The notes under the pieces were generated by a model. That model had not been told where the DNA came from, did no database searches, and saw nothing but the letters and a program-made list of their open reading frames with translations. Shown here in pieces: positions 1 to 64,000 of a stretch of 64,000 bases of DNA (position 1 is its first letter; the number at the start of each line of letters is the position of its first letter). Both the position numbers and the translations under genes were made by a program. This stretch comes from Methylocystis echinoides. Lineage in GTDB: Bacteria; Pseudomonadota; Alphaproteobacteria; Rhizobiales; Beijerinckiaceae. The DNA is taken from NCBI RefSeq assembly GCF_040687965.1, contig NZ_CP156084.1, forward strand, positions 3,658,501 to 3,722,500, read 5' to 3'.

Positions 1-299
1 AGCGCGAGTCCAATGTCCCGCACGCGCACGCCCGAGGCCATCAACCCCGCGATCAGCGTGAGCTTGATAGAGGCGGAATAGGAGCGGTAATCATGGCCGG
101 TGACGATGTCGGGCGCCACGCCCATTTCGTGAATCAGCGTGCCGAGCCCCATGCCGAGCGCCTGCACGCCCATCAAATTGAGTTCGGGACCAAAGAGCCA
201 GCGGGCGTCATACTCACGGAAGCCCGTCGGCTTCACTAGCGGCTTCTGCTCATATTCAAATGTATTGGGCGTGAGGGCGGAAACAGGCTTGGGCAGCAT
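1..299 (-). CDS. Phosphomannomutase/phosphoglucomutase, N-terminal part (runs off the left edge)
   Basis: An open frame reads leftward from an ATG at 299 and leaves the window after about 99 residues. It begins MLPKPVSALTPNTFEYE and continues with a FREYDARW block and a GHDYRSYS block. These match the first domain of alpha-D-phosphohexomutases of the AlgC/ManB type, which interconvert hexose 6- and 1-phosphates for surface polysaccharide precursors. The catalytic phosphoserine loop lies beyond the edge, so activity cannot be judged. It is transcribed away from hrpB, from its own upstream region at 300-589. Confidence 0.75.
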   Translation of the reverse strand, partial: MLPKPVSALTPNTFEYEQKPLVKPTGFREYDARWLFGPELNLMGVQALGMGLGTLIHEMGVAPDIVTGHDYRSYSASIKLTLIAGLMASGVRVRDIGLA

Positions 300-422
300 G
301 GGATGTCCTTGGCGCTCGAAATGGCGCCCGTCGTTTACACCGTCGCGCGCGACACGGCAAAACGTTCCCCGCCTCAACTCCGCAACCGAGGAGTTGCTTC
401 GATGTTCCGCGCTCCGGACATT

Positions 423-456
423 GGGGGGAGGCCACGCTGCCCTCGCGCCTCCCCCC
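423..456. repeat. Inverted repeat in the 300-589 intergenic gap
   Basis: A perfect 10-base inverted repeat (GGGGGGAGGC at 423-432, GCCTCCCCCC at 447-456) with a 14-base spacer lies between the hrpB stop at 590 and the mutase start at 299. It has no T-run on either side, so it is not a classical terminator, although it could end hrpB transcription together with Rho. Nothing else recognisable is in this roughly 290-base gap. Confidence 0.5.
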
Positions 457-589
457 TGTCTCCAGAGACATGGCGATCTTGTTCGCAAATGATTTCCCGC
501 TGCTTAATGGGATTGTCGAATCCTGTCGCTTCGAGTCGAATCGAATGTCGGCGGGAGAGCTGGAACTTAATCGCTCGCTCGTCCATTGC

Positions 590-3088
590 TCAAGCCGGGC
601 GCTGTTTTGCGCGCGTGGTCGGAGCCGCTTGGGCGGGATCGTCCGGCCAGAGGTGGCGCGGATAGCGTCCTTTCATTTCCTTCTTCACGTCGCGCCAGGA
701 GCCGGCCCAGAAGCTCGGCAGATCGCGGGTCGTCTGAATCGGCCGATGCGCCGGCGAGAGCAGTTCGAGGGTGAGCGGCGCGCGGCCGCGCGCGAGCGTG
801 GGATGCTGCGCGAGGCCGTAGAGCTCCTGCACGCGCACAGAGAGCAGCGGGCCGTTGGGCGCGGCGTAATCGAGCGCGTGGCGCGCGCCCGCGGGCGTTT
901 CGAAATGCGCGGGCGCTTCGGCGTCCAGGCGACGCATCATCTCGTATGGCAGCAACGCGGCCAGCGCCGCGTCGAGGTCGCCCGGCGTAATGTCGGCGAG
1001 CCCCCCGCGGCCCATGATAAAGGGCGCAAGCCAGTCCTCGGCGCATGACGCCAGCGCCAGATCGGAAAGGTCCGGCCATTCCGCGCCCTCCGCCCGGCGC
1101 AGAAACGCTACGCGGTCGCGCAGCTGCGCCTGGCCCTTCGTCCACGGCAGGCGCGAGATTGCGAGCTGCGCAATCCCGCGCGCCAGCGCCCGGGCGCCAT
1201 CCTCGTTCGGCTCCACGGGAAGGTTCTGTTCGCTCAAGCGAATGGCGCCGAGCCGGCGGAAGCGGCGGCGCCGGAGGCTGGCGCTCGCGGCTTCGAAGAC
1301 CGTCTCGTCTCGAAACTCAATTGTCCCCGCGCCGATCTTCTCCACCTCCTCCGCATCGAGCGCACAGGCGGCGAGGATGCGCGCCTGCGCGGCGCGGCCG
1401 GTGAGTTCCGCAATGGCGAGAAAAGGCGCGCGCGACAGCGGGTCCTCGACCGGAAGGCTCGCGGCGCGGCCATTGGCCATGAGGAAGTCGCCTTTATTGC
1501 CGCGCGATTTGGCGATGCGGTCGGGAAAAGCGAGGGCGATGAGCGCGCCTTCGGAGAGCCCCCGCCCCGGCCCTCCCGCGCCGACCGCTGGAGTTTGCGG
1601 CGGGGGCAGAGCCGCTTTGGCCAGACGCGCCCAGTTCGCCGCAAGTCGTCTTGCCTCCCGCGCCCGTTTGGACCCATCTCTCTGCATCCGCTCTAGGCGG
1701 TGCGATAGATCGGCGTCTGCGCCCCCGAGGCCCCGCTCCGAGAGCAGAATCGCCAGTTCCGCCGCCCGCTCGGCCTCGCCATGCCGCGCCGCGTCCAGGA
1801 TCATGCGGGCGAGGCGCGGCGGCAGCGGCAGGGCGCGCAACGCCTTGCCTTCGTCGGTGAGCCGCCCCTCCGCGTCGAGCGCGCCGAGGTCGCGGTCGAG
1901 CGCGACGGCCTCTTTCCACGCCGGCGCCGGCGGTGGGTCGAGCCATGCGAGCTGGCCCGGATCGCTCACCCCCCAGGCCGCGAGATCAAGCGCCAGACCC
2001 GAGAGATCGGCGGCGAGGATTTCGGGCGCGGCGAAGGCGGGGAGCGCCGCGGTTTGGGGCTCGTCCCACAGGCGATAGCACACGCCGGGCTCGCTGCGCC
2101 CGGCGCGGCCGCGCCGCTGATCGACGCTGGCGCGGGCGGCGCGGACCGTCTCCAGCCGTGAGAGGCCGAGGTCCGGCTCGTAGAGCTGGACGCGCGACAG
2201 GCCTGAATCGATCACGATGCGCACGCCTTCAATGGTCAGCGACGTCTCGGCGATCGACGTCGCGAGCACCACCTTGAGGCGCCCCGGCGGCGCGGGAGAA
2301 ATGGCGCGGTCCTGTTCGGCGCGATCGAGGGCGCCGTAAAGCGGCGCGATGTCGACGCCCTCGAGCCGCGCCTCGGCGAGGCGCGCGGCGACGCGCAGGA
2401 TTTCCCCCTGCCCCGGCAGAAAGGCCAGAACCGAGCCCTTTTCCTCGCGCAGCGCCCGAAGGATGGCGCGCGTCACGGCGTCCTCGACGCGTTCATGGGC
2501 GTCGCGGCCGAGATAGCGCGTCTCCACCTCGAAGGCGCGGCCCTCGCTGACGATCGTCCGCGCGTCTCCCATCAGCGCCGCCACCCGCGCGCCGTCGAGC
2601 GTCGCCGACATGGCGACGAGGCGCAGATCGTCGCGCAGGCCCGACTGGGCGTCGAGGGCCAGCGCGAGCCCGAGGTCGGCGTCGAGCGAGCGCTCGTGGT
2701 ATTCGTCGAAGAGAACGGCCGCGACGCCCTCGAGCGCCGGGTCGTCGAGGATCATGCGGGCGAAGACGCCTTCGGTGACGACTTCGATCCTCGTCTTGGC
2801 GGAGACCCGCGATTCCAGCCGCATGCGCAGGCCGACGGTCTCGCCGAGCCCCTCGCCGAGCGTCGCCGCCATGCGGCTCGCTGCCGCGCGGGCGGCGAGA
2901 CGGCGAGGCTCGAGCAGAATGAGTTTGCGGCCCTGCGCCCAGGGGGCGTCGAGCAAAGCGAGCGGCGCCCGGGTCGTCTTGCCGGCGCCCGGCGGCGCAA
3001 CGATCACCAGATTGGGAGATTGAGCGAGCGCCGCCTGTATGTCGGGCAATACGGCGTCGATCGGCAGAGCGTCTTGCGGGCGTGTCAA
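590..3088 (-). CDS. hrpB: ATP-dependent RNA helicase HrpB
   Basis: A DExH helicase of about 832 residues, the usual HrpB length. Walker A APPGAGKTT lies near residues 31-39, motif II DEYHERS near 128, motif III SATLD, and motif VI QRRGRAGRS. The C-terminal HrpB domain ends SFWAGSWRDVKKEMKGRYP, which is highly characteristic. The frame stays open to 3337, but that stretch crosses a terminator and the end of the next gene. The TTG at 3088 (TTG ACA CGC CCG CAA GAC) gives the family-like start ...ALPIDAVLPDIQAAL, so I chose it. The exact cellular role of HrpB is poorly defined in the family. Confidence 0.92.
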   Translation of the reverse strand: MTRPQDALPIDAVLPDIQAALAQSPNLVIVAPPGAGKTTRAPLALLDAPWAQGRKLILLEPRRLAARAAASRMAATLGEGLGETVGLRMRLESRVSAKTRIEVVTEGVFARMILDDPALEGVAAVLFDEYHERSLDADLGLALALDAQSGLRDDLRLVAMSATLDGARVAALMGDARTIVSEGRAFEVETRYLGRDAHERVEDAVTRAILRALREEKGSVLAFLPGQGEILRVAARLAEARLEGVDIAPLYGALDRAEQDRAISPAPPGRLKVVLATSIAETSLTIEGVRIVIDSGLSRVQLYEPDLGLSRLETVRAARASVDQRRGRAGRSEPGVCYRLWDEPQTAALPAFAAPEILAADLSGLALDLAAWGVSDPGQLAWLDPPPAPAWKEAVALDRDLGALDAEGRLTDEGKALRALPLPPRLARMILDAARHGEAERAAELAILLSERGLGGADADLSHRLERMQRDGSKRAREARRLAANWARLAKAALPPPQTPAVGAGGPGRGLSEGALIALAFPDRIAKSRGNKGDFLMANGRAASLPVEDPLSRAPFLAIAELTGRAAQARILAACALDAEEVEKIGAGTIEFRDETVFEAASASLRRRRFRRLGAIRLSEQNLPVEPNEDGARALARGIAQLAISRLPWTKGQAQLRDRVAFLRRAEGAEWPDLSDLALASCAEDWLAPFIMGRGGLADITPGDLDAALAALLPYEMMRRLDAEAPAHFETPAGARHALDYAAPNGPLLSVRVQELYGLAQHPTLARGRAPLTLELLSPAHRPIQTTRDLPSFWAGSWRDVKKEMKGRYPRHLWPDDPAQAAPTTRAKQRPA

Positions 3089-3108
3089 ACTGCGGCTCGT
3101 TAAACAGC

Positions 3109-3141
3109 AAAAGGCGCCCCCTCCGCAGAGGGGACGCCTTT
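3109..3141 (-). terminator. Rho-independent terminator after the Tim44-domain gene
   Basis: Arms AAAGGCG (3110-3116) and CGCCTTT (3135-3141) enclose a second stem, CCCCTC/GAGGGG, with a four-base loop. Four Ts follow on the minus strand. It lies just after the Tim44 gene stop at 3162 and just before the hrpB start at 3088, which separates the two transcripts and argues against the longer hrpB frame. Confidence 0.8.
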
Positions 3142-3161
3142 CATTAGCAGCCTTTGCGGCG

Positions 3162-4157
3162 TTACGCCGCCTGCTGGATCGCCGACAGCTTCCAGCCCTG
3201 CGGACCAGCGCCCGCGGGGCGACGGAAGGTCCAGACCTCGGTCGCCTCGGAGGGGCCCTGAGAGCCGGGCGCGGGCTTGCCCGTCGAACGGTCCTCCAGC
3301 ACGTCGTTGAGCGCGAAGCGCATGGCGACGGTCGCATATTCGTCCGCGCCCTCGCGCCAAGCTTCCGAGAGGTCGCCCTGCAGCAGCTTCACGTCGGTGA
3401 CGCGGTTGATCAGCCCCTTGCGGCGGTTGGCCTCGAGCTCCTCGTCGAAATGGCGGACCATTTCCGGCGTCGCAATGGCGCGCAGCGCGCCCATATCCTC
3501 GCGGCTATAGGCCGCCTGCGACGCGCCGAGCAGGCGCTCAAAGGCGTTGAAGTCCTCCGGCGCGACCTTGATCGGCGTCGTCGACGGGCGCTGCTGGCCC
3601 GCTCCGCCGCCGAAGCCGAACGGCCCCGCCCCGCCCGCGCGGCCGCCGAAGGGCGCGCCGCCGGTGAAGGAGAAGGTCGAGCCTTGCGGGCTGGCTCCCG
3701 CCGGCGCGTTGCGCCGCTGCCACCAGGCGAAGGCCATGCGCGCCAGGAAGACGATCAGGGCGATCTGCATCAGGACGCCGATGAAGGACATGAAGCCGCC
3801 GATGCCGCCGAAAAAGCCGTTGCCCGTCAGCATGCCGAGAAGGCCCGCGCCGAGCAGACCGCCGGCGAGGCCGCCGAGCAGACCGCGGCCGAAGGACGAA
3901 CCGCCAAAGGCCGGGTTGTTCAAGCCCGGCTGGCCCATGCCATAGCCTGAGCGCGGCGTGTCGCTGCGCTCGAAGGGCGAGGCCATTCCCGGCGCGGTGC
4001 GGGTCGACGGCGGCGCAGACCAGCTTCGCGAGCCGCGGCTGCCGAAACTGCCGCCCCCGCCCATACGCGCCTCGGCGATGGCCGGCGCCAGCGCCAGCAG
4101 CGCCGCAAAAAGCAATGAAATCAGCGATCCGCGCTTTTGCGCAAGAAACCGCAACAT
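3162..4157 (-). CDS. Tim44-domain exported/membrane protein
   Basis: 331 residues. The start at 4157 is chosen because AAGGGG precedes it at good spacing and the protein then opens with a clean signal sequence (SLISLLFAALLALAPAIAEA). A low-complexity Gly/Ser/Arg-rich stretch follows, then a glycine-zipper-like hydrophobic segment and a membrane helix (FIGVLMQIALIVFLARMAF) near residue 130. The C-terminal 130 or so residues are a Tim44/MBA1-like domain. Family members are alphaproteobacterial relatives of the mitochondrial import motor anchor, but their bacterial role is unknown. A terminator follows at 3109-3141. Confidence 0.85.
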   Translation of the reverse strand: MLRFLAQKRGSLISLLFAALLALAPAIAEARMGGGGSFGSRGSRSWSAPPSTRTAPGMASPFERSDTPRSGYGMGQPGLNNPAFGGSSFGRGLLGGLAGGLLGAGLLGMLTGNGFFGGIGGFMSFIGVLMQIALIVFLARMAFAWWQRRNAPAGASPQGSTFSFTGGAPFGGRAGGAGPFGFGGGAGQQRPSTTPIKVAPEDFNAFERLLGASQAAYSREDMGALRAIATPEMVRHFDEELEANRRKGLINRVTDVKLLQGDLSEAWREGADEYATVAMRFALNDVLEDRSTGKPAPGSQGPSEATEVWTFRRPAGAGPQGWKLSAIQQAA

Positions 4158-4347
4158 TTGTGCATCCCCTTTTGTAGAGAGCGAGGCTCCCCATCGGGGG
4201 AGAATATAGGAACGGCGGCGGAAAGCTGCAAAGGGCGGCTCCTCATCCGACGCCGCTTTGCGGGGCCGGGCGAGGGGCCGCGCCGCTTTCACGGGCGCTC
4301 GCCCAGTGTTAGGTAACGGGCTCATCGATGAGCATAGCCAAGAGCCC

Positions 4348-5154
4348 ATGCGCCCCTATCTCGACCTGCTCGACACGATCCTGCGCGACGGCGTGCGCAA
4401 AGAGGACCGAACGGGGACGGGCACGCTCTCGATCTTCGGCCATCAGATGCGCTTCGACCTGTCGAAGGGCTTTCCGCTCGTCACCACCAAGCGGTTGCAT
4501 CTCAAGTCGGTGATCCACGAGCTCCTGTGGTTTCTGAAGGGCGACACCAATATCGAGTATCTGAAGGCCAACGGCGTCACCATCTGGGACGAATGGGCCG
4601 ACGAAAAAGGCGATCTCGGCCCGGTCTATGGGAGCCAATGGCGCGCCTGGCCCACTCCGACCGGAGAGACGATCGACCAGATCGCCTGGCTCGTCGAGGA
4701 GATCCGGCGCAATCCCTTCTCGCGCCGGCTCATCGTCACCGCCTGGAACCCGGCGGAAATCGACAAAATGGCGCTCGCGCCCTGCCACTGCCTGTTCCAG
4801 TTCCATGTCGCCGAGATCGACGGGCATAAGCGGCTTTCCTGCCAGCTCTATCAGCGCTCCGCCGACGTTTTCCTGGGCGTCCCCTTCAATATTGCGAGCT
4901 ATGCCCTTCTGACCCATATGGTGGCGCAGGTGACGGGCTGCGTCGCAGGCGATTTCGTTCACAGTTTCGGCGACGCCCATCTCTACCTCAACCATCTGGA
5001 GCAGGCGCGGCTGCAACTCACCCGCGCGCCGAGACCCCTGCCCCGGCTGGCGCTCAACCCCGCCGTCGGCTCGATCTTCGACTTCCGCTACGACGACATT
5101 ACGATCGAGGGCTATGACCCCTGCCCGGCCATTCCCGCCCCCATCGCCGTCTGA
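4348..5154 (+). CDS. thyA: Thymidylate synthase
   Basis: 268 residues, standard for ThyA. It methylates dUMP to dTMP using 5,10-methylene-tetrahydrofolate and releases dihydrofolate. RTGTGT and the active-site block [13 protein letters not shown] are present, the latter with Cys146, the same number as in E. coli. The [12 protein letters not shown] and [11 protein letters not shown] segments are also intact. The ATG at 4348 gives the conserved [12 protein letters not shown] start; the frame extends upstream without a family-like sequence. folA follows after 9 bases, so the product dihydrofolate is recycled by its operon partner. Confidence 0.97.
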
Positions 5155-5163
5155 AGGAGCCTC

Positions 5164-5691
5164 ATGAACCCGAAACTCGTCGCCGTGGTGGCTCGCGCGC
5201 AAAATGGGGTGATCGGCGTCGGCAATGGCCTCCCCTGGCGGCTTTCCACCGATTTGAAGCGCTACAAGGCGCGGACCTGGGGCCGGCCGATGATCATGGG
5301 CCGCCGGACCTGGGACTCGATCGGCCGGCCACTCCCCGGCCGGGAGAGCGTCGTCGTCACCCGCCGCCCCGATTTCGACGCCCCCGGCGCTCATGTCGCC
5401 AGCACCATTGAAGAATCGCTCGAACTGGCGCGCCGAATCGCAATCCGTATGGGGTCGGACGAAATCATCGTGGCGGGAGGAGAGGAAATCTACCGCGCCC
5501 TGCTCGACCAAATTGCGATGATCGAACTCACCGAGGTTGACCTCGACATTCCGGGCGACGCGCATTTTCCCCTGCTCCACCCCACGGATTGGGAGGAAAT
5601 CGCACGGGAAAGCCCCCCGCGCAGCGAAAGGGACGAGGCCGACTTCGCTTTCGTAACCCTCCTCCGGCGAGGCGGCGGGAAGATAAAATAA
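5164..5691 (+). CDS. folA: Dihydrofolate reductase
   Basis: 175 residues. It reduces dihydrofolate to tetrahydrofolate with NADPH. Visible family blocks are NGVIGVGNGLPWRLSTDLK (substrate loop with the acidic residue of STDL), the NADPH-binding MGRRTWDSIGRPLPGR block, and VAGGEEIYRALL. GGAG sits just before the ATG. It is cotranscribed with thyA, the classical pairing because ThyA turns over folate to the oxidised form. Confidence 0.96.
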   Translation: MNPKLVAVVARAQNGVIGVGNGLPWRLSTDLKRYKARTWGRPMIMGRRTWDSIGRPLPGRESVVVTRRPDFDAPGAHVASTIEESLELARRIAIRMGSDEIIVAGGEEIYRALLDQIAMIELTEVDLDIPGDAHFPLLHPTDWEEIARESPPRSERDEADFAFVTLLRRGGGKIK

Positions 5692-5766
5692 CAGGCGGAG
5701 ACCAGTTGCGAGAACGGCGCGCAATGGCTATAAGGCCCTCGAAAGCGGCCCGCGCGGCCGCCGGAT

Positions 5767-5843
5767 CGGAGTGTAGCGCAGCCTGGTAGCGCACCTCGTT
5801 CGGGACGAGGGGGTCGGAGGTTCGAATCCTCTCACTCCGACCA
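5767..5843 (+). tRNA. tRNA-Pro (anticodon CGG), element insertion site
   Basis: A complete cloverleaf: acceptor CGGAGTG/CACTCCG, a D-arm, an anticodon stem CCTCG/CGAGG with loop TTCGGGA (anticodon CGG, reads CCG), a T-arm GGTTCGAATCC, and an encoded CCA end. The last 15 bases plus one flanking T recur at 21353-21368, which marks this gene as the integration site of the element that follows. Confidence 0.96.
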
Positions 5844-5844
5844 T
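5829..5844 (+). repeat. Left attachment-site core (attL)
   Basis: CTCTCACTCCGACCAT covers the end of tRNA-Pro including CCA. An identical copy lies at 21353-21368 in the same orientation. Use of a tRNA 3' end as the crossover core is typical of P4-type integrases, one of which is encoded immediately downstream. Confidence 0.85.
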
Positions 5845-5874
5845 GGCTTATCCGCAACCATTCGCTGAAATTCA

Positions 5875-5901
5875 AAAAGCCCCAGTTTGCGGGGCTTTTT
5901 T
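5875..5901 (+). terminator. Rho-independent terminator after tRNA-Pro
   Basis: AAAAGCCCC (5875-5883) pairs with GGGGCTTTT (5891-5899) around a 7-base loop, followed by a T-run. It probably ends the tRNA-Pro transcript and lies just inside the element's left end, isolating the integrase gene from chromosomal transcription. Confidence 0.85.
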
Positions 5902-5954
5902 GTTGCTTAGCCGTCCTTGCGCGTTCGCGTTTGTTCACTACAATCCGCGCATCG

Positions 5955-5975
5955 TTGGCGGGTTAATTGGCGGGT
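5955..5975 (+). other. Left pair of probable integrase arm-binding repeats
   Basis: TTGGCGGGT occurs at 5955-5963 and 5967-5975, 12 bases apart start to start. The same pair with the same spacing is at 21268-21288 near the other end. The second copy contains the TTG start codon of the integrase gene, so binding there could also repress integrase synthesis. The arm-site role is inferred from placement. Confidence 0.55.
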
Positions 5976-7145
5976 CAGGTGCGGGGCAAGGACAGGCTCA
6001 GCGCTCGCTTCGTGGCGACGGCTCCGCCCGGCGAGCACCATGACGGCGGCGGGCTCTATCTTGTGGTATCTCCCACTGGCGCGCGCTCTTGGCTCTATCG
6101 CTTCCACCATGACGGCAAACGCCGCTTTATGGGACTCGGCTCATTTGCTGATGTGACACTCGCGCAGGCCCGTGACCTGCGCGACGAGGCCCGCAGGGTC
6201 CGCAACGCCGGCCGCAATCCGATCGATGAGCGCCGAGCCGCGCGGCAAGCGCAGGCCGGGCGCAAGACCTTTGGTGAGGTTGCCGGCGAACTTCTCGCGG
6301 CCAAGGCGCCCGAATGGACCAACTCCAAGCACGCGGAGCAATGGCGCTCGGCGCTTGTGACGGGCGCGGCGGCACTGTCCCCCCTGCCCGTCGAGGAAAT
6401 CGACACAGAGGCAGTCCTCGCTGTCCTGCGGCCTGTCTGGCACGAGAAGCCCGAAAGCGCCTCCCGCCTTCGCCAGCGCATTGAGGCCGTGCTCGCCTAC
6501 GCCGCCGCGCATGGGATGCGCTCCGGTCCTAACCCTGCAGCGTGGCGCGGCCATTTAGAGCACTTGCTGGCCAAGCGCGTGGGGGGAGAGCAAGGTCATC
6601 ACGCGGCCCTTCCGTATGCGGAAGTTCCGGGCTTCGTCGCCCGGCTCCGCGCCATCGATACAGTCTCAGCCCGAGCGCTGGAATTTGCGATCCTGACGGC
6701 CGCGCGCTCCGGAGAGGTATATGGCGCCCTCTGGCCCGAAATAGATTCGAACGCGCGGCTGTGGGTCGTTCCGGCTGTCAGGATGAAAACCCGGCGCGAG
6801 CATCGCGTTCCGCTGGTCCCTCGCGCCCTCGATATCTTGGACGAAATGCAGGCTTTACGCGCGTCGGAATACGTATTCAGAGGCAGGAGGCGCGGAAGGC
6901 CGCTTTCACACGTTGCGATGGCCAACGTTATCGAACGCATGGGTATTGCCGGAGCGACGCCACATGGATTCCGAAGCGCTTTTCGGGATTGGGCCGGGGA
7001 CCATACCGCGTTCCCCCGAGAAGTCGCCGAGGCAGCGCTTTCGCACATCATTGGGAACAAAGCAGAGCAGGCTTACAGGCGTGGCTCCGCGCTCGAAAAG
7101 AGGCGCGAGCTAATGACCGCATGGGCGCACTTTTTGGAAGCATGA
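5967..7145 (+). CDS. Tyrosine-type site-specific integrase (P4 family)
   Basis: 392 residues, normal for the family. The N-terminal arm-binding DUF4102-like region holds [17 protein letters not shown] and [15 protein letters not shown]. The catalytic domain shows the first Arg in [14 protein letters not shown] (near 244), [10 protein letters not shown] (near 333), the [12 protein letters not shown] block and the Tyr nucleophile in [18 protein letters not shown] directly precedes the TTG at 5967, so the start is this TTG or the GTG at 5979. It faces away from tRNA-Pro, the usual arrangement, and should catalyse integration and, with an accessory protein, excision. Confidence 0.93.
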
Positions 7146-7327
7146 TACGACTGCAACGACGTTTTTTGCGAAGGGATGAATTCGAGGAAAACCCTGGCAT
7201 GAACGCTGTTTCTACAGAGGGATGAGTTCATTTTGCTACTCCATGTAGCCTTGAGGTTCATCTTTTTGCGCGCAATCCTCCCGCCTCTCGTTGACACGCC
7301 AGATTCGCGTAGCAGGAGTAGGCAAAA

Positions 7328-7612
7328 ATGGACCTGTTGAGGATTAAAGAGCGTCTGGACGCTGATGCGAATATCACGCCCGCTGAGTTCCAAGCGCTCG
7401 CGCATATCGGCAACACGAAATTCTATAAGGACATGCGGGCGGGTGCGATTAGGGTCCGTAGGTTCGGCGGCCGGAACATGATCACCGCCGCGGATGCAAA
7501 GGACTATCTCGCCGGCCGGCCGATGCGCCCGGATCCCGACGGCGCGCCTGCCTATATCCCGACCGGCTCGCGTAATCCCACTGGAAAGAACGGAAAGAAG
7601 AAGGCGGCCTGA
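7328..7612 (+). CDS. Small putative DNA-binding protein (possible excisionase-like)
   Basis: 94 residues starting MDLLRIKERLDADANITPAE. The middle part (TKFYKDMRAGAIRVRRFGG followed by RNMITAADAKDYL) resembles the recognition-helix-plus-wing layout of AlpA/excisionase-like proteins: a site-specification helix, then a loop that fits 'gene name in column' helix domains. The tail is basic (GKNGKKKAA). GCAGGAG precedes the ATG and a TTGACA lies at 7291-7296, suggesting its own promoter. The position right after the integrase fits a directionality factor, but this is inference. Confidence 0.6.
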   Translation: MDLLRIKERLDADANITPAEFQALAHIGNTKFYKDMRAGAIRVRRFGGRNMITAADAKDYLAGRPMRPDPDGAPAYIPTGSRNPTGKNGKKKAA

Positions 7613-7730
7613 CGGGCCGCCTTTTCCACATCAAGGCAAGGCGCCCGTGTCGGGCGCATTCATTGTCACGAGGCGTAAAAGTGCACCCGCATGACGCGCC
7701 GGCGCTCCCGCGTCTTCAGGGAGGAGGCCG

Positions 7731-7889
7731 ATGAACAACGACAAAAACGAAGCCGCCCGCGCTGGAGACGCGGGCGGCGGGGTCGAACGGGCGAAGGAAG
7801 TTGGAAGAGACCTTCAAGCGAAAGAATACACCTTCGCTCATCTCGGCGCAATCACCCGCAACCGCGAAGCGGAAGGGGGCGGCGCATGA
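7731..7889 (+). CDS. Short hypothetical protein upstream of the topoisomerase-like gene
   Basis: 52 residues beginning MNNDKNEAARAGDAGGGVER and ending REAEGGGA. GGGAGGAGG lies just ahead of the ATG. Its TGA overlaps the next start codon as ATGA at 7886-7889, which favours a translated, coupled reading frame. It has no recognisable domain and is mostly charged. Confidence 0.55.
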   Translation: MNNDKNEAARAGDAGGGVERAKEVGRDLQAKEYTFAHLGAITRNREAEGGGA

Positions 7890-8788
7890 TTTATCAGGCT
7901 GGCCCCATAAAGCGCCGTCGCCGCACCAAAGCGCAAATCGAGCTGCTTAACGAGCAGATCGTTCAGGTGCTGCGGATGGATAATCCTCAGTCGGTCCGCC
8001 ATGTCTTCTACCGCATGACGGATCCTCGGCTGCCCGAGCCGGTCGAGAAAACAGATGCAGGCTATGACCAAGTGCAGGCGCGCGTTGTTAAGCTGCGCCG
8101 CGATGGCGTGATCCCATATAATTGGATCGCCGACATGAGCCGACGCGGGTATTTCGTCGATACCTTCTCGGGCGCTGGCGATTTCGTTCGCCGTATGCGC
8201 AACCTCTATCGCTCCGATCTATGGGAAGATGCAGGCGTCACCGTAGAGGTTTGGTGCGAGTCCCGCTCGATCGCTAGCGTAATTCAAAGCGATTGCCGGG
8301 AACTTGCTGTTTCGCTTTATCCCTGCGGCGGCTTTTCCTCGATCAGCTTCGCCCACGAAGCGGCGCAAGAGCTCAACCGCACGGTGACGACCTACACCGA
8401 CGACACCCGCGACCCCGTTGTCGTCCTCTACATCGGTGACTTCGACCCGGCGGGCGTGCTCATCGACGTGGCGCTGCAAAGGGAGCTGCGACAGCATCTC
8501 GACCCGGTCATTGATCTGCAATTCGTTCGGCTGGGGATTACGCCTGAACAGATTGCGGTTTACGGGCTTCCCGAGAAGCCCCGGAAGGCCGGCGACAGGC
8601 GGGCGCCGCATATCGAACGCACTGTCGAAGCGGAGGCCATGCCCGCTCATATTCTTCGCGGCCTTCTGCGTGAAGCGATTGAAGCACACTTGCCGCAAGA
8701 CGCCCTTCGTATCGCGAAGGTCGCCGAGGAGTCCGAAAAGAAACATCTCGATAAGGTCGCGTCCATGCTCGATGGAGGCGCGAGATGA
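7886..8788 (+). CDS. Standalone Spo11/topoisomerase VI A-subunit-like protein (mini-A type)
   Basis: 300 residues. Two landmarks of the type IIB topoisomerase A subunit are seen. SVRHVFYRMTD around Tyr42 resembles the catalytic-tyrosine segment of the 5Y-CAP domain. A Toprim fold follows, with an acidic residue in VWCESRSIAS (Glu125) and the DxD of YIGDFDPAG (Asp185, Asp187). Topoisomerase VI also needs a GHKL-type B subunit, and none is encoded nearby. Short single-subunit relatives are known from mobile elements. The start at 7886 overlaps the preceding stop; the next gene overlaps its end by ATGA, so it is the centre of a tight operon that may serve element replication or DNA resolution. 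Confidence 0.7.
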   Translation: MIYQAGPIKRRRRTKAQIELLNEQIVQVLRMDNPQSVRHVFYRMTDPRLPEPVEKTDAGYDQVQARVVKLRRDGVIPYNWIADMSRRGYFVDTFSGAGDFVRRMRNLYRSDLWEDAGVTVEVWCESRSIASVIQSDCRELAVSLYPCGGFSSISFAHEAAQELNRTVTTYTDDTRDPVVVLYIGDFDPAGVLIDVALQRELRQHLDPVIDLQFVRLGITPEQIAVYGLPEKPRKAGDRRAPHIERTVEAEAMPAHILRGLLREAIEAHLPQDALRIAKVAEESEKKHLDKVASMLDGGAR

Positions 8789-9750
8789 CACGCGCAACAG
8801 AACCGGAAGGAAAGGCGAAGAATCGTCCTTGGCGCCGGCATTACCTAATCAATCGGCGCGCTACGTGGCTCAACAGCGTCATGGCGGACTGGCTTCTCGG
8901 TGGCCCTGCAAAAGCAGTCGCCTATGCCTTCACGCTTCATTTCGACGAAAAGACCATGCGTTGCCAGGTCAACCAAACGGACCTTGGACGCGCCGCCGGC
9001 ATGCACCCCCGCAGGGTGCGAGATGCCATCACGCAGCTTGAGGCGAGAGGTTGGATCGAACGCAAGGACTGTGGCGTCCATGCTAACACCTATACGGCCA
9101 TCGAGCAGACCGGAGAAGTCGACGAGAAAGGGACGCCGCCCGTTGCCATTGATAGGCCGAAAGCGTCCTCACAAGAAAACCCGATTGATGGGCTGAAAGC
9201 GTCCTCACAAGAAGACAACCTGACAGAGCAAAAGTCAGAACTGACAAACGGAATGTCAGAAAATTCCCCGCCCTTTGTGGGGACGGTTCCGGTCGATTGT
9301 GAGGACGGTTCCGGTCGATTGTCGGGCCGGTTTCAGCCTAACCTATCAGTAGAACAGTATCACAGGGCCGGCGCGGCGGCGCCCTTGGGCGCGCCGCCGA
9401 CGCCGGACCATGAGTCTGTCAGTATTAATACTGGGATATCCGCAATCGCCGGCTCGAGCGCGCCTCAAAGGGCGCGCTCGCCGGCTCAGGATGATCTCCC
9501 TCCGCCGCCGCCGGCAAATCTGTTATTCCCCGGCGATGGTGATGAAGTCCTCATGGATGAACCAGAGTGTGTCGGAGATCCTCCAGCGCTCGACTTGGAA
9601 TGCCTCGAGGACATTGTGGACACCGAGGCGTCGAGAGAGAAGCCGAATGGATGGGACGAATACGCCGCAACCATCTACCCGACCCCAGAGCTTCGCACGC
9701 ATAAGCCCCGCAAAAGGCATCAGCGGGTTTTTGTGCCGGAGGAGCTATGA
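8785..9750 (+). CDS. Helix-turn-helix protein, probable element replication/initiator-type protein
   Basis: 321 residues. The first 110 or so form a winged-helix-like unit: FDEKTMRCQVNQTDLGRAAG, then MHPRRVRDAITQLEARGWIE, as in phage and plasmid proteins annotated as HTH replication proteins. The rest is low-complexity and acidic, contains a repeated KASSQE block near residues 130-145, and ends in a basic KPRKRHQRVF tail. The start overlaps the preceding stop (ATGA at 8785-8788). Replication is a guess from the fold and position; a transcription factor is equally possible. Confidence 0.6.
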   Translation: MTRATEPEGKAKNRPWRRHYLINRRATWLNSVMADWLLGGPAKAVAYAFTLHFDEKTMRCQVNQTDLGRAAGMHPRRVRDAITQLEARGWIERKDCGVHANTYTAIEQTGEVDEKGTPPVAIDRPKASSQENPIDGLKASSQEDNLTEQKSELTNGMSENSPPFVGTVPVDCEDGSGRLSGRFQPNLSVEQYHRAGAAAPLGAPPTPDHESVSINTGISAIAGSSAPQRARSPAQDDLPPPPPANLLFPGDGDEVLMDEPECVGDPPALDLECLEDIVDTEASREKPNGWDEYAATIYPTPELRTHKPRKRHQRVFVPEEL

Positions 9751-10052
9751 GCGCGCCCCTGCCACGCGACGCCCTCGCGCGCCTTGCGGCCGGCAAGGCG
9801 GATGCAGCGGACATCAAGGCGCTCGCTGCCGCAGCGCAGGCGAAAACGCTGCGTCTCGTCTATCCCAGAGGCGGCCGGAAGCAGATTGACGACTCCGCGG
9901 CGCTGGCTGAAGTCGCTGAGCACGTTCGAGAAGGGCTCTCGCCCCCGGCGGCGACGCGCCTCGTGGCGCGCGCCGCGCCCGGCCACAGCGTCGAAGCGAC
10001 GCAAAAGAGGCTCCGACGCAAGTTCAAAAAAACCAGGAACAAAACTAATTAA
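9747..10052 (+). CDS. Hypothetical element protein
   Basis: 101 residues, overlapping the previous stop by ATGA. Alanine-rich helices (ARLAAGKADAADIKALAAAA) are followed by a strongly basic C terminus (KRLRRKFKKTRNKTN), so nucleic-acid binding is plausible. No family recognised. Confidence 0.6.
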   Translation: MSAPLPRDALARLAAGKADAADIKALAAAAQAKTLRLVYPRGGRKQIDDSAALAEVAEHVREGLSPPAATRLVARAAPGHSVEATQKRLRRKFKKTRNKTN

Positions 10053-10113
10053 GTTCCTTGCGCGGCATTCGATCGTCGCGAATGCTCAGCCATCGCAACA
10101 GATCGAGGCGCAT

Positions 10114-10761
10114 ATGGCGATGAAGAACCTCCCCGACTTTAACGAAGCGACCGGCCCGCATTCTGCGCGCTATTTCAAGGCCGCGGCTTTGTCAAAACGA
10201 ATGCAGGAGCAGCGGAACAAACTGTTCGAGGAAGGTCAGGCGATCCGCAGGGAAAATCCTGGCACCTTCAGTCAAATGAACTATGAGTATGCGACGGTCA
10301 GGCCGCGCGAAATCAACGCTGCGGAGGCATTGGTCGCCGAGTTCGTTCGGCCCGAAGGCGAGGTGGCGCAGCCGGCGAGCGTTAATTCCGAAGCGTTGGC
10401 TCGAGGGCGAGAGATCGGCACGTCGACGCAGCAACTCGACGATGCGCTCCACCAGCTAGGCGAGAAGATGCTCGAGCTTCATGTCCGCAGCTGTAAAGAG
10501 TTTGTGCTCCTCCCGGAAGTCCAATCTGCCTATCGTCCGATCGGGGAGCGTATCTCCGTCGCCATCCTCGAGCTCGCCAGCGCCGTCGATGAGCATGATG
10601 CGTTCGTCGAAGCCCTGAGTAAGCGCGGGGTTCGTCACTTCTCATGGCTGGGGCCGATCGAGCGCCCATCCTGGAACACTATCCGCCGCATGCTTCGGAG
10701 CGCCGTTGAAGCCGGTCACATTACCAAGGACCAACTCGACAAGTGGAATGACAAGCAGTGA
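10114..10761 (+). CDS. Hypothetical element protein, mainly helical
   Basis: 215 residues from the ATG at 10114 (a second ATG at 10120 is possible). The frame is open much further upstream, but that part is a shadow of the preceding gene. It begins MAMKNLPDFNEATGPHSARY and is rich in charged helices (KRMQEQRNKLFEEGQAIRRE). Function unknown. Its TGA overlaps the GTG of the next gene. Confidence 0.55.
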   Translation: MAMKNLPDFNEATGPHSARYFKAAALSKRMQEQRNKLFEEGQAIRRENPGTFSQMNYEYATVRPREINAAEALVAEFVRPEGEVAQPASVNSEALARGREIGTSTQQLDDALHQLGEKMLELHVRSCKEFVLLPEVQSAYRPIGERISVAILELASAVDEHDAFVEALSKRGVRHFSWLGPIERPSWNTIRRMLRSAVEAGHITKDQLDKWNDKQ

Positions 10762-10958
10762 AGGTCAAAATCACACGGCCGCAGAGCGGCAATCCGTATA
10801 ACACCTCGAAGCGCGTCGCGCGTCCCGCCGCGGGTTTCGGTGGCGACGTCCTCGGCGTCACGGTCCCGGAGGAGCGCCGACAGGTCGATCGCCCCAAGGC
10901 GCGAGCGCCGCTGCCGCGCCCCGTAAAAAATCGACCATCTTTCCTTTGGGAGTGGTGA
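10758..10958 (+). CDS. Short basic hypothetical protein
   Basis: 66 residues from a GTG at 10758 that overlaps the previous TGA as GTGA. It is rich in Arg, Lys and Pro (MKVKITRPQSGNPYNTSKR; ending NRPSFLWEW). The coupling supports translation; no function can be assigned. Confidence 0.5.
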   Translation: MKVKITRPQSGNPYNTSKRVARPAAGFGGDVLGVTVPEERRQVDRPKARAPLPRPVKNRPSFLWEW

Positions 10959-10961
10959 CCA

Positions 10962-11168
10962 ATGCCAGGAAAATCAAAGCCTCCATTTCGCGCCAAGCGG
11001 AATGCACGCGGACACGAAACGCCGCGCATCATTCTTCCAGCGTTGACGCCCCGCGCTGCGGCAGCACGCGAGCGCGCCCTGGCCTTCCTTGCGGTCGGCG
11101 GCTTATCGCCGTTCCCCGATTTCAAGAACGTCCGGAACTCAGGGCGTGGATTTTGGTCGGGCCACTGA
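10962..11168 (+). CDS. Short hypothetical protein
   Basis: 68 residues, beginning MPGKSKPPFRAKRNARGHE, with GGGAG nine bases before the ATG and only 3 bases after the preceding stop. It is basic in the first third. No recognised family. Residues ALTPRAAAARERALAFLA form one probable helix. Confidence 0.5.
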   Translation: MPGKSKPPFRAKRNARGHETPRIILPALTPRAAAARERALAFLAVGGLSPFPDFKNVRNSGRGFWSGH

Positions 11169-11317
11169 TCGCGTGCCCCTTAGACCCCAGGGGAGGGTCA
11201 AAAGTCATACACCAAAGGGGTGCGTTACCGGCCAGGGTGTCACGCATGCGACCCACGCGCGCGCCGATGTCCAGAATTTTTCCTGTGTGACAGACAAGGC
11301 AAAGGAACTGCAAAACC

Positions 11318-11632
11318 TTGGCAAAAACCACGAAAGCACCTGCGCGCAAGCGGCGGCCACCTGCGTGCAACCCAGCGCGGACCTCGGCGCAGGCAGCCCG
11401 GACGTCAGTTGATCCTGTCGGCATCCTCGAGGAGATCGCCGGCAACAAGCGGTTGAAGCCGACTCCGAGGGTCGCAGCTGCCCGGGAGCTTTTGCGCTAT
11501 CGCCTCGCTCTCGCAGCGATAAAAGCTGCTCCAAAAGTCGAAGAGCGGGGGAGCAACAAGGACATCGATCGCCTGACCGACGACATCAATCGCCGGGCGC
11601 TCGAACTCCTCAACGCTAGAGGCAACGCATGA
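11318..11632 (+). CDS. Hypothetical protein with weak resemblance to small terminase-type proteins
   Basis: 104 residues from a TTG at 11318 with AAAGGA upstream. A basic N terminus (MAKTTKAPARKRRPPA) leads into DPVGILEEIAGNKRLK and PTPRVAAARELLRYRLA. That pattern recalls the helix pair of some phage small-terminase-like proteins, though the resemblance is weak and no large terminase is present. It overlaps the next gene by ATGA (11629-11632). Confidence 0.5.
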   Translation: MAKTTKAPARKRRPPACNPARTSAQAARTSVDPVGILEEIAGNKRLKPTPRVAAARELLRYRLALAAIKAAPKVEERGSNKDIDRLTDDINRRALELLNARGNA

Positions 11633-12033
11633 TCAAGGATGAATTCCCGAAGATTGGCGAGCATAAAGGCGTCGCGCTTCACGCATTCCAGAGCGAAGCG
11701 CGTCTAGCCGTCGTGCGGGGCGATATCGACGCTGTCGACGCGATGAGTGATTGGCAGGATCTGTGGCGCTTCGCCCAGGACCAGCGGCGCGCGCCAGAGG
11801 CGCGCATGTTTGCCGGAGCGAAGCTCCGCGTCATCCATGCCTTGGCCGCGGATGCGCGCGTCTCTCGGCCTGGATTTGATCTCGAACTTCTCGACGCGCT
11901 CACGTGTGCCCTCGATTCCGTAACCTGGGCTGACCCGGATCGTTACGGCCCCGATACAGACACCGACCATGACCGGCCACGGCGCGAAACGCCACTAGAA
12001 ATCGGGCCGAGATACGAACGCAGGAAGGGCTAA
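11629..12033 (+). CDS. Hypothetical element protein preceding the tape-measure gene
   Basis: 134 residues, beginning MIKDEFPKIGEHKGVALHAF. It is acidic in the middle and ends in an Arg-rich tail (PRYERRKG). It lies 4 bases before the tape-measure gene, where tailed phages usually encode a tail assembly chaperone, but I see no chaperone-like sequence or slippery frameshift signal. Unknown function. Confidence 0.55.
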   Translation: MIKDEFPKIGEHKGVALHAFQSEARLAVVRGDIDAVDAMSDWQDLWRFAQDQRRAPEARMFAGAKLRVIHALAADARVSRPGFDLELLDALTCALDSVTWADPDRYGPDTDTDHDRPRRETPLEIGPRYERRKG

Positions 12034-12037
12034 AGTA

Positions 12038-14419
12038 ATGGCAACCGAAAAGGTCGTCTCCGAAATCGAACTCCTTTTTCGCACGCAAAATGCGGATGGG
12101 GCGATCGCGTCGACCGAGAGGTTCACCAAGGCCCAGGAGAGCGCGGCGCGCTCGCTGAATACCGTCGCGCGCGCCCATGACGAAAATTACAAGCTGACGC
12201 AGGAGATCGTTAGGCAGGAACGCTTGCTCGAGCGCGCGCGCGCCCAGGGCTTGGAAAAGACGACCGCATATGCTGCGGCTGTCGAGCGCCTCGATGCGAT
12301 GCATCGCCGGCTCAATGGCGCAATGAACGACAATGCGAAGGCGACCGGGCTTGCGCGCCACGAGCTGATCAACCTCGGCCGCCAAGCGCAGGACGTCGCG
12401 GTCTCCCTTGCCGGCGGCCAGTCGCCTTTGACGGTTCTGGCTCAGCAGGGCTCCCAGGTTTTCGATGTGCTGTCATCGAGCAAGGCGGGGGTCGGCGGGG
12501 CGCTGAAAAGCCTCGGAGAGAACCTCCTCGGTCTCGTAACGCCGGGGCGCGTGGCGACCGGCGGCCTGCTCGCCGGCTTCGCGGCGCTCGAATATGGGAT
12601 TAGCCGAGCACAGAGCGCCCTTGCGGACCTGGGGCGGGCTCAGGAGACAAGCGGGGTTGGCGCGTCCCGCGTGCTAGCCGCGCGCGGGGTTGGCGCGGGC
12701 GTTGGGCTGGACAGCAAGGGGGTTCAAGGGGCGCTGGATCAGGCCAACCAGCAATTCGAGAAATTCAAGCTCGGGTCCGGCGAGGTCCGATCGGCGCTGG
12801 AAAAGATCGACGGGCGCTTCGTGCTGCTCGGGGAGCGCGCGAAGACCACGGGCGAGTTCATTGAATTTGTCGGGGAGAAAATCCGCGAGCTGTCCCGAGA
12901 AGAAGGGCTGGATCTCGCCAAGCGGCTGTTTGGCGATGACGCCGGCGCAAAGTTCTATGAGAGCTTGCGCAATGGCGAGCTGGCCATGAAGGCCCTGGAC
13001 GAGGCCGCGCAAAAGACCGGGGTTTCGTTCGCGGACGGTCCGGCGAAGGCCGCCCTGGATATGCAGCGCGAGATTGAGAGGGCGGCCGAGCTGTCCGATC
13101 AGAAGCTGTTCGCCGCGTTCGGGCGCTTGTCGAGCCCTCTGCAGGGCGTGTCGCTTCTCTGGCAAGAGATCAAGGGCGGGATTGCCGACGCGGCGATTGC
13201 GGCCACTGAGTTCTACAATGCGATCCGCGACGGCGGGAAGATGGCCGGGCCCGTCGCCGGCGCGCAGGGCCGCTCGATCGACCAGTATATGGCCGACAAT
13301 AATCTGAACGGGCCTGGCCTCCCCGAGTGGCGGCCTGGGTCGGTTGGAATGCCGGGCGTTCCGGTTGGGATGGGCGCGACGCAGCGCGCCTTCACGGCTT
13401 GGAATAACGACGGCCTGGGCCCGATGGAGCGGAAGAAGAAGCGCGGGTCGGGCCGCCATGCGAAGACAGACGAGGAGCGCGCGGCCGATAATTACGCCAA
13501 TGTGACGCGCGACCTCGAGCACCAATTGTCGCTGGCCCAGGCGATCGGCGACGCGAACGATGCCGTCGCCCTGAAGGTCAAAATTGAGAACGAGCAACAC
13601 AAGATCGGCGTCGCCGCGACCAAAGAGCAGAAGGACAACGTGGCCGCTCTTGTGACGAAGATCGATGAGGCCGAGAAAGCTCAAAAGAAGCTGAACGAAC
13701 AGGCGAAAGCCTTCAATGAGGCCTACAGCTCCGTAGCCGGTTCACTCTCCGGCGGCTTCAAGGAAATCTTGAAGGGCGGCAAGCCCGGCGACGTCTTGAA
13801 GAAGGGGCTCGACTTCGCCGGCGATAACATCCTCGACGCCGCGCTGACGGGCTCCGGGCCGTTCGCCAAGATCATGGGGACGGAAGGGAAAGACGGCGCC
13901 GTTGGCGGCATCTTCGGCGAGATCGTCAAGGCGCTCCATCTCGGCGCCGAGCGGAAGACGCAGACCATGAATGTCCAAGCTGCAAGCGTCAATGTCGTCG
14001 GCGGTGACGGCCTAGGCGACATTGGCAGCGGCATGGGGAAGGCCGTCAGCGGGGCCGCCGATTTCTTCTCGAAGTTATTGCCATTTGCGGACGGCGGCGT
14101 CATGACGTCGAGGGGGGCTCTGCCGCTCAACCGATATGCCGGCGGCGGCGTGGCGAACAAGCCGCAGCTAGCGTTGTTCGGGGAAGGCGCGGGCCCCGAG
14201 GCCTTCGTTCCGCTGCCCGACGGGCGCTCTATCCCGGTCTCGATGCAGGGCGGGCCGCAGAGCGGCGGCAATGTCTATATCTCCAATTATTCCGGCGCTG
14301 ATGTTCAGGCCGAGCAAAAACCTAATGGCGATTGGGAAATCATGATCGACCGGAAGATCGCGGAGAATAATGCGCGGCTCCCTTCGATGATGCGCGATCA
14401 CATGCGGAGAGAGGTTTGA
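12038..14419 (+). CDS. Phage tail tape-measure protein
   Basis: 793 residues. The N-terminal 120 residues are predicted coiled coil. LARHELINLGRQAQDVAVSL then SLAGGQSPLTVLAQQGSQVF is the signature of the lambda-H-like tape-measure domain (TMP_2 type). A glycine/alanine hydrophobic segment follows (GLLAGFAALEYGI). The C terminus has the FADGGVMTSRGALPLNRYAG / GGVANKPQLALFGEGAGPEA pattern typical of tape-measure ends. In phages this protein sets tail length and helps inject DNA. Here no tube, sheath or baseplate gene accompanies it. Confidence 0.87.
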   Translation: MATEKVVSEIELLFRTQNADGAIASTERFTKAQESAARSLNTVARAHDENYKLTQEIVRQERLLERARAQGLEKTTAYAAAVERLDAMHRRLNGAMNDNAKATGLARHELINLGRQAQDVAVSLAGGQSPLTVLAQQGSQVFDVLSSSKAGVGGALKSLGENLLGLVTPGRVATGGLLAGFAALEYGISRAQSALADLGRAQETSGVGASRVLAARGVGAGVGLDSKGVQGALDQANQQFEKFKLGSGEVRSALEKIDGRFVLLGERAKTTGEFIEFVGEKIRELSREEGLDLAKRLFGDDAGAKFYESLRNGELAMKALDEAAQKTGVSFADGPAKAALDMQREIERAAELSDQKLFAAFGRLSSPLQGVSLLWQEIKGGIADAAIAATEFYNAIRDGGKMAGPVAGAQGRSIDQYMADNNLNGPGLPEWRPGSVGMPGVPVGMGATQRAFTAWNNDGLGPMERKKKRGSGRHAKTDEERAADNYANVTRDLEHQLSLAQAIGDANDAVALKVKIENEQHKIGVAATKEQKDNVAALVTKIDEAEKAQKKLNEQAKAFNEAYSSVAGSLSGGFKEILKGGKPGDVLKKGLDFAGDNILDAALTGSGPFAKIMGTEGKDGAVGGIFGEIVKALHLGAERKTQTMNVQAASVNVVGGDGLGDIGSGMGKAVSGAADFFSKLLPFADGGVMTSRGALPLNRYAGGGVANKPQLALFGEGAGPEAFVPLPDGRSIPVSMQGGPQSGGNVYISNYSGADVQAEQKPNGDWEIMIDRKIAENNARLPSMMRDHMRREV

Positions 14420-14790
14420 GCGTTTGGCGCAACTGACCCCAAATTTGGACCCGAAGGATCCGAGGGGACGGGCGCCCAGCGCAAAGTCTGCCCGCTGAGC
14501 CTTCTCTTGCGCCACCGCGTCTCGCGGTATTTTTTCCTATAAGCCCGGCCTCCTGCTGGGACTAGGAACGCTCCGACCGTGGATGTATCGGCGGGGCGAT
14601 TTCATTTTTACTTCGTGAGTTCGTCAGCCGCTCGACACGCCTGGCAGATACAGTCTTCCAGTCGGGGTTTAGCGCCCTCGACGGAACCTCCTTCGGCCCC
14701 AGTGTATCGAGTTTGGGGCCGTTTTTTCGAGCCGAAAACACCTCGACGCCGCGGGACGCTTCTGGTGCCGGCGGGTCGGGCCCGCACTCC
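14420..14790. other. Gap after the tape-measure gene
   Basis: No convincing gene was found in this 370-base stretch. It contains the hairpin repeat at 14570-14598; beyond that nothing recognisable was seen. Open frames here lack a ribosome site and family-like sequence. Confidence 0.5.
14570..14598 (+). terminator. First copy of the hairpin repeat (degenerate terminator)
   Basis: A stem GCTCCG/CGGGGC plus CCG/CGG around the loop TGGATGTAT; the T-rich tail is interrupted (ATTTCATTTTT). Bases 14573-14598 are identical to 20273-20298, including loop and bulge. It may terminate the tape-measure transcript 150 bases downstream of its stop. Confidence 0.6.
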
Positions 14791-14916
14791 TCATGGTGAC
14801 TCGACTTGTATCGGATCGTCGTCAGGATCGAGCCGGTTGTTGCCGCCATTGATGACGAAAAGACCAGCCAAGACCAGGGCCCAGGTGAGCACGATTATGA
14901 GTACGTAGCGAGCCAT
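14791..14916 (-). CDS. Small single-pass membrane protein (41 aa)
   Basis: A 41-residue frame on the minus strand, MARYVLIIVLTWALVLAGLF followed by a polar acidic tail ending DPIQVESP. GAGGACCGGGAGGGG directly precedes the ATG. One N-terminal transmembrane helix with a short cytoplasmic or periplasmic tail is clear. It is opposite to the neighbouring tape-measure gene. Small membrane proteins are common in temperate phage control regions, but no function is claimed. Confidence 0.5.
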   Translation of the reverse strand: MARYVLIIVLTWALVLAGLFVINGGNNRLDPDDDPIQVESP

Positions 14917-15420
14917 CCCCTCCCGGTCCTCGCGTTGAGTGCATCCGCCCCGAAAGAGCCCCGGCTGGGGCTAGCAACCGAGGCTCTGCCGCAAGCCTGG
15001 AGTGGTAGGGGTCACGCCAGCGGCCCCTCTTCTTACACGCCTCAGCTTGCCGTGGTGTTTCTCGACCTTTTCAGAAGACTAGGGGACGCTTGCCAAGCTC
15101 GCTTCACGCGATAACTCATAAAGAGCGCGGCAATCTTGCCTTTGGCCGCGCCACCTGCCGGGCTAAAAGCAGGGGTACGACTGGCGGCCGGGTTCCCCGC
15201 AACACTCTGACCGCCAGTCTAGCTGTGAGATTCCGCCCACGCCAACCGTGGTCCCCGCGACCGCTGAAGCCCCCGTGCGCAAGAGCGTAGAATCCACAAT
15301 AGCGCAAAGTCGTTGAGAGCGTACCGTTGAACGGTCCGTGCCTACGGATATCGGCCGACGGTCCGAACCTATATTGCAGGCTCCGGACCGTCGGCCGATT
15401 TGCTCTTGAGGCTCCGGCCC
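14917..15420. other. 500-base gap containing a large palindrome
   Basis: No gene I can support. Open frames on both strands lack ribosome sites and look like composition artefacts. The one clear structure is the 16-base inverted repeat at 15350-15399, listed separately. Confidence 0.45.
15350..15399. repeat. Perfect 16-base inverted repeat
   Basis: ATCGGCCGACGGTCCG at 15350-15365 is exactly inverted at 15384-15399 (CGGACCGTCGGCCGAT) with an 18-base AT-rich spacer. An additional ACGGTCCG lies just upstream at about 15331-15338. There is no T-run. It follows the stop of the 60-residue minus-strand gene. Candidate roles are a recombination or replication site, a protein-binding palindrome, or an RNA stem. 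Confidence 0.75.
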
Positions 15421-15603
15421 TCAGTCTTCCTCCCTGTTCCTCGCCGCGTATGCCTCGATCAGCTCAGCGACGTCGGGAAGAAGTTCCTTCGTGCCCTTCT
15501 TGAAAAGCCCTGGCAAATGGCCCGACCGGATCATCGCGTGTCTTTTTTCTCTCGCCTTCCTTGCAAGACGGAAAGCTTCACTTTCGTGGCGTCTCTTCTG
15601 CAT
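15421..15603 (-). CDS. Small basic hypothetical protein (60 aa)
   Basis: MQKRRHESEAFRLARKAREK is followed by a KKGTKELLPDVAELIEAYAA helix. The protein has an amphipathic, coding-like pattern unlike the opposite strand. The ribosome site is weak (AAAGACG). It is divergent from the gene at 15718. Unknown function; existence moderately supported. Confidence 0.45.
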   Translation of the reverse strand: MQKRRHESEAFRLARKAREKRHAMIRSGHLPGLFKKGTKELLPDVAELIEAYAARNREED

Positions 15604-15717
15604 TCGTCTTTAGATAGGGCTCAGTCGCCCCGCCGCTCAAAAACAAATTGTGCGATGCGGGAACTACGTAAAGCGACTTTGGTTTTGCTCCAGGAGGAGG
15701 TTGCTTGGGGAAGTAAA

Positions 15718-15918
15718 ATGCAGTCTTTCAAGGACGAGGACAGCGAAGCACGCGAGGCGTTGCTAGTCATGCAAAGCCTTGGCGACGCGGTACGTCTTTC
15801 GAATACAGTTCATGAGCTACTGCCGCGGGATATGGCATTGCTTCTTCTACGTCTCGCTTTGGCGCAATTTCTACGCGACGCGGCCGAGCAGGTAGCGAAC
15901 GAAGCTGGCCCTGAGTAA
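15718..15918 (+). CDS. Small helical hypothetical protein (66 aa)
   Basis: From the ATG at 15718 with GGGGAAG upstream, starting MQSFKDEDSEAREALLVMQS, then two leucine-rich helices (LPRDMALLLLRLALAQFL). A longer start at 15655 would add 21 residues. The frame further upstream overlaps the opposite-strand gene and is probably not translated. Unknown function. Confidence 0.5.
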   Translation: MQSFKDEDSEAREALLVMQSLGDAVRLSNTVHELLPRDMALLLLRLALAQFLRDAAEQVANEAGPE

Positions 15919-15982
15919 TTACTCTGCCGAGTGGCGCGGGCCGGCGCCATTGAAGGGTGTCATCCTCCATTGGGCTCCTTCT

Positions 15983-16186
15983 TCAACCGACCCCCGCCTT
16001 GCTCCCATTGGACGGAACAACGCCTGCGGCTTCGCGCGCCCGTTCATAATTTGTGGCGATGCGCATAAGGATCGCGGCGGCGAGCAAACCATCATCGCCA
16101 AGATTCATGCCGGCCAGGCGCTCAGCGGTTTCCTTAAGCCTTTCGGCGGTCTCCGCCGTCAACTTCATTTCGACTGTCAGTTTCAC
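15983..16186 (-). CDS. Small hypothetical protein of the repressor operon (67 aa)
   Basis: The GTG start at 16186 has AGGAG eight bases upstream. The sequence MKLTVEMKLTAETAERLKET, then LAAAILMRIATNYERAREAA, suggests a short helical protein. Ribbon-helix-helix-like spacing in the first 20 residues is possible but unproven. It is the last gene of the leftward group headed by the XRE gene at 16808-17119. Confidence 0.55.
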   Translation of the reverse strand: MKLTVEMKLTAETAERLKETAERLAGMNLGDDGLLAAAILMRIATNYERAREAAGVVPSNGSKAGVG

Positions 16187-16236
16187 TGCCGCTGCTCCTC
16201 GAACCCGGTCGCCTTACGGCCCGCGCACTCGCCGCA

Positions 16237-16461
16237 TCACTGGCGTTTCTTAAGGCAGACGCAGAGCTCTCCGTTGTCGTCCCGGAATTCAACGCCGGCC
16301 GCCTCAAGGGCGACTTCGATAGTCGCTACCAAGCATTCATCAACCGAACGTCCGTTTTCGAATTCCTGAATGGTAGAAAGGCTTAGGTCGGCCATGTCGG
16401 CCAAATGCTCTTGGGTCAATCCAAGGAGCTCTCTGGCCGCGCGCGATTGTGCTGGTATCAT
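16237..16461 (-). CDS. XRE-family helix-turn-helix regulator (short)
   Basis: 74 residues. ARELLGLTQEHLADMADLSL, then STIQEFENGRSV, is a textbook XRE/cro-cI helix-turn-helix, followed by a short C-terminal part (VALEAAGVEFRDDNGEL). GAGGGGAAAG precedes the ATG. It is transcribed with a second XRE gene, a two-repressor arrangement typical of temperate elements. Confidence 0.8.
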   Translation of the reverse strand: MIPAQSRAARELLGLTQEHLADMADLSLSTIQEFENGRSVDECLVATIEVALEAAGVEFRDDNGELCVCLKKRQ

Positions 16462-16505
16462 CTTTCCCCTCTTCGCATTTCGTCGCTGCCCGCGCGCCTC
16501 TACCG

Positions 16506-16790
16506 CTAACCCGCATCCATTACTGGGCGCTTATCTGGCGGGAAATGCTGGCCGGGGTCGTCGATCCAGAGGACCGTGAGCCCTGCATGCTCAGCATAGG
16601 CGAGCGCCTGCAGGAATGCCTTCTCGACCGGCATACGTTCAGAGAAGGCGTCGGGGTGTGCACTCTGGCCGAAGACCTCAACCGCGATGCGAGCGAACAC
16701 ATGCGGCTCGACATCGGCGTCGTGGCGCACATGCACGGCAAGGATCGGCCCATTCGGAAGGGCGCTGCGGTGCTCGACTATTCTGACCAT
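16506..16790 (-). CDS. Hypothetical protein between the two XRE regulators
   Basis: 94 residues, MVRIVEHRSALPNGPILAVH onward, with a strong AGGAGG before the ATG. It mixes beta-like and helical stretches (FLQALAYAEHAGLTVLWIDD) and ends DKRPVMDAG. No family recognised. It lies 17 bases after the upstream XRE gene, so it is probably cotranscribed. Confidence 0.6.
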   Translation of the reverse strand: MVRIVEHRSALPNGPILAVHVRHDADVEPHVFARIAVEVFGQSAHPDAFSERMPVEKAFLQALAYAEHAGLTVLWIDDPGQHFPPDKRPVMDAG

Positions 16791-16807
16791 GCGCGCCTCC
16801 TGTCGGC

Positions 16808-17119
16808 CTACTCGTCGTTCTCGGCGTTGAGCTCGTCGAGCGGGATCGTCGTCGGGGCTGCGTTGTCCTGACGGGCCTTCCTTAGCCGCACGCCCGGCCC
16901 TTCCCCGTTTTCATCCACAAAGATCACGCCGGCGGCCTCCAGGGCGGCGCGGATGGCGGCCAGGTTGTTGGCATACCCGGGGGCGGGACCAACCGCCGCC
17001 TCTATACGCTTCAGCGTCGGGGTGGAGATATTCGCTCTTTCGGCCAGCTCCGGCTGCGTCATGCCGACAAGCGTTCTGGCCGCTGCTATTTGCCGTCCCG
17101 TGAGCCTCGCCTTATTCAT
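16808..17119 (-). CDS. XRE-family regulator, probable master repressor of the element
   Basis: 103 residues. LTGRQIAAARTLVGMTQPEL, then AERANISTPTLKRIEAAVG, forms the DNA-binding domain; the C terminus is acidic. The frame is open to 17539, but the upstream portion is a shadow; the ATG at 17119 gives the natural start MNKARLTG. Two copies of CGTATTGAC stand between it and the divergent rightward genes. First gene of the leftward group. Confidence 0.82.
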   Translation of the reverse strand: MNKARLTGRQIAAARTLVGMTQPELAERANISTPTLKRIEAAVGPAPGYANNLAAIRAALEAAGVIFVDENGEGPGVRLRKARQDNAAPTTIPLDELNAENDE

Positions 17120-17120
17120 T

Positions 17121-17148
17121 CGTATTGACCTTATCCAAACGTATTGAC
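17121..17148. promoter_or_regulatory. Probable operator: two CGTATTGAC direct repeats between divergent transcripts
   Basis: CGTATTGAC at 17121-17129 and at 17140-17148, 19 bases apart (about two helical turns), immediately upstream of the XRE gene start. A TTGACT (17144-17149) and a TAATAG 18 bases further on could form a rightward promoter for the genes from 17243, overlapping the second repeat. Autorepression and control of the rightward genes are inferred. Confidence 0.5.
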
Positions 17149-17242
17149 TTCGGACCAGAAGTCGAGCTAATAGTATCACGTCAAGACTATCGCCTAAAGC
17201 ACAACCAACGCGGAGACCACCATTTCCGCGAACGGGAAAGCC

Positions 17243-17377
17243 ATGCCTATGCCTGACCAGACCCCCACCTTCCTCTGCTTCCTCGCCCCTTTCGCCCTCT
17301 TGTGGCTCGCCTTCGCCGTCGCCGAGACGCGCCGCGCGGTGGCCTCCGTCCGCGTCAAGGGAGGCCGCAATGGCTGA
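17243..17377 (+). CDS. Small single-pass membrane protein (44 aa)
   Basis: MPMPDQTPTFLCFLAPFALL continues as WLAFAVAETRR, then a basic tail ending RVKGGRNG. One transmembrane helix. CGGGAAAG lies upstream. Its end overlaps the next start by 8 bases, which supports translation. First gene of the rightward, repressor-controlled group. Confidence 0.55.
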   Translation: MPMPDQTPTFLCFLAPFALLWLAFAVAETRRAVASVRVKGGRNG

Positions 17378-17654
17378 GCGCCTCGACATGCCGGATGTTG
17401 TCTTGCGCGTCGGCCGCGTCTTGCAGAAGGCCAGGGCGCTCAACCTGATTGCCGACGAGCTGGCTGCGAACCATCTCGATGAAGCCGAAGCCCAGGCGCT
17501 GGATTGGGTGACGCGCGAAATTCTGAACGACGTGCGCAACCTCTACGAGGATCTCGCCGCCCATCTTCGAGCCGATAAGCAGCCTTTTTCTACGGCTGCA
17601 CTCGATGAGCAGGAAGCTGAGCAAAATCCAAGAAAGCCGAGGGCTGGCGCGTGA
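17370..17654 (+). CDS. Hypothetical element protein (94 aa)
   Basis: MAERLDMPDVVLRVGRVLQK onward, strongly helical and acidic (LNLIADELAANHLDEAEAQA). AAGGGAGG precedes the ATG. It overlaps the next gene, whose GTG is at 17651. No known family. Confidence 0.6.
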   Translation: MAERLDMPDVVLRVGRVLQKARALNLIADELAANHLDEAEAQALDWVTREILNDVRNLYEDLAAHLRADKQPFSTAALDEQEAEQNPRKPRAGA

Positions 17655-17923
17655 CCCTTATCGAGCTCCCCCGGCGCCGCGGCGCTCCCCGCGCATTTGT
17701 TGAGCCGCCGGCGGGGCTAGAAAGGCGCGTCAACCGCGCCCTCGACGCGCTCGGCGACCTTCCAGAGGGGCTCGATCTCCCCGGCCTTGAGGATCTCGCT
17801 GGCGCGCTCATCGCGATCGCCGACGAGCTCCAGGGCGACGTCGACATTGAGCCCGACGAGGACTGCGCCGAGGACGAGGCGCTCCCCTTGTTTGCTTTCG
17901 CCGCGCGCGCCGGGCCGCCGTAG
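17651..17923 (+). CDS. Hypothetical acidic element protein (90 aa)
   Basis: GTG start overlapping the previous TGA (GTGA). A basic N terminus (MTLIELPRRRGAPRAFVEPP) is followed by Leu/Asp/Glu-rich sequence (LIAIADELQGDVDIEPDED). No recognised domain. Probably cotranscribed from the 17.2 kb control region. Confidence 0.55.
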   Translation: MTLIELPRRRGAPRAFVEPPAGLERRVNRALDALGDLPEGLDLPGLEDLAGALIAIADELQGDVDIEPDEDCAEDEALPLFAFAARAGPP

Positions 17924-18321
17924 GCACCCGCCTCAACCATCACCCAGTCACCGGCTCCCCGTGCGCGGGAGAGCCCTTCCCGTTGGTCGGTCACGACGGC
18001 AGCGGCGGGACGACTATTGGCCGAGCTGTGGGGCGTCTCCATGCGGCCGGGGCAGTCCGAAAGATCGAAGCCCGGAGACCGGCGCGACGGCAGCGCCGCA
18101 AGTAGCGATCGACCGACGGGGCACCGCCTGCACCCATCGGGCCTGATGCGACGGCCGGCTCCGACCGAGCAAGATCGCAGGGCACGGGAACGCGGCTCCG
18201 GCGCGCTGGGGCTGGCGTCCTATGCCCTCGCTCCGGCCTCACCAACCGAGCAAGAGCCTATGCAGTTATCCCTCCTGAAAGGCGTGCGCGCGAGGGCGAC
18301 CGGGTAGCCAAGCTCGCAGCC
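17924..18321. other. 400-base gap with no supported gene
   Basis: Several overlapping open frames exist, all dominated by Arg, Gly and Pro as expected from random GC-rich sequence. The last 60 or so bases could belong to the N terminus of the following gene, as the frame stays open with coding-like residues, but no good start codon is there. No clear repeat or terminator was seen. Confidence 0.4.
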
Positions 18322-18606
18322 TTGGTCGAGAGGATGGCGGCCGAGAAACGATCAACTCGGCAGATCGCCGAGGCCGTGCGGGCCTTTGCTGGGGAGAGGG
18401 ATGAGGCCGCTCCGGGGCCGCTCGTGTGGATCGCCAGCGGCACGCCGGAATGGGCGGCCTGGACAGCCTACCGCGGCCGGACGCTGCCAATGGACCGTCG
18501 GGGCGGCTGGTTTGTCCCGAGCAAGTGGCCGCCCGATATGACCGATGCGGGCTTTGAGGATCGCCCCCGAGGGAGGCATCAATGTCAAGCAACTTATTCT
18601 CGCTAA
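18322..18606 (+). CDS. Hypothetical element protein (about 94 aa)
   Basis: TTG at 18322 or ATG at 18334; neither has a good ribosome site. Sequence MAAEKRSTRQIAEAVRAFAG, then PLVWIASGTPEWAAWTAYRG and GGWFVPSKWPPDM. The tryptophan-rich WIASGTPEW segment looks genuinely coding. It overlaps the next gene by 25 bases. No known family. Confidence 0.55.
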   Translation: MVERMAAEKRSTRQIAEAVRAFAGERDEAAPGPLVWIASGTPEWAAWTAYRGRTLPMDRRGGWFVPSKWPPDMTDAGFEDRPRGRHQCQATYSR

Positions 18607-18806
18607 TGCTAACAGAGAAACAAGCACGTCTAGTTTTTAGAGCGCTCGAAAGCTCCTCAGATAACCTAAAGTATCGCGCATCCAAAGAAGGAATTCTGCA
18701 CGAATATGCAGAAGCGTTACTGGGCGAAGCTGCGCAATTAGACGCTATGGCTACAGAGTTGACCAAATGGGCCGAGGCCGTTGATTTTAGTTTGGGCGGA
18801 GAGTGA
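18582..18806 (+). CDS. Small helical hypothetical protein, AT-richer than its neighbours
   Basis: 74 residues, MSSNLFSLMLTEKQARLVFR, then RALESSSDNLKYRASKEG. GAGGG precedes the ATG. Codon use is visibly AT-richer than the flanking genes (AAC, AAA, TTT, TTA are frequent), suggesting recent acquisition. Unknown function. Confidence 0.6.
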   Translation: MSSNLFSLMLTEKQARLVFRALESSSDNLKYRASKEGILHEYAEALLGEAAQLDAMATELTKWAEAVDFSLGGE

Positions 18807-18847
18807 CGGTCGATCGCGACTAAGCTGATACCTAATGGACGCCATCA

Positions 18848-19096
18848 ATGCGCCAGCGCCGAACCCAACTCGAAAAGCGCGCGGCCGTCATGCGGGCCGC
18901 GTGGGCGCACTGGCGCTATGTCCGTATGAAAGGCTGGCACGCCAGCGACGATGAAGATCCATGGACCTGGGCGCGCTGTGTTCGCTTCGCCGCGGCGCAG
19001 GCACGCGCCCGGCGCCCTTCTGGTTTCGCGGCGGTCGAGGCGGCGATGGCAGCGCTGCTCGCAGAGGGCGATTTGACCGGGCGACATCCGAACTAG
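18848..19096 (+). CDS. Hypothetical basic protein (82 aa)
   Basis: MRQRRTQLEKRAAVMRAAWA followed by HWRYVRMKGWHASDDEDPWT; many Trp, Arg and Ala residues. No obvious ribosome site. No family recognised; similar-looking short proteins occur in phage-derived regions of related genomes, but I cannot name one. Confidence 0.5.
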   Translation: MRQRRTQLEKRAAVMRAAWAHWRYVRMKGWHASDDEDPWTWARCVRFAAAQARARRPSGFAAVEAAMAALLAEGDLTGRHPN

Positions 19097-19198
19097 CCGG
19101 AAATTCCGGGTAGTTGCCCCCGGCTGGGGGCGCAGAAGGTTGCAAGGTGAATTTTTGCACTGCAATATGCTACCCCGACCGCTGACCAGGGCACGCAC

Positions 19199-19384
19199 AT
19201 GCTGGTCCAAATTTCGGGGATTAGGTTTTGCGTCAAACGCGGCCAGCACGGCTGGTTCGTGCAGATATTTCTTCCGAATGGCGCCAGCGTGCGAATCCAT
19301 GACTTTCAGACGGAAGCCGGCGCCAAAGCTTGGATACGGGTCAACGCGCGGAACTGGGCGAAGAAATACGCCGACCCTCGATAG
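19199..19384 (+). CDS. Small hypothetical protein (61 aa), double-stranded-RNA-binding-like or phage-type beta fold
   Basis: MLVQISGIRFCVKRGQHGWF, then VQIFLPNGASVRIHDFQTEA and AGAKAWIRVNARNWAKKY. The alternating pattern suggests a three-stranded sheet and a helix. Function unknown. Convergent with the gene ending at 19391. Confidence 0.55.
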   Translation: MLVQISGIRFCVKRGQHGWFVQIFLPNGASVRIHDFQTEAGAKAWIRVNARNWAKKYADPR

Positions 19385-19390
19385 CGGTCG

Positions 19391-19753
19391 TCACGCCGCC
19401 TTCTTTTTCGAAGGGGCCTTTACCCCGTCGAGCAGGTTCAAGGCGATGTTGGGCTCGGCGAGCACCGCCTCAAGCAGCCGACCGAGCATCCATGTGGGCG
19501 GCAAGGATAACTCCTTGGCGAGGCTCTCGACCCCGCTCATGGTCTGCTTCGACACCATCAGCGGCGGGATAACGGCGTCCGCAGCCGTCTTCGGCGCAAG
19601 CTGGATGTGGTGCGCGAAAAGCAGCCAGTAGACATGGCCGGGCTTCATCCCCATCGCTGCGGCGATTTCTGAGGCCGAGTAGCCCTGGCCGGCAAGGAAG
19701 GCGATGTTGGCGAGACGGGTGAGGGTGAGCGGAACCCGAGGCCTCTTCGCCAT
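19391..19753 (-). CDS. Helix-turn-helix protein, probable DNA-binding regulator
   Basis: 120 residues from the ATG at 19753 (AAAGG eight bases upstream); a start 8 codons further up is possible. [20 protein letters not shown], then [20 protein letters not shown], is a homeodomain-like or sigma-type helix-turn-helix with the GYSASEIA turn. The tail is Lys-rich (APSKKKAA). Divergent from the cold-shock gene. Confidence 0.65.
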
Positions 19754-19968
19754 GCCAACGCCTTTGCAAATCACCATGGATGGCTGTAGTTTATCCGGAG
19801 CATATCCCGATGCAAGAGACGCCCGCGACCTCGGATGGACAGGCGCGGGCGTTTTTCGCGCCTGCCAAGATTTGTAACTGTGCCAATGTCGCTCTAGATT
19901 TCATACATCGACGATCTTTCGGCCGACGACTTCGCCTTGCTCCTTTGACGGGGGCCGCCGACGCCATC

Positions 19969-20030
19969 TTCCAAACATCTCGATCGATCCGGCCCCGCGC
20001 AGGCGGGCTACCTCCGAACATGTTTGGAGA
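19969..20030 (+). promoter_or_regulatory. Possible RNA switch in the cold-shock gene leader
   Basis: TCCAAACAT (19970-19978) is the exact complement of ATGTTTGGA (20020-20028), extended one pair by a T-G wobble. The right arm runs into the GGAGA ribosome site just before the ATG at 20035. Folding would mask that site. Structured leaders that open in the cold are known for csp genes; this particular structure is my inference. Confidence 0.45.
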
Positions 20031-20034
20031 CACA

Positions 20035-20244
20035 ATGGCAACTGGCACCGTGAAATGGTTCAACGCCCAGAAGGGCTTCGGCTTCATTCAGCCTGATGCA
20101 GGAGGCGCTGACGTTTTCGTCCACATTAGCGCTGTCGAGCGCGCCGGCTTGGCCGGTCTGCAGGAAGGACAGAAGGTCGATTACGAGGTCATGGTAGACC
20201 GACGCAGCGGCAAAAACTCAGCTGATCAGCTAAAGGCGGTCTAA
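20035..20244 (+). CDS. Cold-shock protein (CspA family)
   Basis: 69 residues: [20 protein letters not shown] and [13 protein letters not shown] carry the RNP1 and RNP2 nucleic-acid-binding motifs. The protein binds single-stranded RNA/DNA as a chaperone. TTTGGAGACACA precedes the ATG. It sits inside the integrated element rather than the core chromosome; csp genes are found in some phages. A strong terminator follows at 20268-20303. Confidence 0.95.
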
Positions 20245-20267
20245 CGTCGCTCCCTCGCCAAAACAGG

Positions 20268-20303
20268 ACGCCCCGACCGTGGATGTATCGGCGGGGCGTT
20301 TTT
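20268..20303 (+). terminator. Terminator of the cold-shock gene (second copy of the hairpin repeat)
   Basis: ACGCCCCG and CCG pair with CGG and CGGGGCGT with a single bulged A and the 9-base loop TGGATGTAT, followed by TTTTT. It shares 26 identical bases (20273-20298) with 14573-14598. Confidence 0.85.
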
Positions 20304-20329
20304 GTGATTTTCAAACAGCGAAGTCTAAT

Positions 20330-20989
20330 ATGGGTGATGCTAAGCGCGGCCAATATAGTCGTGCCGCATTCCTTAAAATTCACCAATGGTGCATTTACTG
20401 CGGCGCGCCGGCAGTCACTACAGACCATTGCCCTCCACGAAGCTTTTTCATCGAAAGAAAATGGCCCGAAAGCTACGAGTTTCCTTGTTGCCAGGCTTGT
20501 AACGATGAGTCCCGCCTCGACGAGCAGGCTATAGCTGTCTTGGTGAGAACCAGCATGGAAGCCCCCTCCGCTATCGCTTTGGAAGAGTGGAAGAAGCTGC
20601 TCCGCGGAATACGGAACAACCAACCCAGGTTGCTCGCGGAATGGGGTGAGCTACGCGGTGTTAGGCTCAAAGCAGCTCTCCGACAGGCCTTCGGTCGCGC
20701 GGCGGATGACTGGCGCTGGGATGGCGGCGGCGTCATAAACATTGGCCCACTTAGTCGGGAAGCATTAAATCGCTTCTCAATAAAGCTTGGAAAGGCACTG
20801 TACTATAGACATACGAATAAACTGTTTCAGGGCACAGTTTATAGCCGCTATATGAATATGTTACTACTCAAAGACCCTATAAAGCAGATGGAAGAATTCT
20901 CTAAAATTGCCCCAGGAAGTCTCCATCTGCACGCGCTCTGGACAATCATTGCGCGAGCAATTTGTCTACATCTACGGCTTCAGCGCTGA
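20330..20989 (+). CDS. HNH/zinc-finger endonuclease-like protein (upstream part of a frameshifted gene)
   Basis: 219 residues from the ATG at 20330. CIYCGAP and CCQACN form a four-cysteine zinc site flanking TTDHCPPRSFF, as in HNH nuclease-like proteins. AT-rich composition contrasts with the neighbours. After about residue 202 (ALW) the sequence turns Leu/Arg-rich and stops; the +1 frame continues a convincing protein to 21167. I read this as an N-terminal fragment after a frameshift, though a naturally shorter protein is possible. Confidence 0.6.
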   Translation: MGDAKRGQYSRAAFLKIHQWCIYCGAPAVTTDHCPPRSFFIERKWPESYEFPCCQACNDESRLDEQAIAVLVRTSMEAPSAIALEEWKKLLRGIRNNQPRLLAEWGELRGVRLKAALRQAFGRAADDWRWDGGGVINIGPLSREALNRFSIKLGKALYYRHTNKLFQGTVYSRYMNMLLLKDPIKQMEEFSKIAPGSLHLHALWTIIARAICLHLRLQR

Positions 20990-21167
20990 GGACAGAATCA
21001 TTTGCGCGTTAGTGCGGTTTACCGATCAGCATGTATTTGAAATAATTGCGGCTGGTTCCGAAGCGACCACTCGCATCGAAGCTCAGTTGGGTTCAACTGA
21101 AGAAGGTGCGGCCGCGTATTTCAAAGCAAAGTGTTCGCTCAAGCACGTCCCTGATGGATTGATCTGA
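20907..21167 (+). pseudogene. Downstream part of the frameshifted HNH gene, or an overlapping small gene
   Basis: The frame opens at a TTG at 20907. Its good coding stretch begins near 20940 with REQFVYIYGFSAEDRII, then ALVRFTDQHVFEIIAAGSEA and AAAYFKAKCSLKHVPDGLI. There is no ribosome site of its own and the start lies inside the HNH gene. The join ...ALW + GQSLREQFVYIYG... would restore one protein of about 280 residues. Confidence 0.45.
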
Positions 21168-21267
21168 CCGTCACGTCCACGGGGCTCATCGCCTGGATGG
21201 CCAAAAGGAGGCTTGCCCACAAGCGGCCTGAAGCCGCGAAATCGAGAAACAACTGGACTCGCACTTA

Positions 21268-21288
21268 TTGGCGGGTCGATTGGCGGGT
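21268..21288 (+). other. Right pair of probable integrase arm-binding repeats
   Basis: TTGGCGGGT at 21268-21276 and 21280-21288, the same 12-base spacing and orientation as the pair at 5955-5975. It lies 64 bases before attR. A protein-binding role is inferred. Confidence 0.55.
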
Positions 21289-21352
21289 TGAAGACGCGAC
21301 ACTTCGGCAAATTGGCTTTGTTTACAGATCGTTAGTGCTATGGCTTGTCGGT

Positions 21353-21368
21353 CTCTCACTCCGACCAT
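21353..21368 (+). repeat. Right attachment-site core (attR)
   Basis: A 16-base identical copy of the tRNA-Pro 3' end, CTCTCACTCCGACCAT, not associated with any tRNA here. It marks the right boundary of the element. Confidence 0.85.
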
Positions 21369-21469
21369 CAAAAAATTCAAAAACCAGACAGAATGCCGTT
21401 AGCCTCGGACCGCGCCCCGCGGGACGAGCGGCGATCGGCGCTCGCCGAGTGCGGCCCCTCGCAGCGGCG

Positions 21470-21730
21470 CTAGTAATTCTCCAATACGAAGCAGTTGAAG
21501 TCTCGTTCGTCGCCATACCGCCATTGGCGCAGGTCGTAGCGATAAAACGTCCTGTGACTTGGGTTGGCGGACAGCAAGAAGAGGCCACAACGGCCGGCGT
21601 AGACCAGATCTTTCGTCCCCGCCCCTCTCCCCAGGGCAAGCGACGGAGTCGCCGCCGCGGCGGCGACGGCCAAAGTCAGGACAAGCACGCTGAATAACCG
21701 CTTGCACAGTTTCGGGCTGCTGCGTCCCAT
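21470..21730 (-). CDS. Small secreted hypothetical protein (86 aa)
   Basis: The start at 21730 gives MGRSSPKLCKRLFSVLVLTL followed by AVAAAAATPSLALG, a clear signal peptide. The mature part has two cysteines (AGRCGLF, DFNCFVLENY) and a YRYDLRQWRYGDE block. Likely periplasmic or exported, perhaps disulfide-bonded. First chromosomal gene right of the element; unknown function. Confidence 0.6.
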   Translation of the reverse strand: MGRSSPKLCKRLFSVLVLTLAVAAAAATPSLALGRGAGTKDLVYAGRCGLFLLSANPSHRTFYRYDLRQWRYGDERDFNCFVLENY

Positions 21731-21832
21731 GCTCGACCTCCGTTTGTCAGAGTCGTCATCAGCAAGAAACAGCCTGTCGGCGCCGATGTTCCGCAAAGGG
21801 CCCCACCATGGCGGCGCAGCTCGACGGCGCGC

Positions 21833-22555
21833 TCAAGCGGTCGCGCCCGCGTCGACCGTGAGCACGGTCCCGGTCACATTGCGAGCTTTTTCGTCGAGCA
21901 GATAAGACACCGCATTGGCGACGTCCTCCGGCGCCGCGAGACGCCGCAGCGCAGCGCGCGCCGCGATCCTCGCGCGATCCGCGGAGTCGAGTTCCGCCGT
22001 CATTTCGGTCTCGATGAAACCAGGCGCCACCGCATTGATGGTGACGCCTACGCGCCCGGCTTCTCGCGACAGTGATTTCGTGAAACCGATCAACCCGGCC
22101 TTGGTGGCGGCATAGACGGACAGGCCATTGTATCCGGTCGACGCAATGATCGAAGAAACGTTCACGATCCGCCCCGCGCTCGCGGACATCATTTGCCTCA
22201 ATACGTATTTGCTCAACATGATCGGCGCCGTCAAATTGATGCGGAGGAGCGTCTCGATTTCGGAATTGTGCATGGTGGCGAGAAGGCCTTGCGTACCCAG
22301 GCCCGCGTTGTTGACGAGCCCGTAAGGCGCGCCGAAGCGCTTCTTCAGGGCAAGCGCGAAAGCCGGGATCGCGTCGAGCTGCGAAAGGTCGAACGCGGCG
22401 AAGGATAAGGCGCCGTCTTTTTCCTCCATCAAGTCGCGCAAGGCGTCGCTCTCCTTGCGGGCGACGGCCGTCACGTGAAAGCCGTCTTCGATCAGCCGCC
22501 GGGATATGGCGAGCCCGAGGCCGCGGCTGGCGCCGGTGACGATGACGTTCCGCAT
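21833..22555 (-). CDS. FabG-like short-chain dehydrogenase/reductase (3-oxoacyl-ACP reductase type)
   Basis: 240 residues. Rossmann TGASRGLGLAIS near residue 8, NNAG near 86, the catalytic Ser in VSSIIAS, YAATK (Tyr and Lys), and the C-terminal GTVLTVDAG typical of FabG. It should reduce 3-oxoacyl groups on a carrier protein with NADPH. The ATG at 22555 overlaps the ligase stop as TGATG, so the two are coupled. Third gene of ACP-ligase-reductase, which implies it works on the product tethered to that ACP. Confidence 0.88.
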   Translation of the reverse strand: MRNVIVTGASRGLGLAISRRLIEDGFHVTAVARKESDALRDLMEEKDGALSFAAFDLSQLDAIPAFALALKKRFGAPYGLVNNAGLGTQGLLATMHNSEIETLLRINLTAPIMLSKYVLRQMMSASAGRIVNVSSIIASTGYNGLSVYAATKAGLIGFTKSLSREAGRVGVTINAVAPGFIETEMTAELDSADRARIAARAALRRLAAPEDVANAVSYLLDEKARNVTGTVLTVDAGATA

Positions 22556-23928
22556 CACTCGCTCCCGCGCAGCAGCTTGCCGCCGGGCGACAGCGGCAAT
22601 GTGGCCACGAAAGTGACCCCGACAGGCGCTTTATGGCGTTCGAGGCGGGCGCGGCAGCTTGCGAGGATCTCCTTTCGCACCACGACTTCGCCCTCAGGCG
22701 GGACGGCCTTGAGCACCACATCCGCGACAATGATGTCGCCGGTGATCGGACTGCGCCGCGCCTTGACGCGCGACATGCGCACCGCCTCATGGCTATTGAT
22801 GACCTGCTCAACTTCCTCGGGATGAACCTTGAGACCGCCGACATTGATCGCGCCGCCGCGCCGTCCTCTGAACAGGATGCGATCGTTGACGCGTTCGACG
22901 AGGTCGTCCGTATCGACGAAGCCGTCGTCATCGACGAGCTTAAAGCCGACCGCGCCCACATAGCGCTCGGCCCTCCGGCGCGACCGCAGGCGCAGCGTTC
23001 CGTCGACGATGCGCAGCTCGACGCCCGGCAGACCATCGAGGTAGCACGCCGGAAACCCCTCGAGTCCGTCGACGACTTCGAACCCCACGCCCGCCTCGGT
23101 CGACGCATAAGCGTGAACGATCTTGGCTTGTGGAAACGCCTTTGCGAGCGCGTCGAGGATGGCGCGGTCCGCAATCTCTCCGGAGAGCCTGACATACCTC
23201 GGGGAGATGCGCGCCGCCTCGCCGCTCATCAGCAAGCGGCGCCAATGCGATGGCGTTCCAGACAGATGCGTTACGCCAAGTCTGGCCATGCGATCAATAT
23301 GGCCAGAGAGCGGCTCGTCGCCATCGGTAATGACAAGCGACGCGCCGCTCATGACCGCGCGCAGGAAGATCTGCATCCCGCCGAACCGTCTGATATCGTA
23401 GAATGTGCTCCACACCGGCGCCGGCGCGCCGCGGTCGCGCGCGGCAAGCGCGGCGGTCAGACTTTCCAACCGATGCGCGACTAGTTTCGGGGCGCCCGTC
23501 GTGCCGGAGGTGGGAAGAATCCATTCCGTGCAGATTGGCGCGCGTCGCAAAGGGGCGTCCGCTCCCGACCGGCTTAGAGCGTAGCGCTCCACGAGCGGAC
23601 CCAGGTCCTCGATACGATCGTCATGGACGACGCCTTCGACGCGAGCTTGCATCATTGCCGACGCCAGTCGCTCGCCTTTGAAATCCGGCGGGACGACGAG
23701 CATTGACGCGGCGACGCCGTCGAGCGCCAGCATCGCCCGCGCCGCATCGAATTGCGATGAGACGGAGATCAGCGCGGATTTGCCCGCAAACGCCGCCGCC
23801 TCCGGGAGCGCGGTCAGAGCAAGCGCCTCACGCCAGCCGATCTCGCGATCCGGCCCAAAAAGCCCCGCCTCGGCCGTTGGATTCGCATCCCGCAGAAGCT
23901 GGCGCAGGTCAGACGCCGGCATTTGCAT
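22555..23928 (-). CDS. AMP-forming acyl/aryl ligase (ANL superfamily), probable loader of the adjacent ACP
   Basis: 457 residues, slightly short for the family. PTSGTTGAPKLVAH is the phosphate-binding loop, YASTEAG the A5 motif, DTDDLVE the A7 Asp, GGLKVHPEEVE the hinge, and LPLSPGGKLLRGSE contains the C-terminal catalytic Lys. It activates a carboxylate as an adenylate and transfers it to CoA or phosphopantetheine. It overlaps the ACP gene by 20 bases, so transfer to that ACP is likely. The substrate pocket cannot be read by eye. Confidence 0.85.
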   Translation of the reverse strand: MQMPASDLRQLLRDANPTAEAGLFGPDREIGWREALALTALPEAAAFAGKSALISVSSQFDAARAMLALDGVAASMLVVPPDFKGERLASAMMQARVEGVVHDDRIEDLGPLVERYALSRSGADAPLRRAPICTEWILPTSGTTGAPKLVAHRLESLTAALAARDRGAPAPVWSTFYDIRRFGGMQIFLRAVMSGASLVITDGDEPLSGHIDRMARLGVTHLSGTPSHWRRLLMSGEAARISPRYVRLSGEIADRAILDALAKAFPQAKIVHAYASTEAGVGFEVVDGLEGFPACYLDGLPGVELRIVDGTLRLRSRRRAERYVGAVGFKLVDDDGFVDTDDLVERVNDRILFRGRRGGAINVGGLKVHPEEVEQVINSHEAVRMSRVKARRSPITGDIIVADVVLKAVPPEGEVVVRKEILASCRARLERHKAPVGVTFVATLPLSPGGKLLRGSE

Positions 23929-24154
23929 AAAGCGCGACGAATTCCGCCAAAGTTACCGGAAAATAAACTTCCTCCGACGCCGTGAAGGGGTCGACGCCGA
24001 ATTCATCCTCCAGCCGGGCGACGATGATCGCAAAGCAAAGCGAATCCAGCCCGGCATCCGCCAAAACCGCGCGATCCGTGAGCGGCGCGAGCTCTCTTTG
24101 TTGCTCCAAGGCCACCTGCTGCATGACCCGAACGATCGTCGACCCGACGTCCAT
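23909..24154 (-). CDS. Acyl carrier protein (ACP1)
   Basis: 81 residues from the ATG at 24154, which has AGAGG eight bases upstream; a GTG at 24163 is the alternative. AGLDSLCFAIIVARLEDEFG contains the DSL site whose Ser takes phosphopantetheine. The ACP helix pattern is otherwise normal. It heads the leftward ACP-ligase-reductase operon and diverges from the acyltransferase gene at 24264. It is not the housekeeping AcpP (no DSLDTVELVM-type motif). Confidence 0.85.
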   Translation of the reverse strand: MDVGSTIVRVMQQVALEQQRELAPLTDRAVLADAGLDSLCFAIIVARLEDEFGVDPFTASEEVYFPVTLAEFVALYANAGV

Positions 24155-24263
24155 CGCCGCCACCTCTTCATTCTCGGCTAAGAAAGCTTGGCTATTCCTA
24201 GCTTGAGCAGAGCGGAGATTTGTTAAACCGCTTCGATTTTCGAAGAGCGATGGTTAATCGCGC

Positions 24264-25139
24264 ATGAGCAATGCGATGTCGCGGCGACTACGCTGCAGGC
24301 AGATCACCGACGTTGACGCGCCATCGCTCGTCCCGTTGCTGGCGAGCGGCTTTCGTACGCGCTCCGCATCCTACTGGTCGCACGCGCTGCGGGTTCTGGC
24401 GGATCGCGACGCGCCCGCCGGCTATCCGCGCTTCGGCTATCTGCTGGAGGCCGGCGACGGCGTTCCCGCAGGAGTCGTCCTTACGATCTTCCACCGCCGC
24501 ACCGACGGGGAAATCTATTGCAATATTTCCAGCTGGCACGTCACGAAAACCCTGCAAGGCTATGCCTCCCTCCTCATAGCCGCGGCACTGCGGCATAGGG
24601 AAGTCGTCTATCTCAACATCTCCCCGGCAGAATCCACTTGGCCCATCATCGAGGCTCAGGGCTTTGGGCGCTATTGCGAGGGTCAGATGCTGGCGGCGCC
24701 GGCGCTCAGCGCCGTGACCCGCTCGGCGCGCATCCTGGCCTTTGATTCTTGCAGCGACGCTCAATCTGCACTGCCGAAAGACGAGCGGGCGCTGATGCGT
24801 GAACACGTGCAGAAATACGCCTGCATCGGGCTCGTCGTTCAAGATGGCGTTGAGACTCGCCCTTTCCTGTTTCTGCCGAGACGAGTCTCGTTGTCGCCGG
24901 CGAGGACAGTGCAACTGGTTTATTGTCGCAACGTCGCGGATTTCAGTCGCTATGCGGGCGCCCTCGGGCGGGCGCTTCTCCGACATGGCTACTTAACGGC
25001 GCTCGTCGACGCAAACGGGAAACTGCCGGGCGTGGCGGGCCGCTACTTCAGAAATCGAGGCCCGAAATATTTCAAGGGACCTCGTCCGCCTCACCTCGGC
25101 GACCTCTCCTTTTGCGAAAATGTGCTCTTCGGACCCTGA
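24264..25139 (+). CDS. GNAT-like acyltransferase of the biosynthetic cluster
   Basis: 291 residues. The first half (ITDVDAPSLVPLLASGF, GVVLTIFHRRTDGEIYCNIS, LIAAALRHREVVYLNISPAE, WPIIEAQGFGRYCEGQ) follows the GNAT fold, with strand-helix order and a C-terminal arm, but lacks a strong Q/RxxGxG acetyl-CoA loop. The second half may be a degenerate repeat of the fold. Possibly transfers an acyl group from a carrier protein to an amine. 12 bases before the ThDP gene, so likely cotranscribed. Medium certainty on fold, low on substrate. Confidence 0.6.
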   Translation: MSNAMSRRLRCRQITDVDAPSLVPLLASGFRTRSASYWSHALRVLADRDAPAGYPRFGYLLEAGDGVPAGVVLTIFHRRTDGEIYCNISSWHVTKTLQGYASLLIAAALRHREVVYLNISPAESTWPIIEAQGFGRYCEGQMLAAPALSAVTRSARILAFDSCSDAQSALPKDERALMREHVQKYACIGLVVQDGVETRPFLFLPRRVSLSPARTVQLVYCRNVADFSRYAGALGRALLRHGYLTALVDANGKLPGVAGRYFRNRGPKYFKGPRPPHLGDLSFCENVLFGP

Positions 25140-25151
25140 GCTGGCGACGCA

Positions 25152-26810
25152 ATGAAGACAATTTCAGCCGCGCAAGCGCTTGTCGAGCAGCTCATCGTCA
25201 ACGGCGTATCTCATATCTTTTGCGTTCCCGGCGAGAGCTATCTCTCGGTCCTCGACGCCTGCTATGATCAAGACATCGAGCTGACGGTGTGCCGCAATGA
25301 GGCGGGCGCCGCGATGATGGCCGACGCTTATGGAAAAGCGACGGGTCGCCCGGGCGTTTGCTTCGTCACGCGCGGACCCGGGGCGGCCAATGCATTCGCC
25401 GGAGTACATATCGCGCAGCATGACTCAACGCCGATGATCCTTTTCATTGGGCAGATCGAGCGGCGTCACCGCGACCGTGCGGCCTTTCAGGAAGTCGATT
25501 ACCGGGCCATGTTCGGCGGTCAGACGAAGTGGACCGCGGAGATCGACGATGGCCGGCGGATCGTCGAATATGTCAATCGCGCCTTTCACGTCGCCTTGGC
25601 GGGGCGCCCCGGCCCGGTCGCCCTTGCGCTGCCAAAGGACATGCTCGAGGACCGGGTCGCCCCTTGCGTCTGCCCAGCAGCGGCGCCCATCGAAACCGCG
25701 CCGAACGACGACTCGCTCGATGCGCTCGCATCGATGATCGCCGCCGCGGAGCGGCCATTTGTTATCCTTGGCGGAACAAGGTGGGACGAGGCGTCGTCGC
25801 GCCGCATGATGGAATGGGCGAACGCTTTCGACATGCCCGTCGCGACGAGCTACCGGCGTCTCACGCTCTTCGATCCGCTCCATCGGTGCTACGCGGGCGA
25901 TCTTGGCCTTGCCGCAAATGCGAAGCTTGTCCAGCGCATCAAGCGGAGCGACTTGCTCATCCTCATCGGCGGCCGATTGGGCGAGATACCGTCACAGGGC
26001 TACACGCTCCTGGACATTCCCGCGCCTCGCTCGCGCTTCGTGCATGTCTATCCACAAGACGAAGAATTCGGACGCGTCTACGCGCCGACCCTCGCCATTC
26101 ACGCCTCGCCGAAGCCCTTTGTAAGCGCCCTCTTCAAGCTCATGCCGCCAGAGCCGCGCCCCTGGCGCGAAGACACCGCGGCGGCGCATCGCGACTATCT
26201 GGATTTTTCCCGCGCCTTCGACCCGTCGGCGGACGTCGATCTGGCGCAAACGATGATCTGGCTCAGCGACACGCTCCCGCCTGACGCGATTGTTTGCAAC
26301 GGCGCCGGAAACTACGCCTCCTGGATCCATCGCTACTTTCGGTTCCGACGCTTTGGAACGCATTTTGCGCCCACTTCCGCCACCATGGGCTATGGCGTGC
26401 CAGCGGCCGTTGCGCTTCAGCGCCTGCATCCTTCACGCCTCGTCGTCTCGATCAACGGCGACGGCGACTTCTTGATGAACGGCCAGGAGTTTGCAACGGC
26501 CGTTCAATACGGCCTGCCCATCGTCGTCATCATTTGTGACAATGGGAGCTACGGGACAATTCGCATGCATCAGGAGCGTCATTATCCTGCGCGCGTAATT
26601 GCGACCGATCTCAAGAATCCCGATTTCGCCGCCTATGCGCGCGCCTTCGGCGGCTTTGGCGTGCGCGTTGAACGCACGCAAGACTTTCCCGAAGCCTTCA
26701 CGACGGCCCGCGCCTCCGGCCAACCTTCGATCATCCATTTGAGGATGGATCGCGACCGCATCTCGCCGACCTTGACGCTCTCCGGCCTGCGCGCAGGCGC
26801 TCAACGCTAA
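25152..26810 (+). CDS. Thiamine-diphosphate enzyme, acetolactate-synthase-like
   Basis: 552 residues with the three-domain layout of IlvB-type enzymes. The activating Glu is in CRNEAGAAMMADAYGK (Glu50), and INGDGDFLMNGQEF to VVIICDN is the ThDP/Mg motif near 435-465. The flavin-binding middle-domain region is present, but the usual acetolactate synthase regulatory partner (IlvH) is absent. It should decarboxylate a 2-oxo acid and may ligate the resulting C2 or larger unit to another carbonyl. Its stop (26808-26810) abuts the stop of the convergent aminotransferase. Clustered with carrier proteins, so it is unlikely to be the housekeeping enzyme. Confidence 0.85.
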   Translation: MKTISAAQALVEQLIVNGVSHIFCVPGESYLSVLDACYDQDIELTVCRNEAGAAMMADAYGKATGRPGVCFVTRGPGAANAFAGVHIAQHDSTPMILFIGQIERRHRDRAAFQEVDYRAMFGGQTKWTAEIDDGRRIVEYVNRAFHVALAGRPGPVALALPKDMLEDRVAPCVCPAAAPIETAPNDDSLDALASMIAAAERPFVILGGTRWDEASSRRMMEWANAFDMPVATSYRRLTLFDPLHRCYAGDLGLAANAKLVQRIKRSDLLILIGGRLGEIPSQGYTLLDIPAPRSRFVHVYPQDEEFGRVYAPTLAIHASPKPFVSALFKLMPPEPRPWREDTAAAHRDYLDFSRAFDPSADVDLAQTMIWLSDTLPPDAIVCNGAGNYASWIHRYFRFRRFGTHFAPTSATMGYGVPAAVALQRLHPSRLVVSINGDGDFLMNGQEFATAVQYGLPIVVIICDNGSYGTIRMHQERHYPARVIATDLKNPDFAAYARAFGGFGVRVERTQDFPEAFTTARASGQPSIIHLRMDRDRISPTLTLSGLRAGAQR

Positions 26811-27701
26811 TCAGGACGCCGCCACGAGAGAGGCCCGCGAATGCGCGAAATCCCAGTAGAGCGACCGCGCCCTCTTGTAGAACGGCCCCGCCGCCAAATA
26901 ACGGCCGTCGATTTGCGACATTGGCGCGACCTTTTGAAAATTGCCCGTCGAGAAAATTTCGTCGGCGCTGAGGAAATCCTCATAACGCAGCGTCTTCTCG
27001 ACAACCTCGACGCCGTCCGCGCGAAGAAGACCGATGACGCGTTGACGCGTGATCCCATTCAGGAAGGCGCCATTCGGCGCCGGCGTGAAAACGACGCCAT
27101 CCCTTCCGAGAAAGGCGTTGGCATTGGCGAATTCCGCAACGTCGCCGAGCAGGTCGCGCATCAGGCAATTATCGAAGCCGCGCTTACCCGCCTCGATGAG
27201 CGCCCGCGCGCCATTTGCGTAATGACAACCAGCTTTGGCGCCTACCGGCGCCGTTTCCGAACTGGGTCGGCGGAAAGGCGACAGCGTAATCGCGCCCCCT
27301 CTCGGCGTCGGCATCGGCGCCTCGTAGATCGTCAGGCACCAGTTCGTCGACGCAGGATCGAAGCGCACGCCGCCGCCCAATCCATCCTCCGCCCAATACA
27401 TTGGCCGGATGTAGAGCGCCGCGTCGGGCGCGAATTTTCGCAGCCCATCCTCCACAAGCTCGCGCCACTGCGCGACGCTCAAGACCGGTTCGAGCAACAT
27501 TTCGCGCGCCGAATGATTGATCCGCGCCAGATGCAGATCGAGGTCGGGCGTCACGCCCTCGAAGGCGCGGGCCCCGTCGAACACTGTCGACCCGAGCCAC
27601 GCGCCATGCGTGCGTGCGCCAAGGATCGGCGTATTGCCTTCGCGCCATCTCCCCTGGAAAAACGTCCAGGTGGGCGAAAGCAAACCGGGCGCGGTCGCCA
27701 T
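26811..27701 (-). CDS. Class IV PLP aminotransferase (branched-chain/D-amino acid/aminodeoxychorismate lyase fold)
   Basis: 296 residues from the ATG at 27701 (GAGGG upstream). Lys156 in APVGAKAGCHYANGARAL is the PLP lysine, and GDVAEFANANAFL is the conserved Glu/Asn segment. PMYWAEDGLGGGVRF and TGNFQKVAPM fit BCAT-like enzymes. It should transfer an amino group between a 2-oxo acid and an amino acid. It is the last gene of a leftward operon with cupin, amino acid:CP ligase and dehydrogenase. The 2-oxo substrate may come from or feed the ThDP enzyme encoded next to it. Confidence 0.85.
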   Translation of the reverse strand: MATAPGLLSPTWTFFQGRWREGNTPILGARTHGAWLGSTVFDGARAFEGVTPDLDLHLARINHSAREMLLEPVLSVAQWRELVEDGLRKFAPDAALYIRPMYWAEDGLGGGVRFDPASTNWCLTIYEAPMPTPRGGAITLSPFRRPSSETAPVGAKAGCHYANGARALIEAGKRGFDNCLMRDLLGDVAEFANANAFLGRDGVVFTPAPNGAFLNGITRQRVIGLLRADGVEVVEKTLRYEDFLSADEIFSTGNFQKVAPMSQIDGRYLAAGPFYKRARSLYWDFAHSRASLVAAS

Positions 27702-27711
27702 GACGGCCCCC

Positions 27712-28179
27712 TCAAGCGTCACTGAACATCGACGGGGCATCGCCTTCCTTATGCGAAGCGCCGATAAGTCTCCGCAGCTTTCTCAGGACCCGCGCCATGA
27801 ACATCAGCGGCGCCGGCACAGGGGTGCGGCAGAAAGCGACCTTGCGAATGTAAGTCTCGACACGCCAAACCGCGTGTGACCCTGCGCGAAAAAGCATATG
27901 GTCGCCAGCTTGGATGACGCGCTCCACGCCGCTGTCGTCCCGGATGACCGCTGAGCCTTCGAGAACATAGACTGTCTCGTCGACGTTATAACGCCAGTGA
28001 AACACCGCGGTCGTACAATCCCACACCAGCGCGGTCGCGGTCCCGTCGAGACTGACCGACAAGATAAAGTTACGCGCAACCGGAGCGCCTTCGATCACCC
28101 AGGCGGGGTTGATCGGACAAGGCTTCATCTCGACGTCTTTCGCGGTCGAAAAGACAAGCTTTTTGTCAAACGCCATCAT
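27712..28179 (-). CDS. Cupin-domain protein (cupin_3/DUF861 type)
   Basis: 155 residues from ATG ATG at 28179 (AAAGG seven bases upstream). The core TAVFHWRYNVDETVYVLEGS, then IQAGDHMLFRAGSHAVWRVE, fits the single-domain cupin of the ureidoglycine-aminohydrolase-like group: partial metal-site spacing, with one His and one Glu in the first motif. A basic C-terminal tail follows (VLRKLRRLIGASHKE). It may be an enzyme or a stabilising subunit. Ten bases upstream of the aminotransferase, so same operon. Confidence 0.75.
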   Translation of the reverse strand: MMAFDKKLVFSTAKDVEMKPCPINPAWVIEGAPVARNFILSVSLDGTATALVWDCTTAVFHWRYNVDETVYVLEGSAVIRDDSGVERVIQAGDHMLFRAGSHAVWRVETYIRKVAFCRTPVPAPLMFMARVLRKLRRLIGASHKEGDAPSMFSDA

Positions 28180-28193
28180 CGTTGACCTTTCCC

Positions 28194-29108
28194 TCAATCG
28201 ATTTGCAGCGTTTTGCGCAAGCGATGCGGCCAGTCTTCCAGACACAGGCCGTGGATCGAAAACAGGGCGATTGCCAGCCGGTCCATTCCGAAGGCGACGC
28301 AGGCGGAATGCGCGGTCTCGCCATTCTCGTCGATCAGTTCCCAGGTCTTGCCGAAGTGATCTCGATGATAATTGAAGCTCATGCAGGCCGTCGGCGCGCC
28401 TTCCGCGCGGACGGGGATCAGCAACTCGAACTTCAGCGCCTGCTCGACCTGATTGGCGGCCAACAACTGCCCGACGCGACCGAAGAACGGGTCGCTCGCG
28501 CGATCGAATTCGAAAGGAAGCTCCAGTTCTTCCGCGATCGACGTCGCGCGCTGCATCCATCCCTCGCGGAAGGTCGCGACCTCCGCCGGGGAGCCGATGC
28601 GCACGAATTCCCGCATGCGGAACGACTGCAGTCGATCGAGATCGCGCGACGGTTCATGACGGAAGCAATCCGCCGCGACGTCGAAGGTCAAGCCCTCGGC
28701 AGGTATGCGCCCTCTCGCCGCCGCGATTGGATAGACGGGATAGCAGGCGGCCGGACTCAAGACGAGCTCGGCGGCGCGCGCATCCTGCGTCCAGTCGGCG
28801 CCCCGCTTCGCGCGCTCGACGGACGCGGCGATATCCGCCTCGGACCCATGCAGACAGCAGACGCAGCCGAGAAGCTGGGGAAAACTGTTCAAGTAACCCT
28901 GCCTTTCGAGCTGCCGCAGGCTCATCACCGGCGGAAACCGAAAGACTTCCGCGCTCTCGGGACGATGGCGTGAAATCAGCCGTTGCAACGCATCGACGAC
29001 ATCCTCGTATTGACGAGTCCGCGCATAGACTCCCGCTACGCCCATCGAATCGAAGAGCCTGTCGAGAATGGCTTCGTCAGTCCCGCGGGATTTAACTGCG
29101 TGGGTCAT
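28194..29108 (-). CDS. Amino acid:[carrier protein] ligase (seryl-tRNA-synthetase homologue)
   Basis: 304 residues; much shorter than SerRS because the tRNA-binding arm is missing. Class II motif 2 is FRMREFVRIG and motif 3 is AFGMDRLAIAL. Cys122, Glu167 and Cys270 fall where the zinc ligands of the characterised Bradyrhizobium enzyme lie (Cys131, Glu176, Cys279 as I recall; all offset by nine). Such enzymes adenylate small amino acids (Gly, Ala) and load them onto a dedicated carrier protein instead of tRNA. GAGGG precedes the ATG. It overlaps the dehydrogenase gene by 4 bases, and the divergent ACP2 is the likely acceptor. Confidence 0.88.
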   Translation of the reverse strand: MTHAVKSRGTDEAILDRLFDSMGVAGVYARTRQYEDVVDALQRLISRHRPESAEVFRFPPVMSLRQLERQGYLNSFPQLLGCVCCLHGSEADIAASVERAKRGADWTQDARAAELVLSPAACYPVYPIAAARGRIPAEGLTFDVAADCFRHEPSRDLDRLQSFRMREFVRIGSPAEVATFREGWMQRATSIAEELELPFEFDRASDPFFGRVGQLLAANQVEQALKFELLIPVRAEGAPTACMSFNYHRDHFGKTWELIDENGETAHSACVAFGMDRLAIALFSIHGLCLEDWPHRLRKTLQID

Positions 29109-30316
29109 TGGCGCGCCCTCGTAATCGCTTCCGGAACGCCGCCAATCAAACAAGGGGGTCCGACAGTCGAGAGAATGCGAGAGTTGTTGATCATGATGGA
29201 GGCCGAAAGAATGTCACGCAGCGGTCGCGTCAGGCTGAACTCACTGTCGTTGCGATACCCAGAGATTCCACAGGCCTGAAACGCCTGCATCACGGTCGCA
29301 ATCGCTCCTTCCGAAGCGGAAACCTTGAGAAGGTTGAGCGACGTCTGATAGCCGATTTCATCAAGCCGCTCCGGCTCGGGGGCGCGATCGAGATAGTCGG
29401 CGATGGCGGAATCGACGAGCGCGACGAGATTCATCAGGGATAGCGACGCCTGCGTCGCCAGCGGCGCGCCCGGCGGGGGAGCGCCCTTTTGCGCGCGCGA
29501 GATCTTGCGAACGAACGTTTGCGCGCGTGAGACCGCTCCCGCGGCGATCCCCGCCCAACAGGCGGCCCAAAGCAGATGGGTTACGGGAACCATGCTGCGA
29601 CGATGAATCCGATCGTAGGGTTCTGAGAACGCCTGCTCCCTGTCGCCTTGCGCGAGCAGCCGGAACCCTTCGGAACAGGTTCCGCGCATGCCCATGACGT
29701 CCCATGTCGCTGTGGGGCGCAGCTGGTAGTCTTCCTTGAAGAAGAGCGCGAGCGTCTGATCGCTCGGCAAGGACTCCGGCGAACGCCGCGCCGTTGTTAC
29801 GATCGCGTCGGCGGCGGCCCCGTAAGAGACGACCGAGGCGTCGCGGTCGAGCGAGATTCGGTCGCCGTGGCGAACGAGCGCCGCCGCGCTGTTTCGCACA
29901 TCCGCCCCGTTTTTCCCTTCTGTCGTAGACGATGCGAGCAGCTTCTGCTCGAAGCCGATGCGACGCAGCGCCGCGAAGCAGCGGGCGTTTTCATCCGCAT
30001 GATTGGCGACGCAGGCAACGTTGGCGGCGTGCATGGCGTAAATCATGGAGGTTGACGAACAGACCCGGCCGAGGGCGTAGCAGAGTTGCGCCGCATCGGC
30101 GACGCTCCGCCCCTCTCCCCCAAAGGCTGGAGACAAGAGAATGCCGAGCAGCCTCTGCTTCTTCAGTTCTTCAAACGCTTCGGTCGGAAATCGTGCGTCG
30201 TGGTCGACCACATCGGCGAATTTCGCTGCGACGGCCGCCGCCGCGGCGACCCGCGCGGAAAAGTCTAGCGGCGTCCTCGCCTCCAGTTCCGTCGAAACAT
30301 TGCCAGCCATCGACAT
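29105..30316 (-). CDS. Acyl-CoA-dehydrogenase-like flavoprotein, probably acting on a carrier-bound amino acid
   Basis: 403 residues with the full ACAD layout: helical N domain (LLGILLSPAFGGEGRSVADA), middle beta domain with DVMGMRGTCSEGFRL, and C-terminal helices with QAFQACGISGYRNDSEFSL and TRPLRDILSA. Relatives oxidise thioesters on carrier proteins as well as on CoA; prolyl-S-carrier dehydrogenases are the known example. Because it is translationally coupled (ATGA) to the amino acid:CP ligase, oxidation of the aminoacyl thioester is the simplest reading. ATG at 30316 or 30310. Confidence 0.85.
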   Translation of the reverse strand: MSMAGNVSTELEARTPLDFSARVAAAAAVAAKFADVVDHDARFPTEAFEELKKQRLLGILLSPAFGGEGRSVADAAQLCYALGRVCSSTSMIYAMHAANVACVANHADENARCFAALRRIGFEQKLLASSTTEGKNGADVRNSAAALVRHGDRISLDRDASVVSYGAAADAIVTTARRSPESLPSDQTLALFFKEDYQLRPTATWDVMGMRGTCSEGFRLLAQGDREQAFSEPYDRIHRRSMVPVTHLLWAACWAGIAAGAVSRAQTFVRKISRAQKGAPPPGAPLATQASLSLMNLVALVDSAIADYLDRAPEPERLDEIGYQTSLNLLKVSASEGAIATVMQAFQACGISGYRNDSEFSLTRPLRDILSASIMINNSRILSTVGPPCLIGGVPEAITRARQ

Positions 30317-30503
30317 GGACGCGCCTCATTGAGAAAACCCCGCAGCTCAAACTTGGCGTCTAATTGTTAACGTTCAATTCGTTCCCGCAAACAGTCAAGA
30401 TTAAGGTTACCGAGGGAAAGGCTGTGAATTCAGTAGCTTCGCATCCCATCAGGCTGGTATGAGGTTTTCCAGTAGAGGCCAGCGAAGTATTGGAGGTCGG
30501 TTC

Positions 30504-30752
30504 GTGAACCCGTTGACCGCAAACGCCGCCAGCCGCATTCACGCCCTCCTTGGCGCTTTCCTGCCCGAAGCGGAAGCAGTTGCGCGCAGCCAGGATCTGC
30601 GCGAGCTCGGCCTGACGTCGCTCCAGATGGTCAATCTGATGCTCTCGATAGAAGCCGAATTCGACGTGCTGATTCCAGCTTCGAAGCTGCTGCCGACCAA
30701 TTTTCGAAGCATCGAAACGATTGAGAGTCTGCTGAGCGAGATCGCTCGCTGA
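30504..30752 (+). CDS. Carrier protein (ACP2), likely acceptor for the amino acid ligase
   Basis: 82 residues from a GTG at 30504 with GGAGG seven bases upstream; an ATG at 30459 would add 15 residues. RELGLTSLQMVNLMLSIEAE carries the phosphopantetheine serine (GLTSL). Divergent from the dehydrogenase-ligase operon, an arrangement that in other genomes links these ligases with their carrier protein. Distinct in sequence from ACP1. Confidence 0.85.
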   Translation: MNPLTANAASRIHALLGAFLPEAEAVARSQDLRELGLTSLQMVNLMLSIEAEFDVLIPASKLLPTNFRSIETIESLLSEIAR

Positions 30753-30775
30753 GTGCGGCGGCGACGCCCCTCACG

Positions 30776-31714
30776 CTAGTCCTGGCGCGCCTTTCGGAGG
30801 GCGTCGACGGTAGACAGCCAGTCTCGATAGAGCGCGATTGCATCCTCTTTCCAAGGCGCACCGTAGCTCTGTCCGGCAAGCAGGCTTTCAAGGGTCCGGT
30901 TTGCGTCGGCCACGCAACCGCATCGAATGCGCGCCGTCAGTTCGTCGAGTCGCGCCGACAAGGCCGCATCAAAGACCCGCTCTGGCTGGGCTGGATAGGT
31001 GGACTGCGCGCCATCGAGAAAGCGAAGCACATCGCGCCGATATTCCTTAGCGAGCGTGTCAGCGTCATATTCGGGATGTCCCTGGAGAAACACGAACAGG
31101 CTCGGCTCCCGGCGCCAAAACATATCGACGCCCGCGACATCCGAATTTGAACCGATCTGAAAGCCATAACGTTCCAACGCGTCCCGGTCCAAGCCGTTGC
31201 AGCGCGAGTGCGGAACGATGCGTGTCCCGGCGCGCTCCCCGCTCCACTCCGGGGCGTAGTTCGTGAACTGAAGAACCCCGCTCATCTTGCGGGTCTCCGG
31301 GCGCCGCTCGATACCGGATAAATGCAGGGTCGCCGCGTGTGCGGCGAGGCACGACCAGATTGCGGCGCGCGTATGCTCCCGCGCCCAGTCGACGAGCCTT
31401 TGGATGTGCGGCCAGTATGGTTCGCGCTCCAGCCTCTCTGCGCGCGGTTCAGACCCGGTGACGATCACCGCATCGGCCCCGCGTCGATAAAGCGCCTCGA
31501 TGGCCTCGTGGCTGCGCGCAAGATAGCGACGCGCCTTCTCCGATCGGTCGAGACCGGGAAGCGCGTAGCAGCGCCATCTCACGGCCCGCCCCGCCGCCCC
31601 CGCGCGCACGAGCCTTGCAAACTGCGCCTCCGTGGCGGAAAGCGCCGCATCAGGCATATTGTTGACGAACGCCACCTCGAGCACAGCGCCGTCGCCGCGC
31701 TTGAGCCTCCTCAT
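30776..31714 (-). CDS. MetA-like homoserine O-acyltransferase family protein
   Basis: 312 residues of the glutamine-amidotransferase-like HTS fold. The nucleophile is Cys122 in IWSCLAAHAATLHL, with His213 and Glu215 in QGHPEYD, matching the catalytic triad spacing of MetA. The canonical CWGAQA block is replaced by SCLAAHA. It should acylate homoserine with succinyl- or acetyl-CoA. The ATG overlaps the metY stop (31711-31714), making a sulfhydrylation pair. Confidence 0.8.
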   Translation of the reverse strand: MRRLKRGDGAVLEVAFVNNMPDAALSATEAQFARLVRAGAAGRAVRWRCYALPGLDRSEKARRYLARSHEAIEALYRRGADAVIVTGSEPRAERLEREPYWPHIQRLVDWAREHTRAAIWSCLAAHAATLHLSGIERRPETRKMSGVLQFTNYAPEWSGERAGTRIVPHSRCNGLDRDALERYGFQIGSNSDVAGVDMFWRREPSLFVFLQGHPEYDADTLAKEYRRDVLRFLDGAQSTYPAQPERVFDAALSARLDELTARIRCGCVADANRTLESLLAGQSYGAPWKEDAIALYRDWLSTVDALRKARQD

Positions 31715-33012
31715 TCTGCGGCGTCCCGACGAGGCGCGGAAGACGCCGCGCCCAACGCCTGGTCGAGATCCGCCAGAATGTCGTCGATATGCTCGATGCC
31801 GACGCTGAGACGCAGCATCTCGGGCGTCACGCCCGCCTTCTCCTGCTCCGCGGCAGTCATTTGACGATGGGTCGTGGATGCGGGATGGCAGGCGAGCGAT
31901 CTCGTGTCGCCGATATTCACCAACCGCTTGATGAGACGAAGCGCATCGTAGAGACGCTTGCCTGTCTCAACTCCGCCCTTCACCCCGAAAGTGAGCAAAG
32001 ACGGCGGCCGGCCGTCCAGATATTTCTGTGCGAGTTCGTAGTAAGGATTACCGGGAAAGCCCGCGTAATGCACCCAGGCGACGCGCGGATGGTCGCGCAA
32101 GAATTCCGCGACGCGGCGAGCGTTGTCGACGTGGCGCTCGACGCGCACGGCCACGGTCTCCAGGCCTTGCAGCAGCAGGAAGGCGTTGAGCGGCGACAGC
32201 ACGGCTCCCGTCGTGCGCTGATAGACGCTCCGCGCGCGGGCGATGTAGGCGCTCTGCGCAAACCGGTCGACATAGACGAGACCATGGTAGGAAGCGTCGG
32301 GCTGATTGAAGGTCGGAAAGCGCTCGGGATATTGGCCCCACGGGAAGCGCCCGCCATCCACGATGGCGCCGCCGAGCGTCGTTCCATGTCCGCCCATGAA
32401 CTTGGTCAGGGAGTGGACGACAATATCGGCGCCATGCTCGATCGGGCGAAGCAGAATGGGCGTCGGCACCGTATTGTCGACGATCAAGGGAACGCCATGC
32501 GCATGCGCGACATCGGCGAGAGCGGCAATGTCGCTGATCGCGCCTGCGGGATTGCCGACGCTCTCGCAAAACACGGCCTTGGTGTCGGCGTCGATCGCCG
32601 CCGCCATGTCTGCGGGCGAGTCGCTCGCGGCAAAGCGCACTTTCACGCCTTGTCGCGCCAGAACATGTTGAAGCAGCGTATGGGTTGTCCCATAGAGAGT
32701 CGGCGCGGCGACGATGTCCCCGCCAGCGTCCGCAACATTGGCGAAAGCGTAATAGAGCGCCGCCTGGCCCGTCGCGACCGCGAGCGCGCCGACCCCGCCT
32801 TCGAGTGCGGCGACGCGGCGCTCCAGCACGGCCGTCGTCGGATTGGCGATGCGGCTGTAGCGAAAGCCCTCCTCCTCGAGATCGAACAGCGCCGCCGCGT
32901 GATCCGCGCTGTCGAACTCATAGGCCACGGTTTGATAAATCGGCACGGCCACCGCATGCGTCGCTGGATCGCCGTCATAGCCTGCGTGGATTGCAACCGT
33001 TTCGTTATGCAT
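31711..33012 (-). CDS. metY: O-acetylhomoserine (thiol)-lyase / sulfhydrylase
   Basis: 433 residues, the usual MetY length. The PLP lysine is in VHSLTKFMGGHGTTLGG. YQTVAYEFDSADHAAALF, SRIANPTTAVLERR and the C-terminal HPASTTHRQM block are family marks. It converts O-acyl-homoserine plus sulfide to homocysteine. Coupled to the MetA-like gene that makes its substrate. The start at 33012 follows a weak ribosome site. Confidence 0.9.
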   Translation of the reverse strand: MHNETVAIHAGYDGDPATHAVAVPIYQTVAYEFDSADHAAALFDLEEEGFRYSRIANPTTAVLERRVAALEGGVGALAVATGQAALYYAFANVADAGGDIVAAPTLYGTTHTLLQHVLARQGVKVRFAASDSPADMAAAIDADTKAVFCESVGNPAGAISDIAALADVAHAHGVPLIVDNTVPTPILLRPIEHGADIVVHSLTKFMGGHGTTLGGAIVDGGRFPWGQYPERFPTFNQPDASYHGLVYVDRFAQSAYIARARSVYQRTTGAVLSPLNAFLLLQGLETVAVRVERHVDNARRVAEFLRDHPRVAWVHYAGFPGNPYYELAQKYLDGRPPSLLTFGVKGGVETGKRLYDALRLIKRLVNIGDTRSLACHPASTTHRQMTAAEQEKAGVTPEMLRLSVGIEHIDDILADLDQALGAASSAPRRDAAE

Positions 33013-33188
33013 CCGCCCGCCAAGTACAAAAATTTAAGCTCGGACCATGCAGGGGATTGCTTAAAATCTCCGTGCGCAAAGTTTTCGCCGGCCCGGGGCG
33101 AAATTGCCATCTGCGGGCCTTTTTCTGGAAATTATCTAAGACGGGTGGACCCTTCAGGTTGAAGGAGCAAGCGCAGGACGCGGATCGG

Positions 33189-34919
33189 ATGGCTGATCGT
33201 TCGGTTAACAAAGCCTTTGTTCGCGCGTTGAAACTCACCGCCGCGATCAATGAGAACCCGCGCCTGGTCTTGCCGCTCGCCTTCGACGAGGTCGCGCGCC
33301 AACGCGGCGATGCGCCTGCGCTCCTCTCCGAGCGCGGCGATCTCACCTTTCGTGAACTCTCGGAAAGGTCGCTGCGCTATGCGCAATGGGCTCTGGCGCA
33401 GGGTCTCGCCAAGGGCGACGCCGTGGCGCTGATAATGGAAGGGCAGCCCGAATATGTCGCCATCTGGCTCGGCTTGACGCGCATCGGCGTCGTGGTCGCG
33501 CTGATCAATCACCATCTCACGGGCGCGGCGCTGGCCCATTGCATCCGGGTCGCCGAGCCGCGTCTGATCCTCTGCTCGACCAAGTTTCGCCGCGCCTGCG
33601 AAGACGTCGCGTCAGAGCGGCTCTCCGTCATTGCGTGCGACGAGGGGTTCGAACGCGATCTTGCCCGGCAATCCGCCGAGCCGCCGGCGCTCCCCGAGTC
33701 CGCCCGGCCCACGCTCTCCGACCATGCGCTCTACATTTACACTTCCGGCACGACCGGCTTGCCTAAAGCGGCGATCGTCTCCCATCGGCGCTTGATGAAT
33801 TGGGCGCTGTGGTTCCAGGGCCTCATCGACGTCACGCCCGACGACCGCATGTATGACTGTCTGCCGCTCTATCACTCGGTCGGCGGCGTGGTCGCGGTGT
33901 GGTCGACGCTGCTCGGGGGCGGCGCCGTCGTGTTGCGTGAGCGATTCTCGGCGAGCGCCTTCTGGAGCGACGTTGTCGCCCATCGCTGCACGCTGTTCCA
34001 ATATATTGGCGAGCTGTGTCGCTATCTCATCCATGCCCCGCCCTGCCCCGAAGAGCGCCAGCACAGACTGCGCATGACGATCGGCAATGGGCTGAGGCCG
34101 GAAGTCTGGCCCGTTTTTCAGCGACGATTTGCGATCCCGCGCATTCTCGAATTCTACGCGGCGACGGAAAGCAATTTCTCTCTCTACAATGTCGAAGGCG
34201 AACCCGGGGCCATAGGCCGGATTCCGGCCTTCCTCGCAACGCGGCATCCCGTGCGGCTCGTCAGATATGACGTCGAGACAGAGACGCCTCTGCGTGGCGA
34301 CGATGGTTTCTGCGTCCCCTGCGGGCCGAATGAAGCGGGCGAGGCGATCGCCCGCATCGCGAATGATTTCGAGGGCTACCTCGATTCCGAGGCCTCGCAG
34401 AAGAAAATCTTGCGCAACGTCTTCGCATCTGGCGACGCCTGGATGCGCAGCGGCGATCTGATGCGCAAGGATGCGCGCGGCTTTTTTTATTTTCTCGACC
34501 GCATCGGCGACAGCTTCCGCTGGAAGGGCGAGAACGTATCGACGGCGGAAGTCGCGCAGGCGATTGCCGCCTATCCCGGCGTTCTCGACGCCGCCGTCTA
34601 TGGCGTAGAAGCGCCAGGCTGCGACGGGCGGGCCGGCATGGCGGCGATTGTCGCGGGCGAGACGTTCGAGATCGACGGGCTTTACCCCTATCTCGCCGCG
34701 CGCCTGCCGGGTTACGCGCGGCCGCTGTTCCTGCGGCTGTCGCGCGAGCTGGTTTTGACCGCAACGTTCAAACACCGGAAGCGCGAGCTTGCCGATCAGG
34801 GATTTGATCCTCGACTCATCCCTGACCCTGTCTTTTTCGCGTCTTCGAAGCAGTCTATATATGTTCCGCTGGACGCCTCGCTTTTTTTGAAGATCGTCGC
34901 AGGCGCCGTCCAACTCTAG
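33189..34919 (+). CDS. Acyl-CoA synthetase (FATP/very-long-chain type)
   Basis: 576 residues from the ATG at 33189; the frame is open to 32685, but that part is a shadow of metY. YTSGTTGLPKAAIVSH is the AMP loop, YAATESN the A5 motif, SGDLMRKD the hinge region, and LTATFKHRKRELADQGFD the C-terminal lysine region of FATP-like enzymes. It should activate a long-chain or unusual fatty acid with ATP and CoA. Followed by the amidase after 25 bases, so probably cotranscribed. Confidence 0.85.
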   Translation: MADRSVNKAFVRALKLTAAINENPRLVLPLAFDEVARQRGDAPALLSERGDLTFRELSERSLRYAQWALAQGLAKGDAVALIMEGQPEYVAIWLGLTRIGVVVALINHHLTGAALAHCIRVAEPRLILCSTKFRRACEDVASERLSVIACDEGFERDLARQSAEPPALPESARPTLSDHALYIYTSGTTGLPKAAIVSHRRLMNWALWFQGLIDVTPDDRMYDCLPLYHSVGGVVAVWSTLLGGGAVVLRERFSASAFWSDVVAHRCTLFQYIGELCRYLIHAPPCPEERQHRLRMTIGNGLRPEVWPVFQRRFAIPRILEFYAATESNFSLYNVEGEPGAIGRIPAFLATRHPVRLVRYDVETETPLRGDDGFCVPCGPNEAGEAIARIANDFEGYLDSEASQKKILRNVFASGDAWMRSGDLMRKDARGFFYFLDRIGDSFRWKGENVSTAEVAQAIAAYPGVLDAAVYGVEAPGCDGRAGMAAIVAGETFEIDGLYPYLAARLPGYARPLFLRLSRELVLTATFKHRKRELADQGFDPRLIPDPVFFASSKQSIYVPLDASLFLKIVAGAVQL

Positions 34920-34944
34920 CTGCCGAGCTGAAAAGGTTGCCGTG

Positions 34945-36111
34945 ATGACAGTCGATGTGGGCGCGATCTCGGTAGTCCTGAACGAAGGCGCGGATGGCGA
35001 AGGCCCGCTCTCCGGGGCGACCTTCGTCGTCAAGGAAAATATCGACGTCGCCGGTCACGTCTCGACCAATGGCCACCCGCAATGGGCGACGACCCATTCG
35101 CCTGCGCGCGCCAACGCCGCTGTCGTCGACCGTCTTCTGGGCGCCGGAGCGCGGCTTGTTGGAAAGGCGCAAATGGACGAGATGGCTTACAGCCTGATGG
35201 GCGCCAATCCGCATTATGGCGCGCCGATCAATCCGGCTGCGCCGGATCGGCATCCCGGCGGCTCCTCTTCGGGTTCGGCGGTGGCCGTCGCCGCCGGCCT
35301 CGTGAGTTTCTCCATTGGAACGGATACGGCCGGATCGTGCCGGGCGCCCGCAGCCTTTTGCGGGGTCTTCGGCTTTCGGTCTTCGCACGGCGCCATAACC
35401 ATGGACGGCGTCGTGCCGCTCGCCCCTTCTCTCGACGTCATCGGCTGGTTCGCACGCGATCTCGACCGCATGGCGAAAGTGGGCGACGCGCTTTTGCCGC
35501 CAGCGGCCGACGATCGCGGTTTCGAGGACGCCGTCCTGCTCGGCGACGCTTTCCAGGGCGTCGAGACGGCCTTTGCGGCGGGGGCCGCGCCGGCTGTCGA
35601 CATGTTGAAAAGCGGGCCCTGGCGCGAGGCGCGGCTGGGAGACGAGTTTTTCAAGACGACGCTTGCGCACTTCCGAAATCTTCAGGCTTGTGAGGCCTGG
35701 GCCTCGCATGGGGCCTGGATCGCCGCTCAGCATCCAACCTTTGGCAAGGGCGTCGAAGAGCGCTTCGCCATCGCCTCCAAGGTGACGGCCGAACAGAAGA
35801 AGGCCGCGCTCGCCTATCGCGACGCGGAGCGCGCGCGCATCGACGCGCTGCTTGGCGACGCGGGATTCCTCGTCATGCCGACGGTTCCGTTCCGCGCGCC
35901 CCTGCTCACGGAGAGCGAGGAGCAGCTCGACGCCAAGCGCTATCAGATGATGCGGCTATTTCTGATTGCGAGCTATTTCGGCCTGCCGCAGATCAGCCTG
36001 CCGCTGCCGACGAGCGAGGCGCCGGTCGCGCTTTCCTTCGTCGGCCGCCGCGGCGCTGACCGCCAGTTGATTGCGCTCGCCCAGCGTTTTTGCGGACGCT
36101 TGAAGAAATAA
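34945..36111 (+). CDS. Amidase-signature enzyme
   Basis: 388 residues, shorter than GatA. Ser-Ser-Lys signature: the Lys in VVKENIDV near 30, the cis-Ser region PGGSSSGSAVAVAAGL, and the nucleophilic Ser in TDTAGSCRAPA. Substrate unknown; members hydrolyse simple amides, including aryl amides, indole acetamide and allophanate. AAAAGG lies ahead of GTGATG; I chose the ATG at 34945. Next to an acyl-CoA synthetase, so an acyl-amide is one possible substrate. Confidence 0.85.
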   Translation: MTVDVGAISVVLNEGADGEGPLSGATFVVKENIDVAGHVSTNGHPQWATTHSPARANAAVVDRLLGAGARLVGKAQMDEMAYSLMGANPHYGAPINPAAPDRHPGGSSSGSAVAVAAGLVSFSIGTDTAGSCRAPAAFCGVFGFRSSHGAITMDGVVPLAPSLDVIGWFARDLDRMAKVGDALLPPAADDRGFEDAVLLGDAFQGVETAFAAGAAPAVDMLKSGPWREARLGDEFFKTTLAHFRNLQACEAWASHGAWIAAQHPTFGKGVEERFAIASKVTAEQKKAALAYRDAERARIDALLGDAGFLVMPTVPFRAPLLTESEEQLDAKRYQMMRLFLIASYFGLPQISLPLPTSEAPVALSFVGRRGADRQLIALAQRFCGRLKK

Positions 36112-36124
36112 GCCGATCGACTGC

Positions 36125-36565
36125 TCAGCCGCCGGCGACGGGCGCGCGTCCAAGCAAATCCATGATCCGCCCGGTCAGCCGATCCCGCACGTCGCGATAG
36201 GCGGAGAGGATGGCGTCTCGCGACCCTTGCGTCACGGTGGCGTCGGGCGTCGGCCAGTAGACGACGTCGACCGCCATGGCGCGAGTGAATTCGAGCGCCT
36301 TGTGATGCGCCTCGGGCGACAAGGTGACGATAAGGTCGAAATTACTGTCTTCGAGCTCTTCGAAAGTATGCGGCCGATGCCGGCTCATGTCGACGCCGAT
36401 CTCGTCCATGGCGGCAATGGCGAAAGGGTCGGGCTCGCCGCGTTTCAGGCCGGCCGAGGCGAAATAGACGTCGCGTCCGAAGTAATGCCGCGCAATCGCC
36501 TCCGCCATGGGCGAGCGCACTGTATTCATCGTGCAGGCGAACAGGATGGATTGCGGGCGCGTCAT
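36125..36565 (-). CDS. Low-molecular-weight protein-tyrosine-phosphatase family protein
   Basis: 146 residues from the ATG at 36565 (MTRPQSILFACTMNTVRSPM). The CTMNTVRS loop is the C-x5-R-S phosphatase signature; the general acid Asp sits in the YWPTPDAT block rather than the usual DPY. Related to arsenate-reductase-like phosphatases. Gap of 266 bases to UPF0262 upstream, with no supported gene in it. Confidence 0.8.
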   Translation of the reverse strand: MTRPQSILFACTMNTVRSPMAEAIARHYFGRDVYFASAGLKRGEPDPFAIAAMDEIGVDMSRHRPHTFEELEDSNFDLIVTLSPEAHHKALEFTRAMAVDVVYWPTPDATVTQGSRDAILSAYRDVRDRLTGRIMDLLGRAPVAGG

Positions 36566-36831
36566 CGCGTCGGCGCGTCCGGGGCCGCGCGGGAAGAGGC
36601 CCGTGTCCGCCGGAGAAGTTCGGTCGGCAAGGACGATCGCGGGAGCATGGAGAGTCGCAAGCCTCGTTAGAATTGCCGCCAGCGCCGTTGCGGCGTCCAA
36701 GCGTTCATCCGCTTCGAAAGAAGCGGCGCCGAACCCGCGCGATCGCGAAAACCGCTCTTGCAAGAACTAAGTAGCATTCGCGCCTGCAGCAAGCTGCCGC
36801 ACAAGCTAAAACTCAGCGTCCGCTGCGTCCT

Positions 36832-37311
36832 TCAGCCCTTCCAGTGCAGCGCCGTAATTAACGTGAACAGCCGCCGCGCGGTGTCGGCGTCGGTTTCGAT
36901 CTTGCCCTTGAGACGCTCGGCGAGAAGCTGGGCGCCTTCATTGTGGAGGCCACGCCGACCCATGTCGATCGCTTCGATGCGACTCGGCGTGGCCGTGCGG
37001 ATTGCAGCGTAATAGCTTTCGCAGACGAGGAAATAATCTTTCAGAATGCGCTTGAAGGGGGTCAGCGACAGGATGTGCGTGACGACATTGGCGCCCTTGT
37101 CGTCGCGAATGTCGAAGACGAGCCGCGCGTCGACGAGCGATATATGCAGCGCATAAGGTCCGCCGTTATGGCCGGCCAGGGCGAAGCTGTTATCCTCGAT
37201 CAAGTCATAGACGGCGATGGCGCGCTCGTGCTCCTGATCAGCCGAGCCGCGCCCGATCGAATTCTCGTCGAGCGTAACAGAAATCAGACGTTTCCGCGCA
37301 GATGCGTCCAC
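36832..37311 (-). CDS. UPF0262 family protein
   Basis: 159 residues. [20 protein letters not shown], then [20 protein letters not shown], are signature blocks of UPF0262, a conserved alphaproteobacterial protein of unknown function almost always next to hisD. Its ATG lies one base beyond the hisD stop, so it is translationally coupled to hisD. Confidence 0.92.
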
Positions 37312-37312
37312 C

Positions 37313-38614
37313 CTACGCCCCGAGCGAATTGAGCCGGATCGAGACCGAGCGGGCGTGCGCCTGAAGGCCCTCGGCGTCGCCGAGCGTCACCGCCGCAGCG
37401 CCGATGGCGCGCAGCGAGTCCGCGTCGCATTTCAAAATCGAGGTGCGCTTGACGAAATCGAGCACGCTCAAGCCCGAGGAGAAACGTGCGGAGCGCGCCG
37501 TCGGCAACACGTGATTGCTGCCGCCGACATAATCGCCGACCGCCTCCGGCGTATAGGCGCCGATGAAAATGGCGCCGGCGTTGGAGACGCGCGCGGCCAG
37601 CTCTTCGGCGTCTTCGCTGATGATTTCGAGATGCTCGGCCGCGATGCGGTCCGCGAGCGGCAGCGAGTCCGCAAGCTTCTTGACCAGAATCACCGCGCCA
37701 TAGTCGCGCCAGGAGGCCCCCGCGATCTCGTGACGCGAGAGCGTCGCAAGGTGACGTTCGACCGCCGCGACGGTCGCGTCGGCGATCTCCACGCTGTCGG
37801 TGATGAGAATGGACTGCGCCGACTCGTCGTGCTCGGCCTGGGCGAGGAGATCGGCGGCGATCCAATCGGGATTGGCGGTCTTGTCCGCGAGCACCAGCAC
37901 TTCGGAGGGACCGGCGATCATGTCGATGCCGACCTGGCCGAAGACGCGCCGCTTTGCCGCCGCAACCCAGGCGTTGCCTGGGCCAACGATCTTCGCGACC
38001 GGCGCAATCGTCTTGGTGCCATAGGCGAGCGCCGCCACGGCCTGCGCGCCGCCGACCCGATAGATTTCGTCGATGCCCGAGCGCCTGGCGGCGGCGAGCA
38101 CCAGCGGCTCGACATGGCCGCCGGGCGTCGGCACCACCATCACGATGCGCTTCACGCCGGCGACCTTCGCGGGCACGACGTTCATCAGCACCGAGGACGG
38201 GTAGGCCGCCGTGCCGCCCGGCACATAAAGGCCGACGGAATCGAGCGGCGACCAGCGCCAGCCGAGCTCCACGCCCGCCGCGTCGCGGTAACGCAGATCC
38301 TGCGGCTTCTGCTTCTCGTGAAAAGCCGTGATGCGCTCGAGCGCCAGATCGAGCGCGACGAGCTGCTCCTTCGAGCATTTGGCTTCCGCCGCGGCGACTT
38401 CGGCGGCGGAGACGGCGATTCCCGTCTGCGCCAGGTCGATCCGGTCGAATTTCTTGGAGTAATCGACGAGCGCCTCGTCGCCGTGCGCGATCACGTCCTC
38501 GATGATGGCGCGGACGGTGGCGTCGACGTCCTGGGACGACTCCCGCTTCATGGCGAGCAGCGACACGAAGCGCTGTTCGAAATCGGGGGCGGCGGCGTCC
38601 AGGCGCAAAGTCAT
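37313..38614 (-). CDS. hisD: Histidinol dehydrogenase
   Basis: 433 residues, the family length. It catalyses the last two steps of histidine synthesis, histidinol to histidine. Blocks seen are [29 protein letters not shown] and [18 protein letters not shown] 38614 is chosen because GGAG precedes it by six bases; the longer frame from 38647 would include the leader hairpin. A possible leader stem lies at 38625-38642. Confidence 0.96.
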
Positions 38615-38624
38615 TTCCATCTCC

Positions 38625-38642
38625 AACCGGGTTTTCCCGGTT
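38625..38642 (-). promoter_or_regulatory. Small hairpin in the hisD leader
   Basis: AACCGGG pairs with CCCGGTT around TTTT. It sits just before the hisD ribosome site (GGAG) and could affect initiation. No attenuator-type T-run or histidine leader peptide was found. Confidence 0.4.
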
Positions 38643-38695
38643 GTCATGACCTTCCGCGAGCGCTTTCGTCAAGTTTGATCGAGCCCCGAGCCCTT

Positions 38696-39178
38696 TCAGG
38701 GCGCGCCAGACTCGGAAGAAGAGAGCTCATGCGTCGGGCGGGCCGCGGTTTTCCAGCGCGGGCCGATGTCGCAAAGTTGGGCCTCGACGCATTCGACGTC
38801 GAGACAGATCGCCGCGCCGCCGGCGAAGGTCAGACGGATGACCCCGCCCGGCGGCTCGGGGCCCGCTTCGAAGGTGACGGCGAGAAGCTCGAGAATGGCG
38901 TCCGGCTCGTCGCGAGAGACGCGCGCGCAACGCACCCGCTGCACGCTTTCAAAATGCAGGCCGGCCCGGCAGCGCTCGAGGCGCCCCTCCATTTCAGCCG
39001 TCCAGTCGAAGCGCGAGCCAACGAGCGCAAAGCGGCGCTTGGCCGGCAGATAGGCAATGTCTCCGACACGCACCAACGCGTCCTGCACATGCGCGGAAAG
39101 GAGCGCGAGATCTTCGCTGTCGAGCGCGTGCAGGCGCAACGCCGGCGCCGAGAAGCCATTTTCGAGCGGTGTGGCCAT
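38696..39178 (-). CDS. DUF2948 family protein
   Basis: 160 residues from the ATG at 39178. LRLHALDSEDLALLSAHVQD, then FALVGSRFDW and CARVSRDEPDAILELLAVTF, define DUF2948, an alphaproteobacterial family of unknown function commonly next to hisD and murA. Position upstream of hisD fits. Confidence 0.9.
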   Translation of the reverse strand: MATPLENGFSAPALRLHALDSEDLALLSAHVQDALVRVGDIAYLPAKRRFALVGSRFDWTAEMEGRLERCRAGLHFESVQRVRCARVSRDEPDAILELLAVTFEAGPEPPGGVIRLTFAGGAAICLDVECVEAQLCDIGPRWKTAARPTHELSSSESGAP

Positions 39179-39290
39179 GCTGATCCTCCCTGCGCCGGAT
39201 ATGGCGAGAGGCGCGAGGGGACGCAAGTGCGCATTGGCTTCATGAGGGCGGGCAGGCTGGGAGGGCGGCGCCACGTCCCAGCCGCAACAG

Positions 39291-39785
39291 TCATTCGGTC
39301 TTTGGCGTGTCGTCACAGCCTTTGGCCATGGCCTCGCGGCCCGCGGCGGCGATTTCTTCGGGCGTCATGTCGCGAATATGCGTCGCGATGGACCACTCAT
39401 GGCCAAAGGGGTCGACGACAACGCCGTAGCGATCGCCCCAGAACATATCTGCGACCGGCATTTTCACGGTCGCCCCGGCCGCGACCGCCTGTGCGAAAAC
39501 CTCATCGACGTTCGGCACGGCGACATGGATCGTCACGGGCGTGCCTTTGAGCGCCTTGGGGCCGAGGGCGCCCCATTCCGGCATTTCATCGACCAACATC
39601 AGCTTTGAATCGCCGATGCTGACGCTCGCGTGCATCAACCGCCCGTCCGGCCCCGGCATGCGCATCAGCTCCTTCGCGCCGAAGGCCTTCTTGTAGAACT
39701 CGATCGCTTCCGCGGCGCCGGCGCACACGATATGCGGGGTCAGCGTATGCACGCCCTCCGGAACGGGCTTGACCTGATCATTCAT
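39291..39785 (-). CDS. VOC-superfamily protein (PhnB/glyoxalase-like)
   Basis: 164 residues: a glyoxalase/bleomycin-resistance-type fold with two beta-alpha-beta-beta-beta modules (TLTPHIVCAGAAEAIEFYKK; FWGDRYGVVVDPFGHEWSIA). PhnB-like relatives have no proven general function. It lies 20 bases downstream of the MarR gene, so it is probably in its operon; a second VOC gene sits across the divergent region. Confidence 0.82.
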   Translation of the reverse strand: MNDQVKPVPEGVHTLTPHIVCAGAAEAIEFYKKAFGAKELMRMPGPDGRLMHASVSIGDSKLMLVDEMPEWGALGPKALKGTPVTIHVAVPNVDEVFAQAVAAGATVKMPVADMFWGDRYGVVVDPFGHEWSIATHIRDMTPEEIAAAGREAMAKGCDDTPKTE

Positions 39786-39805
39786 GTCTTCCTCCCTAGT
39801 GACCG

Positions 39806-40246
39806 TCAGCGAATATTCCCGAGCGAGGCGCGCAGATCGTTGCAGTCGGTCTGCGCCAGTTCCTGCTCGAGCGCCCGATGCGCAGCGCGCCAGATCGGCA
39901 CGGCCAGAGCGAGCGAGGCGCGACCGTCGTCGGTCAGCGAGACCCGCCGCGCCCGCTTGTCTTTCTCGTCGGCGGCGAGCCGCACGAGGCCGCGCCGCTC
40001 CAGCGATTTCAGCGCCGCCGTCAGCGTCGTGCGGTCCATGGCGAGAAACTCCGCGAGCTTGCCGACCGTCGGCGGCTGCGGCGCGTTCAGCGCCATCATC
40101 AGCGAGAATTGTCCGTTGGTGAGGCCGACAGGGGCAAACGCCCTGTCGAAGCGCCGCGCCAGCCGGCGCGCGGCCCTTTGCGTCGCAAGGCAGAGGCAGC
40201 TGTCGCGAACTTCATGGACGACCTCGATGGGAAGCGGTTTTGACAT
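39806..40246 (-). CDS. MarR-family transcriptional regulator
   Basis: 146 residues. Winged helix: VGLTNGQFSLMMALNAPQPP, LAEFLAMDRTTLTAALKSLE and RRGLVRLAADEKDKRARRVS. A 12-base palindrome sits at 40258-40269, just upstream of its start and of the divergent VOC gene, so auto- and cross-regulation by one operator is probable. It may sense a phenolic or oxidant ligand, as in the family, but the ligand is unknown. Confidence 0.88.
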   Translation of the reverse strand: MSKPLPIEVVHEVRDSCLCLATQRAARRLARRFDRAFAPVGLTNGQFSLMMALNAPQPPTVGKLAEFLAMDRTTLTAALKSLERRGLVRLAADEKDKRARRVSLTDDGRASLALAVPIWRAAHRALEQELAQTDCNDLRASLGNIR

Positions 40247-40257
40247 GGCGTAGTTAC

Positions 40258-40269
40258 GTTGATATCAAC
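40258..40269. promoter_or_regulatory. Probable MarR operator palindrome
   Basis: GTTGATATCAAC, a perfect 12-base palindrome, between the divergent marR-like (ATG at 40246) and VOC (ATG at 40306) genes, where a MarR dimer would be expected to bind. Confidence 0.6.
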
Positions 40270-40305
40270 CTTTATGGGTCACGTCCAGTCCATAAGGAGC
40301 GCTCG

Positions 40306-40767
40306 ATGCATGTGAAAGTGAGAACCTGCCTGGCCTTCACAGATCAGGCTGAGGAAGCGGCGCGCTTTTATGTTTCGCTGCTGCCCGGTTCGGAGATCGA
40401 GACCGTCTTCCGGCCGGAACCCGACAGACCGGCCCTGACCGCCTTCTTCACGCTCGCCGGGACTCCTTATCAAGCGCTGAACATGGGCGATTACGCCACG
40501 CTGAACGATTCGGTCTCGATCTCGGTCGTGACGAAGGATCAGGAGGAGACCGACCGGCTGTGGGCGGCGCTGCTCGCCGACGGCGGCGCGGAAAATCGCT
40601 GCGGTTGGCTGAGAGATCGCTTCGGGCTTTCCTGGCAGATCGTGCCGGAAGTCCTGCCGCGCCTGCTGACCGCCCCCGACCGCGCCGCCGCCGGACGCGC
40701 GATGCAGGCGATGCTCGGCATGGCGAAGCTCGACATTGCGGCGCTCGAGGCGGCGTTCGCGGGCTAA
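40306..40767 (+). CDS. VOC-superfamily protein (3-demethylubiquinone-methyltransferase-like/PhnB)
   Basis: 153 residues from the ATG at 40306 (AAGGAG six bases upstream). TCLAFTDQAEEAARFYVSLL, then WAALLADGGAENRCGWLRDR and FGLSWQIVPEVLPRLL, is the single-domain PhnB-type family. Divergent from MarR, so likely controlled by the operator at 40258. Confidence 0.85.
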   Translation: MHVKVRTCLAFTDQAEEAARFYVSLLPGSEIETVFRPEPDRPALTAFFTLAGTPYQALNMGDYATLNDSVSISVVTKDQEETDRLWAALLADGGAENRCGWLRDRFGLSWQIVPEVLPRLLTAPDRAAAGRAMQAMLGMAKLDIAALEAAFAG

Positions 40768-40776
40768 AAAACCGCG

Positions 40777-40968
40777 TCAGCGCACGTCGATCTCGGACTG
40801 AACGACATGTTCGAGCGGCGTGCCTTCCGCCGTCAACGTCATGCGCAGCTTGAGCCTCTCGCCCGCGACCTTGTGCTCGCGCACGATGCGCTCGATCTCG
40901 CGCTGGGAGGTGACCCCCACCTCCTTGAGGAACTTGCGAACGGCCATATTGAAGGCGTCTTCGTCCAT
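40777..40968 (-). CDS. DUF6494 family protein
   Basis: 63 residues from the ATG at 40968 (GGGAG upstream): MDEDAFNMAVRKFLKEVGVT, SQREIERIVREH, LKLRMTLTAEGT and LEHVVQSEIDV are the conserved blocks. Small alphaproteobacterial protein of unknown function. Confidence 0.85.
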   Translation of the reverse strand: MDEDAFNMAVRKFLKEVGVTSQREIERIVREHKVAGERLKLRMTLTAEGTPLEHVVQSEIDVR

Positions 40969-41034
40969 CGCCCGTCTCCCACTCACAACCAATGGCTAGC
41001 TAGCGCGCGCGGGCGGGAGCGAAAGGCGGCGGGC

Positions 41035-42330
41035 TTAGTCCTGAAACGGGTTGTGAACGAGGATCGTGTCGTCACGTTCGGGGCTCGTCGAGAGCAGCGC
41101 CACCGGCGCGCCGATCAACTCTTCGATCCGACGGACATATTTGATCGCCTGCGCCGGCAATTCCGCCCAGCTGCGCGCGCCGCTCGTCGTCTCCTTCCAG
41201 CCGGGGAAGCTCTCATAAACCGGCGTCACCCGCGCCTGCGCGGATTGCGACGCGGGCAAACGATCGACCCGCTTGCCGTCGAGCATGTAATGGGTGCAGA
41301 TCCTGATCTCGTCGAAGCCGTCGAGGATGTCGAGCTTGGTCAACGCAATGCCGTTGATGCCCGAGGTCTTCACCGCCTGGCGCGTGAGCACGGCGTCGAA
41401 CCAGCCGCAACGGCGCCGCCGCCCGGTGTTGGTGCCGAATTCATGGCCGCGGTCGCCAATGAGTTCGCCGATGGAGTCGGTCAGCTCGGTCGGGAACGGC
41501 CCGCCGCCGACGCGGGTCGTATAGGCCTTTGCGATGCCCAGCACATAGCCGATGGCCCCTGGCCCGAGCCCTGAGCCGCTCGCCGCCGCGGCGGCGACCG
41601 TATTGGACGACGTCACATAAGGATAGGTGCCGTGGTCGACGTCGAGCAGCACGCCCTGCGCGCCCTCGAAGAGGATGCGCTTGCCGGCGCGGCGCTGCTC
41701 GTCGAGCAGATCCCAGACCGCGTCCATGAAGGGCAAAATCTTCGGCGCGACCGAGAGCAGCTCGTCGCGGAGCGCCGCCGGATCGACCGCCGGCAGGCCG
41801 AGGCCGCGGCGCAGCGGATCGTGATGGGCGAGAACCCGGGCGATCTTGTCGTCGAGCGTATCGGGCTCCGCGAGGTCCATGAGGCGGATCGAGCGCCGGC
41901 CCACCTTGTCCTCGTAAGCGGGGCCGATGCCGCGCTTGGTCGTGCCGATCTTGGCGCCGCCGCCGGCGGCCTCCTCGCGATGCGCGTCGAGCTCGCGATG
42001 CAGCGACAGGATCAGCGGCGCATTCTCGGCGACCTTGAAATTCTCCGGCGTGATTTCGACGCCCTGCGCGCGCAGCCGGTCGATCTCGCCGACCAGAAAA
42101 TGCGGGTCGACGACCACGCCGTTGCCGATGACAGAGAGTTTGCCTGGCCGCACGATGCCGGAGGGGAGCAGCGCAAGCTTATAGGTCGTGCTATCGATGA
42201 CCAGCGTATGGCCGGCGTTGTGGCCGCCCTGAAAGCGCACGACGACATCCGCTTCCAGCGAGAGCCAGTCGACGATCTTGCCTTTGCCCTCGTCGCCCCA
42301 TTGGGCGCCGACCACCGCCACATTCGCCAT
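41035..42330 (-). CDS. purA: Adenylosuccinate synthetase
   Basis: 431 residues from the ATG at 42330. It condenses IMP and aspartate with GTP, the first step to [19 protein letters not shown] is the P-loop with the catalytic Asp. [47 protein letters not shown] and [10 protein letters not shown] are all present. A terminator-like hairpin lies in its 5' region (42359-42405). Confidence 0.97.
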
Positions 42331-42358
42331 GATGCTACTTCGCGCTGCCTGAAACGAC

Positions 42359-42405
42359 AAAAAGCCCCGCGCGGTAACGCGAAGGGCTCGTTACGGGCGG
42401 GGTTT
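42359..42405 (-). terminator. Terminator-like hairpin in the purA leader region
   Basis: On the minus strand ACCCCGC and CGTAACG pair with CGTTAC and GCGGGG (with a small internal mismatch), followed by TTTTT, ending 29 bases before the purA ATG. The neighbouring gene upstream runs the other way, so no gene in this window needs to end here. Either an attenuator for purA or the end of an unannotated short transcript. Confidence 0.55.
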
Positions 42406-42527
42406 AGCGCAGGATCGCTGGACGGTAAAGCCCCGCAGGGGCCACCCGCCCCGCCGGAACTTCGCGCGCGCTGCGCGGTTGCCGTTGAATCGCCCCGGAA
42501 CGGAGGGGCGCCCAAGAGGTCACCGCC

Positions 42528-42998
42528 ATGGCTACCGCCGCCGCAGCCGACCGCGTCCAGCGCCACACCGACGAGGCCGTCAACCGCGCCATCCACGCCG
42601 AAATGCTGGAGCGGCTCGTTTATTTTGCCCTCCACCCGGAGCGGATCGAAGAAAGGCTCGAGCAACTCGACAGCGAGTGGGACATCGAGCGGGCGCTCGA
42701 AGCGAACGCCTCGACCTTCGCCCTTGGCGGGCTCACGCTCGGTTTCGCCGTCGACCGCCGCTGGCTCGCCTTGCCCGTTCTTGTATCGGGCTTTCTGCTC
42801 CAGCATGCGATGCAAGGCTGGTGCCCGCCGCTTCCCGTGCTCAGGCGCCTGGGCTTCCGCACCCAGCGCGAGATTGACCGGGAACGCTATGCGCTGAAAG
42901 CCCTGCGCGGCGATTTCCGGCAGGTCGAGGACGCCATGGAGCGTCTGCAGGCGGTGCGGGCGGAAAGAGGGGAGCCGGAGCAATATTGGCCGCAATAA
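42528..42998 (+). CDS. DUF2892-type membrane protein
   Basis: 156 residues: an acidic helical N-terminal half, then a membrane segment (FALGGLTLGFAVDRRWLALP) with a second hydrophobic stretch (VLVSGFLLQHAMQG) and a C-terminal charged helix. DUF2892 (YgaP-like) membrane domain, no known activity. AGAGGT lies upstream of the ATG. Confidence 0.75.
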   Translation: MATAAAADRVQRHTDEAVNRAIHAEMLERLVYFALHPERIEERLEQLDSEWDIERALEANASTFALGGLTLGFAVDRRWLALPVLVSGFLLQHAMQGWCPPLPVLRRLGFRTQREIDRERYALKALRGDFRQVEDAMERLQAVRAERGEPEQYWPQ

Positions 42999-43097
42999 GC
43001 GGCTGATTGGCGAGACCGCGACGTTTTAGGCTCTGGCGTCGGTCGGGAAAGGGTTGTTACTGTCGAACCGCCTACGGACAGTTCGAAAGAATTTCTT

Positions 43098-43769
43098 ATG
43101 CGTCAGTTCTTTACAGCCGCGGCGGCGCTCTTTCTCGCCGCCCCTCTCTCCCTCGCCCTCGCGCAGGACGCGCGGAAGGTTCATCGGGTCTCGTTCAAGG
43201 ACGGCCGCGCCGTTATCAGAGGCGCGGTTAAGGGCTACGACACGCATGATTACGTCTTCCCTGCCGGCGCAGGGGAGTCGATTGCGGTGACCCTCAAGAG
43301 CCGCAAAGCATTTTTCAACGTGAACCCGCCGGGCTCCGAAGAGGCGATCTTCAACGGCTCGATCGCGGGAGAGACGTTCAGCGGCGCGGCGGCGGTAAGC
43401 GGCGACTATACCGCCCGCGTGTATCTGATGCGCAATGAGGCGCGGCGCGGCACGGTGGGGCCCTACACGCTGACCATCGAGCTCGGGCGCAAGGGCGCGA
43501 CGGCCGCGCACGGACCCGACTTCGCCGACGGGCTCACGGGCGGTCCCGACAACTGGCAAGTGACCGGCGTCGGCGCGGGAGACACGCTCAAAATCCGCGC
43601 CATGCCCTCGCCAAGGGGCAAGCTCGTCGCGGAGGCGCCAAACGGCGCGACGCTGAAGAATCTCGGATGCCGAAACACGGGCGGCCAACGCTGGTGCCGC
43701 GTAGAAGGCTCCGGAAAGCTCGGTTGGGCGAATGGGCGCTATCTGCGGGAGGGCCGCGGGCAGGAGTAA
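43098..43769 (+). CDS. Secreted SH3-domain protein
   Basis: 223 residues. Signal peptide MRQFFTAAAALFLAAPLSLA with cleavage after LAQ. An N-terminal beta domain (GYDTHDYVFPAGAGESIAVT) of the type found in extracytoplasmic inhibitor-like proteins is followed by a C-terminal bacterial SH3 domain (LKIRAMPSPRGKLVAEAPNG, CRVEGSGKLGWANGRYL). Probably periplasmic, perhaps peptidoglycan-related. Confidence 0.8.
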   Translation: MRQFFTAAAALFLAAPLSLALAQDARKVHRVSFKDGRAVIRGAVKGYDTHDYVFPAGAGESIAVTLKSRKAFFNVNPPGSEEAIFNGSIAGETFSGAAAVSGDYTARVYLMRNEARRGTVGPYTLTIELGRKGATAAHGPDFADGLTGGPDNWQVTGVGAGDTLKIRAMPSPRGKLVAEAPNGATLKNLGCRNTGGQRWCRVEGSGKLGWANGRYLREGRGQE

Positions 43770-43795
43770 ACAACAGGAGTAACAACCTGGACGAC

Positions 43796-44275
43796 TCACG
43801 CCCGATGATAAGGATGGCCCGACAGGATCGTCATGGCTCGATAAACTTGCTCCGCGGCCAGAATGCGCACGAGCTGATGCGGCAGCGTCATCGCCCCGAA
43901 TGAGAACGCAGCCGTCGCGCGCGCCCGGACGCTGGCGTCGAGCCCCTCCGAACCGCCCACGGCAAACCACAGCGCTTTGCGGCCGGCGTCGCGCTCGCGG
44001 CCGATAAAGCCTGCAAAAGCCGCGCTGTCCGCCGCCTTGCCGCGCTCGTCGAAGACGACGAGCCCGCAATCGGCCGGAAGCGACGCGAGCATCTCCTCGG
44101 CCTCGCGCGCCATCCGCTCGGCCGGGCTCTTGGCTTTGCTCTCGTCAATTTCCTTGAGCTCAAGCCCCTCGAGGCCGATCCGTCGAAGCGCCGCAATGCG
44201 CTCGGCGTAGCGCGCGTAAACCTGACGTTCGGGCCCGGCCTTGAGCCGGCCCACGCAAATCAGCCCCAATCGCAC
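43796..44275 (-). CDS. rlmH: 23S rRNA (pseudouridine-1915-N3)-methyltransferase
   Basis: 159 residues. SPOUT fold: KAGPERQVYARYAERIAALR, LVVFDERGKAADSAAFAGFI, WFAVGGSEGLD (SAM knot) and TLPHQLVRILAAEQVYRAMT with the HPYHRA end. Methylates the stalk of helix 69. Cotranscribed with rsfS after 19 bases. Confidence 0.95.
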   Translation of the reverse strand: MRLGLICVGRLKAGPERQVYARYAERIAALRRIGLEGLELKEIDESKAKSPAERMAREAEEMLASLPADCGLVVFDERGKAADSAAFAGFIGRERDAGRKALWFAVGGSEGLDASVRARATAAFSFGAMTLPHQLVRILAAEQVYRAMTILSGHPYHRA

Positions 44276-44294
44276 GGCTGGCCCGTCTGATCTG

Positions 44295-44717
44295 TCAGAC
44301 GAGCCGTATCTCGACCGGACGGTCGCCGCCCCACATTTTCTCGAGGTTGTAGAATTGGCGCACCTCGGGACGGAAAATGTGGACGATGACGTCGCCGGCG
44401 TCGATCAGCACCCAGTCGCACTGGGGCACGCCCTCGACGCGGGCGGAGACGCCCGCCTCCTTGAGCGCCCGCATCGCTTTGTCGGCGATGGCCCCGACAT
44501 GGACGGTGGAGCGCCCCGTCGCGATGATCATTTCATCGGCGAGGGCGGTCTTGCCGCGCAGATCGATGGAGATGACGTCCTCGGCCTTTGTCTCGTCCAG
44601 GGCCTTGAGAACATTTTGCACGATCGAGCCGCCTGGCGGCGCTTTGGCGCCGATCCTCGGCTGGGAGGGGCGTTCCACTCCCGGATGAACACTCGTCGAC
44701 AGCGTTGCAACCCTCAT
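44295..44717 (-). CDS. rsfS: Ribosomal silencing factor RsfS
   Basis: 140 residues, about 25 longer at the N terminus than usual; the start may be the GTG at residue 33 (VQNVLKALDETKAEDVISID). EMIIATGRSTVHVGAIADKA, WVLIDAGDVIVHIFRPEVRQ and FYNLEKMWGGD are diagnostic. It binds L14 and blocks subunit joining in starvation. Upstream of rlmH, the usual pairing. Confidence 0.93.
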   Translation of the reverse strand: MRVATLSTSVHPGVERPSQPRIGAKAPPGGSIVQNVLKALDETKAEDVISIDLRGKTALADEMIIATGRSTVHVGAIADKAMRALKEAGVSARVEGVPQCDWVLIDAGDVIVHIFRPEVRQFYNLEKMWGGDRPVEIRLV

Positions 44718-44810
44718 GCTTCGCGGCCTCTTTCCCGGCCGCTCTTAGAGGATGGGACCCTTTGTCCCTGATTGCAACATGAAAGCGCGCCGCTGGGCGC
44801 TCGCCACAGA

Positions 44811-44889
44811 AAAAAACCCGGCTAAGCGGCCGGGTCTCTAGGCAGTTCAGGCTAATCGAGAGGCGGGAGGAACCTCAAAGCCGGAACGC
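44811..44889 (-). ncRNA. Candidate small RNA with an anti-Shine-Dalgarno loop
   Basis: A promoter-like TTATAT (minus strand, 44896-44901) is followed about 7 bases later by a possible start. A hairpin GAGG/CCTC (44860-44863, 44873-44876) exposes TTCCTCCCG in its loop, and a perfect terminator (ACCCGGC, loop, GCCGGGT, T7) ends it at 44816-44835. Alphaproteobacterial small RNAs with CCUCCUCCC loops ('cuckoo'/alpha-r14 type) are known. No upstream gene needs this terminator, because qor already has its own at 44979-45016. The -35 box is weak. Confidence 0.5.
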
Positions 44890-44978
44890 TTGAAAATATA
44901 ACTCAGATTGGGACTGATTGCTCGTTTCTTTTTTGTCACACAGCCTGCGCGAGGGGCGAATCGGCGCTTGAGGACAAT

Positions 44979-45016
44979 CAAAAATCCGCCCGGGTTCGCA
45001 AATGGCCAACCCGGGC
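44979..45016 (-). terminator. Terminator downstream of qor
   Basis: GCCCGGGTT (44988-44996) pairs with AACCCGGGC (45008-45016); a T-run follows on the minus strand. It lies 135 bases beyond the qor stop. A further GC-rich imperfect stem (CCACAG/CTGTGG) is visible at about 45090-45125. Apart from these, the 44718-45151 gap holds only the candidate small RNA. Confidence 0.85.
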
Positions 45017-45151
45017 TGATTCGGTATTGGGCATAGATTCAATTCTCTAGGAGCCGGCCTCGATCCCGCCGCCGCGCCGTCGTGGCCTGAAAGCCACAGG
45101 CCCGGGGAATCCTGCCCAGGCTGTGGGTTCGCAGCCCCCCGAGGGGCCAAA

Positions 45152-46123
45152 CTACGGGATGAGCACCATCGACCCCGCCGTCTGGCGTGATTCGAGCGCG
45201 GCATGAACGCGCGCCGCCTCGGCAAGCGGAAAGGACTGGGGCGCCTCGATGGTCAAATGGCCGCGCTTGATCGCGTGCAGCAGATCCTCGGCCATGTCCT
45301 CGTAATCGTCCCGCTTGGCGATATAGGTGAAAAGCGACGGCCGCGTCGCATAGAGCGAGCCCTTCTGCGCCAGCAGGTTGATGTCGAACGCCTCGATCGG
45401 CCCGGAGGCCGAGCCGAAGCTCACGAACATGCCGAGCGGAGCGAGACAGTCGAGCGAGGCCGGAAAGGTCGCGCGCCCGACGCCGTCATAGACGACATCA
45501 CAGAGCCGGCCGCGCGTGATCTCCTTGACCCGCTCGGCGAAATTCTCTTCCCGGTAAAGGATCGTATGCTGCGCGCCGGCCTTGAGCGCGATTTCGGCCT
45601 TCTCGGGCGAGCCGACCGTGGCGATGACCTTGGCGCCGAGCGCGCGGGCCCATTGGCAAAGCAACTGTCCGACGCCGCCGGCCCCGGCGTGGATCAGCAC
45701 GCGATGGCCCTTCTTCACCCGGAACGTCCGCCGCAGCAGATATTGGGCGGTCAAACCCTTGAGCATCATCACCGCGCCCTGCTCATAACCGACCGACTTG
45801 GGCAGATGGATCACCGAATCGGCGGCGATATTGCGCGCTTCGCTGTAGCCGCCCAGCGCCCCGACATAAGCGACCCGGTCGCCGACGTCGAAATCGTCGA
45901 CCCCCTCGCCTACCGCGACGATCTGCCCAGCGCCTTCATGGCCCGGAATGAAGGGAAGCTCGGCGGGATAGGCGCCGGTGCGCCGATAGACGTCGATGTA
46001 ATTCACCCCGATGGCCTTCTGGCGAATCTGCACTTCGCCCGGCCCTGGCGCCGCAAGGTCGACCTCCTCCAATTGAAGCGCCTCGGGGCCGCCCGGCCGG
46101 TGAACGCGGATCGCCTTGACCAT
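45152..46123 (-). CDS. qor: NADPH:quinone oxidoreductase (MDR superfamily, zeta-crystallin-like)
   Basis: 323 residues from the ATG at 46123 (GGAGG upstream). The longer frame is the antisense shadow of the flavin hydroxylase. IPGHEGAGQIVAVGEGVD, GAGGVGQLLCQWARALGAKV (NADPH site) and no zinc-binding cysteine set place it in the QOR group. It reduces quinones by one electron. Confidence 0.92.
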   Translation of the reverse strand: MVKAIRVHRPGGPEALQLEEVDLAAPGPGEVQIRQKAIGVNYIDVYRRTGAYPAELPFIPGHEGAGQIVAVGEGVDDFDVGDRVAYVGALGGYSEARNIAADSVIHLPKSVGYEQGAVMMLKGLTAQYLLRRTFRVKKGHRVLIHAGAGGVGQLLCQWARALGAKVIATVGSPEKAEIALKAGAQHTILYREENFAERVKEITRGRLCDVVYDGVGRATFPASLDCLAPLGMFVSFGSASGPIEAFDINLLAQKGSLYATRPSLFTYIAKRDDYEDMAEDLLHAIKRGHLTIEAPQSFPLAEAARVHAALESRQTAGSMVLIP

Positions 46124-46300
46124 CAAAACCTCCAAATCTGAGACAGAAAATAGCGACTGATCCCGATCCAGATAGCACGTCATTGCGACAAAACAGCCGA
46201 GATCGGCCCGAAGGACGCTGAAACTTCTCCGCTTCGCCGCCCCACTCTCGCCCTCCGCCGCAGGGGCCGCTATAAAAGCGCGAAGATCAGGAGTTTCGTA

Positions 46301-47557
46301 ATGACCGAGGTTTCCGCGCGGACTGGCGCGACCACTAAGACCGACATTCTGGTGGCCGGGGCGGGCTCCACGGGGCTCGCCGCCGCGCTGGCCTTCGCCC
46401 GTTCGGGGTTGAAGACCGCGCTCGTCGGCCGCATTCCGCCGCCGCTGCCGGGCCGCACGGTGGCGCTGTTCGAGGCCTCGGTCCGTTTCCTCGACGCGCT
46501 CGGCGCGCTCGGCCGCGTGAAGGAGCTGGCCTGCCCCGTCGAAGCGATCCGTATGATCGACGACACCGACCAGCTCTTCCCGGTGCCCGAATTGACCTTG
46601 CGGGCGAGCGAAGTCGATCTGCCGGCGCTCGGCGTGAACATCTCCAACGACGAGTTGGTCGGCGTGCTGCTCGACCTGGTCCGGGCCAAGCCCGAAATCG
46701 AGGTCATCGAAGCCGAGATCGTCGACTACGAGTTCACCAGCGCAGGCGCCGCGGCGATCCTCGCCGACGGCCGACGCATCGAGGCGGACTTCCTCGTGGC
46801 GGCCGACGGGCGCAACAGCCGCGCGCGCGCCGTCGCCGGCATCGACGTCAAAGAGTGGACCTATCCGCAGGTCGCCCTCACCATGATGCTGCGGCACGAG
46901 TTTCCGCACGACAACATGTCGACCGAGTGGCACACGCGGTCCGGCCCGTTCACCCTCGTGCCGCTGCCGCCGCGAGAGGACGCGCCGCATCGCTCCAGCC
47001 TCGTCTGGCTGATGAGCGTCGCCGACGCCCGCCGCCGCCTCGCCAAGCCGCGCGAGGAGCTGGAATATGAGATCGAGGACTACGCCAAGTCCGAATTCGG
47101 CGCGATGCGGATCGAGAGCGACATCGGCCAGTTCCGCATGGGCGGCATGCAGGTGTCGAAACACGCCGCGACCCGCATGGCGCTCGTCGGCGAGACCTGC
47201 CACATTTTCCCGCCGATCGGGGCGCAGGGCCTGAATTTGAGCCTGCGCGACGTCGCCGATCTGGAAGACTGTCTCGCCAGCGTCGATCTGCGCAACGAAC
47301 GCGAATTGTCGCGCGCCCTCGCCCGCTACGACCGCCACCGCCGCGCCGACATCGGCTTCCGCACCCATGGCGTCGACGTGCTGAACCGCTCGCTGATCAT
47401 CCCTTATCTGCCGGTCGACCTCTTCCGGGGCGCAAGCTTCATCGCCGTGGCCGCGCTGGGTCCGCTGCGCCGCGCGGTGATCCGCGAGGGCGTGCTGCCG
47501 CATCTGGTGCTGCCGCGCCTCATGCGCCGTCCGGCCCGCGAGGCGCGCGCGGGCTAG
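46301..47557 (+). CDS. UbiH/UbiF/VisC/COQ6-family FAD monooxygenase
   Basis: 418 residues. The N-terminal dinucleotide site is VAGAGSTGLAAALAFARSGL. A second FAD block, MALVGETCHIFPPIGAQGLN, has Glu where the usual GD has Asp. VAADGRNSRARAVAG also matches. These enzymes hydroxylate the ubiquinone ring; the precise position (C1, C5, C6) cannot be told from sequence alone. Divergent from qor. Confidence 0.85.
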   Translation: MTEVSARTGATTKTDILVAGAGSTGLAAALAFARSGLKTALVGRIPPPLPGRTVALFEASVRFLDALGALGRVKELACPVEAIRMIDDTDQLFPVPELTLRASEVDLPALGVNISNDELVGVLLDLVRAKPEIEVIEAEIVDYEFTSAGAAAILADGRRIEADFLVAADGRNSRARAVAGIDVKEWTYPQVALTMMLRHEFPHDNMSTEWHTRSGPFTLVPLPPREDAPHRSSLVWLMSVADARRRLAKPREELEYEIEDYAKSEFGAMRIESDIGQFRMGGMQVSKHAATRMALVGETCHIFPPIGAQGLNLSLRDVADLEDCLASVDLRNERELSRALARYDRHRRADIGFRTHGVDVLNRSLIIPYLPVDLFRGASFIAVAALGPLRRAVIREGVLPHLVLPRLMRRPAREARAG

Positions 47558-47627
47558 CGCCCCTTCGACTCGTAAGGTCGGAAAACGGCCATGCGCGCGC
47601 CGATTTTTCGGCCTATGGTATGCGCCC

Positions 47628-48776
47628 ATGGGAATCCTCTCGCCCGCCGAGCGCCTCATCGCCGCCGCCGATCCGTCGGAGCCGGTCGAGACGGGAGCGC
47701 TCACGGTCGATCTCGGCGCGCTCGCCGCCAATTGGCGCCAGCTCGCGGCGCGCGCCGACGGGGCCGAATGCGGCGCCGTGGTCAAGGCCGACGGCTACGG
47801 GCTCGGCCAGGGCGCGGTCATGCGCGCGCTCGTCAAGGCGGGCTGCCGGACCTTTTTCGTCGCCAATCTGCTCGAGGGCGAGACCGCCCGGGCGCTTGCC
47901 CCCGACGCCGTCATTTACGTCTTCGACGGCGTCGCCCCCGGCTGCGCGCCGCGCCTTGCCGCCGCCGGGCTTCGCCCCTGCATCGGCTCTTTCGCCGAAC
48001 TCGAGGAATGGGCCGCCACCGGGGCCCTGCTCGGCCGCAGGCTCGAGGCGGCGATTCATGTCGACACGGGCATGAACCGGCTGGGCTTTCCGCCAGGTGA
48101 CGCCGCCGAAGCCGCGGCCCGGTCGAGCGGCGTCGCGCCCACGCTGATCATGAGCCATTTCCTCAGCGCGCAACTGCCCGACGCGCCCGTCAACGACCGG
48201 CAGATCGCCGCCTTCGACGCCGCGCGGGCGCATTTTCCCGGCGTCCCGGCTTCGATCGCCGCCTCCTCGGGCGTGTTTCTGCCGCAGCGGCCGCATTTCA
48301 ATCTGGTGCGCCCGGGCTATGCGCTTTATGGCGGCAATCCAACTCCCGGCGCCGCCAATCCCATGCGCCCCGTTGCAAGACTTTCCGCACGCATCGTGTC
48401 GGTTCGCGATCTCGCTGTCGGGGACACGGTCGGCTACGACGGGGTCTTCATGGCGCAGCGCCCGACCCGCGTCGCGACCATCGGCGCCGGCTATGCCGAC
48501 GGCCTGCCGATCTCGGCCACCGCCGCGCCCGGCAAGGCGGCGGGCGAGGCCGTCGTCGGCGGGTTGCGCTGTCCGTTCGTGGGCCGCGTGTCGATGGACT
48601 ACGTGGTCCTCGACGTCACCGACGCGCCAAGGGAGGCCGCGCAGCGCGGCGCATGGGTGGAGCTTCTGGGCGACATGATCGAGGTGGAGGAATTGGCCTC
48701 GCGCGCCCGCACCATCGGCTATGAAGTGCTGACCCGCCTGGGCCGGCGCTATGCGCGCCGCTATCTTGGCGGCTAG
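47628..48776 (+). CDS. alr: Alanine racemase
   Basis: 382 residues from the ATG at 47628. VVKADGYGLG carries the PLP lysine (Lys53) and GAGYADGLPISA the conserved tyrosine region; HVDTGMNRLG, FNLVRPGYALYGGNP and GRVSMDYVVLDVTD also fit. Makes D-Ala for peptidoglycan. Its stop codon shares a CTAG with the stop of the convergent membrane gene. Confidence 0.95.
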   Translation: MGILSPAERLIAAADPSEPVETGALTVDLGALAANWRQLAARADGAECGAVVKADGYGLGQGAVMRALVKAGCRTFFVANLLEGETARALAPDAVIYVFDGVAPGCAPRLAAAGLRPCIGSFAELEEWAATGALLGRRLEAAIHVDTGMNRLGFPPGDAAEAAARSSGVAPTLIMSHFLSAQLPDAPVNDRQIAAFDAARAHFPGVPASIAASSGVFLPQRPHFNLVRPGYALYGGNPTPGAANPMRPVARLSARIVSVRDLAVGDTVGYDGVFMAQRPTRVATIGAGYADGLPISATAAPGKAAGEAVVGGLRCPFVGRVSMDYVVLDVTDAPREAAQRGAWVELLGDMIEVEELASRARTIGYEVLTRLGRRYARRYLGG

Positions 48777-49423
48777 CGCGTCTGCGCCTTGGCGGAACTG
48801 CCGACCGCCACATACAACAACCCGCTGAAAACGGCGGCGCTCAAGCACCAGACCGAATACCAGACCTCCCTCATCTCATGCAGCGTGTAGAAAAAGGACC
48901 CGGCGGCGAGAGCGGCCAGGACGGTCAGCACGGAATTGCGGATAACGAGCAGCGGCAGGATCGCGACCGCGGCATAGGCGTAATTTGCGAATTCCGGCAG
49001 AGGCGTGTCGTATCGGATGACATAGCTCAGCGAATGACCGACGACATCGACGTCGATTCCTGAGGCGTTGGCGAGCTTGTAGGCCAGATAGCCGGTCACC
49101 ATGAGACCGGCGGCCAGCAAGGCGTAACGCACCGGCCGACCGACTCTGGCGGGCTCGGCGAAGAAGGACGCCAGCGGGCTTAGAAAAGGCCAGAGCAGCA
49201 CGGCGATGAGAATGTAAAGGTAGCGAAAAACGACGCCGTTGAAGCCGCCGTTCACCGACAGCCAGACGAACCCTTCGGTGAATTGATGAAGTGAAAAGAT
49301 CGCCGGAAACACTGCGAAGCCGAGCATGGAGCGATCAACGCGGAGAGCCTTGCGGATTGTGGCGGCTCCGATAACCGCCAGCGCAGAACCAACGGCGAAG
49401 CTCGCTTCAGGGGAAAAGCACAT
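48773..49423 (-). CDS. DUF6629 multi-pass membrane protein
   Basis: 216 residues starting MCFSPEASFAVGSALAVIGA. About seven hydrophobic segments; FSLHQFTEGFVWLSVNGG and FFYTLHEMREVWYSVWCLSA are the conserved blocks. Unknown function. Convergent overlap with alr by four bases. Confidence 0.8.
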   Translation of the reverse strand: MCFSPEASFAVGSALAVIGAATIRKALRVDRSMLGFAVFPAIFSLHQFTEGFVWLSVNGGFNGVVFRYLYILIAVLLWPFLSPLASFFAEPARVGRPVRYALLAAGLMVTGYLAYKLANASGIDVDVVGHSLSYVIRYDTPLPEFANYAYAAVAILPLLVIRNSVLTVLAALAAGSFFYTLHEMREVWYSVWCLSAAVFSGLLYVAVGSSAKAQTR

Positions 49424-49516
49424 AAACGCTCTTGGGTGAAAAGCTTCGCGACGGGCGCAAGCACAGGGCGCAGGGACAAATCGCGGACAGCCGCTTTCCT
49501 GGTCGTTCTGGTCCCG

Positions 49517-50155
49517 TTACGCCTTGGCGAACCAGGGCTGGAGAACCGGATAGCCTTCGCCGGCGAGCAGGGACACGGTCTCGTAAAGCGGCAGCCCGAC
49601 CACCGCCGTATAGGAGCCAACGATCTTCACGACAAAGGTTCCGGCGAGCCCTTGAATGGCGTAGCCGCCGGCCTTGCCGCGCCACTCGCCTGACGCGAGA
49701 TAGGCGTCGACTTCCAGAGAGCTCAGGCGTTTGAAGCGAAGCCGCGCCTCGACCAGGCGCTTGCGCTCATAGCCGCGCGGATTGATGAGGCTCACAGCCG
49801 TAAAGACGCGGTGCTGACGGCCGGAGAGGAGCTGAAGGCATTCCTCGGCTTCCTCTGTCGTGTCGGGCTTCGGCAAGGCGCGCCGCCCGACGGCGACGAC
49901 CGTGTCGGCGGCGATCAGGTAGGATTGCTTCAAATCCGGATGCGCGGCCCGCACCTTCGCGGCGGCGGCAGCCTTCTCGCTCGCCAGGCGGATTGCGAGC
50001 GCGCGGGGCGATTCGCCCCTGTGCGGAGTCTCGTCAATATCGGCGGGCAGCAGCGCGTCCGCCTCGAGGCCAGCCTGCTGCAAGAGCGCGAGGCGCCGCG
50101 GGGAGGCCGAAGCCAGAATGAGCTTTGTCTTGGGGGCGGCGGGGTCGGCAGTCAC
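49517..50155 (-). CDS. maf: Maf-like nucleoside triphosphate pyrophosphatase
   Basis: 212 residues. [19 protein letters not shown] is the signature start; [32 protein letters not shown] and [12 protein letters not shown] match the family. Hydrolyses non-canonical or methylated nucleotides. 24 bases downstream of infA, the usual alphaproteobacterial pair. Confidence 0.93.
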
Positions 50156-50179
50156 GAAAGATCTCCGCCTGAAAAAGAA

Positions 50180-50398
50180 TTACCGGAAACGATAGGTGAT
50201 GCGTCCTTTGGTCAGGTCATAGGGCGTCATCTCGACCAGCACCTTGTCGCCCTCCAGCACGCGGATGCGGTTCTTGCGCATCTTTCCAGCCGTGTGGGCG
50301 ATGATCTCATGATCGTTTTCGAGCTTCACCCGAAACATTGCGCTGGGCAAGAGTTCGGTGACGATTCCGGGAAATTCGAGTAATTCTTCCTTCGCCAT
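50180..50398 (-). CDS. infA: Translation initiation factor IF-1
   Basis: 72 residues, [20 protein letters not shown] to [12 protein letters not shown]; an OB-fold, essentially invariant. AAAAGGAACCAC gives a ribosome site. A terminator-like hairpin lies upstream at 50456-50485. Confidence 0.97.
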
Positions 50399-50455
50399 GT
50401 GGTTCCTTTTGAGCGCGCTTCGCCCCTGCGACAGGGTCAGATAGCGCTGGAAAGC

Positions 50456-50485
50456 AAAAAGGCCGCTCGCCCGGTCGGGCGGCGG
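50456..50485 (-). terminator. Terminator-like hairpin upstream of infA
   Basis: On the minus strand a stem built of CGCCC/GGGCG and GCGG/CCGC with one bulge is followed by TTTTT, 57 bases before the infA ATG. xseA on the other side runs away, so no visible gene ends here. It may be an attenuator of infA, or end a short antisense transcript from the xseA start. Confidence 0.6.
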
Positions 50486-50592
50486 AGTTGGCGCGGAACC
50501 TAATCGAGAAAGCGGCATTTGTGAACCGAAGAGTTTGAGCGGCCGATCGCGCAAGGGTCGCCCGCTCTTCGGAAAGGCGCCATAGTCCGCGC

Positions 50593-52137
50593 ATGCAGGC
50601 GGAAGACGACCTCACCGTTCCGCAAGGAACCAACGCCCCCGAACTCAGCGTCACGGAACTCGCCAATGCGCTCAAGCGCACGGTCGAGGACCGGTTCGGC
50701 CGCGTGCGCGTGCGGGGCGAGATTTCGAATTATCGCGGGCCTCACGCCTCCGGCCACGCCTATTTCTGCCTCAAGGATCAGGGCGCGCGGCTCGACGCGG
50801 TCATCTGGAAAGGGACCTTCCTGCGCCTGCGCACGCGGCCGCAGGAGGGGCTCGAAGTCGTCGCCACCGGCCGCATCACCACTTTTCCCGGCAAATCCTC
50901 CTATCAGATCGTTATCGAATCGATGGAGCCCGCCGGAGTCGGCGCGCTGATGGCGCTGCTCGACGAAAGGCGCAAGAAACTCGCCGCGGAGGGGCTTTTC
51001 GACGAATCGCGCAAGCGCCCCCTCCCCTTTCTTCCGAAGGTGATCGGGGTCGTGACCTCGCCGACCGGCGGGGTCATTCGCGACATTCTGCACCGCTTGA
51101 ACGACCGCTTTCCGCGCCGCGTGCTGGTCTGGCCGGTGCGCGTGCAGGGCGAGACCTCGGCGGCCGAGGTCGCGGCGGCGATTGAAGGCTTCAACGCCCT
51201 GCCGGTCGACGGGGCCATCCCGCGCCCAGACGTGCTGATCGTCGCGCGCGGCGGCGGCTCGCTCGAAGACTTGTGGAGCTTCAATGAGGAAGCGGTCGTT
51301 CGCGCCGCGGCGGCGAGCGCCATCCCCCTCATCGCGGCCATCGGCCACGAGACCGACGTCACGCTCATCGATCATGTCGCCGATCTGCGCGCTCCAACCC
51401 CTACTGGCGCGGCGGAGAAGGCCGTCCCCGTCCGCGCCGAACTCATTGAGCATCTCGCCGGACGGGGGCGGCGGCTCGCTTTGGCGAAATCACGCGCGCT
51501 GGAGCAGCGCCGCAACGCGCTCGCAACCTTCGCCCGCCTCCTGCCGACGCCCGAGCAATTATTGCAGACGCCGCGCCAGCGCCTCGATCGCGCCGGCGAA
51601 CGGCTGCGGGCGACGCTGCGCGCCGCGCGCGACGCGCGCCGGCTGCGCCTGTCGCGGCTGGCCCATGCGCTCGCCGGCCATTCGCCGCAGGCGGAGCTCA
51701 GGGGCAAGACCGAGCGGCTCAGAGGTCTCGGCCAGCGCCTGCAGCAGGGTCTCGCCGCGCGGATGGCGCTCGCCCGCCAGCAGATGCGGGGCGACCGTCA
51801 GCGTCTGGAGGCCGCCGCCGCGCGCCTGACGCGGGCCAGGGAGACGCTCGTCGACCAGCGCCGAGACCGGCTCGCGCGGCTCGCCCGGCTTCAGGATTCG
51901 CTCAGTCACAAGGCGGTCCTGGCGCGGGGCTTCGCGCTGGTGCGGGACGAAAAGGACGCCCTCGTGCGCAGCGTCGTCCAGGCGCCCGCCGGGACGGCGC
52001 TCAGCATCGAATTCGCGGATGGGCGCGTCGCGGTCCGGGCGGGGGAGACGGAGGCGACGACCCCGCCGGCGCCGGCCGCCGCGCTGAAACGCAAGCCGCG
52101 AAAGGCGACCGAAAGCGATCAGGGCTCTCTGTTCTGA
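50593..52137 (+). CDS. xseA: Exodeoxyribonuclease VII large subunit
   Basis: 514 residues. OB-fold N domain: [20 protein letters not shown], then [20 protein letters not shown]. Catalytic domain: [38 protein letters not shown] and [20 protein letters not shown]. Long coiled-coil C-terminal region. Degrades single-stranded DNA with XseB, which is not in the window. Stops one base before the convergent membrane gene. Confidence 0.96.
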
Positions 52138-52587
52138 CTATTCGAAGCGCATCTGGAAGGCGACGATGCTGCGCTGCATCGGCGCGCGCGGGATGTAGCA
52201 AAAGACATTGGTCGAGAGCCTTGCCTCCTGGCAGTGCCCATGCGCCTCCGACCAATCATAGCCCAGCCCATCCATGCAGGCCCTGATCTTCTGCTCGATG
52301 AGCTTGGGGTTTCCACGCCGCTCCAGAGGGAAATCGCGCTCCACCTGATATTCGCAGTCCGTCACGTCCATCTTCATGCCTTCGAAATAGCGGCCGCTGG
52401 CGCCGCTGGTGACGAACATGGCTTCCGTGGCGAGGATGAAGAGGAGACCGACGGCCAAGGCCACCTTGCCCTGCGTCTTGGTCTTGAAGAAATGCAGATC
52501 CAGCAGCGAGAGCAGGCCGATCGCAAGAAGGCCGCCGCCGATAAACAGCGTGATGGGAGACAAAAACGGCGCGATGCCCTCATTCAT
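52138..52587 (-). CDS. Hypothetical membrane protein with cysteines in the C-terminal domain
   Basis: 149 residues. Two transmembrane helices (ITLFIGGGLLAIGLLSLLDL; VALAVGLLFILATEAMFVTS), then a domain with CEYQ, RACMDGLGYDWSEAHGHC and NVFCYIP; four cysteines suggest disulfides outside the membrane. No family name. Convergent with xseA, stops abut. Confidence 0.7.
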   Translation of the reverse strand: MNEGIAPFLSPITLFIGGGLLAIGLLSLLDLHFFKTKTQGKVALAVGLLFILATEAMFVTSGASGRYFEGMKMDVTDCEYQVERDFPLERRGNPKLIEQKIRACMDGLGYDWSEAHGHCQEARLSTNVFCYIPRAPMQRSIVAFQMRFE

Positions 52588-52861
52588 GTGTGCTCTCCAA
52601 ACCCGCGCCGCTCGCTAATGATAGTGCCGGATACGGGCCGCGCAAGCACGCCCACACGCCAAAGCCCGCGCCCCCATCTCGGCGCCGGGGGCGTCGCCGT
52701 TCATCTTTCGTTAACCCTTTAACCCTTTATTAAGGAAGAGATAAAGTCACTCAAATGTGGCCGGTTCCACACACCCTTCGTCAAGGTTGACGGAACCTTC
52801 GTTTAACCTTCCCGCGGCTAGGACTGTGGCAGTCCACGAGTCGTGACAGGAGTTTTACCCC

Positions 52862-53398
52862 ATGCTGCTTCCCGCGAGCGCCCGCTGCGCCAGTTTCGCC
52901 CTCGCCCTCACGGCCGCCCTGGCCATGGCGGGCTGCGCGAAGAACACGGCGGATGAGGCTGGCGACCTCGCCGGGGGCGTGGGCGGCCCCGGCGGCCGCG
53001 GCGGCATCGCCCGTGGCGGCGTGGGCGCGCCGGGCAGCCCGCAGGACTTCGCCAGCAACGTCGGCGACCGGATTTTCTTCGAGACGGATTCCACCGAGCT
53101 GACGGCGGCGGCCCAGGCGACGCTCGACAAACAGGCGGCGTGGCTCAACCGCTACGGCCGCTACAGCTTCGCCATTGAAGGCCACGCCGACGAGCGCGGC
53201 ACGCGCGAGTATAATTTCGCCCTCGGCGCCCAGCGCGCCGAAGCGGCCAAGAACTATCTGATTTCGCGCGGCGTCGCCGCCTCGCGCGTCCGCACCGTGA
53301 GCTACGGCAAGGAGCGGCCCGTCGCGGTTTGCGACGATATCTCGTGCTGGTCGCAGAACCGCCGCGCGGTCACCTTGCTGCCGGGCGGAAATTCCTGA
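52862..53398 (+). CDS. pal: Peptidoglycan-associated lipoprotein Pal
   Basis: 178 residues. Lipobox LAMAGC, lipidated Cys25. A Gly-rich linker, then the OmpA-like domain with FETDSTELTAAAQATLDKQA and EGHADERGTREYNFALGAQR and the C-terminal SYGKERPV. Outer-membrane anchor of the Tol-Pal constriction system. No tol gene is adjacent, unusual for the family. Preceded by a 270-base AT-containing region with no gene (52588-52861). Confidence 0.94.
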   Translation: MLLPASARCASFALALTAALAMAGCAKNTADEAGDLAGGVGGPGGRGGIARGGVGAPGSPQDFASNVGDRIFFETDSTELTAAAQATLDKQAAWLNRYGRYSFAIEGHADERGTREYNFALGAQRAEAAKNYLISRGVAASRVRTVSYGKERPVAVCDDISCWSQNRRAVTLLPGGNS

Positions 53399-53470
53399 CG
53401 CCAACGCAACAACGCCCTTGCGTCGGCGGCGCTGTTGCGGCATGAGAAGCGCGCGCCGTGCGGCGCCCGC

Positions 53471-53546
53471 AGGAGTGTAGCTCAACTGGTAGAGCACCGG
53501 TCTCCAAAACCGGGGGTTGGGGGTTCGAGCCCCTCCACTCCTGCCA
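53471..53546 (+). tRNA. tRNA-Trp (anticodon CCA)
   Basis: Acceptor AGGAGTG/CACTCCT, D-arm with AGCTCAACTGGTAGAGC, anticodon loop CTCCAAA (CCA), T-arm GGGTTCGAGCC, encoded CCA end. 76 bases. Complete and canonical. Confidence 0.97.
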
Positions 53547-53562
53547 TCCGCTCCGTCAAATC

Positions 53563-53862
53563 TCACTGCAAAATCCAGTATTCGTCCGGGTCGCCCCTCT
53601 TATGGACCTTGACCACGCGACTTAGCGGCGGCGTCGTCTCGATCACCAGTTGATCGGCCGGGATCATCTGGCAGTCCTTGCTCTTCATGCCCCGCTGGAT
53701 CAGAAGGCGCGCAGCCTGATAGTCGGATTGGTCCGCCAGTTCGAGGACGCGCGCCATCGCGCTCCTTTCCTTGCACGCGGGATAGGACGGCCCGCCGGCA
53801 GTTGCGCCTGTCGAGGAAAAGGCGACCAAGGCCGCGACAGCGGAAAGCGCTATGAGCCTCAT
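53563..53862 (-). CDS. Small secreted hypothetical protein (99 aa)
   Basis: From the ATG at 53862: signal peptide MRLIALSAVAALVAFSSTGA, then a mature domain with two cysteines (YPACKERS, MKSKDCQMIP), a helix (ARVLELADQSDYQAARLLIQ) and RVVKVHKRGDPDEYWIL. Periplasmic, unknown function. Convergent with tRNA-Trp. Confidence 0.7.
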   Translation of the reverse strand: MRLIALSAVAALVAFSSTGATAGGPSYPACKERSAMARVLELADQSDYQAARLLIQRGMKSKDCQMIPADQLVIETTPPLSRVVKVHKRGDPDEYWILQ

Positions 53863-53968
53863 TTCAGGCTCCCGTTGTGAGTGGCGTCGACTTCTACGTG
53901 TCGCCGCCTGCTCGGCGGGCAAGCGCAGTTCCATGCGCAAATAATGAGCTCAGATGCACAGGGGGCGA

Positions 53969-54061
53969 TCAGCCCCCCGCGAGCTTGACTGCAGCTCCGG
54001 CGATCTCGGCGACGAGCACGGAGAGCACCACGGCGTTGATGATTGTGGCGCGAATAAACAT
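53969..54061 (-). CDS. Very small membrane protein (30 aa)
   Basis: MFIRATIINAVVLSVLVAEI, then AGAAVKLAGG. One transmembrane helix. Ribosome site weak. Third of three tiny membrane frames in a row on this strand; existence supported mainly by that context. Confidence 0.35.
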   Translation of the reverse strand: MFIRATIINAVVLSVLVAEIAGAAVKLAGG

Positions 54062-54154
54062 GAATAAGAGATTGACCGAAACTCACAGACTTTGAATTAG
54101 CAGAAACCGGGCGGCGTTATGCCGCGCCCTGCCCCGTCCGACGCGGGGTGTCCG

Positions 54155-54217
54155 CTAGACAGAAACCAAAAAGACATAAGCTGCGAAAATCAGTATTCCG
54201 AGGTCGACGCCCAACAT
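54155..54217 (-). CDS. Very small membrane protein (20 aa)
   Basis: MLGVDLGILIFAAYVFLVSV, one hydrophobic helix, preceded by a strong GGGGAGAGG at good spacing. Such a short frame needs experimental proof, but the ribosome site is the best of the group. Confidence 0.4.
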   Translation of the reverse strand: MLGVDLGILIFAAYVFLVSV

Positions 54218-54295
54218 CTTGCCTCTCCCCTGTTTGACTTCGTCGAGATTAGGAGAAACGGGGGCTATTCGCTGTGCGGGATAACACACGCGCCG

Positions 54296-54412
54296 TCAAT
54301 TTGCGGCCAGAGCGGCCATCAAAGCAGGCAGGAGCGCGCTGATCTTGACGACAAAGAAGGTCACGGACGCCGCCGCCATGGCCTTGAGCAATATTTCTCC
54401 TTGCGGATGCAT
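54296..54412 (-). CDS. Small membrane protein (38 aa)
   Basis: MHPQGEILLKAMAAASVTFF, then VVKISALLPALMAALAAN, with GGGAGG nine bases ahead of the ATG. One amphipathic or transmembrane helix. First of three tiny hydrophobic frames transcribed leftward between proB and tRNA-Trp. Confidence 0.5.
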   Translation of the reverse strand: MHPQGEILLKAMAAASVTFFVVKISALLPALMAALAAN

Positions 54413-54582
54413 GGGCTGATCCCTCCCGCTCTGAAAGGGGATAGCTGACGCGGGAAGGTCGGAAGGCAAGCGACGCGCGGCGCCGCCGAACAACCGTCGG
54501 CCCAAAGCGCATTTGCAGTCGCCCCCTCGCTGGGCTAACTCTCCCGCGCCCTCATGAATCTCTTAGGCTTCCTCGACAAAGC

Positions 54583-55713
54583 ATGATCCATCGCGCGCCC
54601 GACATCGCCTCCTTCCGCCGCATCGTCGTCAAGGTCGGTTCGTCGCTCCTCGTCGACCCGCAGGAAGCGTCCGCGAAGCGAGGCTGGCTCACCCGCCTCG
54701 CCGACGACATCGCAACGCTTCATCGCGGCGGCGCCGATGTGCTGGTCGTCTCGTCGGGGGCCGTCGCGCTCGGCCGCAGCGTTTTAGGCTTTCCGCCCGG
54801 CGCCTTGAAGCTCGAGGACAGCCAGGCCGCCGCCGCCGTCGGCCAGATTGCGCTGGCCCGCCTCTGGGCCGAGGCGCTGCATACGCGCGGCCTCGTCGCC
54901 GGCCAGGTGCTCGTGACCTTCGGGGATACGGAGGAGCGCCGGCGCTATCTTTACGCGCGCGAGTGTCTCACGCGGCTGCTTTCGCTGCGGGCCGTGCCGG
55001 TCATCAATGAAAACGACACGGTCGCCACGGCCGAAATCCGCTATGGCGACAATGATCGTCTCGCCGCCCGCGTCGCAACCATGGCGAGCGCTGATCTTCT
55101 GGTGCTGCTCTCGGATGTGGACGGGCTTTATACCGCCCCGCCGGCTTCTGATCCCAACGCCCGCCATATCCCTGTCGTGCCCCGCATCACGGCCGAGATC
55201 GAGGCCATGGCGGGGGGCGCGGCGTCGCAATATTCGCGCGGCGGCATGCGCACCAAGGTCGAGGCGGCGAAGATCGCCACGACCGGCGGCGCCCATATGG
55301 TCATCGCGGATGGCCGCGCCGAGGGGCCGATAGAGCGCATCGCCAAGGGGGAGCGCTGCACCTGGTTCCTGACGCCCTCGAACCCGGTGACCGCCCGCAA
55401 GAAATGGATCGCCGGCTCACTCGAGCCCAAGGGCGCCGTGCATATCGACGAGGGCGCGGCGCGCGCGCTCGCCTCGGGAGCGAGCCTGTTGCCGGCGGGA
55501 ATCACCCGCATCGAGGGCGCGTTCGCGCGAGGCGACTGCATCGTGATCCGCAACCATCGGGGCGGCGAGATCGGCCGAGGCCTCGTCACCTATGACGCCG
55601 TGGACGCCGCGAAGATCCTGGGTCGCTCGACCAAGGACATCGAGGGGCTCTTGGGGTTCAAGGGGCCGGACGAGATCATCCACCGCGACGACATGGCGCT
55701 CGGGGGCGAATAA
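54583..55713 (+). CDS. proB: Glutamate 5-kinase
   Basis: 376 residues, the family length. Amino-acid kinase domain: [36 protein letters not shown] and [13 protein letters not shown]-terminal PUA domain after about residue 290 ([20 protein letters not shown]). Phosphorylates glutamate, first step of proline synthesis. No proA or obgE next to it. Confidence 0.96.
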
Positions 55714-55719
55714 ACCGCG

Positions 55720-56343
55720 TCACGCGATGCGGCGGAAGGTCGAGAACTGAAAGGGCTGCGCCGCGCCCCAGGGCGTCCTGTGCTCGTGCCGGCGGCTGTC
55801 GATCAACGCGAAATCCGGCCCCAAGAGCGCGCTCAGGCTTTCGGCGTCGTGGCGCCTGACCGGAAGTCCGCTGCATTTTTCCGGCCCGTCGAGCGCGAAG
55901 GCGCCGATGATGGCGTGCCCGCCGATCCGCAAGGCGGCCTTCAGCCGTTCGACATAGGCGCCCTGCTGCTCCGGCGTGGTGAGAAAATGCAAGGCGGCGC
56001 GATCATGCCACAGATTGTAGGATTCTGACGGCCGCCATTCGGTGACGTCGGCGACGATCCATTTCACTTTGTCGGCCTGGTCGCCCAGCCGGGCGCGCGC
56101 AGCTTGCAGCGCCCGCGCCGAGAGGTCCAAAACAGTCACATTGTCGAAGCCACCCGCCAAGAGGCCGTCGACAAGGCGCGACGCTCCGCCGCCGACATCG
56201 ATTATCGCGCAAGACGGGTGGGCGCCGACGAGCCGAACAAGGTCCAGTGAAGGGGCCGGCGTCGCCTGGAACCAGCTTAGCTCCGCCTCGCCCTTGGCGC
56301 CGTAGACATGGTCCCAATGCGCCTGTTGGTTGGGGTTCTCCAC
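55720..56343 (-). CDS. SAM-dependent class I methyltransferase (TPMT/UbiE-like)
   Basis: 207 residues from a GTG at 56343 (CGGAG upstream). AIIDVGGGASRLVDGLLAGG is the SAM-binding motif I, TVLDLSARALQAARARLG motif post-I, WIVADVTEW motif II, DRAALHFLTTPEQQGAYVER motif III. Substrate unknown. Convergent with proB. Confidence 0.82.
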   Translation of the reverse strand: MENPNQQAHWDHVYGAKGEAELSWFQATPAPSLDLVRLVGAHPSCAIIDVGGGASRLVDGLLAGGFDNVTVLDLSARALQAARARLGDQADKVKWIVADVTEWRPSESYNLWHDRAALHFLTTPEQQGAYVERLKAALRIGGHAIIGAFALDGPEKCSGLPVRRHDAESLSALLGPDFALIDSRRHEHRTPWGAAQPFQFSTFRRIA

Positions 56344-56558
56344 GGTTAACTCCGGCAAGGGCGATCGACGACTCGTTATTTGGGCCGGGCCCTCGAATGC
56401 GCAACGAACGCCCGCGCGGCTGCCCTGCTTCCGCCTTGCCGCCGCCTTTCCAAACTTTAACCCGGCCTCCCCCCATGCCCGGTCTTGGCGCCTTTCCGCG
56501 CCTCCCCCATATTTGCAGTCGCCGCGCCTGATGGGCCGGTTCCTATGGGGAGAGACTG

Positions 56559-57314
56559 ATGTCACCGGAAGAACGTCAACTGCTCGTCGGGCTGTTCGAG
56601 CGCACGAAGAGCGCCGCAAACGGTCCTCGCGACCAGGAGGCGGAAACTTTCATCAGCGAGCAGATCAAGCAGCAGCCCGCCGCGCCTTACCTCCTGGCGC
56701 AGACGGTCATCGTGCAGGATCAGGCCTTGCAGGGCGCCAACGCCCGCATCGAGGAGCTCGAAGGGCAGGTGAAGAATTTGCAGTCCAAGCCCGCGGGCGG
56801 TTTTCTCGGGGGGCTGTTCGGCGGCGGTCAGCGCCAGGCCGCGCCCCCGCCGCGTCCGGCTCCCGCCGCGCCGACCGGCCCGTGGGGCGCGCCGCAGGGC
56901 GGCCGCAATCCGGTCGCCGGCGGCTATGCGCCGCAGGGCTGGGGCCAGCAGCAGGCGCCCGCGCCTGATGGCGGCGGCTTCCTGAAAGGCGCGTTGGGCA
57001 CGGCGGCGGGCGTGGCGGGCGGCGTGCTGCTCGCCGACGGCATCCGCAACCTGTTCTCTCACGGCTCCGGCTATGGCGGCATGGCCAATCTCGGCATCGG
57101 CTCGGGCTTCTCGCCCGCGAGCGAGACGGTCGTGGTCAACAATTACTATGGCGACGAGCCCGGCGCCGGCGGCTCTGACGCCGGTTACGAGCAGGGCGAC
57201 GACCAGTCGCGCGTGAGCGACGCCGACTACAGCACCGACCCCGGCTTCGATGACGGCGGCGGGTTCGATGACGGCGGCTTCGACGACGGCGGCGACGGCG
57301 GCTTCGACGTCTGA
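56559..57314 (+). CDS. DUF2076 family protein
   Basis: 251 residues: N-terminal MSPEERQLLVGLFERTKSAA, an ALAQ-type helix (QQPAAPYLLAQTVIVQDQAL), a Gly/Pro/Gln linker, a glycine-zipper hydrophobic segment (GALGTAAGVAGGVLLADGI) and an acidic tail of GFDDGG repeats. GGGGAGAG precedes the ATG; a terminator follows. Probably membrane- or envelope-associated; function unknown. Confidence 0.85.
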   Translation: MSPEERQLLVGLFERTKSAANGPRDQEAETFISEQIKQQPAAPYLLAQTVIVQDQALQGANARIEELEGQVKNLQSKPAGGFLGGLFGGGQRQAAPPPRPAPAAPTGPWGAPQGGRNPVAGGYAPQGWGQQQAPAPDGGGFLKGALGTAAGVAGGVLLADGIRNLFSHGSGYGGMANLGIGSGFSPASETVVVNNYYGDEPGAGGSDAGYEQGDDQSRVSDADYSTDPGFDDGGGFDDGGFDDGGDGGFDV

Positions 57315-57336
57315 CGACAGAACCCCGACAACAGCG

Positions 57337-57363
57337 ACCCGCCGGGAGACCGGCGGGTTTTTT
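57337..57363 (+). terminator. Terminator after the DUF2076 gene
   Basis: ACCCGCCGG (57337-57345), loop GAGA, CCGGCGGGT (57350-57358), then TTTTTT. Textbook Rho-independent form. Confidence 0.92.
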
Positions 57364-57414
57364 GCGCGCCTCCTGTGCGCAGGCGCACAAACTTCGGGCT
57401 GGCTACGGCGTAAA

Positions 57415-57456
57415 CCCCTTCTTGTTCGCAAGACGAACACACGAAACAAGAAGGGG
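57415..57456 (+). promoter_or_regulatory. 12-bp leader hairpin that masks a ribosome site
   Basis: CCCCTTCTTGTT (57415-57426) is exactly complementary to AACAAGAAGGGG (57445-57456). The right arm contains the AAGAAGGGG ribosome site, seven bases before the ATG at 57464. Folding would block initiation, so the gene may be controlled at translation by temperature, a small RNA or a protein. A promoter between 57364 and 57415 is assumed. Confidence 0.55.
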
Positions 57457-57463
57457 CCTGACC

Positions 57464-57763
57464 ATGAACCGCATCTTCTCCAGCAAATCCGCCGCCAACT
57501 TCCTGCGCATCGCCGCGATCGTCGGCGTGGTCGGGCTCAGCGCGGATGTCGGAGTCGCGACCGCCAAGGTCTTTTTGTCGAAGGCTGACGCCGCGCCCGT
57601 CGCCGCGAACGTCTCCAGCGTGAAGCCCTTCATCCTCGCGCTCGACACCGAGACGAAGGCCGAGACCGACAAGAAGGAATGCCGCGAAGTCGTGGTCGAG
57701 ACGGACGAAGGCTATGGCGTGCGCGGCACGGTGACCCGCACGGTCTGCCGCAAGGTCCTGTGA
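57464..57763 (+). CDS. Small secreted or membrane-anchored hypothetical protein (99 aa)
   Basis: From the ATG at 57464: MNRIFSSKSAANFLRIAAIV, then GVVGLSADVGVATAKVFL (signal anchor or signal peptide). The mature part has two cysteines in KKECREVVVETDEGYGVRGT and RTVCRKVL. The frame is open further upstream, but that is not family-like. Translation may be gated by the hairpin at 57415-57456. Confidence 0.7.
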   Translation: MNRIFSSKSAANFLRIAAIVGVVGLSADVGVATAKVFLSKADAAPVAANVSSVKPFILALDTETKAETDKKECREVVVETDEGYGVRGTVTRTVCRKVL

Positions 57764-57781
57764 TCTGCGTGCAAGCGCCGA

Positions 57782-59230
57782 TCACATGCCGCCGAGGCAG
57801 ACGTATTTCATCTCCAGATAATCATCGAGCCCGTAGCGCGAGCCTTCGCGGCCAAGACCAGAGTGTTTCACCCCGCCGAAGGGCGCAACCTCCGTGGAAA
57901 TGAGGCTCTCGTTTACGCCCACCATTCCGAATTCGAGCCTTTCGGCGACGCGGAAAATGCGCGCCACGTCGCGGCTGTAGAAATAGGCCGCAAGTCCATA
58001 GGGCGTGGCGTTGGCGAGGCGGATCGCCTCCTCCTCCGTGTCGAAGTGGATGACCGGCGCCACCGGACCGAAGGTTTCTTCCTGAAAGATCAGAGCCTCC
58101 GACGGCACATTGGCGAGCACGGTCGGCTCGAAGAAGGTTCCGCCGAGCGGATGACGCGCGCCGCCGACGAGCACCGTCGCCCCATGCGAGACGGCGTCGG
58201 CAATATGGCGCTCCACCTTGTCGACCGCCGCCGGCTCGATGAGCGGGCCAACCGCGACGCCCTCCTGCGCTCCGTCGCCCACCTTCAAGGCGCCGGCCGA
58301 GTCGGCCAGCCGCCGCGCAAAGGCGTCTGCGACGCGGCGCTGCACGAGAAAGCGATTGGCCGAAATGCAGGTCTGTCCGCCATTGCGATATTTGGTGGCG
58401 ACGGCGCCCGTTACGGCGCGCTCCAGATCTGCGTCTTCGAAGACGATGAGCGGCGCATTGCCGCCAAGCTCCATCGAGCATTTCTGAATATTGTCGGCCG
58501 CCTGCCGCAACAGGATGCGGCCGACCTCCGTCGAGCCCGTGAAGGTGAGCTTGCGCACGATCGGATTGCGGGTCAGCTCCTGCCCAATTGGAACCGGATC
58601 GCGGGCGGTCACGACATTAACGACCCCCGCCGGCGCGCCCGCGCGCTGCGCCAGTTCGATCAGCGCAAGCGCCGAAAAGGGGGTCAGCTCCGCGGGCTTC
58701 ACCACCATTGTGCAGCCGGCGCCGAGCGCCGCTCCGACCTTGCGGGCGAGCATGGCGGAGGGAAAATTCCATGGCGTGATCGCCGCCGTCACGCCGATCG
58801 CCTGCTTCAGCACGAGAAGCCGCCGATCCATGGCGCCCGCCACGATGTCGCCATAGACGCGACGCCCTTCCTCTGCGAACCAGTCGATATAGGCGGCGCC
58901 ATAGGCGATCTCGCCGCGGGCCTCGGCGAGCGGTTTGCCCTGCTCCGCCGTAATGATCCGCGCCAGACGCTCCTGATCGGCCATCACGAGATCGAACCAG
59001 CGGCGCATGATCTGCGCCCGCTCCTTTGCAGGGCGATCGCGCCACATCGGCAGCGCGCGCTCGGCGGCTTCGATCGCCCGACGGGTTTCATCGACGCCCA
59101 TGTCCGGGACGTGGCCGAGCGTCGCGCCGGTTGCGGGATTATGCACGGGGAAGGACGCGCCGCTGTCCGCCTCGACCCAGTCGCCGCCGATGAAAGCGCG
59201 TTCGATGAAGGAAGGCTGCGTCTCGCTCAT
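57782..59230 (-). CDS. gabD: Succinate-semialdehyde dehydrogenase (NAD(P)+)
   Basis: 482 residues of the ALDH superfamily. [32 protein letters not shown], the catalytic Glu in [13 protein letters not shown] and the catalytic Cys in [31 protein letters not shown], then [15 protein letters not shown], favours GabD over other subfamilies. Oxidises succinic semialdehyde to succinate. Confidence 0.9.
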
Positions 59231-59333
59231 TGCCTCGTTCTCCTGCCGCGCGCCAATTGCGGCGCAGGCGTTCCGTTACACGGCGCGGGCTTCAGGAAAG
59301 GTTTAAGTTTCGCCCGTACTGTCAAGCTCACCC

Positions 59334-60485
59334 TTGCCGTCCCGCTTTGTTCATCAATTAGAAGACAGACTCTTGGCGTCCAAAAGAGAAAAGACGGTCG
59401 CCCTTGTCCAGACGCAGGCGGAAAACGCCGGCGCCCAGGAGATCGCGCGCCAGCTTGCCGCCGGTTTCGAAGAGCGCGGCTGGCGGACACGGCAGATTTT
59501 CTTCTACCGGCGCACCGAGAGCTTCGACCGCGACTCCAACGTCTTTTTTTGCGCGGCGTCGCGCCCCTCTTCGCCAATCGGCGCGCTGCGACTGCTTGGA
59601 GCGCTTTATGGGGAGCTGCGCCGCGCAAAGCCGGACGTGGTCGTCACGCTGCAGCACTACGGCAATATCGTCGCTGCGCCGGTCGCAAAGCTCGCGGGCG
59701 CGCGGGTGATCGCGAACCAACTCTCCGCGCCCGAAGTCATTCCGCGCGGCGTCGCCCTCCTCGATAAAATACTGGGAACCCTCGGCGCTTATGACCGCAT
59801 CGTGGTGAATTCCACGCAGACGGCGACCGCCTATCGCGCCTATCCAGAGCCTTACGCGCGGCGCATCGCGCATTTCGCGCACGGCTTTAAAGATAAGTCC
59901 GTCTCTTTATCGAAGTCCGAGGCGCGGAGCCGCGTCGGCCTGCCGCAAGACGTCACCTTGCTCGGCTGCGCCGCGCGGCTGCATCCGCTCAAGCAACTCG
60001 ACTGCGCCATTGGCCTTCTCTCGGAAAACACGGATCAGCATCTCGCTCTCGCCGGACAAGGCGGCGATCTCGCGCGGCTGAAAGACTTGGCGCAATCGCT
60101 CGGCGTCTTGCAGCGAGTCCATTTTCTCGGAGAGCTCGACGCCGCTGGGATGGGCGCTCTTCTGGCGGCGCTCGATTGTTTCGTCTTTCCAAGCGCGGCG
60201 GAAAGTTTCGGGCTCGCGCCCGTCGAAGCGGCGCAGGCGGGCGTTCCCGTCGTCGCCAACGACATTCCGATCCTGCGCGAGGTGTTGTCTGTCGAGGGCG
60301 CGCCTTGCGCCCTGTTTGTCGACGCAAGAGACCAGGCGTCCTTCGCACGCTCGGTGAGGCGCGTGCTCGACGACGTCCCATTGCGCGCGACGTTGACGAC
60401 GCTCGGAAGGCGCCTACGCCAACGCTATCCGCTGGAGCGGATGCTCGACGAATATGCAAAGCTCCTTGAAGAGACATTTGCATGA
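59334..60485 (+). CDS. Glycosyltransferase, GT4/GT1 type
   Basis: Up to 383 residues. The TTG at 59334 opens the frame; a later TTG at 59373 (AGAAG upstream) gives a more family-like start. GT-B fold: VVVTLQHYGNIVAAPVAKLA (acceptor domain), CAARLHPLKQLDCAIGLLSE, FLGELDAAGMGALLAALDCF and VFPSAAESFGLAPVEAAQAG with the donor-site Glu. Probably transfers a sugar to a lipid or polysaccharide. Translationally coupled to the next gene. Confidence 0.85.
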   Translation: MPSRFVHQLEDRLLASKREKTVALVQTQAENAGAQEIARQLAAGFEERGWRTRQIFFYRRTESFDRDSNVFFCAASRPSSPIGALRLLGALYGELRRAKPDVVVTLQHYGNIVAAPVAKLAGARVIANQLSAPEVIPRGVALLDKILGTLGAYDRIVVNSTQTATAYRAYPEPYARRIAHFAHGFKDKSVSLSKSEARSRVGLPQDVTLLGCAARLHPLKQLDCAIGLLSENTDQHLALAGQGGDLARLKDLAQSLGVLQRVHFLGELDAAGMGALLAALDCFVFPSAAESFGLAPVEAAQAGVPVVANDIPILREVLSVEGAPCALFVDARDQASFARSVRRVLDDVPLRATLTTLGRRLRQRYPLERMLDEYAKLLEETFA

Positions 60486-62017
60486 AACGCATTCTCATCG
60501 TCGTCTCGGCGGCGCGTTTCATGCGCTGGCAGCAAAGACTGCGCGACCGCCTCGCAAAACGCTGGCCGGAAGCGGAGGTCGCCTTTCGATGCGATGCAGA
60601 GCCGGACGATCAACCAAGCGCGGTGACGCAGCTCCTCAACCTCGAACGCCTGCTCATCAAGCGCGCCCGGCCGGCGTTGTGCGATCGCCTTGCGCCGCCC
60701 ATTTCCGCCGCCGATGCGGCCGCCGACGTGATCGTCGATCTGACGGGCGGAGCCGACATGAAGAGCGGCGCCCGCATGCTCAGGCCGCTCTACGACGGTC
60801 ACCGCGCGGATCAGGCCGCCATCAACGCCATTTTTTCCGGCGTTGCGCCAATTCTCGCGATTCAAGACGTCGCGACGGGCGACATCGCCGCGCAAGGATT
60901 GCCGTCCTTCGAATGCGAGCCCGCGCTGACGCTCTACCTCGACGCCGTCTACTCACGCGTAGCCCTGCTGATCGAACAGGCGATCGCGGTCCCCCGCCCT
61001 TCCGCAACGCCACCCGCGCGCGCGACGCGCTCCGCTCCGACGCCCGGAGCCTATCTCGCGAAACGGCTCGCATTCGCCGCCACACGGGCGATGTATCGCT
61101 TATGTTGCCATTCGCCCCACTGGCGGATTGGCTGGCGCTTTAACGACGGGCCGGGCGCGCTCGAAACTGGATCGCTCGCCGGCCCGGCCTGGAACGCCCT
61201 TTACGACTGCGATATGGGCTTCGCCGCCGATCCTTTTCCCGTGCAATGGCGCGGACGCATGGGCGTCTTTTTCGAGTCGATGGATTATCGCAGCGGGAGG
61301 GGCGCGATAAGGTTTCAGGCCTTTGGCGCGGAAGGTCCGATCGGCCACGCGCTGACAGCGCTCGCCGAGCCGTGGCACCTCTCTTACCCCTTCCTCATCG
61401 AGGACGCGGGCGTCCTTTACATGGCGCCCGAAGCCTCGGCCTCGCAAGCGATCACGCTCTATCGTTGCGTCGAATTTCCGTTGCGTTGGGAGCCTGTCGC
61501 CAAGCTCGTGGACAACGTCGAGGCGGCCGATGCGACAATCTTCCGCCACGGCGGACGCTACTGGATGACCTCGGTCGTCCGCGACGGCTACGGCGGCTAT
61601 TCCGACACGCTTGCAATCCATCACGCCGCAACTCTATTGGGGCCGTGGGAGCCGCATCGGCTCTCGCCGGTTCTGGTCGACTCCCGCTTTGCGCGCCCCG
61701 CCGGCGCCGTTGTCCCGACCCCGCGCGGCCTCTTCCGTCCCGTGCAGGATTGCGAGAAAGGTTATGGCAAGGCCATTGCGATTATGAGGATCGACGCGCT
61801 CGACGCGGAAAATTTCAGGCAGTCTTTCGTGAGCCGCATGACGCCCGGAGCGCGCTGGACCGGCGGACGCTTGCACACACTCAACCGTTGCGGTGGTCTG
61901 GAATGCATCGACGGCGCGATTCTTGCGCCGAAATATCTGCCTTTCCGACGGCTCGCACAACATCGCATCGACAGCCGAATTTCCACCGCAGAGCGTCTCG
62001 CCGTTCAAGCGCTTTAG
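60482..62017 (+). CDS. Two-domain protein: formyltransferase-like plus GINT1-like (glucosamine inositolphosphorylceramide transferase) N-terminal-type domain
   Basis: 511 residues overlapping the previous stop by ATGA. Residues 1 to about 170 resemble the formyltransferase-like domain (VIVDLTGGADMKSGARMLRP; INAIFSGVAPILAIQDVATG). From about 210 a beta-propeller of the GINT1/GINT N-terminal type is seen (WHLSYPFLIEDAGVLYMAPE, ASASQAITLYRCVEFPLRWE, YWMTSVVRDGYGGYSDTLAI). In plants the related domain belongs to a sphingolipid glycosyltransferase. Here it probably acts with the adjacent glycosyltransferase in surface glycan or lipid assembly. Substrate unknown. Confidence 0.7.
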   Translation: MKRILIVVSAARFMRWQQRLRDRLAKRWPEAEVAFRCDAEPDDQPSAVTQLLNLERLLIKRARPALCDRLAPPISAADAAADVIVDLTGGADMKSGARMLRPLYDGHRADQAAINAIFSGVAPILAIQDVATGDIAAQGLPSFECEPALTLYLDAVYSRVALLIEQAIAVPRPSATPPARATRSAPTPGAYLAKRLAFAATRAMYRLCCHSPHWRIGWRFNDGPGALETGSLAGPAWNALYDCDMGFAADPFPVQWRGRMGVFFESMDYRSGRGAIRFQAFGAEGPIGHALTALAEPWHLSYPFLIEDAGVLYMAPEASASQAITLYRCVEFPLRWEPVAKLVDNVEAADATIFRHGGRYWMTSVVRDGYGGYSDTLAIHHAATLLGPWEPHRLSPVLVDSRFARPAGAVVPTPRGLFRPVQDCEKGYGKAIAIMRIDALDAENFRQSFVSRMTPGARWTGGRLHTLNRCGGLECIDGAILAPKYLPFRRLAQHRIDSRISTAERLAVQAL

Positions 62018-63396
62018 AAGTTCATGTCGGCCCCGGTTTGCGCTCGCCCCGCGACTTGCGAGCTGGCGCGCATCCTCTCGCGCAGCGGGGAGAGAAGGCT
62101 GAGGATCGAGGGATCGACGCCGATCTTCCGATAGCAGATTGCAGATAAAAGCATGAACAGCGGCACATTGACCAGCGTCCAGCCGGCGGCGGCGCCGGGC
62201 GCGCCGAAGCGCCAGGCCAAAAGCCCCGTGAGCGCGACCCGCGCGAACGTCGCGCCGGCGATGATGCGGGAATAGAGCTTCTCCTGACCCGTCGTGAGGA
62301 GCACGACTGACGCCGACCCGCAGGTCGACATCACGAAGCAGCCTGTCGCAAGAATGACCAGCGTCAGATAATCGGCGGCGTAGCGCGCGCCGAAGAGCGT
62401 CAAGAACTGCCCGCCGAAAATGTAGATCAGGAGCAGGAGCGGCGCGAGCATCGCGGTCGACACGAGAGCAATCGATCGCAGCAATTCCTGAAGCTTCTGC
62501 GCATTTCCCGAAAAATAGAGACTGGCGCTGCGCGCGACCGTGACGGTATTCAGCCCGGTCAGCGCCATCAGGAAAACATTGGCGATGCGCGCGGCGGCGA
62601 AATAATCTCCCGCCGCCGCGGGCGAGGCGACATAGCCGATCAACAGGACGTCGAAATACATGCTCGCCGCTTCGAGCATGGCCGATTGCCACATGGGGAG
62701 ACTGCGCGACAGCCATTTGCTTCTGTCGGCGTAGCTCGCCGCAGGCGCCTCCTGCTTTCGACAGACGCGCCAGACCGAAACGGAAGCGAAGGCCAGAGAG
62801 AGCAATTGCCCCACGCCTGCTATGACGAAGAATTCCGCCCGCGTCAGCCCCTGATGGAAGGCGCCCCAGACAACTGCGGCAAGCAGAATGGCGCGCCAGA
62901 TAAGTTCGCGCGACGCCTCCGACACCAAGACGCCAACGACAGCGCGCGCCGAATGGGAGGAGTAATGCAGGATCGTCTGCGTCAGCAGGAAGAAGGCGGC
63001 GGACAATAAAACCGTGTTCGCCACGCCGGGAAAAAACAAGGGCGCGCAGACGACCATCGTCGCTGCGAACAGGACGCCCGAAACGAGCGTCAGCGTCCAA
63101 CCGAAGCGATAGGCGCCCCATGCCCGCGCATAGTCGCTTCTGCCAGCATATTCGCCGAAGGAGCGCGCGATCAGCGTGTCCTGACCGAAGACGGCGGCCA
63201 CGGCGAGAAACCCGACCGCGTTGAACCAGATCGCCAGACTGCCGAAGTCGTCGGCCGTCATGGCGCGCGCCGCCAGAGTGAAGACGGCGAGCGTCATCAG
63301 CGCCCCAGCGGCCTTTATCGACATGGCGACGATCGCGCCGAACGCGGCCCGTTGCGATTTCAATTGGTCGATCAAAGCCGAGACGCGCGCGCGCAT
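62014..63396 (-). CDS. Polysaccharide/lipopolysaccharide flippase (MATE/Wzx-like)
   Basis: 460 residues from the ATG at 63396 (GAGGG upstream). About 12 to 14 hydrophobic segments, e.g. FGAIVAMSIKAAGALMTLAV, MYFDVLLIGYVASPAAAGDY and LTLVILATGCFVMSTCGSAS. The ADDFGSLAIWFNAVGFLA segment is typical of Wzx/RfbX. It would move lipid-linked oligosaccharide across the inner membrane. Convergent overlap of four bases with the GINT1-like gene. Confidence 0.82.
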   Translation of the reverse strand: MRARVSALIDQLKSQRAAFGAIVAMSIKAAGALMTLAVFTLAARAMTADDFGSLAIWFNAVGFLAVAAVFGQDTLIARSFGEYAGRSDYARAWGAYRFGWTLTLVSGVLFAATMVVCAPLFFPGVANTVLLSAAFFLLTQTILHYSSHSARAVVGVLVSEASRELIWRAILLAAVVWGAFHQGLTRAEFFVIAGVGQLLSLAFASVSVWRVCRKQEAPAASYADRSKWLSRSLPMWQSAMLEAASMYFDVLLIGYVASPAAAGDYFAAARIANVFLMALTGLNTVTVARSASLYFSGNAQKLQELLRSIALVSTAMLAPLLLLIYIFGGQFLTLFGARYAADYLTLVILATGCFVMSTCGSASVVLLTTGQEKLYSRIIAGATFARVALTGLLAWRFGAPGAAAGWTLVNVPLFMLLSAICYRKIGVDPSILSLLSPLRERMRASSQVAGRAQTGADMNF

Positions 63397-63491
63397 CAAT
63401 TTGCCCTCGCTTCCCCCATCGGCTTAAGCTATGCCCTTGAGCGGCGCAACCGGTGATCGGAAACTGTGGTTAGTCATAACGGGCGCTGCTC

Positions 63492-64000
63492 TTGCTGTGT
63501 GTAACCAGCGGTTCATTTTTCTGGCGGCTTTTTCATCGCCAAGACGACGCTCGGCGGCCCGCCGACGACGCGCTTATCGATCCATCTGTCACGCCCTCGA
63601 AAACCGAGCCCCCTTTGTCGCCATCGCCGCCGCCCCATGCTCCGGAACCGCCGAACGAACTCTCGGGGCGCATCGTCATTCTCGCCAATCCCGCCGCCGG
63701 CAGGCGCAATCGAGCGGCCTTGTCACGTCTCGCGGCGGGACTGACGGCTGCGACGCGCCAGGTCGATGTCCTCGAAAGCCCGGGCCCGGGGGACATTCGC
63801 CGCCTCGCGCGTGACGTCGACGCCGACTGTCTGCTCGTCGCCGGTGGCGACGGCTCCGTCAATGAAGCCGTCGTCGGCCTCCTGGAACGTCCCGGCGCAA
63901 GACCCGTCCTCGGCGTCGTTCCGCAAGGGACGGTTAATATTCTTGCGCGCGAACTCGGCCTGCCGCGCGACATGGCCGCGCTCGCGCGCGCCTATCTGGC
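63492..64000 (+). CDS. Diacylglycerol/lipid kinase family protein, N-terminal part (runs off the right edge)
   Basis: The frame opens after stops at 63471 and 63477 and continues to the edge. From about 63669: RIVILANPAAGRRNRAALSR, then LVAGGDGSVNEAVVGLLER and VVPQGTVNILARELGLPRDM, which are the nucleotide-binding motifs of YegS/BmrU-type lipid kinases. The start is unclear: a TTG at 63492 precedes a Pro-rich 50-residue leader; a TTG at 63615 would remove most of it. The end is cut. Confidence 0.75.
   Translation, partial: MLCVTSGSFFWRLFHRQDDARRPADDALIDPSVTPSKTEPPLSPSPPPHAPEPPNELSGRIVILANPAAGRRNRAALSRLAAGLTAATRQVDVLESPGPGDIRRLARDVDADCLLVAGGDGSVNEAVVGLLERPGARPVLGVVPQGTVNILARELGLPRDMAALARAYL

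Follow-up and report, generated by a model that had tools for sequence, protein, structure and literature searches.

Evidence for a dedicated two-carrier gene set without NRPS or PKS modules around a Bll0957-type amino acid:[carrier protein] ligase in Methylocystis echinoides

Bll0957 of Bradyrhizobium, the amino acid:[carrier protein] ligase 1, is known to adenylate a small amino acid and to load it on a carrier protein; for ligases of its family, loading of both Gly and Ala is reported, and their biological role was described as unknown in 2022 (PMC9437257). As cited in that article, the studies of Mocibob et al. (2010, 2013) dealt with the isolated ligase and its carrier. In the phaR mutant of Bradyrhizobium diazoefficiens, under microaerobic conditions, the transcripts of bll0957 and of bll0958, an acyl-CoA dehydrogenase (ACAD) gene, are both up 3.0-fold, and both are also up in protein; the same 30-gene table lists metZ (bll1105), asd (blr4687) and a branched-chain aminotransferase (bll7459) (PMC10888616). 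In the literature searched, the original PNAS paper on the ligase being outside the search, no pathway was found that joins a Bll0957-type ligase with the enzymes encoded near it here.

The window analysed here, a stretch of 64,000 nucleotides of Methylocystis echinoides (NZ_CP156084.1, positions 3,658,501 to 3,722,500 of the forward strand), contains a homologue of this ligase within a gene set that spans positions 21833-36111. The original prediction had placed here a pathway based on two carrier proteins, with its right limit at 30752, and all ten genes that it named were verified in position and family: ACP1 with an AMP ligase and a FabG-like reductase, ACP2 with the ligase and an ACAD-like gene (a grouping conserved in many genomes), a cupin and a class IV aminotransferase, and a ThDP enzyme with a GNAT-like gene. 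Its list, however, overlooked three core genes, namely those for a HTS/MetA-like enzyme, a MetY-like enzyme and a FATP-type ligase; together with an amidase, they form a right-hand extension that moves the limit to about 36111, so that the locus is larger than first reported. The cluster is real, and the evidence supports its description as a dedicated gene set with two carriers and no NRPS/PKS modules. Further left in the window there are phage-type genes, an integrase (5967-7145) and a tape measure gene (12038-14419).

The ligase (28194-29108, minus strand, start approximate) is a full-length match to the curated Bll0957/PRK07080 family (NF005479, 445 bits against a cut-off of 357), and it scores 413 bits with the Bll0957 structures 3mey and 4h2w. 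The Cys-Glu-Cys zinc ligands, C137, E182 and C285 (numbering of the ORF 28194-29153), line up with Bll0957 and do not vary among ten homologues. The ACAD-fold flavoenzyme is encoded at 29105-30316 on the minus strand (PF02771), and its gene overlaps that of the ligase by ATGA, as do the genes of the HTS and MetY-like enzymes, which is a sign of translational coupling; larger apparent overlaps arise because the ORFs of the cupin (27712-28560) and of the ligase are over-extended, the true starts being at about 28182 and 29108, respectively. The presumed carrier partner of the ligase, ACP2 (30459-30752, plus strand), has a PF00550 match at 2.8e-8 and 52 bits with NF005480, below the cut-off of 72. 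Its match to the cispentacin carrier AmcB (NF058660, 30 bits against a cut-off of 80) reflects general ACP similarity only, and a cispentacin-type pathway was rejected, since the enzymes in the cispentacin paper are type II PKS-like and a ketosynthase was not seen here.

The other carrier, ACP1 (23909-24163, minus strand; PF00550, 2.7e-5), displays the conserved motif GlDSLxFA and belongs to module B, along with the stand-alone AMP-forming ligase AMPlig (22555-23928, minus strand; PF00501, 1e-21, and PF13193) and the core gene for the FabG-like short-chain reductase SDR (21833-22558, minus strand; PF00106, 9e-52, 3-oxoacyl-ACP reductase family), which adjoins AMPlig in relatives. AMPlig conserves the motifs TFYDIRRyGGlQ and GTPSHWR, and it is taken to load ACP1. 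The host genome has two genes of the PPTase family (PF01648).

As for the right-hand extension, HTS (30776-31714, minus strand; PF04204, 5e-47, 161 bits) is a homoserine O-acyltransferase of the HTS/MetA type in which the catalytic Cys and His-x-Glu are conserved (SCLAAHA and QGHPEY), and CysMet (31711-33012, minus strand; PF01053, 9e-126; TIGR01326, 601 bits against a cut-off of 495) is a MetY/OAH-sulfhydrylase-like PLP gamma-substitution enzyme; its closest solved structure is the OAH sulfhydrylase 7kb0, and FUB7 also scores high. The substrates proposed below for the two enzymes are those that their families suggest. Elsewhere the host encodes an acyltransferase of the MetX type, which at 470 bits stays below the strict cut-off of 500, as well as four more PF01053 enzymes of full length; the HTS and CysMet of the cluster therefore look specialised and need not be the sole methionine enzymes; they could partly serve methionine supply. 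The extension is completed by a FadD6/FATP-type acyl-CoA ligase (PRK08279; 33198-34919, plus strand, start approximate; NF006134, 720 bits against 625) and by the amidase (PRK08310; 34942-36111, plus strand; NF006169, 428 bits against 391), which is kept in a genome of the same genus, occurs in none of the 24 loci outside Bradyrhizobium considered below, and is probably a local addition.

The recurrence of the grouping was evaluated by a scan with a ligase alignment, from which the best 80 of 588 confirmed loci were named; a genome-contig scan with the single ACAD protein as query gave no confirmed loci. The hosts of these best 80 include many Bradyrhizobium, Rhodopseudomonas infernalis, Bosea, Methylocapsa and Caulobacter, in addition to MAGs of Alpha-, Beta- and Gammaproteobacteria and a single one labelled Gemmatimonadetes. 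ACAD and ligase occur in all 80, ACP2 in 73, the GNAT-like gene in 49, CysMet in 34, HTS in 33, the FATP ligase and AMPlig in 30 each, ACP1 and SDR in 29 each, the class IV aminotransferase in 13, the ThDP enzyme in 11 and the cupin in 5; these counts are lower bounds because many of the loci are short, and genes were called by third-position GC, by which small ones may be missed. Among 24 loci outside Bradyrhizobium, hand-picked mostly for length, ACAD and ligase are present in 24, ACP2 in 23, where it adjoins them, CysMet in 20, AMPlig, SDR and the FATP ligase in 18 each, ACP1 in 17 and HTS in 13, while gene order and orientation vary widely. Some conserved partners are absent from the window: of the 24 loci, 18 have an alpha/beta hydrolase, 8 a PLP decarboxylase and 7 a SnoaL-like protein. 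Regarding the 11 control ORFs that flank the cluster on both sides, ten are in none of the 24 loci and a cold-shock gene is in one, the score threshold being lower for the short ACPs and the cupin than for the controls; of the controls, hisD and purA are genes, whereas some others may not be. The full cluster is found in the same-genus genome (L174), and all of it but the amidase in a genome of family f188 (L179); Bradyrhizobium-type genomes hold the whole set in three loci (ACP2-ACAD-ligase-GNAT, FATP-ACP1-AMPlig-SDR and CysMet-HTS).

A second line of evidence comes from 397 genomes of the host's order. Window-type ligases (at least 57% identity and at least 381 bits; 24 genomes including the host) were separated from type-2 ligases (44-53% identity, at most 343 bits), with the boundary set after the score gap was seen. 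AMPlig (at least 381 bits) occurs in 26 of the 397 genomes: in 24/24 with a window-type ligase and in 2/373 of the others, an association with a Fisher p of 1.7e-36, a statistic that ignores shared ancestry. Within one genus (g4), four genomes have both ligase and AMPlig and four have neither, and in genome G361 the two genes are 1.4 Mb apart. As for the two exceptions, module B is alone in G574, and in G641 it is accompanied by a type-2 ligase at another locus.

No condensation or ketosynthase domain was detected in the called genes of 21833-36111, as the original prediction had stated; Pfam Condensation has no match anywhere in the host genome, which excludes NRPS-type coupling in trans to the limit of Pfam sensitivity, and the genomes G000, G624, G770, G784 and G786 are likewise free of it. 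That prediction had also regarded the coupling step as the novel part of the pathway, but in part of the loci there is a fairly conventional candidate, the GNAT-like protein (24264-25139, plus strand), a tandem-GNAT-fold acyltransferase candidate that matches no Pfam family. Its AlphaFold model (mean pLDDT 93.6) finds as its best Foldseek match the tandem GNAT MAB_4324 (7q3a, E 2.4e-9), with Eis and N-myristoyltransferase among the other structural matches, and on the basis of this model we are confident of a predicted tandem GNAT; a profile search against PDB sequences gave one chance match only (E 0.61). By eye, the acyl-CoA motif in the sequence alignment (canonical R/Q-x-x-G-x-G/A) appears degenerate, reading R-x-Y/F-A-x-L in most sequences. 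This protein is the best candidate for amide formation in alphaproteobacteria. A profile did not detect it in 10 of the 13 genomes searched, which had mostly been picked for loci apparently without it and include a type-2 genome; since it went undetected in several genomes that hold the rest of the set, it cannot be the universal coupling enzyme. Finally, the GNAT accompanies module B even where a window-type ligase is missing, suggesting that its partner is ACP1 or the FATP-derived acyl-CoA.

The ACAD-like enzyme deserves separate consideration. Its model (mean pLDDT 88.9) retrieves ACADs with Foldseek at TM scores of about 0.7-0.8, and the SSTTEG stretch of the flavin region is conserved; nevertheless, IMINN replaces the usual xYEGT, which carries the catalytic Glu. 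Across 31 homologues the xYEGTxQI segment has become IMINNDRI or a sequence close to it, Ile replacing the Glu in every one, and M(I/V)(N/S)NDRI recurs in seven type-2 relatives. His247 and Arg211 of the enzyme are invariant. None of the 31 has an acid at the position equivalent to MCAD-376 (Ile) or to IVD-254 (Ala, Thr or Ser), as placed by sequence alignment. The loss of the catalytic Glu from the subfamily makes ordinary desaturation unlikely, and the enzyme would be better suited to oxidising the amine of the tethered amino acid or to N-oxygenating it. The ACAD base can sit elsewhere, as in 7p98, which is called a dehydrogenase and has Thr at this position, so that the motif loss is compatible with dehydrogenation and is suggestive, not proof. 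The analogy with prolyl-carrier dehydrogenases drawn in the original prediction fails with the dehydrogenase base absent, and identity with RedW/PigA was rejected, given scores of 29-31 bits against curated cut-offs of 500-650 and the missing Glu.

Taken together, we tentatively explain the gene set, with somewhat less than even confidence, as a single dedicated pathway to a small molecule that runs on two discrete carrier proteins. The ligase would adenylate a small amino acid, glycine and perhaps alanine, and load it on ACP2, as is known for its homologue; the ACAD-fold flavoenzyme, devoid of the glutamate that forms the carbanion, would then oxidise the tethered amino acid at the amine, giving an imino- or N-hydroxy-acyl thioester with no desaturation. 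In parallel, AMPlig would load an acid on ACP1 for reduction by the SDR, and HTS would acylate homoserine or a related compound, whose gamma-acyloxy group the MetY-like enzyme would swap for a nucleophile to yield a four-carbon amino-acid unit. The FATP-type ligase may supply an acyl-CoA, and the tandem GNAT, where present, is the likely amide-former, moving an acyl group from carrier or CoA to an amine; the ThDP enzyme, the aminotransferase and the cupin would be lineage-specific tailoring. It may also be that the three sub-clusters do not all contribute to the same product. A bolder and more doubtful proposal is that glycine, oxidised at its amine on the carrier by the base-less ACAD-fold enzyme, is joined without condensation or ketosynthase domains to the homoserine-derived, gamma-substituted amino acid and to the ACP1-bound acid; this would constitute a widespread, undescribed class of natural-product pathway, and the role so far missing for the carrier ligases that resemble aminoacyl-tRNA synthetases.

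A rather unlikely alternative, though the strongest, is that two or three independent small pathways share a location in some genomes: glycine/ACP2/ACAD, a module common to Rhizobium-type DUF1839 loci; acyl/ACP1/SDR/GNAT/FATP; and the homocysteine-forming HTS-MetY pair. The three separate loci of Bradyrhizobium-type genomes agree with it, as do the type-2 ligases that sit with ACP and ACAD beside DUF1839 and glycoside hydrolase genes while the rest is absent, and the two genomes that have module B without a window-type ligase; it is opposed by the invariable company of window-type ligase and AMPlig even when unlinked, by their parallel presence and absence within one genus, and by re-clustering repeated in distant lineages. 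Chance grouping without common function is very improbable: nothing was found in its favour, conservation and co-occurrence contradict it, and the recurrence of neighbours that the original prediction had made its own test was borne out by the 80 named loci, the best of 588, with flanking ORFs essentially unconserved.

Two further readings concern the chemistry. It is improbable that the ACAD-like enzyme is a true dehydrogenase with an unusual base, turning alanine into dehydroalanyl-ACP2 as the acceptor of a thiol (homocysteine made by HTS/MetY) or of some other nucleophile: fold and scores place the enzyme about as near to dehydrogenases as to monooxygenases, MetY-type enzymes make thiols, and the ligase family reportedly loads Ala besides Gly (PMC9437257), but 0/31 homologues have an acidic residue at either known base position. 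Less probable still is the scheme of the original prediction, in which the ThDP enzyme (25152-26810, plus strand; acetolactate synthase superfamily, PRK08199; NF006052, 827 bits against 539) and the class IV aminotransferase AT4 (26811-27740, minus strand, likely start near 27701; PRK13356; NF009896, 450 bits against 262) join or modify the two carrier-bound units. Both genes lie inside the cluster here and in its closest relative; however, they are optional, being found in 9/24 and 4/24 of the loci outside Bradyrhizobium, like the EutQ-like cupin (27712-28182, minus strand, start reset from sequence; PF05899, 3e-17; 4/24), and so neither can be the coupling step in general. In several loci of Gammaproteobacteria neither of the two lies within reach; these loci instead have a PLP decarboxylase together with a SnoaL-like protein.

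In conclusion, the reading as one two-carrier pathway offers Bll0957-type ligases a testable home in a set of nine or more genes, with some nine core partners, in bacteria that can be cultured, such as Bradyrhizobium, Rhodopseudomonas, Bosea and Methylocapsa, and it singles out the ACAD-like enzyme as one that may carry out new flavin chemistry on an amino acid bound to a carrier. The gene set stays within discrete carrier-protein biosynthesis and is not categorically new.

Among known systems, PLP gamma-substitution in secondary metabolism is represented by rhizobitoxine RtxA, CndF and FUB7; they share with this locus an OAH-sulfhydrylase-like enzyme within a gene cluster, and FUB7 is among the best solved relatives of CysMet, which by sequence is nonetheless an ordinary member of the OAH/OAS sulfhydrylase subfamily. 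RedW/PigA (4irn) resembles the window enzyme in being an ACAD-fold flavoenzyme whose expected substrate is an amino acid bound to a carrier, but the similarity is weak (37 bits by profile; 29 bits against 650 for NCBIfam RedW) and the window enzyme lacks the catalytic Glu. Class D flavin monooxygenases and nitrososynthases (3mxl, 4zxv, DszC) do without the dehydrogenase base; they score 49-52 bits by profile, in the range of many dehydrogenase matches, and differ in acting, as far as known, on sugars or thiophenes instead of aminoacyl carriers. Type-2 loci (ACP-ACAD-ligase-DUF1839-GH2, in Rhizobium, Azospirillum and others) have the same three-gene core and the same ACAD motif, whereas their ligase is only about 44-53% identical to that of the window and their genomes in the order sample, G641 excepted, are without AMPlig. 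Bll0957 itself is the closest counterpart, a close homologue with the same zinc-ligand positions and an ACAD gene under the neighbouring locus tag; known as an isolated ligase with its carrier, it is here tied to a second carrier, AMPlig, a reductase, HTS/MetY and a FATP-type ligase.

To the left of the two-carrier cluster, the window carries genes for a phage integrase (5967-7145) and a prophage tail tape-measure protein (12038-14419), which are a prophage or a prophage remnant. The stretch at 20001-22000 has 57% G+C, against about 63% in its surroundings, and the two ORFs within it (20279-20989 and 21197-21697) had no Pfam match.

In versions of the cluster from MAGs of Gamma- and Betaproteobacteria (loci L087, L101, L105, and L077), the place of the GNAT, ThDP, and aminotransferase genes is taken by genes for a SnoaL-like protein and a decarboxylase of the PLP type. 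As for module B, the set of ACP1, the stand-alone AMP-forming ligase, SDR, GNAT, and FATP ligase occurs at L171 and L172, adjoined by an MFS transporter, in genomes that lack a window-type amino acid:[carrier protein] ligase; in genome G641, a type-2 ligase (44-53% identity) lies at a separate locus, L173.

In the Bradyrhizobium diazoefficiens phaR mutant, bll7459 (branched-chain aminotransferase), asd, and metZ are up alongside the ligase and ACAD genes bll0957/bll0958 (PMC10888616, Table 1), and are possible co-regulated partners of these.

L182, L183, and the type-2 loci represent a second amino acid:[carrier protein] ligase context, with ACP, ACAD, ligase, DUF1839, a GH2-type protein, and alpha/beta hydrolases, and it is plasmid-borne in Rhizobium and Azospirillum; its ACAD shares the base-less motif (catalytic Glu absent in the alignment) of the window cluster's ACAD.
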